Of a stretch of 38,521 nucleotides of DNA, positions 1-38,521 are shown piece after piece (position 1 is the stretch's first letter; the number at the start of each line of letters is the position of its first letter). Origin of the DNA: Pseudomonadota bacterium. Lineage in GTDB: Bacteria > Desulfobacterota > Anaeroferrophillalia > Anaeroferrophillales > Tharpellaceae. The DNA is taken from NCBI GenBank assembly GCA_015486505.1, contig WFRP01000193.1:1-38521 (forward strand), in the 5' to 3' direction. The translations under genes and the position numbers were made by a program. The notes under the pieces are model-generated. The model saw only the letters and a list, made by a program, of their open reading frames with translations. It had not been told where the DNA came from and did not search any database.

Positions 1-174
1 CCTTTAAGCTCGCTGCGCCCGCCTTGCAAAACTCGCTTACGCTCAAACAGTTGCAATGCTAATGGGCTCCCGCTCGCTTCCGAAAAACAACGAAATCGTT
101 TCCGCAACCGCTTACGAAAAACCACCCCCGCCCCCTCCAGAAAGTGGGGGGGTAAAATTTGGCTGAATAGTTAC
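1..174 (-). mobile_element. Partial copy of MITE-like repeat family B, cut by the window edge; ends with terminal repeat GGCTGAATAGTTAC (161-174)
   Basis: Near-identical to the right part of the complete copy at 31465-31703, including 'ctcccgctcgcttccgaaaaacaacgaaatcgtttccgcaaccgcttacgaaaaaccacccccgccccctccag' and the same 14-bp terminus. Confidence 0.85.
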
Positions 175-200
175 ATTATTTTTAAAATAAAGCAATAAAT

Positions 201-587
201 TTACTGCCGGTTGACGAAAGTTATGATCTTTCCAGTCAGGGTTATCCAAAGATTATGTAATGTCTTAAGCTCATTTGCGGTCAGGTCATCATAATGAACC
301 CCGGCGATGACTGCGGTGCTGCGGTCGGTGGCCGCCGCCAGTTTTTCACTGATATATTTTACCATCACATCTTCCTTGTGTCCAGGTTGGGTCAGAATTG
401 ATGAAGTTGCGCTCAATTTATCCGGCCCGGACAGACTCGGGCGCGGCACCGCCAAACCGACGGCGCCGATATGATCCCGGCCCCCGGTGACGATGACGAT
501 TATATCACTGTTGTCGAGGACAATAACGGTTCCCTTAAGCGAAAAACCATTATTGTTCTCGCAGACGATTGTTTCATAACTCTGCAT
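201..587 (-). CDS. Small conserved protein, possibly LpdD-like (prenylated-flavin/UbiD decarboxylase-associated) domain
   Basis: 128-aa ORF; 'TGGRDHIGAVGLAVPRPSL...LSATSSILTQPGHKED' resembles the LpdD-type small subunit by recollection only. Confidence 0.5.
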   Translation of the reverse strand: MQSYETIVCENNNGFSLKGTVIVLDNSDIIVIVTGGRDHIGAVGLAVPRPSLSGPDKLSATSSILTQPGHKEDVMVKYISEKLAAATDRSTAVIAGVHYDDLTANELKTLHNLWITLTGKIITFVNRQ

Positions 588-685
588 AGTGTAAGTTTAA
601 ATATTAAGGATGGCAAAAGGTTCGGGGTGTTAACCCGGGCCAGGCGGGATCTCCGGGCGCCATTATCGTTGCGGGTGCTTTTGTT

Positions 686-1741
686 TTAACGCTGCTCGTA
701 CATATCCTGATAATACTTCCGGTAGCTGCCGTCGCGGACCTGATTGAGCCACTCCTGGTTATCAAGATACCAGCCGATGGTCATCTCCATCCCTTTCTCA
801 AGGTTGATTTGCGGCTCCCAGCCTAAATCCTGTTTAATCTTCTCCGCATCGATCGCATATCTTAGATCATGGCCCTGGCGGTCGCCGACGAAGGTGATTA
901 ACTCGGTCCGTTTACGGCCGTCCGGCAGCGGCCCGAGGCGGCGGTCAAGCGAGTTGCAGAGCAGTTTGACCAGTTCAATGTTTTCCATTTCATTATGACC
1001 GCCGATATTATAGGTCTCCCCGGCAGCGGCCTTACGCATTACCAGCACCAGGGCCCGGCAGTGATCTTCAACATAGAGCCAGTCCCGGATATTTTTCCCA
1101 TCCCCATAAACCGGCAGCGCCGCACCTTCAAGGGCGTTGCTGATCATCAGCGGAATCAGTTTCTCCGGAAACTGCAGCGGGCCGTAATTGTTGGAACAGT
1201 TGGTGATTAAAGTGTCGAGTTTATAGGTGTGGTGATAGGCCCGGACCAGGTGATCGGCCGAGGCCTTGCTCGCGGCATAGGGGCTGTTGGGACTGTAGGG
1301 CGTGGTCTCTTTGAAATAGCCTTCGGCCCCTAAAGAACCATAGACTTCATCGGTCGAAACCTGAAGAAAACGGCAGCGGCCGCCGGAGTTGCAATAACTG
1401 CGGAAAGCTTCCAGCAGCGTAAACGTACCCCCGATGTTGGTGTCGATGAAAGCCTTGGGGCCGGTGATACTGCGGTCAACGTGGGATTCCGCGGCAAAAT
1501 TAATGATGAAACCGGGTTTTTCCGTTGCTAAAAGTTTGTCAACCAGCTCGCGGTTACAGATATCGCCGTGGGTAAAGAGGTAGCGGGGATTATCACTGAA
1601 CTCTTTCAGATTTTCCGGGTTGCCGGCATAGGTTACGGCATCAAGATTAATAACGCGGTAGTCGGAAAAATCATTAAGCAGCAGGCGGATAAAATTACTG
1701 CCGATAAAGCCTAAACCGCCGGTGACCAGAACTGTTTTCAT
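686..1741 (-). CDS. rfbB: dTDP-glucose 4,6-dehydratase
   Basis: 351 aa; Rossmann motif VTGGLGFIGSNFIR, YAASKASADH, STDEVYGSLG. Confidence 0.96.
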   Translation of the reverse strand: MKTVLVTGGLGFIGSNFIRLLLNDFSDYRVINLDAVTYAGNPENLKEFSDNPRYLFTHGDICNRELVDKLLATEKPGFIINFAAESHVDRSITGPKAFIDTNIGGTFTLLEAFRSYCNSGGRCRFLQVSTDEVYGSLGAEGYFKETTPYSPNSPYAASKASADHLVRAYHHTYKLDTLITNCSNNYGPLQFPEKLIPLMISNALEGAALPVYGDGKNIRDWLYVEDHCRALVLVMRKAAAGETYNIGGHNEMENIELVKLLCNSLDRRLGPLPDGRKRTELITFVGDRQGHDLRYAIDAEKIKQDLGWEPQINLEKGMEMTIGWYLDNQEWLNQVRDGSYRKYYQDMYEQR

Positions 1742-1750
1742 ATAGATTGT

Positions 1751-2626
1751 TTATCTCCCTTCGCTTAAGATCTCTTCAAGGTAGGTGCGATAAGGTGAAA
1801 CCGGCATTTTTCGCAGAGTTTCACTTAATTTGTCGTTGTCAATGAAACCCATACGCCAGGCGACTTCTTCAATGCAGCCGAATTTCAAGCCCTGACGCTG
1901 CTCCAGAGTGCCGATGAAATGGCTCGCTTCAAGCAGGCTTTGATGGGTCCCGGTATCAAGCCAGGCGACACCGCGCCCGATTTTCCGGACATTAAGCTCT
2001 TCTTTTTCAAGATAGATCCGGTTTAGGTCGGTGATCTCCAGCTCACCCCGGGCTGATGGCGACATCGCCGCCGCGAGATCGCAGACTTTGTGATCATAAA
2101 CATAAAGCCCGGGGACCGCGTAATGTGATTTCGGGATTTGCGGTTTCTCCTCCAGACTGACAGCTTTGCCGTCGGCAGCAAATTCGACGACGCCGTAACG
2201 TTCCGGATCATTAACGTAGTAGCCGTAAATCAGGGCCCCGGCCGTAAACGCACGGATCGGATTCAGGAAAATATATTTGCCATAGAAGATATTGTCACCC
2301 AGAATCAGGCAGACCGACTGATTAGCGATAAATTCACGACCTAAAATAAAGGCCTGAGCAATACCTTCGGGACGTTCCTGGACTTTATAAGAGAGCTTGA
2401 TCCCGATATCGGAACCGTCCCCTAAAAGGTCGGCAAAGCGGGGCAGATCCTGCGGGGTTGAGATGATCAGGATGTCATTGATCCCGGCCATCATCAAAGT
2501 TGACAGCGGATAGTAGATCATCGGCTTGTCATAGATCGGCAGCAACTGCTTGCTCGCGGTTTTCGAGAGCGGGTAGAGCCGGCTGCCGGCGCCGCCGGCG
2601 AGAATAATTCCTTTGTTTACGGCCAT
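1751..2626 (-). CDS. rfbA: Glucose-1-phosphate thymidylyltransferase
   Basis: 291 aa; GIILAGGAGSRLYPLSKTASKQLLPIYDKPMIYYPLSTLM, GDNIFYG. Confidence 0.96.
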   Translation of the reverse strand: MAVNKGIILAGGAGSRLYPLSKTASKQLLPIYDKPMIYYPLSTLMMAGINDILIISTPQDLPRFADLLGDGSDIGIKLSYKVQERPEGIAQAFILGREFIANQSVCLILGDNIFYGKYIFLNPIRAFTAGALIYGYYVNDPERYGVVEFAADGKAVSLEEKPQIPKSHYAVPGLYVYDHKVCDLAAAMSPSARGELEITDLNRIYLEKEELNVRKIGRGVAWLDTGTHQSLLEASHFIGTLEQRQGLKFGCIEEVAWRMGFIDNDKLSETLRKMPVSPYRTYLEEILSEGR

Positions 2627-2672
2627 GTTATTGTCCTGTTGAAAATTTGTTTATGCAGGTTGCGGAAATCAA

Positions 2673-3464
2673 TTAATCCCGGTTGAATTGCGGGGCCTCT
2701 TTTTTGAGAAAAGCACCGACTCCGGCCCGAAAATCCGCAGTTGTCGAAGCCTTGATTATCCCCTGGCGTTCAGCTTCCAGATACTCACTTAAAGATAATC
2801 CCGGCATTTTTGCGAGAATATCCTTGGTTGCGGCCTGAGCTTTGCGTGGCCCCCGGACTAATGATTGCACCAGTTTCAAGGCTGCAGCCTCAGCCTCGCC
2901 GCTGGCAACAAAACGGCTGACCAGGCCGATTTCAGCGGCGGTTTTACCGTCTATCCGGCCGTTGGTCAGAAAAAAATCAGCGGCCCGGGCTTTACCTAAA
3001 GCCTCAATTACGGCAAAGCTGCTGCCGCCGTCGGGAACCGCGGCAATGCCGATGTAACCGGCGACAAAGAGAGCATTTTCAGTCGCCAGACTGATATCCG
3101 CGGCTAACGCCAGCCCGACTCCGGCCCCAGCGCAGACCCCGTCAATCAGCGAAACAAAAATCTTCTCCATGCGTCGGATGGCCAGAGCCGAGGCGTTCAG
3201 GGTCGCCGAAAGTTCTTCGATGGTATTGGTGATGATGCCGGAATCAATGCCCTGCTGAAAACTTATAAGATCACCGCCGCCGGAAAAAATCGGCCCTTCG
3301 GCTTCCAGAAGTATGACCCCGACCTCATCATCCCAGCGCAGTTTTCGTAGAGCTTCCCAGAGTGCGGCTGCCATTTTTGGACTGTAGGCATTAGCTTTTT
3401 CCGGCTGGTTGAGTGTCAGCCGGGCGTAGCCGTCCCGTTTTTTTATCGTGACAAATTCTTTCAT
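2673..3464 (-). CDS. Enoyl-CoA hydratase/isomerase family protein
   Basis: 263 aa; crotonase fold motifs (GPIFSGGGDL, DGVCAGAGVGLALAADISLA). Confidence 0.9.
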   Translation of the reverse strand: MKEFVTIKKRDGYARLTLNQPEKANAYSPKMAAALWEALRKLRWDDEVGVILLEAEGPIFSGGGDLISFQQGIDSGIITNTIEELSATLNASALAIRRMEKIFVSLIDGVCAGAGVGLALAADISLATENALFVAGYIGIAAVPDGGSSFAVIEALGKARAADFFLTNGRIDGKTAAEIGLVSRFVASGEAEAAALKLVQSLVRGPRKAQAATKDILAKMPGLSLSEYLEAERQGIIKASTTADFRAGVGAFLKKEAPQFNRD

Positions 3465-3546
3465 AATAACCCTATTCCAGTCAGTTAGAATTGACGGGTC
3501 TACATACTAATTGGCGTTCGCTTTGTCAACTTTTAACAAAAAATAC

Positions 3547-3575
3547 TTGACACTAAAACGCCCCTAAGTTATAAG
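3547..3575 (+). promoter_or_regulatory. Sigma70-type promoter of tRNA-Asn
   Basis: TTGACA (3547-3552), 17-bp spacer, TATAAG (3570-3575), 13 bp before the tRNA. Confidence 0.8.
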
Positions 3576-3588
3576 CGCCAGACTTTGT

Positions 3589-3664
3589 TCCCCGGTAGCT
3601 CAGTCGGTAGAGCGGGTGGCTGTTAACCACTAGGTCGGCGGTTCGAGCCCGTCCCGGGGAGCCA
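3589..3664 (+). tRNA. tRNA-Asn (anticodon GTT), CCA encoded
   Basis: tccccgg...ccgggga acceptor stem, ggctGTTaacc anticodon arm, gttcgag T-arm, G discriminator, CCA. Confidence 0.95.
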
Positions 3665-3672
3665 GATATCAG

Positions 3673-3707
3673 AAAAGCCGTTTTCTTCATTGAAAACGGC
3701 TTTTTTT
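3673..3707 (+). terminator. Rho-independent terminator of tRNA-Asn
   Basis: gccgttttc-ttcatt-gaaaacggc followed by a T-run. Confidence 0.85.
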
Positions 3708-4161
3708 TGTGCTTGAGCCAGGTTGTTTTCGGCAATTATATCAAAAGGTTGGCGGTAGTTTGGTGAGAGTTTGCCACTCTTCCAAATGGAGTTCGAACAG
3801 ACGAAGTTCAGGATCTTTCTCTTTTCTTGCAGAGTTTGTTTTTCATAAAGAAAAACAGCACGTTGTGACAGTCCCAGCAATTTGATCCCATCATCAAAAT
3901 AAGCCCGGTTGGCTCTGGTAGCGTAACCCCATCCTTAAGGTTGCGGTAGAGACGGTCGGTTTTTTATAGCGTGCTGGTTCAACAGCTTTAACTGGGATGG
4001 GATAGAAAACCCTTCTTTTTATTGCTCTTTGGAGGATACTCTGGCGTAGATAACAGCCGTCTAAATGGAATGTTTATGTTGGTTGTTAGTTATGGCAGTC
4101 AGCCCTCATGATGTTAAGGTACTAAAAAAGGCCAGATCAAGAATGGACGAGGTAAAAGAAA

Positions 4162-4452
4162 ATGAAACATTCTGAGCTCAAAGAAACTGCATTGAAAAAT
4201 GCTTCTGTAAAAAATATGTATGATGCCTTAGAGCCTGAATTTTTGCTGTTGCGGGATCTGCTCAAAGCCCGTCGTGAATGTGGGATGAGTCAGGCTGAAA
4301 TTGCCGATCGCATGGGTACGAAACCACCAGCTGTTACCAGGCTGGAGTCGTCATTGAGTAGCGGCAAACACTCGCCATCGATAGCGACTTTAAAAAAATA
4401 TGCTGACGCTTTAAATTGCCACTTGGAGATAAGGCTTGTTGCCAACAGGTAG
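4162..4452 (+). CDS. XRE/HigA-type HTH transcriptional regulator (antitoxin-like)
   Basis: 96 aa; LLKARRECGMSQAEIADRMGTKPPAVTRLESSLSSGKHSPSIATLKKYADALNCHLEIRL. Confidence 0.85.
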   Translation: MKHSELKETALKNASVKNMYDALEPEFLLLRDLLKARRECGMSQAEIADRMGTKPPAVTRLESSLSSGKHSPSIATLKKYADALNCHLEIRLVANR

Positions 4453-4555
4453 CCAAAAAAGTTTCTTACGGCTGATGGTTACACAAAAATCTCCAGAGAC
4501 AATCATGATGTCTTCCGCCAATCTAAAATTTGCGTCAAATTCTCAAACTTTAAGA

Positions 4556-6931
4556 TTAATCGTTAATACTCGTAACATTATTTCGGTCTGGGTTGAGCAG
4601 GCGCTCAAGTCTTGCGCTGATTTCGGGCGAAATTGAGCGAAAATGCAGGTCGTTCTGGGGGAAAGGAATGTTGATTCCAGCTTCCTTGAATTGTCGGTAG
4701 AGGGCAAAATAGTAGTCGCTTTTCAGGCCCGAAGGGGCTTTGAGGTTGGTCATCCGGCACCAGACCCGGATGGAAAAATCAAGGCTGTTGTCGCCGAAGC
4801 CTTCAAAGAAAATGCGTAAGGGGTGGAGAAAATCTTCCCGGGTGATGCTGACTTCCCGGGCGGCGGCTTCAGCCAGTTTTACCACTTCATCAGGGTCGCT
4901 GTCGTAAGCGACGCCGAACGGAATGTTCAAGCGGCGCCAGTCATCACCGTAGGTCCAGGTGTTGACCCGGTTGGAAATCAGATCAGAGTTCGGGACAATT
5001 ATATCCTCGCCTTCAACTGTACGCACCACGGTGGTCCTGAGTGACACCTTTTTGACTTCACCGACGATCCCTTCCGTCAGATGGACATAATCGCCGACTT
5101 TTATCGTCTGCTCGCCTAAAAGGATGATGCCGCTGATAAAATTGTTGGAGATTGTCTGGAGGCCGAATCCGATTCCAACCCCGAGCGCTCCGAGAATAAT
5201 GCTGAGCTGGCTCAGATCCAGTCCGGCTGTCGAGAGAATGATAAAAGTACCGATCAGGATGCAGGCGTAGTAAGCCAGAGTCGTAATCGAATTGATGGCG
5301 CCGACAGACATCCCGATTTTTTTTTCCAGCAGAGTCGCAATCCGGCGCCGTAACCAGCGCAGGAAGAAGATGCTGAGAAAAAAGAGAAAGATGATTTTTA
5401 AGATTATTGCCAAAGTTACCATTGAGGTACCGATGGCAAAAAGCGGGAAGTAGAGAACTTTCAGGGTCTGATCCTTAAGATCGGCAAGGTGAAGCTCGCT
5501 CCAGGCCTTGATCCGGTCTTTGCGGCTGATCATAAAACGGTTCAGATCGACAATCTGGTCAATTTCCCTTTTGATGTTTCTGATATCATGGTCGTTGTCG
5601 GAGAGTGTCAGGTAAAGTTTGTCCAGGTTTTCATTCACTTTAAGGGCCTGGCGGGATAAAGCCCGCCAGGTTTTGCTCAGAGTTACCGGCGGGTCGGCTT
5701 TTGCTTTGTTGTTTATGGTTACCAGGCGTTGGGTCAGATTGGAACGGGCCAGGGTAACATCGGCAATGGAGGTGTTGGTTTCATCAAGTTTCTGCTGCAA
5801 CTTGCTCGATTCCTGACTCCATTGCTTGATAAAATCAGTCAAAAGTTTCGATTCTTTGCGCTGGTGATAGTTGGTCAGCCACTGGAGCCTGAATTGAGAG
5901 TGTAAGAGTTTAACTTTGCAGTTAAGCCGTTTCTGGTTGAGGATATGGATGCGGTGTTTCAGGGCATCAATGATTAACTCAATCCGTTCTTTTTCAAGCC
6001 GCAGAGTGTCGGCCGCCGGGGATTTGCCGTCTGAGGATTTTATGCGGTTGAGAATATCGTCAAGCCGGGCTTCATAAATAATGATGCGGCCGTTGAGATC
6101 CTGATATTCCGCACTGGTTGAATTAGTGGTTTTCTTAAAAAGCGCCAGTTGTTTGCGGTTTAGCCGGCGGGCTTTAGCGATGTCTTCCTGAGTGACTTTA
6201 AGGTGGGTAAACGATTCTTTAACCCAGTTTGTGGCTTCTTTTTTCAGTTGATCAAGTTTATTAATTCGGGTTTCCAGCTTGGGCTGCCGGATTTTAAGGA
6301 GGGCGTATTCGCTCTGGAGGTTGAGTAGCTTTCCGTATTTGTCATAGAGTAAAAGGTAAGCATTGCTGTTGGTCTGCAGCAGTTTGGCATAGTCTGAAAG
6401 CTGGGCAATGGCGCTTTCCTGAAGGTTTTGCAGGCGATTCTGCAACAGGACCAAACGTTTATGCGTACGGTTCAGCCGGGAGTTGATTTGAGCTTGAAAG
6501 GCAATGATCTTGTCGAAATTTTCAATATTGTAGGGTGGGCCCGTAACTGCCGGTTTTTGCGGGGGGAGGGCCGGGCTTCGTGAGAGCTCTGTGGTAAGGC
6601 TTTTGTATTGTAAAGAGAGGCCTTGAAAAAGATCCTTAACCGCAGTGGTGCTGCTTTGCGTGAAAATGTTGAGCTCTTTCCGGGGGGTTCCGGGGAGTGC
6701 ATTGTCACTGGTTTGCGGGTTATCTTTGCGGGAAACCCGGTCGATATCGGTTATAATCTTTTTTATCTCGCTGCGTCTTTTTTTTATATAGGCCGTGATT
6801 TCCTTAACTGACCCGGTGTACAGGTTTTTATCAAGCGGCGCGTCAACCTTGGGGGGCTGGGCCCGGCCCGTCAACGGGATGACGGTTAGCAGAAACAGCA
6901 ATAAGGTGATGATGAGCGGTTTTTTTTTCAT
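4556..6931 (-). CDS. MscS/KefA-type mechanosensitive channel with long periplasmic coiled-coil N-terminus
   Basis: ORF reaches 6958; signal-peptide start MKKKPLIITLLLFLL preferred at 6931. C-terminus LGALGVGIGFGLQTISNNFISGIILLGEQTIKVGDYV is the MscS signature. Confidence 0.9.
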   Translation of the reverse strand: MKKKPLIITLLLFLLTVIPLTGRAQPPKVDAPLDKNLYTGSVKEITAYIKKRRSEIKKIITDIDRVSRKDNPQTSDNALPGTPRKELNIFTQSSTTAVKDLFQGLSLQYKSLTTELSRSPALPPQKPAVTGPPYNIENFDKIIAFQAQINSRLNRTHKRLVLLQNRLQNLQESAIAQLSDYAKLLQTNSNAYLLLYDKYGKLLNLQSEYALLKIRQPKLETRINKLDQLKKEATNWVKESFTHLKVTQEDIAKARRLNRKQLALFKKTTNSTSAEYQDLNGRIIIYEARLDDILNRIKSSDGKSPAADTLRLEKERIELIIDALKHRIHILNQKRLNCKVKLLHSQFRLQWLTNYHQRKESKLLTDFIKQWSQESSKLQQKLDETNTSIADVTLARSNLTQRLVTINNKAKADPPVTLSKTWRALSRQALKVNENLDKLYLTLSDNDHDIRNIKREIDQIVDLNRFMISRKDRIKAWSELHLADLKDQTLKVLYFPLFAIGTSMVTLAIILKIIFLFFLSIFFLRWLRRRIATLLEKKIGMSVGAINSITTLAYYACILIGTFIILSTAGLDLSQLSIILGALGVGIGFGLQTISNNFISGIILLGEQTIKVGDYVHLTEGIVGEVKKVSLRTTVVRTVEGEDIIVPNSDLISNRVNTWTYGDDWRRLNIPFGVAYDSDPDEVVKLAEAAAREVSITREDFLHPLRIFFEGFGDNSLDFSIRVWCRMTNLKAPSGLKSDYYFALYRQFKEAGINIPFPQNDLHFRSISPEISARLERLLNPDRNNVTSIND

Positions 6932-7011
6932 AATTTTTACAGGTGCAGCCGTAGGCATAAATTTGAAATCATTAAGGTTTCAGGGTATTGCAAATCAGAA
7001 AATTCCGGCTT

Positions 7012-7368
7012 TTACCATAAGCAGAAAACTTTCCGGCCATTTTCGGGGCGGGCTTTAAGTTTTTCCATATGGCGGAGTGTGGCGATTTCTCTTTCAAGCT
7101 CTTTTTCTTTAAGCTTGAGCCGGGCCGCGAGGTCAGCCAGGGTTATGCCGCCGGTATCGTCAAGAATTTTTATGATACTCTGTTGGATCGGGGTCAGCGT
7201 GATTTCGGAGGTGGCGCAGGCTTTGGCGTGTTTAACCGCCCAGGGGTCGCATATCCGGGTGGGGGACAGAACATCCATGTAACAGTCGTCACAAAGGGTT
7301 TCGCTGTGGTGCTGTCTTTCTTCACCTTTTTCAATTTCGTCGCCGCATCGGTTACATCGCATGGTCAA
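7012..7368 (-). CDS. Conserved protein with N-terminal zinc-ribbon-like cysteines (CNRCGD...CDDC) and C-terminal winged-helix-like region
   Basis: 118-aa ORF; CxxC pairs and ITLADLAARLKLKEKELEREIATL. Confidence 0.6.
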   Translation of the reverse strand: MTMRCNRCGDEIEKGEERQHHSETLCDDCYMDVLSPTRICDPWAVKHAKACATSEITLTPIQQSIIKILDDTGGITLADLAARLKLKEKELEREIATLRHMEKLKARPENGRKVFCLW

Positions 7369-7443
7369 TTATCCTTATCAGTAGGTTGGTTTCCACATAA
7401 CTATAACACTAAAATCAAAATAATGGCAAGAATGTCGAAAAGA

Positions 7444-7479
7444 AAAAGGCCCGGCCGCGAATTCGCGGCCGGGCCTTTT
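7444..7479 (-). terminator. 36-bp perfect palindrome, probable rho-independent terminator
   Basis: AAAAGGCCCGGCCGCGAATTCGCGGCCGGGCCTTTT; T-rich tail on the minus strand, downstream of the cytochrome gene. Confidence 0.75.
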
Positions 7480-7497
7480 CAGGTTAAATCTCAAGAA

Positions 7498-7783
7498 TTA
7501 GTACCTTACAGGTTATTTTCTTGTTTTTTTCGACAGCTTTTTTCAACTGTAAAAACTAGAAAATGTTCTGATAAGAGTACTTATTTGCGACCAGCGGAAG
7601 TGCCCCTGGGTGCGGGTCGCAAAGGCTCAATTGGGCTGCGGGATTTGTTCCCGCATTAGTACCTTACAGGTTATTTTCTGCACAAAAAAACAAGATTTAA
7701 TAATCAGAAAATGTTCTGATAAGAGTACTTATTTGCGGGCCGAAAAAGCCCTGTTTGGGTTGCGGGATTTGTCCCCGCATTAG
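7498..7783 (+). repeat. Tandem dimer of palindromic repeat family A (units 7498-7655 and 7656-7783)
   Basis: Two units starting TTAGTACCTTACAGGTTATTTTCT and ending TGTTCCCGCATTAG-like; same family at 13373-13656 and 16227-16362. Confidence 0.9.
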
Positions 7784-7789
7784 AGTGTT

Positions 7790-9679
7790 TTAGTGGACAA
7801 GTCCCCATACAATCAGGAAAAGGCAGAAGAGGCCGACGGCAACGCCGGTGATGCCGATCAACTGACCGATGGCTTCCGGCAAAACGCCGGGGTATTTGGT
7901 CTGCAGTTTTTCCAGCATACCTTTTTCTTTAAGGCGCTCAAACTGAGCCGGGCGCTCTTCTTCCAGTTCATGGCCGGAAACCACACCGGTAAAGATAACC
8001 TGATCCATGGGGAATTTCTCCGGTCGGATATGGGCGTTGAAGAAGTGCACCGTGAAAATAAAGACTGAGGCCAAAAGCGCTTCATCTGAGTGGACAATGA
8101 TCGCGACATTGAAGGCCCAACCCGGCATGAACTGGGCGAAAAATTCCGGCATCCAGAGCATTAAACCGGTAAACCCGATGGCAAACATCCCCCAGAAAAC
8201 CGCGAGGAAGTCAAATTTTTCCCAGTAGGTCCAGCGGTCGAACTTTGGCATTTCCCCGGCCCCGACGAACCATTTGCACATTCCGGCGATATCGCGGCCG
8301 TCCTTGAAGTTCGGGAACAGTGAATCGGGGCCGAAAAGTTTCTGGAAGAAACTTTCGCCGGTCGGTTTCACGAGCAGGAAGTACATACTCCAGGCCACGG
8401 TTGAGAGGAAATAGGTGAATGTTATAATCGCGCAGCAGCGATGGATTTTCCCGGCCATCAGCGGGCCGCCGAGAACATCAGCCAGTCCGATAGCCCAGGG
8501 GGCTTCGGCAAATTTCAGCGGCAGGCCGGAAAGAACCAATCCTAAAAAACTGACCATCATCATAAAATGCAGAAGTTTTTCGGCAAAGCCGAAGCGCCGG
8601 TAGAAAACGTTAGGCGTATGGCATTCGTGGATAATCCCGAGGCGCCGCAGTTTGTTTTTCTCGATGTAGCTGCGAATCAGCCAGAGGATTGTATGGAGCC
8701 AGAAGACGGCAAAGGTTCCGCACAGTAAACCGGTCATCGCGATAAAGGTCCAGTAGAGCAAAGGATAGCCGGCTTTATCATGATGGGTTGCGTGGGGATG
8801 GTACTTGACAAAATTAGCGTTTGCCTTCTTGTGACACTGGCGGCAGGTTTCAATCCGGGCTTTGCCGGTCAGGTTGGATTTGGGGTCGTCAGTCGGCAGT
8901 TGTTTATGAGCGGTATGACAGTCGGCACAGCCGGCGACTGCCGCGGCGCCGCCGAGATGCTCGACTTTACCGTGATATTCACCACGATAGGATTCAAAGG
9001 ACATGGTGCTTATCTTGTTGCGCTCCATCATCTCTTCGTTGTTATGGCAGGGCTCGCAACTTGAGGTTTTGAACTCGTCGGCTTTCAGGGCCGCGGCCGA
9101 TTTCTTGTCATCAACCTGCAGTTTAATGATGCCATGGGTGCCGTGACAATCGGCACAGGCCGGAGAATCCGGGTTGCCGGCCGTAAGACCCTTGCCGTGA
9201 GAACTCTGCATGTAGTCGTCGTTGTCATGACAGTTGCTGCACATCGCGACCGTTTTGGCTTTATCATCTTTTAACGAGGTGAGCTTGTGAATATCGGAAT
9301 GGCAGTCAGTACAGGCGACATCATTGTCAGCGTGGACGGATTGCGCGAACAGGCGGGCCTCATCCCGGTGACAGAAGCCGCATTTAACCGGCTGCATCGG
9401 CGCTTCACTATCGGAATGTTTATCAATATCCGAGATGTCGCGATGGCAACTGGTACAGGCGTTGACGCCATGGGGTGATGCGGCATAGGCGTCGGCATCG
9501 ATGTCGTCATGACATTCAAGACACTGGCCGACCGAGATGCACTCGACGCAGCTCTCTTCTTTTTTCGTGTCATCCTGCTTGGCGATTGCGCTGTCGCTGT
9601 AGAGTCCGATAGCTGCTATGAATGCAATTATCAGCACTAATAAAATGGGTAGGCGAAGTGCTCCTATCTTCTTTTTCAT
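7790..9679 (-). CDS. Multiheme cytochrome c / membrane cytochrome b fusion (formate dehydrogenase gamma/b561-like)
   Basis: 629 aa; nine CxxCH motifs (CLECH, CTSCH, CGFCH, CTDCH, CSNCH, CADCH, CEPCH, CADCH, CRQCH), then several TM segments with conserved His residues. Confidence 0.88.
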   Translation of the reverse strand: MKKKIGALRLPILLVLIIAFIAAIGLYSDSAIAKQDDTKKEESCVECISVGQCLECHDDIDADAYAASPHGVNACTSCHRDISDIDKHSDSEAPMQPVKCGFCHRDEARLFAQSVHADNDVACTDCHSDIHKLTSLKDDKAKTVAMCSNCHDNDDYMQSSHGKGLTAGNPDSPACADCHGTHGIIKLQVDDKKSAAALKADEFKTSSCEPCHNNEEMMERNKISTMSFESYRGEYHGKVEHLGGAAAVAGCADCHTAHKQLPTDDPKSNLTGKARIETCRQCHKKANANFVKYHPHATHHDKAGYPLLYWTFIAMTGLLCGTFAVFWLHTILWLIRSYIEKNKLRRLGIIHECHTPNVFYRRFGFAEKLLHFMMMVSFLGLVLSGLPLKFAEAPWAIGLADVLGGPLMAGKIHRCCAIITFTYFLSTVAWSMYFLLVKPTGESFFQKLFGPDSLFPNFKDGRDIAGMCKWFVGAGEMPKFDRWTYWEKFDFLAVFWGMFAIGFTGLMLWMPEFFAQFMPGWAFNVAIIVHSDEALLASVFIFTVHFFNAHIRPEKFPMDQVIFTGVVSGHELEEERPAQFERLKEKGMLEKLQTKYPGVLPEAIGQLIGITGVAVGLFCLFLIVWGLVH

Positions 9680-9848
9680 TGTTTCCCAGTCTCCTTGGCA
9701 GAAAGTCTGTATAATGTGAGAGTGATCCGCAGTCGTTTTTGGTCTGCGGCTCTCAGGTTAGATGACAATATGGCTGTTTATGTTAAAGCATTAAAAATGC
9801 TATTATTTTAATATTCTTGATATTGTATACATCGGGATAAAGAAATAA

Positions 9849-9872
9849 GGCAGGCACCGGTTGGTGCCTGCC
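9849..9872 (-). terminator. Terminator downstream of atpE
   Basis: Perfect 10-bp stem GGCAGGCACC-GGTT-GGTGCCTGCC; T-rich on the minus-strand 3' side. Confidence 0.75.
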
Positions 9873-9929
9873 GACTATACTTAACTGAACTTTTCAGGGT
9901 CTGTTAAAAAAACAGACAAACATTTCAAA

Positions 9930-10259
9930 CTAAATCTTGAGAACGAGCATCAGAGCGATAACCAGAGCGTAAATAACCAGAGACTCGATCATCGCCAGAC
10001 CGATAATCATCGGGGTTGTGATCTTGTTGGCGGCACTGGGGTTACGGCCAATACTTCCAAGCGCGGAGAAGATACCCATTCCCTGGCCCAAAGCACCACC
10101 GAATGCGGCAATACCGATAGCGATAGCCGCTGCATAAGCATAAGCCATTCCGCTGCCGTTACTGCCGCTTGCTGCAGTTGCAGCCGCTTCATTTGCCATG
10201 GCGGCAGTACCTACACACAGGGTTGCGATCGTGACTACGACCTGAACTAATCTTTTCAT
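9930..10259 (-). CDS. atpE: ATP synthase F0 subunit c with N-terminal signal-like presequence
   Basis: 109 aa; [27 protein letters not shown]...[20 protein letters not shown]. Confidence 0.95.
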
Positions 10260-10330
10260 TTTGTCACCTCCTTACAGTTTATGGTTGTATGTTGATCCCG
10301 GCAGCCAGCGGCCGCCGGAAGTAAAATATA

Positions 10331-11038
10331 TTAATGATCGTGCGAAAGCGCCCCTTCAAAATAGGCCAGGGTGAGCAGGGTAAAAACAAAGGTCTGGACA
10401 ATGGCTACGAACAGTCCCAGAAATGCGATCGGTACCGGCACCAGGATCGGGCAGAGCATGACAAAAATTGCCGCGACGAGATGGTCACCCATGATGTTAC
10501 CGAAAAGACGCAGAGAAAGCGACATCGGCCGGGCCAGATGACCGATGATTTCAATCGGAATCATTAAAGGGGAGAGCCAGAGAAACGGCCCGACAAATTG
10601 TTTAAGATATTTGGGACCGTGTTCCTGCCAGCCGTAATAATGGGTCATAAAAAAGACCGTCAGCGCGCAGGCGGCGGTGGTGTTGATATTGTCGGTCGGC
10701 GGGGTAAAACCCGGGATCAGGCCGGAGAGGTTAGAAAAGAGGATAAAGAAAATAATGCCGCCGATTATACAGAGGAACTTCCGCGAAACCTCGGCTCCAA
10801 GACTGTCGCTGATTAATTTGAGGATACCCTCAACCATAGTCTCCAGAAGATTCTGCAACGTAAAGCGGCCCTCAGGAATAATCAGCTCCTCAGGGTCGCA
10901 GCTGCGAATTTTGCGGGTGCCCAGCAGAACCAGGATAACAACAAACAGGGAGACCAGAATGGCATTGGCAATGTGTACCGGGATCGTATTCAGGCCGGGG
11001 ATCAATCCGACCCAGGTGATAGTAGGTGCGTGATGCAT
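10331..11038 (-). CDS. atpB: ATP synthase F0 subunit a
   Basis: 235 aa; LSLSLRLFGNIMGDHLV, PIEIIGHLARP. Confidence 0.95.
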   Translation of the reverse strand: MHHAPTITWVGLIPGLNTIPVHIANAILVSLFVVILVLLGTRKIRSCDPEELIIPEGRFTLQNLLETMVEGILKLISDSLGAEVSRKFLCIIGGIIFFILFSNLSGLIPGFTPPTDNINTTAACALTVFFMTHYYGWQEHGPKYLKQFVGPFLWLSPLMIPIEIIGHLARPMSLSLRLFGNIMGDHLVAAIFVMLCPILVPVPIAFLGLFVAIVQTFVFTLLTLAYFEGALSHDH

Positions 11039-11078
11039 AATCTTTCCTCAAAGTAACTGATTATTAGGGATATACCGG

Positions 11079-11489
11079 TTAATCCTCAGGTTTTGCTTTA
11101 GCCTGAGGCTTGCTGAAAACCAAAAATGTTACTGTTTCTAAAGCAATGCTGCCGAACAGGGCCGAAAATCCAACCAAAAAACCCAACGGTCGGCATATGT
11201 GAGACAGAATCACCGCGATGGTAATTGTGGTCAGGCCAAGCGTCAGCAGCAGCAATATCACGCCGATTTTAGCGCCGGCTTTAGCCGCAGTTCCCAGGTT
11301 GCCGGTATTCACGAAAGTCCGGCTGATCAGGAGGCTTAATGCCGAAAAATAGGCGAACGCGAGAATCCCGCCGATTGCCACTCCGGCGACATCGACCTGT
11401 TTGATATCGACCAGCCCGGCACTCAGGCTCAGCCCGGCCGTAATGACAAGCATAAAAAGACTGATTCGCCGTAATCTTTGATCTTTCAT
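11079..11489 (-). CDS. atpI: ATP synthase subunit I-like protein
   Basis: 136-aa four-TM protein between atpB and the AtpZ-like gene. Confidence 0.65.
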   Translation of the reverse strand: MKDQRLRRISLFMLVITAGLSLSAGLVDIKQVDVAGVAIGGILAFAYFSALSLLISRTFVNTGNLGTAAKAGAKIGVILLLLTLGLTTITIAVILSHICRPLGFLVGFSALFGSIALETVTFLVFSKPQAKAKPED

Positions 11490-11501
11490 TTTAACCGGCG
11501 A

Positions 11502-11798
11502 CTATCGGTTCCCGGCATTATCATTTTCCTGCTCTTTTTCAAGCTCTTTTAACGCCAGGTAAACCCGCTTGAAACCGGCCGCTATCCCGCAGAGTAGTAA
11601 AAAAATCGTCAGCCACGGCGACGTGCCGAACCGGCGGTCAAGAAAGTAGCCGCTGAAGACTCCGATAGCCACGGAAAAACCGAGCTCAAGGCCGACCGTA
11701 CCGTAGCGGCTTACCTGGCTGAAAGCTTTTTTGAATTTTGCTTCCTGCGGTTTGCTGCCGGCGGTCGGCGGGTTTTCTGGAGTCAGCTTTCTGGGCAC
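11502..11798 (-). CDS. atpZ: AtpZ/AtpI family protein
   Basis: 98 aa; GTVGLELGFSVAIGVFSGYFLDRRFGTSPWLTIFLLLCGIAAGFKRVY is typical of AtpZ. Confidence 0.8.
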   Translation of the reverse strand: MPRKLTPENPPTAGSKPQEAKFKKAFSQVSRYGTVGLELGFSVAIGVFSGYFLDRRFGTSPWLTIFLLLCGIAAGFKRVYLALKELEKEQENDNAGNR

Positions 11799-11810
11799 CG
11801 TAAACTCTTT

Positions 11811-11884
11811 TAAGTGCTCTTATCTGAACATTTTCTGACTACTGAATCTTGTTTTTCGGGCAGAAAATATCCTGCTTAAAGCAC
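11811..11884 (-). repeat. Diverged half-unit (palindromic arm) of repeat family A
   Basis: Reverse complement ggtgctttaagcaggatattttctg..caagattcagtagtcagaaaatgttcagataagagcactta matches the left module of the other copies. Confidence 0.7.
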
Positions 11885-11929
11885 CGATTGAAAAAGGTCG
11901 CGCCCCTTTAGCATAGGCGTAGTGTGAAG

Positions 11930-13219
11930 TCAAGATGAAATTGTTTTAAGTGCGAGCCGGACTGCTTCGAGGGTTCTGCCGAGATCATCCTGGCTATGCG
12001 CTGCTGAAATAAACCCGGCTTCAAATTGTGAAGGCGCCAGATAAATGCCCTGGTTTAACATAGCGCTAAAGTATTGCGCAAAATGCTTACAGTCGGAAGA
12101 TTGCGCCTGGCTGTAATTAGTTACCGGGGTCGAAGTAAAGTAGGTACATAACATAGAGCCGACCCGGTTGCAGACGTGGGGGATATTAAATTCCGAAAAA
12201 AGCGCGTTGATCCCGTCACCGAGCCAGGCGGATTTTTTTTCAAGTTCCGGATAGGGGTTCTCCTCCTTCAAGGTTCGTAGAGTAACAACGCCGGCGGCCA
12301 TGGCCAGCGGGTTTCCGGAAAGGGTCCCGGCCTGGTAGACCGCCCCCAAAGGCGCCAGATGCTCCATAATCTCCCGCTTGCCGCCAAAAGCGCCAACCGG
12401 CAGGCCGCCGCCGACAATCTTGCCGAGGCAGGTCAGGTCGGGGCTGATATTGTAAAGGGTCTGAGCGCCGCCGAAAGCGACTCTGAAACCGGTCATGACT
12501 TCATCGAAAATCAGGACAATCCCGTGTTTTGTGCAGCGATCACGCAGGCCCTGGAGAAAATCCGGCTGCGGCGGGATGGTGCCCATATTGCCGGCTACCG
12601 GTTCGACAATTATCGCCGCTATTTCGTCAGCGCAATCTTGAAGCAGGCTGTCGATGGAGCCTAAATCATTATAAATCGCCGAAAGGGTGTTGCGGGTAAA
12701 TTCTTCCGGGACTCCGGCGCTGTCGGGTACGCCGAGAGTGGTGGCCCCCGAACCGGCTTCAACCAGTAAATAATCGACATGGCCGTGGTAGCAGCCGGCA
12801 AATTTTACAATCTTTTTTCGCCCGGTATAGCCGCGGGCGAGGCGGATGGCGCTCATGGTCGCTTCGGTGCCGGAATTAACCATCCGCACCATCTCAATGC
12901 TGGGCAGTGCCGCGCAGATCTCTTCCGCCATTTCAATCTCAAGAATGGTCGGGGCGCCGAAACTGGCACCGCGGGCGACCCGGTCGCGGATTGCTTCGAC
13001 GACCGCCGGATGGGCGTGGCCGAGAATCATCGGCCCCCAGGAACCGACATAATCAATATATTCGTTACCGTCGACATCGTAGACTTTACTGCCGCGGCCG
13101 CGGATGATAAACGGCGGCTCAAGATTTACAGATTTATAGGCTCGAACCGGGCTGTTGACGCCGCCGGGTATGACTTTCCGGGCCCGGTGGAAAAGTTTTT
13201 CAGAAGTTGTCCGCTTCAT
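11930..13219 (-). CDS. hemL: Glutamate-1-semialdehyde 2,1-aminomutase
   Basis: 429 aa; [51 protein letters not shown]. Confidence 0.96.
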
Positions 13220-13372
13220 TATTATTTCCTCTATAATATGCGATAGGTAAAGGTGGTTTGGACCGGGTTGATTTATTCGCGGGCGCTATACCGCAGGAGT
13301 TGGATGTTGTCAATAAATTTTGCCGGAGTTACACTTTATATAGCTCCCGGCGGGTTGAGATGTCGCCAGGCA

Positions 13373-13656
13373 TTAGTACCTTACAGGTTATTTTCTGCAC
13401 CAAAAAACAAGATTTAATAATCAGAAAATGTTCTGATAAGAGTACTTATTTGCGGGCCGGAAACTTTCTTTTGGGTTGCGGGATTTGTTCCCGCATTAGT
13501 ACCTTACAGGTTATTTTCTTGTTTTTTTCGACAGCTTTTTTCAACTGTAAAAACAAGAAAATGTTCTGATAAGAGTACTTATTTGCGACCAGCGGATTGC
13601 CCCTGGGTGCGGGCCGAAAAGCCCTGTTTGGGTTGCGGGATATGTTCCCGCATTAG
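13373..13656 (+). repeat. Tandem dimer of palindromic repeat family A (units 13373-13495 and 13496-13656)
   Basis: Same units as at 7498-7783, with the two loop variants in the opposite order. Confidence 0.9.
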
Positions 13657-14264
13657 ATCGTTATTTCGGTAGCTTCGGTAGCTTCGTGGTTTTTGTTTTC
13701 CGGTACCGGCGTGGGGGCGGTGGAATCTTCCTGCGGGTTTTTGCCGGGTTTCAGGATTTCAGTTTTGAGTTGGAGAAATTCATCTTTACTGAGAAGCCCG
13801 CGGTCATAAAGTTCCGACAGGCGTAAAAGATCGTTACGCGGGGCGGCAGTCGGAGAAAGTTCGGGCAGGGCCCGGAGTTCCCGAACCGGGTTCTCCAGCA
13901 TCAGTTGATCATTTTCTTTCGGGCCCTTGATGGAAATCGAGGCGAGGCCGCCGAGCAGGCTTATTTCAATGTTCTGTCCCGGAAATGACGGGTTTTGCAG
14001 AGTGTTCAGGATCTGTTTGCCGTTTTGTTTGATCAGGCGGTAGAAAAACACGCCGGAGCCGATTATAAGTAAAACTCCGGCGCCCAGAATATATTCTATG
14101 TATTCAGAGATTCCCTGAATAAAAACGACCGCCGTTGCCAGGAATATGACCAGCAAAAGATGGATTACCAGAACCAGGTAGCCTGCCATAATCCCGCTGA
14201 AGAGCGGTTTTTTTTTGTTTTCTGACATTTTTTTGTTTTCGGACATTGTGTTGTTTTCGGACAT
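13653..14264 (-). CDS. Membrane protein with C-terminal SHOCT-like domain
   Basis: Two TM segments, then LLRLSELYDRGLLSKDEFLQLKTEIL. ORF opens at a TTG (14309); three in-frame ATGs in a MSEN(K/N)(K/T) repeat make 14264 the first ATG. Confidence 0.7.
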   Translation of the reverse strand: MSENNTMSENKKMSENKKKPLFSGIMAGYLVLVIHLLLVIFLATAVVFIQGISEYIEYILGAGVLLIIGSGVFFYRLIKQNGKQILNTLQNPSFPGQNIEISLLGGLASISIKGPKENDQLMLENPVRELRALPELSPTAAPRNDLLRLSELYDRGLLSKDEFLQLKTEILKPGKNPQEDSTAPTPVPENKNHEATEATEITI

Positions 14265-14528
14265 TGTGCCCCCGGATAGTTCTGCAGTAATGTTTGGTGA
14301 TTTTTGCAAACAAAGGGGCTGTTTATACAGGCTTTTTTTTATTTAAGCAATGAAATAGTTCCCGGAAAATCTTGTTGGGGCTGTGGTGCGGCCGACAAAA
14401 ACCAACACTTCTTTCCCGTACTCACGGCTACCCCGGGTGGATTCATAAAAAAAATCGCGTCGCGCTGACATTTGTATGCGAACTTACAAAAATTGTCGAT
14501 TGTATTTTGGAAAAGAAAGTTTTTTTCC

Positions 14529-14557
14529 TTGACATCGATAAGTGGTCTCGGTATATA
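14529..14557 (+). promoter_or_regulatory. Candidate sigma70 promoter of the nuo operon
   Basis: TTGACA (14529-14534), 17-bp spacer, TATATA (14552-14557). Confidence 0.7.
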
Positions 14558-14673
14558 GGCCGCGCTTTAATAAAAAGGTTCACATAGTCATTATTGTCGA
14601 CTAATACATTAATGTTAAGTGAATGTGGATTTTGAGTGTCCTGTAGGCCTGTTGCAGATTTGGGGTGAAAATA

Positions 14674-15030
14674 ATGTTGCGTGATTATGTGCCGGTTCTG
14701 GTGATGTTGCTGGTAGGGTTGGGTTTCGGTGTGGTGGCAGTGATTCTGTCGAGTGTTCTCGGTCCGAATCGAAAGTCACGGGTCAAAAAAGAGACCTATG
14801 AATGCGGTATGACGACGATTGGCGCCTCCTATGTGCAGACGCCGATTAAATACTATGTGGTCGCGTTGCTTTTTCTCGTATTTGATCTTGAATGTGTTTT
14901 TCTTTATCCCTGGGCGGTACACTATAAGAGCTTAGGGTTTTTCGGTTTTGTCGAGATGGTCCTCTTTATGGTGGTCCTTTTCGTCTGTTATGTCTATGTC
15001 TGGAAAAAGGGAGCCTTGGAATGGGAATAG
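14674..15030 (+). CDS. nuoA: NADH-quinone oxidoreductase subunit A
   Basis: [45 protein letters not shown]. Confidence 0.96.
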
Positions 15031-15551
15031 AGAGTGCATTAAAGGGCGACGGATTCCTGGTCACCAACCTTGAGGGTTTAGTTAACTGGGGACGTAAGAA
15101 TTCGATCTGGCCCTGTACCTTCGGTCTGGCCTGATGCGCTTTGGAGATGATGGCTACCAGTTTGGCTAGCTACGATATCGCCCGCTTCGGTTCCGAAGTT
15201 TTTCGACCGTCGCCGCGCCAGTCCGATCTGATGATCGTGGCTGGGACCCTGACCAAGAAGATGTCGGTTATGGTCAAGCGCATTTACGAACAGATGGCCG
15301 AGCCGCGCTGGGTGATTGCCATGGGGGCCTGCGCTTCCTGCGGCGGTGTTTTTCAGAGCTATTCAGTGGTTCAGGGGGTTGATCAGGTGATTCCGGTTGA
15401 TGTCTATGTGCCCGGTTGTCCGCCCCGTCCTGAAGCTCTTCTGGCCAGCGTTATGAAACTGCAGGACAAGATTACGCGGGATAAATTCTGTGATCGTCCG
15501 GACTATGAAGAGCCTTCAAGCCGGAAATCCGAGATTGTCAGTTTGTGTTAG
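15021..15551 (+). CDS. nuoB: NADH-quinone oxidoreductase subunit B, candidate selenoprotein (UGA/Sec38 in place of the first N2 cysteine)
   Basis: ATG 15021 overlaps the nuoA end. [40 protein letters not shown](15132-15134)[19 protein letters not shown]...MGACASCGG...VPGCPPRP is NuoB in a single frame on both sides of the TGA. The ORF track only shows 15141-15551. Confidence 0.85.
15151..15172 (+). promoter_or_regulatory. Candidate bacterial SECIS hairpin of nuoB
   Basis: GCTA-CC-AGTTT-GG-(C bulge)-TAGC (15153-15170) plus weak outer pairs, starting about 17 nt after the TGA; loop contains GU. Confidence 0.4.
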
Positions 15552-15584
15552 TTCAAGAAAGAATAATTTAGAGAGTAGACCGCC

Positions 15585-16082
15585 ATGGATAACGCAAAGG
15601 TTCTGGAGCAGCTTAAAGGTAAGTTTGCTGACGCGATCATCGAGGATATTGAATTTCGCGGCGACTTGACTGTTGTTGTCAGCTTCGAAAAGCTGCATGA
15701 GATTATGCTCTACCTGCATGATGATAAATCCCTGCATTATGATCTTTTGTCGGATGTTGTCGGGATCGATAAACTGCCGTGTGAGCCGCGTTTTGAGATT
15801 GTTTACGTTCTTAACTCCATGGCTGATTATCGGCGTCTGCTGGTCAAGGTCAATGTTGATATTGACGTGGCCGTACCGACAGTAACCGACATCTGGAAGT
15901 CGGCGGACTGGCCCGAACGTGAAGTATATGACCTGCTGGGCATTGAATTTGCCGGTCATCCGGATCTGCGGCGGATTTTGATGTGGGACGACTTTGACGG
16001 CCATCCTCTGCGCAAAGACTTCCCCCTGCGCGGAAAAGATTTTGATGAAAAATGGGATCCTTCAACAATCCGGGTTCTTTAA
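15585..16082 (+). CDS. nuoC: NADH-quinone oxidoreductase subunit C
   Basis: 165 aa; [48 protein letters not shown]. Confidence 0.96.
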
Positions 16083-16226
16083 GATTGATGCCCTCGTAAA
16101 AACTCCGGAGAAAAATTTTCAACCACTACATATAGTGATTGTAGGTATTAAAAAACACAACATATTGTGTCTGAAATTCTTGTGAAATACTTTTTACGGG
16201 TCCATCAAGATTAACGATCAAAACAT

Positions 16227-16362
16227 TTAGTACCTTACAGGTTATTTTCTTGTTTTAAAACAAGAAAATGTTCTGAAAAGAGCACTTATTTGCGACCAGC
16301 GGATTGCCCCTGGGTGCGGGCCGCAAGGCTCCGTTTGGGTGCGGGGTCTGTTCCCGCATTAG
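16227..16362 (+). repeat. Single unit of palindromic repeat family A between nuoC and nuoD
   Basis: TTAGTACCTTACAGGTTATTTTCTTGTTTTAAAACAAGAAAATGTTCTGAAAAGAGCACTTATTTGCG...GTTCCCGCATTAG. Confidence 0.9.
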
Positions 16363-16487
16363 CATTGCAACTGCTTGAGCGTAAGCGAGTTTTGCAATGC
16401 GGGCGCAGCGAGCGTAAGGAAAAACAGAAACCTTAACGCCTGGCGGAGAAAAACCGCGCCCGACCCCGGATTCGGCTTAATAGTTAC
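16359..16487 (-). mobile_element. Partial inverted copy of MITE-like family B, abutting the family A unit
   Basis: Contains 'gcgggcgcagcgagcgtaaggaaaaacagaaaccttaacgcctggcggagaaaaaccgcgcccgaccccggattcggcttaatagttac', reverse complement of the left part of 31465-31703. Confidence 0.85.
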
Positions 16488-16528
16488 AACATTTATAACT
16501 TAAATTAATACCATAGAGGTTGGCAGCG

Positions 16529-17701
16529 ATGGCAGACGGTAAAATATTGACCATCAACATGGGTCCGCATCACCCGGCGACGCACGGGGTTCTGCGGCTG
16601 GTTCTGGAGCTTGACGGCGAGACCATCGTCAAGGTCACGCCCCATATTGGTCATCTGCACCGGGGCATCGAAAAGTTGGCGGAGAATATGAATTACCAGC
16701 AGGTAATTCCGCTGACCGACCGTTTTGACTATACTGCCGCTTCACTCAATAACCTGGGTTACTGTACTGCGGTTGAGAAGCTTCTCGGTATCGAAGTGCC
16801 GAAGCGGGCCCAGTATATTCGGGTGATAATGTCGGAGTTGGCCCGAATAATGGGGCATCATCTCTGGATCGGCAGTCATGCCCTCGATATCGGGGCGATG
16901 ACGGTGGTTTTCTACGCTTTCCGGGATCGGGAAATGATCATGAACATGGTCGAAGAGGTTTCCGGCTACCGGTTGACGCCTTCGTACATGCGGGTCGGGG
17001 GCCTGGCTCGTGATATAACCCCGGAATTTATTAAATGCCTGCGCGAATTTATCAAATGGTTTCCGACCGCGGTTGCCGGTTACAACACCCTTTTGACCGA
17101 TAATATCATCTGGCGTAAGAGAACCATGGATATCGGCGTAATCAGCGCTGAAGAAGCTGTCAATTATGGTTTGACCGGGCCCTCACTGCGGGGTTCCGGG
17201 GTGCCCTATGATCTTCGTAAAGTTAAGCCTTACAGCAGTTATGACGACTTTGATTTCAAGGTGCCGGTTGGCGCAAAAGGCGATGTTTATGATCGTTACC
17301 TGGTGCGGATGGAAGAGTTTATCCAGTCGCTCAATATTATCGAACAGGCTTTGGAAAATCTGCCCGAAGGGCCGGTTAATGTCGATAACCCGCTGATTTT
17401 CAATCCGCAGATCGATGACGTTCAGAAAGATATCAGCGCTTTAATCCGGCGCTTCAAGATTCAGTGTCAGGGGCCGGTAATTCCTGAAGGTGAAATTTAC
17501 CATGCGGTTGAAGGCTCCAAAGGTGAGCTTGGTTTCTATCTGGTGGGCGACGGGAGCGAAAGTCCCTATCGGATGAAGGTGCGCTCCCCCTGTTTTATCC
17601 TGGTCAGCGCTTTGGAAAAACTGATGCTCGGCCATATGATTGCTGATGCGATTGCGATTATCGGCAGCATTGATATTGTCCTGGGTGAGATTGACCGTTA
17701 G
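16529..17701 (+). CDS. nuoD: NADH-quinone oxidoreductase subunit D
   Basis: NMGPHHPATHGVLRLVLELDGETIVKVTPHIGHLHRGIEKLAE; C-terminal DIVLGEIDR. Confidence 0.96.
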   Translation: MADGKILTINMGPHHPATHGVLRLVLELDGETIVKVTPHIGHLHRGIEKLAENMNYQQVIPLTDRFDYTAASLNNLGYCTAVEKLLGIEVPKRAQYIRVIMSELARIMGHHLWIGSHALDIGAMTVVFYAFRDREMIMNMVEEVSGYRLTPSYMRVGGLARDITPEFIKCLREFIKWFPTAVAGYNTLLTDNIIWRKRTMDIGVISAEEAVNYGLTGPSLRGSGVPYDLRKVKPYSSYDDFDFKVPVGAKGDVYDRYLVRMEEFIQSLNIIEQALENLPEGPVNVDNPLIFNPQIDDVQKDISALIRRFKIQCQGPVIPEGEIYHAVEGSKGELGFYLVGDGSESPYRMKVRSPCFILVSALEKLMLGHMIADAIAIIGSIDIVLGEIDR

Positions 17702-17763
17702 TTTTTTAAGTATAAGTAAAAATTTTTTGAGTAAGTTGCGTAACAGTTAATGGGAGTCGGTTG

Positions 17764-19716
17764 ATGGCTGAGATTTTATTTAGTTCCTGGGGCGGTGAAG
17801 TCGTTGATAACCGCCAAAAAGACGGCCAGGACTTTGAGCCGGTTAATACAGTTGATTTACCGGAATATTTCAGGCAGGATGAAGCGGTTAAGGCCCTGAT
17901 GGGCTGGTACGGCATCGTTATTCGAGATCCGGAAACCGATATTGTCGATTTGAGCCGGGTCTATATTCAGGAAGTTCAGAATAAGTCCTGCGGTAAATGT
18001 TTTCTCTGTCGCATCGGCACCCGGGTTATGGCCGAAACCCTTGAACGAATCTGTAATGGTCAGGGTAAATCCGAAGATCTTGAAATCCTGAAACGTCTGG
18101 CGGATTCAATCCGGGAATCCTCAAAGTGTAACATCGGTCAATCCGGCCCCCTGCCGATTATCGATGCCCTGGAGCATTTTGCAGATGATTTTGCCGCTGC
18201 CGTCAACGCGAAAAAGAGCGTTACTCCCGGCACCTACCACGCAAAACTGACCGCGCCCTGTATGGATGCCTGCCCGATCCATTTAGATATCCCCAATTAC
18301 GTCGAATGTATCAAAGAGGGGCGTTTTGCTGAATCCCTTGATATTATTCGGGAAAAACTGCCGCTGCCGGGGGTTGTCGGTCGGGTCTGTGTTCGTCCCT
18401 GTGAAGAACACTGCCGGCGGATGAATCTTGATGCGCCGATTTCGATCAAGTTCCTCAAACGTTTTGTCGCCGATTATGAATTGGGTAAGGGCAAAGAACC
18501 GGAGTTTACGATTACGCCTTCGGAAAAAACCGGGAAGGTCGCGATTGTTGGCGCGGGGCCCAGCGGTGCGACCTGTGCCTTCCATCTGCGGAAGATGGGG
18601 CATGAAGTCACCGTGTACGAACGTTTCAATGAGCCTGGCGGGATGTCGGCGATGGGGATTCCCGATTATCGCCTGCCGCGGCCGATCTTGAGGGAAGAGG
18701 TTGACCGGATTGAGCGGATGGGGGTGACCTTCAATTACGGAACGACGGTCGGCAAGGATATTAAACTCTCGCAGCTTGAAGCTGAGAATGATGCGGTATT
18801 TATCGCCATCGGGGCCCAGATGGGAACGACGATGGGGGTTGAAGGCGAGGAAGAGAACTATGCCGGTTACATCTCCGGGGTGCAGTATCTTTTGGATATT
18901 AACCAGGGCCGGGACCCCTATCCTGAAGGTAAGAAAGTCGCGGTCATCGGCGGCGGTAACGTCGCGATAGACTGTGTCCGCTGTTCTTTCCGGGTCGCTA
19001 AAGATGATGTCAATCTTATCTATCGCCGGACCAAGAACGAGATGCCCGCCGATGATGTTGAAATTCATGACGCCGAAGAAGAAAAAGTAAATTTTCATTA
19101 TCTTACGCATCCGGTTAAAATTCTGGCCGAAAACGGCAAGGTCGTCGGCCTGCGCTGTGTAAAAATGGAACTCGGCGAGCCCGATGAGAGCGGCCGCCGC
19201 CGGCCGCAGCCGATAGAAGGCTCTGAGTTTGTAATCGATTGTGATATTGTCGTCCCGGCAATCGGTCAGACGATGGATCTTTCGCTTCTCGAAGGGCGTG
19301 AAGATGTCAAGACCACGCGCTGGAAAACGATTGTCGTTGACGAAGTAACCAAGCAGAGCGACCAGCCGAAAATCTTTTCCGGCGGTGACTGTGAAACCGG
19401 GCCCGGGGCTTTGATTACCGCCTGTGCCGGGGGCCGGACCGCGGCTTTTAATATCGATAAACTGATCAACGGCCAACCGCTTGATTACAGCGAGGATGAT
19501 TATTTTGATAAATTTTTCAGCAAGGTCAAGGTTTTTGACCCGGCTGAAGATATCGGATTTCTGGGCGGTCGTGAGCGGAAAGAACTGAAAATGCTGGATC
19601 CGGATACCCGCAAGTTCAGCAACGCTGAAGTTGAGCAGGGATTTTCGATTAATGATGCCATGGCCGAAGCCGATCGTTGTCTGCGCTGTTATCGGGTAGC
19701 AACGGTTAAGGTCTGA
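17764..19716 (+). CDS. NuoF-like 4Fe-4S domain fused to GltD-like FAD/NAD(P)-binding oxidoreductase
   Basis: N-terminal SCGKCFLCRIGTRVMAETLERI...SSKCNIGQSGPLPI (NuoF C-terminal cluster domain), then GltD motifs (VAIVGAGPSGATCAFHLRKMGHEVTVYE, VAVIGGGNVAIDCVRCSFR, SGGDCETGPGALITACAGGRTAA). Confidence 0.9.
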   Translation: MAEILFSSWGGEVVDNRQKDGQDFEPVNTVDLPEYFRQDEAVKALMGWYGIVIRDPETDIVDLSRVYIQEVQNKSCGKCFLCRIGTRVMAETLERICNGQGKSEDLEILKRLADSIRESSKCNIGQSGPLPIIDALEHFADDFAAAVNAKKSVTPGTYHAKLTAPCMDACPIHLDIPNYVECIKEGRFAESLDIIREKLPLPGVVGRVCVRPCEEHCRRMNLDAPISIKFLKRFVADYELGKGKEPEFTITPSEKTGKVAIVGAGPSGATCAFHLRKMGHEVTVYERFNEPGGMSAMGIPDYRLPRPILREEVDRIERMGVTFNYGTTVGKDIKLSQLEAENDAVFIAIGAQMGTTMGVEGEEENYAGYISGVQYLLDINQGRDPYPEGKKVAVIGGGNVAIDCVRCSFRVAKDDVNLIYRRTKNEMPADDVEIHDAEEEKVNFHYLTHPVKILAENGKVVGLRCVKMELGEPDESGRRRPQPIEGSEFVIDCDIVVPAIGQTMDLSLLEGREDVKTTRWKTIVVDEVTKQSDQPKIFSGGDCETGPGALITACAGGRTAAFNIDKLINGQPLDYSEDDYFDKFFSKVKVFDPAEDIGFLGGRERKELKMLDPDTRKFSNAEVEQGFSINDAMAEADRCLRCYRVATVKV

Positions 19717-19732
19717 TCCGGACAGGTTCCCA

Positions 19733-19797
19733 TTAAAGGGCACTTATTTGCGGGCCGTAAGGTCCTGCTTGGGTTGCGGGATCTGTTCCCGCATTAG
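19733..19797 (+). repeat. Partial unit (right module) of repeat family A between the nuoF-like gene and nuoG
   Basis: 'cacttatttgcgggccgtaaggtcctgcttgggttgcgggatctgttcccgcattag'. Confidence 0.8.
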
Positions 19798-19849
19798 CAG
19801 ATATATTTTCGATTTATTTAAGTAAAATTTTTACGCAGGGAAAATTAGT

Positions 19850-22525
19850 ATGGTCACGTTGACGATTGACGGCAAAGAAGTCACCGTCCCCCAGGGAACG
19901 ACCATCCTTGAGGCGGCCCGGAGTGTCGATATCAGAATACCGACACTCTGTTACCACGATCGTTTGAACCCTATCGGTTCATGTCGGATGTGTGTAGTTG
20001 AGATCGAAGGTTATACGCACCCGATGGCGGCCTGTACGACACCGGTTGATGACGGGATTGAGGTTGTTACCTCATCTGAGCGTCTGACCCGGATTCGGCA
20101 GGATTCGCTGAAACTGATTCTGGTTAATCATCCACTTGATTGTCCGGTTTGTGATAAGGGCGGTGAGTGTCTGCTTCAGGATCTGACCTTCGAATTCGGA
20201 ATTGACCAGCTTGAATATCAGGCGGCCAAGGTTGAGCGTGATTCACAATACGCGTCACCTTTGATTCGTTACTGGCCCGACCGTTGTATTATGTGCCTGC
20301 GTTGCGTTACCGCCTGTCAGGAGATTAAAGGGATCGGCGCTATCAGTATCGCTGGTGACGGTTACGGAGCCCAGGTCGTTACGGTGGACGCGGATAAATG
20401 TCAATCCTGTGGCGAATGCCTGCAGGTGTGTCCGACCGGAGCCCTGACTGAAGATTTGAGTCGTTACAAAGGCCGGACCTGGCTGATTGAGCGGGTGCCG
20501 ACCACCTGTACCTATTGCGGTTGCGGCTGTCAGCTTGAACTTAACGTGCAGAACGACCGGATTATAGCGGTAACCACCAAAGACGGGGTCGGCATCAATA
20601 AGGGCAGTCTCTGTGTCAAAGGGCGTTTCGGTTATGAATTCGTCAATAGTGACGAACGTCTGACCAAACCCCTGATTAAGAGGGATGGTAAATTTGAGGA
20701 AGCGAGCTGGGATGAGGCTCTGGATCTGGTAGCGGAGAAGTTTTCGGCAATCAAGGGTGAGTACGGCCCCGGCGCCATCGGCGGCTTGACTTCGGCCCGC
20801 TGCACTAACGAAGAAAACTACCTTTTTCAAAAATTTATGCGCGCGGCGATCGGAACCAATAATGTCGATCACTGCGCCCGGCTCTGACACTCCTCAACTG
20901 TGGCCGGACTGGCCGCAACGTTTGGAAGTGGGGCAATGACCAACCCGATTGCCGATGTCTTGAAGTCCGAGACCGTGCTTGTAACCGGAACCAATACCAC
21001 CGAAAATCATCCGATTTTTGCCAACTACCTGAAAGAGGCCGTACTTAAACACGGCACCAAAATTCTGGTAATTGATCCGCGACGCATCGATTTGGTTGAC
21101 TATGCCGAACTCTACCTGCAGCCGAAGCCGGGCACTGATATTGCCTGGATTAACGGCCTGATGCATATTATTCTCAAGGAAGGCTGGGCCGATCAGCAAT
21201 ATATCGATGAACGCTGTGAGGGCTTTGCCGAATTTGCCGCCAATCTCGAAAAATTTACGCCGGAATATGTCTCCGGAATTACCGGTTTGACCGAAGCCGA
21301 ACTCCGTGCTGCGGCCAAACTTTACGGACAGGCGGCTCCGGCATCAATCCTTTACGCGATGGGCATCACCCAGCATACCAGTGGTACCGATAATGTAAAA
21401 TCACTGGGTAACCTGGCGATGCTCTGCGGTAATATGGGCGTTGCCGGCGGCGGGGTTAATCCGTTGCGCGGTCAAAACAATGTTCAGGGTGCCTGCGATA
21501 TGGGCGGCCTGCCTAATGTTTATACCGGTTATCAGAAAGTTGATGTTGATGAAGTCCGGGAAAAATTTGCCAAAGCCTGGGGTCTTAAAGCCGACGATCT
21601 CGATGCCGCACCCGGACTGAAACTGACCGAGATGTTTCCGGCGGCCGCTGATGGCAAAATTAAAGCCATGTACATTATGGGCGAGAATCCCCTGGTCAGT
21701 GACCCGGATTTAACCCATATTGAGCACTGTGTCGAAGCTCTTGATTTCTTTGTCGTTCAGGATATCTTCCTGACCGAGACCGCGCAGATGGCCGATGTCG
21801 TGTTGCCCGGGGTCTCATTCGCGGAAAAAGACGGGACGTTCGTAAACTCGGAACGACTCGTTCAGCGGGTGCGCAAAGCCCTGACAATTCCCGGTGAGGC
21901 TCGCGCAGACAGTGAGATTATCGCTGAGATCGCAACCCGGATGGGTTATGAGATGAAATATAAAGATGCGGCCGCGATCATGAAAGAGATCAATGATGTG
22001 ACCCCGAGCTACGGCGGTATCACTTATGAGCGGCTGGAAAACGGCGGTCTCGCCTGGCCCTGCCCCGATGTTGAGCATCCGGGAACCCCGATTCTGCATG
22101 TCGATAAGTTTGCCCGCGGTAAAGGTTTGTTTTTTGCGATTGATCATCAGCCGCCGGCTGAACTCTGTGATAAAGAGTATCCTTTTGTGCTTTCGACCGG
22201 TCGGGTGCTGTCCCATTTCCATACCGGGACTATGACCCGTAAAGGTGAAGGCTTAAATAAGGTTCATCCTGAGGTCAAAGCAGAAATCAATCCTGAAGAT
22301 GCCGCGCGTCTCGGGGTTGTCGAAGGTGACCTTCTGAAGATCACCTCCCGGCGCGGTGCGATTGAGGTCAAGGCAATGCTCAGCGACCGGCCCGCGTCCG
22401 GGGTGGTCTTTGTTCCTTTCCATTTCCATGAAGTTGCCGTTAACCGCCTGACTAATGCCGCCCTTGATCCGGTTGCTAAAATTCCGGAATACAAGGTCTG
22501 CGCGATAAAGGTTGAGAAAGCTTAA
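19850..22525 (+). CDS. fdhA: NuoG-position formate dehydrogenase alpha subunit, selenoprotein (UGA/Sec at 20885-20887)
   Basis: Two ORF-track pieces in one frame. NuoG/FDH N-terminal Fe-S domains, [55 protein letters not shown] (FDH active-site Arg region). Confidence 0.93.
20899..20917 (+). promoter_or_regulatory. Candidate SECIS hairpin of the formate dehydrogenase gene
   Basis: 7-bp stem TGTGGCC / GGCCGCA around loop GGACT, starting 11 nt after the TGA. Confidence 0.6.
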
Positions 22526-22580
22526 TTAAAGTTTGTCTCCATATTAAGAACCGATTTCACCGTTTGAAGAGGTACGACGG

Positions 22581-23567
22581 ATGCTGGAATATATGACCAT
22601 ATTGATAATCAAAGCGTTAGTGGCGTTTACCGTTAGCTTACTGATTGTAGCTTATTCGACCTGGATCGAGCGCAAGGTTTTAGGCCATGTCCAGTTGCGG
22701 CACGGCCCGCGCCGGGTCGGCTTTCATGGTCTTTTGCAGCCGATTGCTGATGGTATCAAAGGCTTTTTCAAGGAAGAGCTGGTGCCGGATAATGCTGATA
22801 AACCGCTCTTTCTGCTCGCTCCGGTTATCAGTATCGCGGCCGCGGTGGCCCTGATTGTAATCGTTCCTTTCGGGGACAAGGTTACCATCATGGGACATGA
22901 AATCACCCTCTATCTGACCGATCTTGATGTCGGGGTCCTCTTTGTTCTCGGGATCTCAACGATCGGCGCCTACGGCGGTATCCTCGGGGGCTGGTCCTCG
23001 GGTAATAAATACGGGGTTATCGGCGGCTTGCGCGGCGCGGCCCAGATGATAAGTTATGAGCTTTCGATGGCGCTGGCGGTTATCGCCGTGGTTATGGTCA
23101 GCGGCTCTTTAAGCCTGATTGACATAGTCAACGCGCAGACCGGGCTCTGGAATATCGTCAAGCAGCCGTTTGCCTTTGTTCTTTTTATTATCTGCGGCCT
23201 GGCTGAAATCAACCGGACTCCGTTTGATATGCCCGAAGCTGAGGCTGAGTTGGCCTGTGGTTTCAACGTCGAATACAGCTCAATGAAATTCGCCCTCTTC
23301 TTCATGGCGGAATACTGCCATATGTTTGTCTTTTCCGCGCTGGTCACGACCTTCTTTCTCGGCGGCTGGCATGGGCCGATTATCGATGGTCCGCACTGGT
23401 TTTTCCTTAAAACTTTTCTGGTTATTTTCTTCTGTGTCTGGGAGCGTTCAACCTTTCCCCGCCTGCGTTATGATCAGATTATGAGTTTCGGCTGGAAAAT
23501 TCTTCTGCCTTTCGGCCTGTTGAATATCCTTTTGACCGGGTTGTGGATGATAGTTTTTAATATGTAA
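22581..23567 (+). CDS. nuoH: NADH-quinone oxidoreductase subunit H
   Basis: 328 aa; ERKVLGHVQLRHGPRRVGFHGLLQPIADGIK, AEINRTPFDMPEAEAELACGFNVEYSSMKF. Confidence 0.97.
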   Translation: MLEYMTILIIKALVAFTVSLLIVAYSTWIERKVLGHVQLRHGPRRVGFHGLLQPIADGIKGFFKEELVPDNADKPLFLLAPVISIAAAVALIVIVPFGDKVTIMGHEITLYLTDLDVGVLFVLGISTIGAYGGILGGWSSGNKYGVIGGLRGAAQMISYELSMALAVIAVVMVSGSLSLIDIVNAQTGLWNIVKQPFAFVLFIICGLAEINRTPFDMPEAEAELACGFNVEYSSMKFALFFMAEYCHMFVFSALVTTFFLGGWHGPIIDGPHWFFLKTFLVIFFCVWERSTFPRLRYDQIMSFGWKILLPFGLLNILLTGLWMIVFNM

Positions 23568-23608
23568 TTCAGTCTCTTTATGACTGTAGATTTTTCGACG
23601 AGGATAAC

Positions 23609-24085
23609 ATGGCAGATAAAGATTACATACTCAACATTACTGATCGGCGGCCGACCGGCAAATATATAACGCCGATTCTTAAGGGCTTAGGTTATACCCT
23701 GAAGAATTTTTTCAGTAAGCCGATCACGATCAAGTACCCGACTGAACGGCGGGAAGTCAGTGATCGCTGGCGCGGTCTGCATCGTCTTAAAGTCGATGAC
23801 AAGGGTGCCCTTAAATGCGTTGCCTGCGGCCTCTGCGCAAAAATCTGCCCGCCTCAGGCGATAACCATTGTACCTTACGAAGAAGCGGGCCAGACCCGTT
23901 ACCCGAAAGAGTTTGTAATTGATGAGTTGCGTTGCATCTTCTGCGGTTTCTGTCAGGAAGCCTGCCCGAAAGACGCGATTGAACTGACCAAGGTTTACGA
24001 TTTTGTTGATTACGAGCGCAAAGATTTTATTTTCGACATCGAAAAATTGAAAACCCCGGAAAAATATATCTTCAACGGCAAATAG
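23609..24085 (+). CDS. nuoI: NADH-quinone oxidoreductase subunit I
   Basis: 158 aa; two 4Fe-4S motifs CVACGLCAKICP and CIFCGFCQEACP. Confidence 0.96.
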   Translation: MADKDYILNITDRRPTGKYITPILKGLGYTLKNFFSKPITIKYPTERREVSDRWRGLHRLKVDDKGALKCVACGLCAKICPPQAITIVPYEEAGQTRYPKEFVIDELRCIFCGFCQEACPKDAIELTKVYDFVDYERKDFIFDIEKLKTPEKYIFNGK

Positions 24086-24098
24086 TGGGAGTAGATTG

Positions 24099-24608
24099 AT
24101 GGAACTGGTATTTTTATTGATATGCGGCGGAGTGGCGGTTATCGCCTCGTTGCTGGTTATCTTTGCGCGCTCAACCTTGCACAGTGCTCTGTGGATGGTT
24201 TTATCATTCTTTATGATTGCGGTAGTCTATGTGTTGCTGCAGGCCCAGTTTCTGGCGATGTTGCAGGTAATAGTCTATGCCGGGGCGATTATGATGTTTA
24301 TTATCTACGCGATTATGATGCTGAATCTGCGGCAGGAATCGCGGCAGAAGACCGGCGCCCGGATCTCCAAGATTATCGGTGTCGGCTCTCTGATTGTGCT
24401 TTTTCTTGAACTTATGCTGGTCAGCCTCGGGAACAATCTGACGCCTATCCCGGGCCCGGTTTCTGAAAAACTGGTGGCAACCTACGGCCGTATGGCGGTG
24501 ATCTCGAATTTTCTTTTTTCCGACTATCTGTTGCCGTTTGAAGTTGTTTCCATTCTCCTGACTGCGGGGGTTGTCGGCGCCGTAGTTCTGGCTAAACGCG
24601 AAAGATAA
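24099..24608 (+). CDS. nuoJ: NADH-quinone oxidoreductase subunit J
   Basis: HSALWMVLSFFMIAVVYVLLQAQFLAMLQVIVYAGAIMMFIIYAIMML. Confidence 0.96.
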   Translation: MELVFLLICGGVAVIASLLVIFARSTLHSALWMVLSFFMIAVVYVLLQAQFLAMLQVIVYAGAIMMFIIYAIMMLNLRQESRQKTGARISKIIGVGSLIVLFLELMLVSLGNNLTPIPGPVSEKLVATYGRMAVISNFLFSDYLLPFEVVSILLTAGVVGAVVLAKRER

Positions 24609-24620
24609 GGGGGAAAGGTA

Positions 24621-24926
24621 ATGGTTGATAATCAAAGTATATATCTGGCGCTCGCAATTACTCTTTTTATTATCGGGGCTGTCGGTGCGATCTGCCGCCG
24701 CAATGCGATTGTGGTTTTTATGTGTATCGAAATTATGCTGGCCGGAGTCGGTATTGCGTTTGTGACCTTCAGCAGCGCAAATCATTCTCTCGACGGTATC
24801 TTTATGGTTATTTTCGTTATGGCGGTGGCGGCGGCGGAAGCCGCGGTCGGGCTGGCGATTTTTCTGCTGATGTATCGTAAACTCGGTACGATTGATCTCG
24901 ATAAATTTAACCTCTTAAAGTGGTAA
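24621..24926 (+). CDS. nuoK: NADH-quinone oxidoreductase subunit K
   Basis: 101 aa; CIEIMLAGVGIAFVTFSS, VAAAEAAVGLAIFLLMYR. Confidence 0.96.
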   Translation: MVDNQSIYLALAITLFIIGAVGAICRRNAIVVFMCIEIMLAGVGIAFVTFSSANHSLDGIFMVIFVMAVAAAEAAVGLAIFLLMYRKLGTIDLDKFNLLKW

Positions 24927-25046
24927 GGGCTGTTGCCGTTATAGTTTTGGCGGAGCCTAACCTTAGGACCTAATAAATAAAATCTGTTTCCAGGAGCCTT
25001 CGGGCTTTGGGAATAACGTTTTCTGATTTTTTAAGGAGATAGACGA

Positions 25047-27170
25047 ATGTTCGATTATATCTGGTTGGTACCGGTCTTTCCGGCCATCGGTGTCTTGATT
25101 AACGGTTTGCTCGGACGCCGAATCGAAGCGATCAATAAAAATTTGATCCACTGGATAGCCTGTGGTGTGATTGCTCTCTCCTTTATCGTTACCTGCACGA
25201 TTTTTTATCAACTGCTGCAGTTGCCGGCGGCTGAGCGTTTGCATCAGGTGACTTGTTTTACCTGGATTCACAGCGGCGTTCTTAAAACCTACGTTGCCTA
25301 CCAGATCGACCCGCTCTCAATGATGATGGCGATGTTCGTCATCGGTATCGGGTTTCTTATCCATGTTTACTCAATCGGCTATATGGATGGCGATCCGGGC
25401 CGATATTACCGCTTTTTTGTCTATCTTAATCTTTTCATGTTTTCAATGATCAACCTGATTCTGGCCAATAACTATCTTTTGATGTTTCTCGGCTGGGAAG
25501 GTGTTGGTTTATGCTCATATCTGTTGATCGGTTTCTGGTTTGAAGAGGAAGCCAATGCGGTTGCCGGGAAAAAAGCCTTTATTACCAACCGGGTTGGTGA
25601 CTTCGCTTTCCTGATCGGGATGTTCCTGCTTTTTACCGGGCTCGGTGAACATGGCGTCTGGAGTCTGCAGTTTGATAAAGTGTTTACGCATGTTCACCTC
25701 CTGACGAGCAGTCAGGCGACGGCTATCTGTCTCCTCTTCTTTATCGGTTGTACGGCGAAGTCAGCCCAGATTCCGCTCTATGTCTGGCTTCCCGATGCGA
25801 TGGCGGGTCCGACGCCGGTATCGGCGCTGATCCATGCCGCCACGATGGTAACCTCGGGTGTCTATATGATTACCCGGTCTAATATCCTGTTTTCGATGTC
25901 GCCGTTGGCAATGGGGGTTGTGGCTACCGTAGGAGCTATGACCGCCCTGTTTGCGGCATCGATCGGCCTGGTGCAGAACGATATTAAAAAGGTTCTGGCC
26001 TACTCGACCGTAAGTCAGCTCGGTTATATGTTTTTGGGCCTGGGGGTTGGCGCTTTTGCCGCCGGTATGTTCCACGTTTTGACTCACGCTTTTTTCAAAG
26101 CTCTGCTGTTTTTGGGCTCCGGCGCAGTAATCCATTCGATGCATCATGCCTACCATAAAGTTCATTCCCACGATGACGCTCAGGATATGCGCAATATGGG
26201 GGGATTGCGGAGTAAGACTCCAATCACATACTGGACTTTCCTGATTGGAACTTTGGCGATCTCCGGAATCCCGGGATTCTCCGGTTTCTTCAGTAAAGAT
26301 GAAATCCTCTGGCAGGCCTACAGCAGCCCCCAGGGTCACTGGCTGCTCTGGCTGATCGGCGCCGTTGCGGCGGGGATGACCGCATTTTATATGTTTCGCC
26401 TGGTCTTTATGACATTTTTTAATGATTGCCGGGCCGGTGAGGCGGCCGAGCATATCCATGAATCCCCGGCAACCATGACGGTGCCCTTATGTGTTCTGGC
26501 TTTCTTAGCGGCGGTCGGAGGCTATCTTGGTGTCCCCCATGCGCTCGGCGGCAGCAATCTTTTTGAACATTTTCTTGAGCCGATTATGGGGATGGGTGAT
26601 GGCAAACTTCTCCAGGATGCGGCCACAGCGGTTGCCCACGGTGCCCATCACGTTGTGCATGCGGCCGGAGAAACAATGCACGCCGCGGCCGGCCATGTTG
26701 CCGAAACCGTCCATACGGCGGCACATGCCGCGGCCGGTCACGCCGAAGTCGAAGCCCATCACGGTGGGCATCAGCCGCTCTGGCTTGAATATCTGCTGAT
26801 GGTGATTTCGGTGGCTCTGGCCTGCGGCGGAATCTTTATTGCCTATATGCTCTATATCGTCAAACGAGAGATCCCGGCGGCGCTGGCGGAAAAATACGCC
26901 TTTATCCATAGATTGCTGCTGAACAAATGGTATATCGATGAACTTTACGACGTGGTAATCATTTCACCTTTACGCGGCTTCAGCTATTTTCTCTGGAAGG
27001 GAATAGATGTCGGAGTGGTTGATTACATCGTCAACGGCGTTGCCCGGATCGTTGGCTGGGGGAGCACGGCGGTGCGTTATATGCAGTCCGGTTATGTGCA
27101 GAGTTACGCGGTGTCAGTGGTTTTCGGGACGGTGGTTTTACTCGCCTACTATTTCCTGAAGGCGCTGTAG
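25047..27170 (+). CDS. nuoL: NADH-quinone oxidoreductase subunit L
   Basis: 707 aa; FLGWEGVGLCSYLLIGFWFEE, AKSAQIPLYVWLPDAMAGPTPVSALIHAATMVTSGVYM. Confidence 0.97.
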   Translation: MFDYIWLVPVFPAIGVLINGLLGRRIEAINKNLIHWIACGVIALSFIVTCTIFYQLLQLPAAERLHQVTCFTWIHSGVLKTYVAYQIDPLSMMMAMFVIGIGFLIHVYSIGYMDGDPGRYYRFFVYLNLFMFSMINLILANNYLLMFLGWEGVGLCSYLLIGFWFEEEANAVAGKKAFITNRVGDFAFLIGMFLLFTGLGEHGVWSLQFDKVFTHVHLLTSSQATAICLLFFIGCTAKSAQIPLYVWLPDAMAGPTPVSALIHAATMVTSGVYMITRSNILFSMSPLAMGVVATVGAMTALFAASIGLVQNDIKKVLAYSTVSQLGYMFLGLGVGAFAAGMFHVLTHAFFKALLFLGSGAVIHSMHHAYHKVHSHDDAQDMRNMGGLRSKTPITYWTFLIGTLAISGIPGFSGFFSKDEILWQAYSSPQGHWLLWLIGAVAAGMTAFYMFRLVFMTFFNDCRAGEAAEHIHESPATMTVPLCVLAFLAAVGGYLGVPHALGGSNLFEHFLEPIMGMGDGKLLQDAATAVAHGAHHVVHAAGETMHAAAGHVAETVHTAAHAAAGHAEVEAHHGGHQPLWLEYLLMVISVALACGGIFIAYMLYIVKREIPAALAEKYAFIHRLLLNKWYIDELYDVVIISPLRGFSYFLWKGIDVGVVDYIVNGVARIVGWGSTAVRYMQSGYVQSYAVSVVFGTVVLLAYYFLKAL

Positions 27171-27260
27171 GCGGCATCAACGGCAAGTTAGCTTGAATAA
27201 TTTAATCAATATTTACAAATCCCATATACACAAAAATAGCTACTGCAGGGAGAGCGATAG

Positions 27261-28847
27261 ATGAATGAACTAGGTTTTCCGATAATCAGCCTTGTGACCT
27301 TCTTTCCGATCTTCGGGGCTTTGGTCCTGATGTTTATCGATAAAGAGGCGAAAGATACACTTCGAGGCACAGCCATGGTTTTTGCCATGATTGAGTTCTT
27401 TATCTCGTTGCCGATCATCTTTGCTTTTCAGAGCGGTACCGCGGATATGCAGTTTGTTGAACGCTATACCTGGGTTAAAAGTGCCGGATTGAGCTATTAT
27501 ATCGGCCTTGACGGTATCAGCCTCTGGATCTTTATGCTGACTACTTTTTTAACTCCGATTTGTGTTCTGTGCTCCTGGACCTATATCCAGAAACGGGTCA
27601 AAGAATTTATGATCTGTCTGCTTCTCCTGGAGACCGCGATGCTCGGGGCTCTGGTCTCCCTTGATCTGATTCTTTTCTACATCTTCTGGGAACTGATGCT
27701 GATTCCGATGTATTTCCTGATCGGGGTCTGGGGCGGAGACAACCGGATTTACGCAGCGGTCAAGTTTTTTATCTATACCGCCGCCGGTTCGGTTTTTATG
27801 CTGCTGTCAATCTTCTTCCTTTATTACCTTAACCACAAGATGACCGGCGTTTATACTTTCGATCTTTTGGAACTTTATAAACTCAATATCCCGGTCGCGA
27901 CCCAGTTCTGGCTGTGTCTGGCATTTTTTGTCTCCTTTGCCATCAAGGTTCCGATGTTCCCGTTGCATACCTGGCTGCCCGATGCTCATGTACAGGCGCC
28001 GACTGCCGGTAGTGTGATTCTGGCGGGCGTCCTCTTGAAGATGGGGACTTACGGTTTTATGCGCTTTGCGATCCCGCTTTTTCCCTATGCCAGTAATCAG
28101 TTTACGCCGGTGATTGCGACTTTGGCGGTGGTCGGTATTATTTACGGGGCCCTGGTCGCATTGATTCAGCCGGATATGAAAAAACTGGTTGCCTATTCCA
28201 GCGTCAGCCATCTTGGCTATGTTATGCTGGGAATCTTCGCCTTTAATATGCAGGGTGTCGAAGGGGGCCTTTATCAGATGCTTAACCACGGTGTCAGCAC
28301 CGGGGCACTGTTTTTGATTGTCGGGATGCTTTATGAACGGCGGCATACGCGGATGATCAAGGATTTCGGTGGGATTGCCAAAGTTATGCCGGTTTTTGCA
28401 ACCTTCTTTATGATTATGACCTTATCCTCGATTGCGGTTCCCGGTACCAATGGTTTTGTCGGTGAGTTTATGATTCTGGTCGGCGCTTTCCGTTCTTTGC
28501 CGATGCATGCGGTTTTCGCCACCTCAGGGGCTATCCTTGGTGCCCTCTATATGCTCTGGATGTATCAGCGGGTTATGTTCCAGCCGCTCGACAATGAGAA
28601 AAATAAAGTCCTGAAAGACCTTAATGTTCGGGAGATTGTAACCCTTTTGCCGCTGGCGATCCTGGTTTTCGTTATGGGCTTTTTCCCCGGCTATTTCATC
28701 AATAAAATGAATGCGTCATGCGAGCATTTTCTGAAAACCTATGACCAGCAGGTGGCTATGTATAAACAGCAGGTTGAAGACAGCAGTCAGGCCAAACTTG
28801 CTCAGGTTATGTCGGCCAATCAGTTAAAAAGTACTTTAAGCGATTAA
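27261..28847 (+). CDS. nuoM: NADH-quinone oxidoreductase subunit M
   Basis: 528 aa; FYIFWELMLIPMYFLIGVWGG, VPMFPLHTWLPDAHVQAPTAGSVILAGVLLKMGTYG. Confidence 0.97.
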   Translation: MNELGFPIISLVTFFPIFGALVLMFIDKEAKDTLRGTAMVFAMIEFFISLPIIFAFQSGTADMQFVERYTWVKSAGLSYYIGLDGISLWIFMLTTFLTPICVLCSWTYIQKRVKEFMICLLLLETAMLGALVSLDLILFYIFWELMLIPMYFLIGVWGGDNRIYAAVKFFIYTAAGSVFMLLSIFFLYYLNHKMTGVYTFDLLELYKLNIPVATQFWLCLAFFVSFAIKVPMFPLHTWLPDAHVQAPTAGSVILAGVLLKMGTYGFMRFAIPLFPYASNQFTPVIATLAVVGIIYGALVALIQPDMKKLVAYSSVSHLGYVMLGIFAFNMQGVEGGLYQMLNHGVSTGALFLIVGMLYERRHTRMIKDFGGIAKVMPVFATFFMIMTLSSIAVPGTNGFVGEFMILVGAFRSLPMHAVFATSGAILGALYMLWMYQRVMFQPLDNEKNKVLKDLNVREIVTLLPLAILVFVMGFFPGYFINKMNASCEHFLKTYDQQVAMYKQQVEDSSQAKLAQVMSANQLKSTLSD

Positions 28848-28927
28848 ACAGCTGTAAATATTGTTTTTATCCTGAATATTCAATTATTACTTATTACACT
28901 TTTATAAGATAAATTTGGAGGAGAGTG

Positions 28928-30397
28928 ATGGAAATGCTGGATTTTGTTGTCCCGGCACTTAATCTTAAGGCGATTCTGCCGCAGCTGATATTGGCATTAA
29001 CGGCGTTGACAGTTCTTTTAGTCGATGTTTTTGCCAAAGAGAAAGGGAAAACTTCCCTCGGCGCATTGTCTTTTACAGGGGTTCTTTTCGCCTTGATCGC
29101 TCTCGTACTTTCGCGTGGCAGCCATGAGTCGGCCTACTCCGGGATGCTGATGGCTGATGGCTTCGGCTTTTTTATCACGCTGATCGTCTGCATTGTTACT
29201 ATTTTGACGATTCTCGCCTCGATGAATTACGAAAAGATCTGTAAAAATATAAAAGTCGGTGAATTCTACTGCTTGATGCTTTTTGCCGCTTTCGGCATGT
29301 CCTTTATGGGCAATGCCGGCAACCTGATAATGATCTTTGTCGCCCTGGAGACGATGTCGATTTCAATCTATGTTCTGGCCGGGTTTAAGACCGATGATGC
29401 CAAATCAATCGAATCAGCCCTTAAATATTTCCTGCTTGGAGCTTTTGCCTCAGGTTTTCTCCTCTTCGGTTTTGCCCTGGTATACGGTGCCGGCGGGACC
29501 CTTGACATCGTCAAACTGGGGAAATTTTTCACCGCCAACCCCGATGCCCTGCATCACCCGATGGTTATGGGCGGCATCGCCCTGATGACTGTCGGCTTCG
29601 GTTTCAAGATTGCCATGTTCCCGTTCCATATGTGGACTCCGGATGTTTATGAAGGGGCGCCGACCGTGGTTACCGGTTTTATGGCAACCGGCGTGAAAGC
29701 GGCCGCCTTTGCCGCGCTTATCCGGGTCTTTTTTGTTGGTTTTGCCCCCTTGCAGGCGGACTGGACGACGATTATGTGGGTCGGTGCATTTTTGACGATG
29801 ACGATCGGTAACCTGGTCGCGATCGTCCAGACCGATATAAAACGGATGCTGGCCTATTCCAGTATCGCCCATGCCGGTTATCTCCTGGTTGGTTTCGTTG
29901 TCGGAACCGATCTCGCCCGCTCGGGAATGCTTTTTTATCTCTTGGCCTATGCTTTCGCCAATATCGGTGCTTTAGCCGTGATTTCGGCCATGGGTAAGGA
30001 TGGCAAAGAATACACTGAACTTAGCGATTATTCCGGCGTCGGCTTCAAATATCCCTTCCTCGGTCTGATGATGTCGGTCTTTATCTTTTCAATGGCGGGA
30101 ATTCCACCGGCGGCGGGCTTTATGGGGAAATTCTTCATTTTTTCCGAAGCAATCAAATCCGGCTATATCTGGCTTGCGGTCTTCGGCGTAATTAACAGCG
30201 TGATTTCACTTTACTATTATCTTGGCGTCATTGTCCGCATGTATTTCCGGGAGCCCGACCGGGAGATCAGCATTATGGCGCCGACCGGAACCATGGTCGC
30301 CGCCCTCTCCATCGCCGCCTTCTGCATACTCCAGATGGGAATCTTCCCCTCATACATCTGGGATTTGGCCCGTGAGTCAGTTAAAATGATAATGTAA
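28928..30397 (+). CDS. nuoN: NADH-quinone oxidoreductase subunit N
   Basis: FKIAMFPFHMWTPDVYEGAPTVVTGFMATGVKAAAFAAL, MLAYSSIAHAGYLLVG. Confidence 0.97.
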   Translation: MEMLDFVVPALNLKAILPQLILALTALTVLLVDVFAKEKGKTSLGALSFTGVLFALIALVLSRGSHESAYSGMLMADGFGFFITLIVCIVTILTILASMNYEKICKNIKVGEFYCLMLFAAFGMSFMGNAGNLIMIFVALETMSISIYVLAGFKTDDAKSIESALKYFLLGAFASGFLLFGFALVYGAGGTLDIVKLGKFFTANPDALHHPMVMGGIALMTVGFGFKIAMFPFHMWTPDVYEGAPTVVTGFMATGVKAAAFAALIRVFFVGFAPLQADWTTIMWVGAFLTMTIGNLVAIVQTDIKRMLAYSSIAHAGYLLVGFVVGTDLARSGMLFYLLAYAFANIGALAVISAMGKDGKEYTELSDYSGVGFKYPFLGLMMSVFIFSMAGIPPAAGFMGKFFIFSEAIKSGYIWLAVFGVINSVISLYYYLGVIVRMYFREPDREISIMAPTGTMVAALSIAAFCILQMGIFPSYIWDLARESVKMIM

Positions 30398-30429
30398 TCA
30401 GGCTTTGCGAAAAAATTTACTTGACCAGA

Positions 30430-30457
30430 GGGTGTGATTTGATCACACCCTTTTTTT
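30430..30457 (+). terminator. Rho-independent terminator of the nuo operon
   Basis: Perfect 9-bp stem GGGTGTGAT-TTG-ATCACACCC followed by TTTTTTT. Confidence 0.95.
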
Positions 30458-30470
30458 GTTTAAAACAAAA

Positions 30471-30590
30471 GTAACAATTGCGCCAAATCCGGGGTCGGGA
30501 GCGGTTTTTCTCCGCTAGGCGTTAAGATTTCTGTTTTTCCTTTAAGCTCGCTGCGCCCGCCTTGCAAAACTCGCTTACGCTATTACAGAA
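30471..30590 (+). mobile_element. Truncated copy of MITE-like family B
   Basis: gtaacaattgcgccaaatccggggtcgggagcggtttttctccgctaggcgttaagatttctgtttttcctttaagctcgctgcgcccgccttgcaaaactcgcttacgct matches the left half of 31465-31703; right half absent. Confidence 0.85.
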
Positions 30591-30650
30591 GGTGCGCGCG
30601 GTCCTGGACAGGGAAAAATGAGTTGAAACAAAAAAGTAAAAGGAACGTAA

Positions 30651-30690
30651 AAGGGCTGCAACTTGTTAAAGTTGCAGCCCTTTTATTTTT
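30651..30690. terminator. Probable bidirectional terminator between the nuo side and tRNA-Leu
   Basis: GGGCTGCAAC-TTGTTAAA-GTTGCAGCCC with a T-rich tail on the plus side and A-rich sequence on the left. Confidence 0.75.
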
Positions 30691-30691
30691 G

Positions 30692-30778
30692 TGGTGCCGA
30701 AGGCCGGAATCGAACCGGCACGGGTGCTCACCCACTACCCCCTCAAGATAGCGTGTCTACCAGTTCCACCACTTCGGC
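30692..30778 (-). tRNA. tRNA-Leu (anticodon GAG), CCA encoded
   Basis: Reverse strand GCCGAAGTGGTGGAACTGGTAGACACGCTATCTTGAGGGGGTAGTGGGTGAGCACCCGTGCCGGTTCGATTCCGGCCTTCGGCACCA; class II long variable arm. Confidence 0.95.
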
Positions 30779-30887
30779 AGCAGAGCGGATTCGCTGATTC
30801 TGCTTGCGAAACCGGTGGACTTCTAAACTAAATCTTGAAACTTGTCAAGTGATTGTTGGCTTTTTGCCGGAGTTTTCAGGCCGGGAT

Positions 30888-31301
30888 TCAGACGCTGATG
30901 TCGACCAGAAGGCCGGTCCCGCTTATGATCTCTTTAATCAGAAGTTCAATCTTTTCCGGAGAGTAGAAAAAACGTTTATTGAGTTGGCGGCATATCTGAC
31001 GATTGCTGTGGCAATCGTAGGCTCTAAGCTCGAAGCCGTCCGGTATCTCCAGCAGGGAGATGTGCAAGCCGTGTTCATGGAGTTTGAGTTTTTTGCAGGT
31101 CTGTTTTAGGATGGACAGGATTTCACGATAGTCACGGTTGTTTTTTTTACGTTTCGGGCTTGGGGTCGCGGGTAAATAGGGTGGCGTTCGCTCCCTGCGG
31201 GTACGGCGCTTTCTTAGGTTTAATGGCGGAGTGTATTGCGCTACGGAAATTATTGGAATCTGATTCGGCTCTGCCGGCGGGGTTCTGGGTGATTCATACA
31301 T
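30888..31301 (-). CDS. Hypothetical protein, possibly FlaG-like C-terminus
   Basis: 137-aa ORF; LHISLLEIPDGFELRAYDCHSNRQICRQL...LIKEIISGTGLLVDISV. Weak resemblance only. Confidence 0.45.
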   Translation of the reverse strand: MYESPRTPPAEPNQIPIISVAQYTPPLNLRKRRTRRERTPPYLPATPSPKRKKNNRDYREILSILKQTCKKLKLHEHGLHISLLEIPDGFELRAYDCHSNRQICRQLNKRFFYSPEKIELLIKEIISGTGLLVDISV

Positions 31302-31464
31302 GGGCGGCTCACTTGAATTGAGTTATTAATTGACAGCCTGATGACAATTTGGTGTCTATCTGTTTATAGAAGCAGTCTATCTTGAATGTTCCGGTCTGTC
31401 AAGGGTGAGAGTTTTTGTGCTGGAGTGCTTACTTGACATTCTTATAAGATAAGCTTATCAATAG

Positions 31465-31703
31465 GTAACTATTCAGCCGAATCCGGGGTCGGGCGCGGTT
31501 TTTCTCCGCTAGGCGTTAAGATTTCTGTTTTTCCTTTAAGCTCGCTGTGCCCGCCTTGCAAAACTCGCTACGCTCAAACAGTTGCAATGTTGATGGGCTC
31601 CCGCTCGCTTCCGAAAAACAACGAAATCGTTTCCGCAACCGCTTACGAAAAACCACCCCCGCCCCCTCCAGAAGGTGGGGGTAAAATTTGGCTGAATAGT
31701 TAC
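31465..31703 (+). mobile_element. Complete 239-bp MITE-like element (family B), IS66-like ends
   Basis: Perfect 14-bp TIRs GTAACTATTCAGCC / GGCTGAATAGTTAC, flanked by 8-bp direct repeat ATCAATAG (31457-31464 and 31704-31711); no ORF. Confidence 0.9.
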
Positions 31704-31751
31704 ATCAATAGTTACAAATCAATTACAGTTTTTATGGTCTGAGGAGCATTG

Positions 31752-33089
31752 ATGTTAAAAAAATCTTTGCCGCCGCTGGCGCATCGGCTGCGGCCGCGGG
31801 ACTTGTCTGAATTTGTCGGCCAGCGGCATCTTCTCGGAGAGAAGGGCTTTATCGGGATGATGCTGGCCCGCGGACATCTGGATTCGATGGTCTTCTGGGG
31901 GCCGCCGGGCTGTGGTAAAACAACCCTGGCGAATCTGCTTGCCGGGGCGGTCGCGGCTGATTTTCACCGGCTTTCCGCCGTAACCGCCGGAGTGGCTGAT
32001 ATTCGGAAAATTGCCAAAACCGGCCGGGAAAATCGGGAAAAAGGTCAGCGGACCGTGCTTTTCCTGGACGAGATTCACCGATTCAATAAAGCCCAGCAGG
32101 ATTTTCTCCTGGCCCCGGTCGAAGAGGGGGCCTTGATTCTTCTGGGGGCGACGACGGAAAATCCCTCTTTTTCCATTATTACGCCGCTGCTTTCCCGGGT
32201 GCGGGTTGCCGTTCTGAAAGCGTTATCGATTGAAATGAGTCTTGAATTGCTGCGAAAAGCTGTGCTCAGACTGGCTGATGATTACGGACGCGGGGTAACT
32301 GTTGCCGATGGGGTTCTGGAGCGGATTGCCGTTTTTGCCGAAGGTGATGCCCGCCGGGGCTTGAATTTGCTGGAGACGGCCTTTATTAATCTTGACCCTG
32401 AGCGTTGTCAACTGCGGGAAGAAGATCTTAAGCCTTTGCTTACGGGCCGGGGGCTGGCCTATGACCGCGATGGGGAGGAGCATTTTAATCAGATTTCGGC
32501 TTTTATTAAAAGTATGCGGGCCGGGGATCCGGATGCCGCCCTCTACTGGCTCGGGCGGATGCTGATTTCCGGAGAGGAGCCGCTCTATCTGGCCCGGCGT
32601 ATGATTCGTTTTGCCAGTGAGGATATCGGCAATGCCGCCCCGCAGGCTTTGCAACTGGCGATAAACGCGCGTCAGGCTTACGAAACCCTGGGTTCGCCGG
32701 AAGGCGAACTGGCGCTTTATCAGGTGGCGGCCTATCTGGCGACAGCGCCGAAAAGTGACGCGGTTTATCTGGCGATGAAACGGGTGATTAAAGAGATTAA
32801 AAAAAGCGGCAATCAGCCGGTGCCGCTGCAGGTGCGCAATGCCCCGACCGGTTTACTGCGGGAACTTGGCTACGGCTCCGGTTATGTTAATCCGCATCGT
32901 GACAAAATAAATCCCGGCCTGATTGTCGCGCTGCCGGAAAAGCTTGTCGGTCTGTCCTTCTATCAGCCGAGCGAAAATGGTTATGAGGCCACAGTAAATC
33001 AGCGTTTGCGTGAGCGGGAGCAGCTTCTGCGGCAATTACGCTCGGCGGCCGTTCCGAAACCGGCGTCTGCTTCAGGGAGTAAATCTTAA
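31752..33089 (+). CDS. rarA: Replication-associated recombination protein RarA (MgsA), AAA ATPase
   Basis: PLAHRLRPRDLSEFVGQRHLLG, FWGPPGCGKTTLANLLA, FLDEIHRFNKAQQDFLL, GATTENPSF. Confidence 0.95.
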   Translation: MLKKSLPPLAHRLRPRDLSEFVGQRHLLGEKGFIGMMLARGHLDSMVFWGPPGCGKTTLANLLAGAVAADFHRLSAVTAGVADIRKIAKTGRENREKGQRTVLFLDEIHRFNKAQQDFLLAPVEEGALILLGATTENPSFSIITPLLSRVRVAVLKALSIEMSLELLRKAVLRLADDYGRGVTVADGVLERIAVFAEGDARRGLNLLETAFINLDPERCQLREEDLKPLLTGRGLAYDRDGEEHFNQISAFIKSMRAGDPDAALYWLGRMLISGEEPLYLARRMIRFASEDIGNAAPQALQLAINARQAYETLGSPEGELALYQVAAYLATAPKSDAVYLAMKRVIKEIKKSGNQPVPLQVRNAPTGLLRELGYGSGYVNPHRDKINPGLIVALPEKLVGLSFYQPSENGYEATVNQRLREREQLLRQLRSAAVPKPASASGSKS

Positions 33090-33094
33090 GTAAA

Positions 33095-34942
33095 ATGTCG
33101 GAAGCAAGGTCAGATATACCGGCTCCTCTGGCGGAAAAGCTGGAAGCATTGCCGGATCAGCCCGGGGTCTATCAGTTTCTCGATAGTAATGGCCGGATTC
33201 TTTATGTCGGGAAAGCGATTTCGCTCTCCAAACGGGTACGTTCCTATTTTTCCGGGAAACCGGATCGGGCCAAGACGGCGCTGCTGATAAAAAAAATCGC
33301 TGATCTGGAAATTATTTTGACCGCCGGCGAGGTTGAAGCCCTGCTTTTGGAGAATAACCTTATTAAAGAGCGGCGCCCGCCTTTTAATATTGACCTTAAA
33401 GATGATAAAAATTATCCCTATGTGCGCCTTGATCGGCAACAGAAATTTCCCCGTTTTGAGGTGGTGCGCCGCCGTAAGGCCGATGGTGCCCGCTATTTCG
33501 GTCCCTATCCGGCCGTCGGCGCCCTGCGCAAAACCTTAGCTCTGCTCAATAAGCATTTTCTCCTGCGGCGTTGTCGGGGTGAGCGTTTCGCCAATCGGGT
33601 GCGTCCTTGTTTGAATTATCAGATGCGGCTTTGTTCCGGGCCCTGTTGTAACCAGGTGTCGCCGGCGGAGTATCGCCGCCGGATCGTATCGGCGGCTTTG
33701 ATTCTCGGCGGCCGCGGAGAGCCGGTTTTGCGGAGTTTGAAACGTGAAATGGCCAAAGCCGCGGCCGCGTTGGATTTTGAACGGGCCGCCGGGCTGCGGG
33801 ACGCGGTCGCTGATCTTGAACTGGTGCTGGAAAATCAGGCGATTGATGCCGGTCGGGACGAAGATGTTGATGTTGTCGGCTGCGCTTTCGCTGCGGACGG
33901 CACCGGGGCCCTCTATCTTTTAACTATCCGGCGCGGAAATGTAATCGGCGGGCGTCCTTTTTTGTCGGCTGATTACGGGGGTGATTCCGAAGATTTGGCC
34001 GGGGCTTTTTTGCAGCGCCATTATGGCGAAGCTGGAGTCGGTGAGACGCCGCCGCCGCTGATTATAGTCTCCTCTCTGGGGGAGGGGGGGGCGGCTTTGA
34101 TTGACTGGCTCGAAAATCTGAGTGGTCGGCGGGTGCGTTTGCAGGTGCCTGAGCGTGGTCGGCGCCTGCAGCTTCTGCGGCTGGCGGAAAAAAATGCCTT
34201 TGAGTTTCTGCAGCGCCGGAAATCGTGGGCTGATTTTCCGGAATCGGCGCTGACAGAGCTTGCTCGGCTCTGTCATTTAAAGCAGGCTCCGGCAGTAATT
34301 GAAGGGGTTGATATCTCAAATCTGCAGGACGAAAATGTGGTTGCTTCCCTGGTCTGCTTTCGTGATGGTAAGGCGAGTAAAAGTGAATACCGCCGCTATC
34401 GTCTCGATAATGCCCCGCCGGATGATTTTGCCCGGATGGCGCTGGTTATCCGGCGGCGTTTTTGTGGCGCTGCCGGTCGGCCGCTGCCGGATCTTATGCT
34501 GCTTGACGGGGGGCGGCCGCAGCTGGCCGCGGTCAGCCGGGTTTTGTTGGAGTTGGGTGTTTCCGTGCCGCTTCTGGCGATAGCCAAAGGCCGCGATGAA
34601 CGCGGCGCCAAAAAAAACGCGATTCCGGATATTTTTTTTCAGCCGGGGCGCAAGGAGACGCTTAATCTGGGGCCGCGCGCGCCGGCGTATCGTCTGCTGC
34701 AGCAGGTGCGTGATGAAGCGCATCGTTACGCGATTAGCTATCACCGGTTGCTGCGGCAGCAGGGGCGGGAAACCCTGCTGCTGGAGATTGACGGGGTTGG
34801 AAAAAAACGGGCGCGGCAGCTCTTGAAAATGTTCGGCAGTGTTGAAGCCCTCAACTCGCTTACGCCGGAAGAGATGGCGCAAAAAGCGGCAATTCCGCTG
34901 TCGGTTGCCCGTAATATAGCGGATTTCCTGCGCTGGGTGTGA
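33095..34942 (+). CDS. uvrC: Excinuclease ABC subunit C
   Basis: 615 aa; LPDQPGVYQFLDSNGRILYVGKA, DLKDDKNYPYVRL, RCLNYQMRLCSGPC-like, C-terminal HhH region. Confidence 0.96.
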   Translation: MSEARSDIPAPLAEKLEALPDQPGVYQFLDSNGRILYVGKAISLSKRVRSYFSGKPDRAKTALLIKKIADLEIILTAGEVEALLLENNLIKERRPPFNIDLKDDKNYPYVRLDRQQKFPRFEVVRRRKADGARYFGPYPAVGALRKTLALLNKHFLLRRCRGERFANRVRPCLNYQMRLCSGPCCNQVSPAEYRRRIVSAALILGGRGEPVLRSLKREMAKAAAALDFERAAGLRDAVADLELVLENQAIDAGRDEDVDVVGCAFAADGTGALYLLTIRRGNVIGGRPFLSADYGGDSEDLAGAFLQRHYGEAGVGETPPPLIIVSSLGEGGAALIDWLENLSGRRVRLQVPERGRRLQLLRLAEKNAFEFLQRRKSWADFPESALTELARLCHLKQAPAVIEGVDISNLQDENVVASLVCFRDGKASKSEYRRYRLDNAPPDDFARMALVIRRRFCGAAGRPLPDLMLLDGGRPQLAAVSRVLLELGVSVPLLAIAKGRDERGAKKNAIPDIFFQPGRKETLNLGPRAPAYRLLQQVRDEAHRYAISYHRLLRQQGRETLLLEIDGVGKKRARQLLKMFGSVEALNSLTPEEMAQKAAIPLSVARNIADFLRWV

Positions 34943-35086
34943 GCTTGAGGATATTTCCTCAGCCGGGCTTGAATCGTTTTTCCGATTGTGTTTTTACTCA
35001 GCCTGTATTAGTAGTTAACCGTAATCCTGAACAAGAGATGTTTTACGATATGGCTTCCGTTTCGCAGGTTAAGGAGAATTGAATTT

Positions 35087-35944
35087 ATGGCAAGAAAGAT
35101 AATGTTGACCGGGGCCGGCAGTCAACTCGGTCGGACAATTTACGCGCTGTTGAAAATCCAGGATGATACCGAGGTTCTGGCGTTGCGGCGTGATGAACTT
35201 GATATCCTGGATGAGACTGCGGTCAGAGCGACGGTTGCGCGCTTAAAGCCCTCGGTTATCATAAACTGTGCCGGATTTAATGATGTGGTCGCGGCCGAAA
35301 ATCGGCTGGCGACCAGGCTTCCGGTTAATACCCGGGGGGTTTTTAATCTGGCTAAGGCGGCAAAAGAATTTCGGGCCTATCTCTGTACTTTCAGCAGTAA
35401 ATTTGTTTTTGACGGGAAAAAAGCGCAGCCCTATGGTGAAGATGATGATTACTGGCCGCTTAATCAGTATGGTTTATCAAAGCACGGCGGCGAAGAGATG
35501 GTCGGCAATCTTTTAGAAAATTTTCTGATTATCCGTAGTGACCTGCTTTATGGCGGCGGCAATGATTTTGTCAGCCGGATACAGCGGGAACTTGAAGCCG
35601 GAAACCCGGTTAAAGTGAGCGATGATTTTTTTGTCGCCCCGACTTATCTTGGTGATCTGGCCGCGGCGACGCTGGCTTTAGTCTATGAATGGGCGGTCGG
35701 AATTTATCATTATACAAATGATGCCGGGAACGGTATAAATTGTTATGAATTTGCCCGGGCGATTGCGGAGTTGTCGGATCTTGATGCCTCACTGCTGCGG
35801 GCGGTGCCGGTGCTGGAGACCGGCTGCGGCGCTCCTTTGTCGCTGCCGCCCCGGGCTATTTTGAGTGTTGAACGGTTCCGGGAGATGTTTCCCGCTCTGG
35901 TCCGTCCCTGGCGCGAGGCTCTGGCGGCTTATCTGCTACGCTGA
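35087..35944 (+). CDS. rfbD: dTDP-4-dehydrorhamnose reductase family protein
   Basis: 285 aa; MLTGAGSQLGRTIYALL, ELDILDETAVRATVARLKPSVIINCAGFNDV, YGLSKHGGEEMV. Confidence 0.85.
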   Translation: MARKIMLTGAGSQLGRTIYALLKIQDDTEVLALRRDELDILDETAVRATVARLKPSVIINCAGFNDVVAAENRLATRLPVNTRGVFNLAKAAKEFRAYLCTFSSKFVFDGKKAQPYGEDDDYWPLNQYGLSKHGGEEMVGNLLENFLIIRSDLLYGGGNDFVSRIQRELEAGNPVKVSDDFFVAPTYLGDLAAATLALVYEWAVGIYHYTNDAGNGINCYEFARAIAELSDLDASLLRAVPVLETGCGAPLSLPPRAILSVERFREMFPALVRPWREALAAYLLR

Positions 35945-35981
35945 ACGGCAGTTTTTTTTAAGGGTTGCCAGGGTTGCCACG

Positions 35982-36764
35982 TTAATAGATTTCCGGCCGG
36001 CGGTCATTGTAACAGGCGATGGTACTCCGGGTCTGCTTGATTTTGTTAAGGACAATGGTGGCGCTGAAAGCGCCCTGGCGCGGCGCCGCCGTCAGGGCGG
36101 GCTGGCCCCAGGGGTCGTAGATGGCGGAGCGGCCGGGGAAATGGTTTTCAATGCCCCGGCCGATACGGTTGCAGGCGGCGACATAACACTGGTTTTCGAT
36201 GGCCCGGGCTTTGAGCAGGGTTTGCCAGTGGTCGACACGGGGCTTGGGCCATTGGGCGCAGATTAACAGCAATTCGGCACCTTTAAGGGTCAGGCCGCGG
36301 CTAAGTTCGGGGAAGCGGAGGTCGTAACAGGTCAGCAGGCCGACCGGCAGGCCGTAGATATCTATGAGACAGAGCTTTCGGCCCGCGGTAAAATGCTTAT
36401 CTTCTTCCATAAGTGAGAAGAGATGGATTTTGCGATAGGCGGCTATCTGCCGGCCGCCGGGGTCGAGCAGGAAAAATGTGTTGTAGAAATGATGGTTGTC
36501 GGCCTCGACCAGGCTGCCGCCGATATAGCTGTTGTGCTGTTGCGCGGTCAGGGCCAGTTGCTCAAGAATGAACGGGGTGGTTTCGGCCAGTCGGGTAAAA
36601 TTTTTATAGTCATAACCGCTGCTCCAGAGCTCGGGAAGCAGGATAATATCCGGCGCGGCCGAGCTGGAATCAAGGAGTCTGTGAAAACGAGCCAGATTTT
36701 TTTCGGGTCGGCCTGAGACGACATTCATCTGGATTAAGCTTATAGTGATGCTTCGGCGCTGCAT
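35982..36764 (-). CDS. Carbon-nitrogen hydrolase (nitrilase superfamily, omega-amidase-like)
   Basis: 260 aa; LLPELWSSGYDY, YRKIHLFSLMEEDKHFTAG, VGLLTCYDLRFPELSRGLTLKGAELLLICAQWP. Confidence 0.9.
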   Translation of the reverse strand: MQRRSITISLIQMNVVSGRPEKNLARFHRLLDSSSAAPDIILLPELWSSGYDYKNFTRLAETTPFILEQLALTAQQHNSYIGGSLVEADNHHFYNTFFLLDPGGRQIAAYRKIHLFSLMEEDKHFTAGRKLCLIDIYGLPVGLLTCYDLRFPELSRGLTLKGAELLLICAQWPKPRVDHWQTLLKARAIENQCYVAACNRIGRGIENHFPGRSAIYDPWGQPALTAAPRQGAFSATIVLNKIKQTRSTIACYNDRRPEIY

Positions 36765-36953
36765 TGGTAAAATGGTTTTCCGTCGGGGATTGCAGTTAAA
36801 GTTTGTCGGTTTGGCCGGCCGGTAAAAAAATACGGCGCCATCAGCCTTGAATATTTATGATTTATAGTATACCATATAATAATGTATGGCAAGCGGGTTC
36901 CGGAAAAGATTTTCGGCCGGTTTCATTGATACTGAAATTAGGGAGGGGAGTTT

Positions 36954-37517
36954 ATGAAAATTAAGGTTTATCGCAAATTTGTGAATACCAGTAATCGTCA
37001 GCGTGTATTGCTGCGGCCGATGGCGGCTCAGGATAAGGAGGCTGTGATTGAGATGTTCTGTCGTAAGGCAACCGCTGAAGATGTTCGTTACCTGAAAGAT
37101 GATGTGCGGAGTGCTGAGCTGGTCGCCGGCTGGTTTGCGGATATTAATTATGATAAAGTGGTGCCGCTCCTGGCCTTTCATAATGACGCGCTGGTTGGTG
37201 ACGCGACTTTGCATCGGCGCCGGGGGGCGGAACGTCATATTGCCGAGTTGCGGATTTTCCTGACGAAAGAGTTCCGCGGGGTCGGTCTCGGGATGCAGTT
37301 GCTGGAGGAGTTGGTTGAAATCGGCCGCGAGATGGGGTTGCATATGCTGGTGGCGGAAATTGTTTCAGAGGAGCTTTCCGTAATTAAGGCGTTTCGGAAG
37401 TTGGGTTTTGTTCGTCACGCCGAGATTGACGACTATTTTATGGATGTCGATGGCGGCCTGCACGATGTTTCATTGATGGTACTACCGTTGTCGGCCCGGA
37501 AAGAGTATCTCTTTTAG
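36954..37517 (+). CDS. GNAT family N-acetyltransferase
   Basis: 187 aa; LRPMAAQDKEAVIEMF, AELRIFLTKEFRGVGLGMQLLEELVEIGREMGLHML. Confidence 0.85.
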   Translation: MKIKVYRKFVNTSNRQRVLLRPMAAQDKEAVIEMFCRKATAEDVRYLKDDVRSAELVAGWFADINYDKVVPLLAFHNDALVGDATLHRRRGAERHIAELRIFLTKEFRGVGLGMQLLEELVEIGREMGLHMLVAEIVSEELSVIKAFRKLGFVRHAEIDDYFMDVDGGLHDVSLMVLPLSARKEYLF

Positions 37518-37558
37518 TCTCACGTCGATTGTTTTCTTGGCGATAAACAATAAAGCGC

Positions 37559-37587
37559 TTGACAAAGACTTGAGAGCGGCGTATAAG
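37559..37587 (+). promoter_or_regulatory. rrn promoter 1
   Basis: TTGACA-17-TATAAG. Confidence 0.85.
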
Positions 37588-37693
37588 GCGCTTCCTTTCG
37601 CGGCCCGCTGATTGGCTTTGTCGGCAATGCGAAACGGGTTCTTTTGAAAAAGAGAAAGAAAATATAGCCTTTGTCAGGGCGGTGAAAAAGCGC

Positions 37694-37722
37694 TTGACAA
37701 AGATATCTGAGAAGCGTATAAA
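37694..37722 (+). promoter_or_regulatory. rrn promoter 2
   Basis: TTGACA-17-TATAAA. Confidence 0.85.
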
Positions 37723-37825
37723 GCGCCTCCTTTAGTGAGCCGGTCAAAAACGGTTAGCGGCTTACGCTAAGTAAATGTTCTCTGAAAAAAATAAAATGGT
37801 TATGATTTTGCCGGGCTGAAAATGC

Positions 37826-37854
37826 TTGACAAAGATACTTAAGAAGCGTATAAG
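37826..37854 (+). promoter_or_regulatory. rrn promoter 3
   Basis: TTGACA-17-TATAAG. Confidence 0.85.
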
Positions 37855-37936
37855 GCGCTCTCCTTCGGCTGACGGTTATCGCAGTTGCGGGTGGCACTTA
37901 ATCAGATTTATGCAATCTGAAGCTTGAAAAAAGTTC

Positions 37937-37965
37937 TTGACAAAAAGAATCAATCGGCATAAAAT
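37937..37965 (+). promoter_or_regulatory. rrn promoter 4
   Basis: TTGACA-17-TAAAAT, closest to the 16S gene. Confidence 0.8.
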
Positions 37966-38113
37966 GACCGTCCGTTCTCAATGAGATTTTGGCATTGCTG
38001 ACGGTTAGAAATCGATCTTTGAAAACTGAATAGGATTAATTGTACAGCTGTTTCGAGCAGAACAAACATGTAACAAACAAACGTGAAGTAAGCTTTGCGT
38101 TAATTTCTTGATT

Positions 38114-38521
<408 letters not shown>

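Follow-up and report, generated by a model that had tools for sequence, protein, structure and literature searches.

The window, a 38,521-nucleotide stretch of contig WFRP01000193.1 (assembly GCA_015486505.1), encodes one complex I operon on the forward strand, running from nuoA (14674) to nuoN (30397). The operon opens with nuoA (14674–15030; open reading frame and synteny with 30+ loci), nuoB (15021–15551; TIGR01957 and PRK06411 above cut-off with the TGA at 15132–15134 read as selenocysteine), nuoC (15585–16082; PF00329) and nuoD (16520–17701; PF00346, TIGR01962). A fusion gene and a combined nuoG/fdhA gene follow, and then nuoH (22581–23567; PF00146), nuoI (23609–24085; TIGR01971, two [4Fe-4S] clusters), nuoJ (24099–24608) and nuoK (24621–24926), both recognised by synteny and tblastn, nuoL (25047–27170; TIGR01974 and PRK06590 above cut-off), nuoM (27261–28847; TIGR01972) and nuoN (28928–30397; TIGR01770). 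The Q and P modules are complete, with NuoABCD and NuoHIJKLMN all present. From the end of nuoD at 17701 to the start of nuoH at 22581, the fusion and nuoG/fdhA are the only long forward-strand genes, and a profile search of the whole window returned no NuoE gene (PF01257). An earlier sequence-only reading had reported that nuoE is missing between nuoD and nuoH; the gene content and the PF01257 search bear this out and rule out a nuoE overlooked in the operon. A 31-nt direct repeat lies in two intergenic regions, nuoC–nuoD (16334–16364) and fusion–nuoG (19769–19799), and a 105-nt repeat (94%) occurs 3′ of nuoN at 30471–30575 and 31465–31569. On the reverse strand, the gene at positions 7790–9679, which adjoins ATP synthase a and c genes, joins a multihaem cytochrome c domain to a membrane domain of the cytochrome b561 type.

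The fusion gene (17764–19716, forward strand, ATG start) encodes a 650-residue protein, probably of SfrB type, in which a NuoF cluster domain is joined to a GltD-type oxidoreductase. PF10589, the NuoF C-terminal [4Fe-4S] (N3-type) domain, covers residues 66–146 counted from 17761 (17956–18198; 84.7 bits), and all 31 aligned relatives share its ligands C76, C79, C82 and C122. A GltD-type Fer4_20 domain (PF14691; residues 165–242; 18253–18486), predicted to hold two [4Fe-4S] clusters, leads into an FAD/NAD(P) domain (PF07992; residues 259–556; 18535–19428). The protein ends in an RCLRCY motif (19675–19692), and because both of its cysteines are likewise invariant in 31/31 relatives, we count RCLRC (residues 638–642) as probably supplying the remaining ligands that complete the two-cluster site. 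A domain search found no match to the FMN domain (PF01512) or to SLBB in the fusion, and an AF2 model of the protein scores pLDDT 90.5 and pTM 0.90. This Pfam anatomy upholds the earlier description of a NuoF 4Fe-4S domain joined to a GltD-type oxidoreductase without the NADH/FMN domain, in which the Cys-rich motifs CMDACPIHLDIP and CVRPCEEHC had also been read correctly. An assembly join or frameshift artefact is ruled out, since independent assemblies, from 96% down to 45% identical, show the same architecture and gene order.

The nuoG/fdhA gene (19850–22525, forward strand) encodes an 891-residue protein, selenocysteine included, with a NuoG-type Fe-S N-terminus followed by an FdsA-type formate dehydrogenase. 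The product scores 879.3 bits against the TIGR01591 Fdh-alpha model (cut-off 666.25) and gives a full-length match to the Rhodobacter capsulatus formate dehydrogenase alpha subunit (6tg9_A; residues 2–888, 777 bits). A single TGA at 20885–20887 in the context VDHCARL*HSSTVAGL places selenocysteine at active-site position 346, and U346, the histidine next to it, the lysine of CVKGR and the arginine of RGQNN are all present. The TGA is kept in nearly all formate dehydrogenase-type relatives, a SECIS-like hairpin lies 3′ of it (z=-1.9), and the genome encodes SelB (388 bits); UGA, hairpin and SelB together are as expected of a selenocysteine formate dehydrogenase. Judged by these residues and signals, the NuoG of the operon is in its catalytic part an intact seleno formate dehydrogenase.

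Scored wherever the locus sequence was long enough, the formate dehydrogenase residues (Sec or Cys, His, Lys, Arg) are preserved, apart from a rare single change, in the window itself and at loci L009–L019, L029, L037, L117–L125, L145, L146 and L155–L161. The site is lost and the fusion retained in L036, L038, L039, L044, L129–L139, L141, L142, L148 and L149. Because the fusion is kept where NuoG has lost its formate dehydrogenase site, the fusion probably feeds in electrons by itself, with formate input as a probable addition in some lineages, the window included. That the module is only a formate dehydrogenase is rejected as a general explanation, as the fusion persists in many operons whose site is dead.

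The in-frame TGA of nuoB (15132–15134) stands at the first of the tandem cysteines that ligate cluster N2, with a SECIS-like hairpin 3′ of it at 15151–15172 on the forward strand. Applied to 398 genomes of the phylum, an exact DNA pattern for this site recovered TGA in 35 (18 of 248 genera) and Cys in 194, and the reversed control pattern gave no match. Among the loci compared, the TGA also occurs in L009, L010, L011, L014–L017, L040, L048, L117, L118, L120–L123, L132, L133, L135–L137 and L144, and other relatives carry Cys. Sec-encoding nuoB genes have a hairpin about 26 nt past the UGA with covarying stems, and hairpin stability relative to synonymous shuffles is greater in Sec than in Cys genes (p=0.0016, optimistic because the sequences are related, with several Sec genes showing no excess). 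These data make NuoB a candidate new selenoprotein in which selenocysteine would be a ligand of the terminal complex I cluster; neither Nuo nor PF01058 is named in the text of an inventory of prokaryotic selenoproteins from 2026 (PMC13188914). An exclusive tie of Sec-NuoB to operons of the fusion type is not supported, as families f65, f79 and f30 have it with no listed fusion match.

Distribution and co-inheritance of the fusion

Relatives were drawn from named assemblies and from the 398 genomes of the phylum, of which 255 contain a fusion match at E<=1e-150, a count that includes longer relatives of ~1020 residues. Flanks were taken for 60 of the stronger matches, a sample of good matches rather than a random one. 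The NuoF–GltD architecture lies in a nuo operon in 36 of these 60 loci, which show the order nuoABCD–fusion–nuoG–HIJKLMN, or its visible part, in at least 18 Desulfobacterota families. The order nuoABCD–fusion–nuoG also appears at 42% identity on an actinobacterial contig outside Desulfobacterota (L049, a metagenome-assembled genome labelled Slackia heliotrinireducens), where contamination is possible. Across 32 complete loci, fusion distances correlate with those of NuoD (Mantel r 0.853), NuoH (0.829) and NuoB (0.792), and the complex I core subunits correlate among themselves at 0.895–0.908. The values for the fusion are not far below those among core subunits, and by this measure it acts like a lasting component of the complex, not like a passenger.

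Outside nuo operons, the fusion lies next to or near an active formate dehydrogenase in L021, L024, L043, L127, L128, L140 and L154 and next to inactive FdhA/NuoG-like genes in L151–L153 and L162–L174, and other relatives are found near ETF/HdrD-type genes. In L031, L045, L046, L050 and L147 it adjoins a corrinoid methyl-transfer cluster of MtrH, uroporphyrinogen-decarboxylase-like, B12-binding and RACo genes. A quick tree of the fusion, with some long branches, spreads the complex I contexts and nests soluble contexts among them, with the soluble pairs of fusion and NuoG-like subunit forming one clade; on this spread, a single local origin tied to the genus of the window is rejected. The NuoF part of the fusion is closer to HydB/StnB-type subunits (PDB E ~1e-28) than to complex I NuoF (~1e-13). 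Given this likeness, and given that soluble enzymes lacking nuo genes contain the fusion too, the gene is more aptly viewed as an already existing SfrB-type NADPH module that was captured than as a complex I NuoF that decayed.

In the ~1020-residue proteins of the phylum, the cluster domain and the GltD part are the same but are preceded by thioredoxin, FMN and SLBB domains. At one locus (L175 of genome G011, 189–7383), a NuoE gene is followed by a 1022-residue fusion of a full NuoF (Trx, FMN, SLBB, 4Fe-4S) to GltD and then by a seleno formate dehydrogenase gene, a set that is possibly a soluble formate/NADH/NADPH enzyme and perhaps a bifurcating one; many genomes of the phylum have similar open reading frames of ~1020 residues. 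By domain content, the fusion of the window looks like such a soluble NADH/NADPH/formate module minus its FMN part, or like the building block of that module.

A proposed NADPH- and formate-fed complex I

On balance, and with moderate confidence, we favor a reading in which 13 genes encode a complex I in which an SfrB-type NADPH module takes the place of the NADH module (NuoE and the FMN part of NuoF) and a seleno formate dehydrogenase serves as NuoG, giving an NADPH- and formate:menaquinone proton pump. We infer its docking, electron path, pumping and direction, along with its specificity for NADPH, as follows. NADPH would reduce the FAD of the GltD part, and electrons would pass through the two GltD-type [4Fe-4S] clusters to the retained N3-type cluster. 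The NuoF cluster domain, which in complex I structures is the part that contacts NuoG, may for that reason serve as a plug that docks the fusion onto the NuoG N-terminus. From the N3-type cluster, electrons would run through the NuoG clusters, NuoI (N6a/b) and NuoB (N2) to menaquinone, with the membrane arm pumping protons during menaquinone reduction. Formate would be oxidized at the Mo/W-Sec site of NuoG and feed the same wire, through which formate, NADP(H) and quinone could exchange electrons. Docking on NuoG is perhaps not general, as two fusion-type nuo operons (L143, L144) lack a nuoG in the interval from fusion to nuoH.

The rebuilt electron input of the sequence-only reading is conserved across many families and combines a pyridine-nucleotide site with a formate dehydrogenase site. 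That reading had further offered use of NAD(P)H or coupling of formate oxidation to NAD(P)+ reduction; the nucleotide site is present and NADPH is likely, but the likely electron sink, reached through complex I, is menaquinone and not NADP+ alone. The operon suggests that in anaerobes carrying it NADPH and formate, not NADH, supply a proton pump.

The fusion and NuoG/formate dehydrogenase could instead form a separate soluble NADP+-dependent formate dehydrogenase resembling SfrAB, only co-transcribed with an 11-subunit complex I, an account that we consider unlikely. The fusion does occur without nuo genes beside formate dehydrogenase or SfrA-like subunits (the active-enzyme loci listed above and L162–L174), and the same genome has a separate 11-subunit nuo cluster without EFG on contig C252 (L072 of G000; 9107–20000). 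Across at least 18 families, nevertheless, the pair occupies the exact nuoEFG place, and it co-varies with NuoD and NuoH; many operons keep a NuoG with a dead formate dehydrogenase site that would make little sense for a soluble formate dehydrogenase, and the surroundings of the other NuoE/F sets of the genome yielded no further full-length NuoG. An NfnL/GltA-like gene lies ~2.5 kb upstream of the C252 nuoB. A canonical second complex I that would make the operon redundant is ruled out, as the only second nuo core, that of C252, also lacks EFG.

The favored pump might also run mainly in reverse, with menaquinol and proton-motive force driving reduction of NADP+ and/or of CO2 to formate in a syntrophic or biosynthetic role. 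FdsA-type formate dehydrogenases are reversible, and relatives of the operon occur in metagenome-assembled genomes labelled Syntrophaceae or Syntrophobacterales. Against this, searches of the genome (97% complete, 351 contigs) found neither dsrA nor CdhC of the acetyl-CoA synthase family, and so lend no support to a sulfate-reducing or autotrophic Wood-Ljungdahl role. By its fusion, which is 85% identical to that of locus L015, the uncultured host belongs with Candidatus Tharpella, a lineage described as lacking sulfate reduction and thought to oxidize fatty acids and aromatics (PMC9213671). Electrons from this oxidation are proposed to reach the quinone pool of Tharpellota via complex I (PMC9213671), and we regard mainly reverse operation as unlikely.

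Returning to the forward, NADPH-fed reading, the choice of nucleotide rests on several lines of comparison. Solved structures closest to the FAD/NAD(P) part include those of NfnABC, StnC, NfnL, GltD and dihydropyrimidine dehydrogenase, which are for the most part described as using NADPH. The motifs GGGNVA, a GxGxxA sequence taken as NADP(H)-type (PMC7483475), and Y420-R421-R422, likewise typical of NADP(H), are invariant or nearly so in the 31 aligned relatives. Together with the SfrAB-like loci that share the domain order of the fusion, these relatives and motifs make NADPH, not NADH, the likely nucleotide. Complex I classically uses NADH, and a GltD-type site that has changed its specificity to NADH would fit that precedent; retention of the NADP-type GxGxxA and RR motifs among relatives and the predominance of NADPH enzymes among the solved ones make such a change improbable.

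A more speculative version of the NADPH-fed complex, which we hold to be a long shot, would have the FAD of the fusion bifurcate or confurcate, with one electron of NADPH going up to menaquinone via the pumping arm and the other down to the formate dehydrogenase site for reduction of CO2 to formate, or would have the proton gradient drive NADP+ and CO2 reduction, with a Sec-ligated N2 tuning the quinone step. If true, the enzyme would be an energy-coupled hub.

The sequence-only reading had left room for a complete nuoEF elsewhere in the genome, and four full NuoE/NuoF pairs do exist, on contigs C16, C83, C84 and C88. Their NuoF proteins are HydB-like (484–666 residues) and fall below the TIGR01959 cut-off, the C83 pair adjoins 2-oxoacid:ferredoxin oxidoreductase (Kor) genes and the C88 pair Hdr genes, and no nuo genes were found next to any of the four pairs in the flanks examined. 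By these features, neither the pairs nor the C252 cluster is an obvious source of NuoEF for the operon. Assembly of one of these NuoEF pairs with the complex in trans, alternating with the fusion, is very unlikely given HydB-like proteins that lie apart from nuo genes and in two cases adjoin Kor or Hdr genes.

Comparison with known systems

Among the closest known systems is SfrAB of Geobacter sulfurreducens (GSU0509-0510), an NADPH:Fe(III) oxidoreductase described as an NADPH dehydrogenase (PMC2669807, PMC7483475, PMC13186404), which likewise pairs a GltD-type NADPH subunit with a NuoG/FdhA-like partner. SfrAB is soluble and stands without nuo genes, whereas the fusion of the window lies in a nuo operon beside a partner with an intact Sec formate dehydrogenase site. 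Loci of the phylum that are SfrAB-like by gene content have the same PF10589–PF14691–PF07992 order next to an inactive FdhA-like gene, and the fusion of the window is ~40–45% identical to them; soluble enzymes that combine the same fusion with a NuoG/formate dehydrogenase-like subunit are probably the SfrAB of Geobacter. GltD is also joined to NuoG-like Fe-S modules in Stn/NfnABC-type enzymes (PMC7483475), bifurcating transhydrogenases that include the closest solved GltD-type domains (8oh5, 9bov, 9n5u). Those enzymes are soluble, have GltD fused to the NuoG-like subunit, and possess NuoE and an FMN/FAD NuoF-like subunit, both absent from the window. The NAD-dependent formate dehydrogenase FdsABG of R. 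capsulatus (6tg9) offers a whole-length match of FdsA to the NuoG of the window, but FdsB has an FMN/NADH site, whereas in the window the NuoF-like part is continuous with GltD and FdsG/NuoE is absent.

Relative to 14-subunit complex I, the window keeps NuoA–D and NuoH–N in canonical order together with the N-terminal Fe-S domains of NuoG, and differs in lacking NuoE and the NuoF FMN/NADH domain, in the formate dehydrogenase that forms the catalytic part of NuoG, and in the Sec codon of NuoB. It shares the lack of a canonical NADH module with 11-subunit complex I-like enzymes (NuoABCDHIJKLMN) such as that of D. hafniense (PMC11238625), yet unlike them it encodes a dedicated input module, fusion plus NuoG/formate dehydrogenase, in the place of EFG. 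Complex I clusters of Desulfobacterota and related lineages have been described as 'without NuoEFG' with the donor left open (PMC12142623, PMC9386147), and for Tharpellota complex I an NADH donor has been assumed (PMC9213671). In the nuo cluster of Desulfurivibrio (RS03515-03575), 11 subunits are named (PMC12142623), yet the tag range would accommodate 13 genes if tags advance by five, which makes it a candidate cultured relative for such an operon. We found no prior description of this complex in the open-licence PMC literature, and it is a real and widespread complex I variant, apparently undescribed, that is built of known parts and is new in their combination and distribution. For such nuo clusters, the fusion and its NuoG partner provide a concrete candidate input module that is widespread; its known relatives work with NADPH, and in some cases it comes joined to a live formate dehydrogenase, which makes the question of the donor directly testable. 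Known complex I variants draw electrons from F420H2 (Fpo), ferredoxin (NDH-1) or flavodoxin (Campylobacter), and the operon described here would be a further case of interchangeable complex I input modules.
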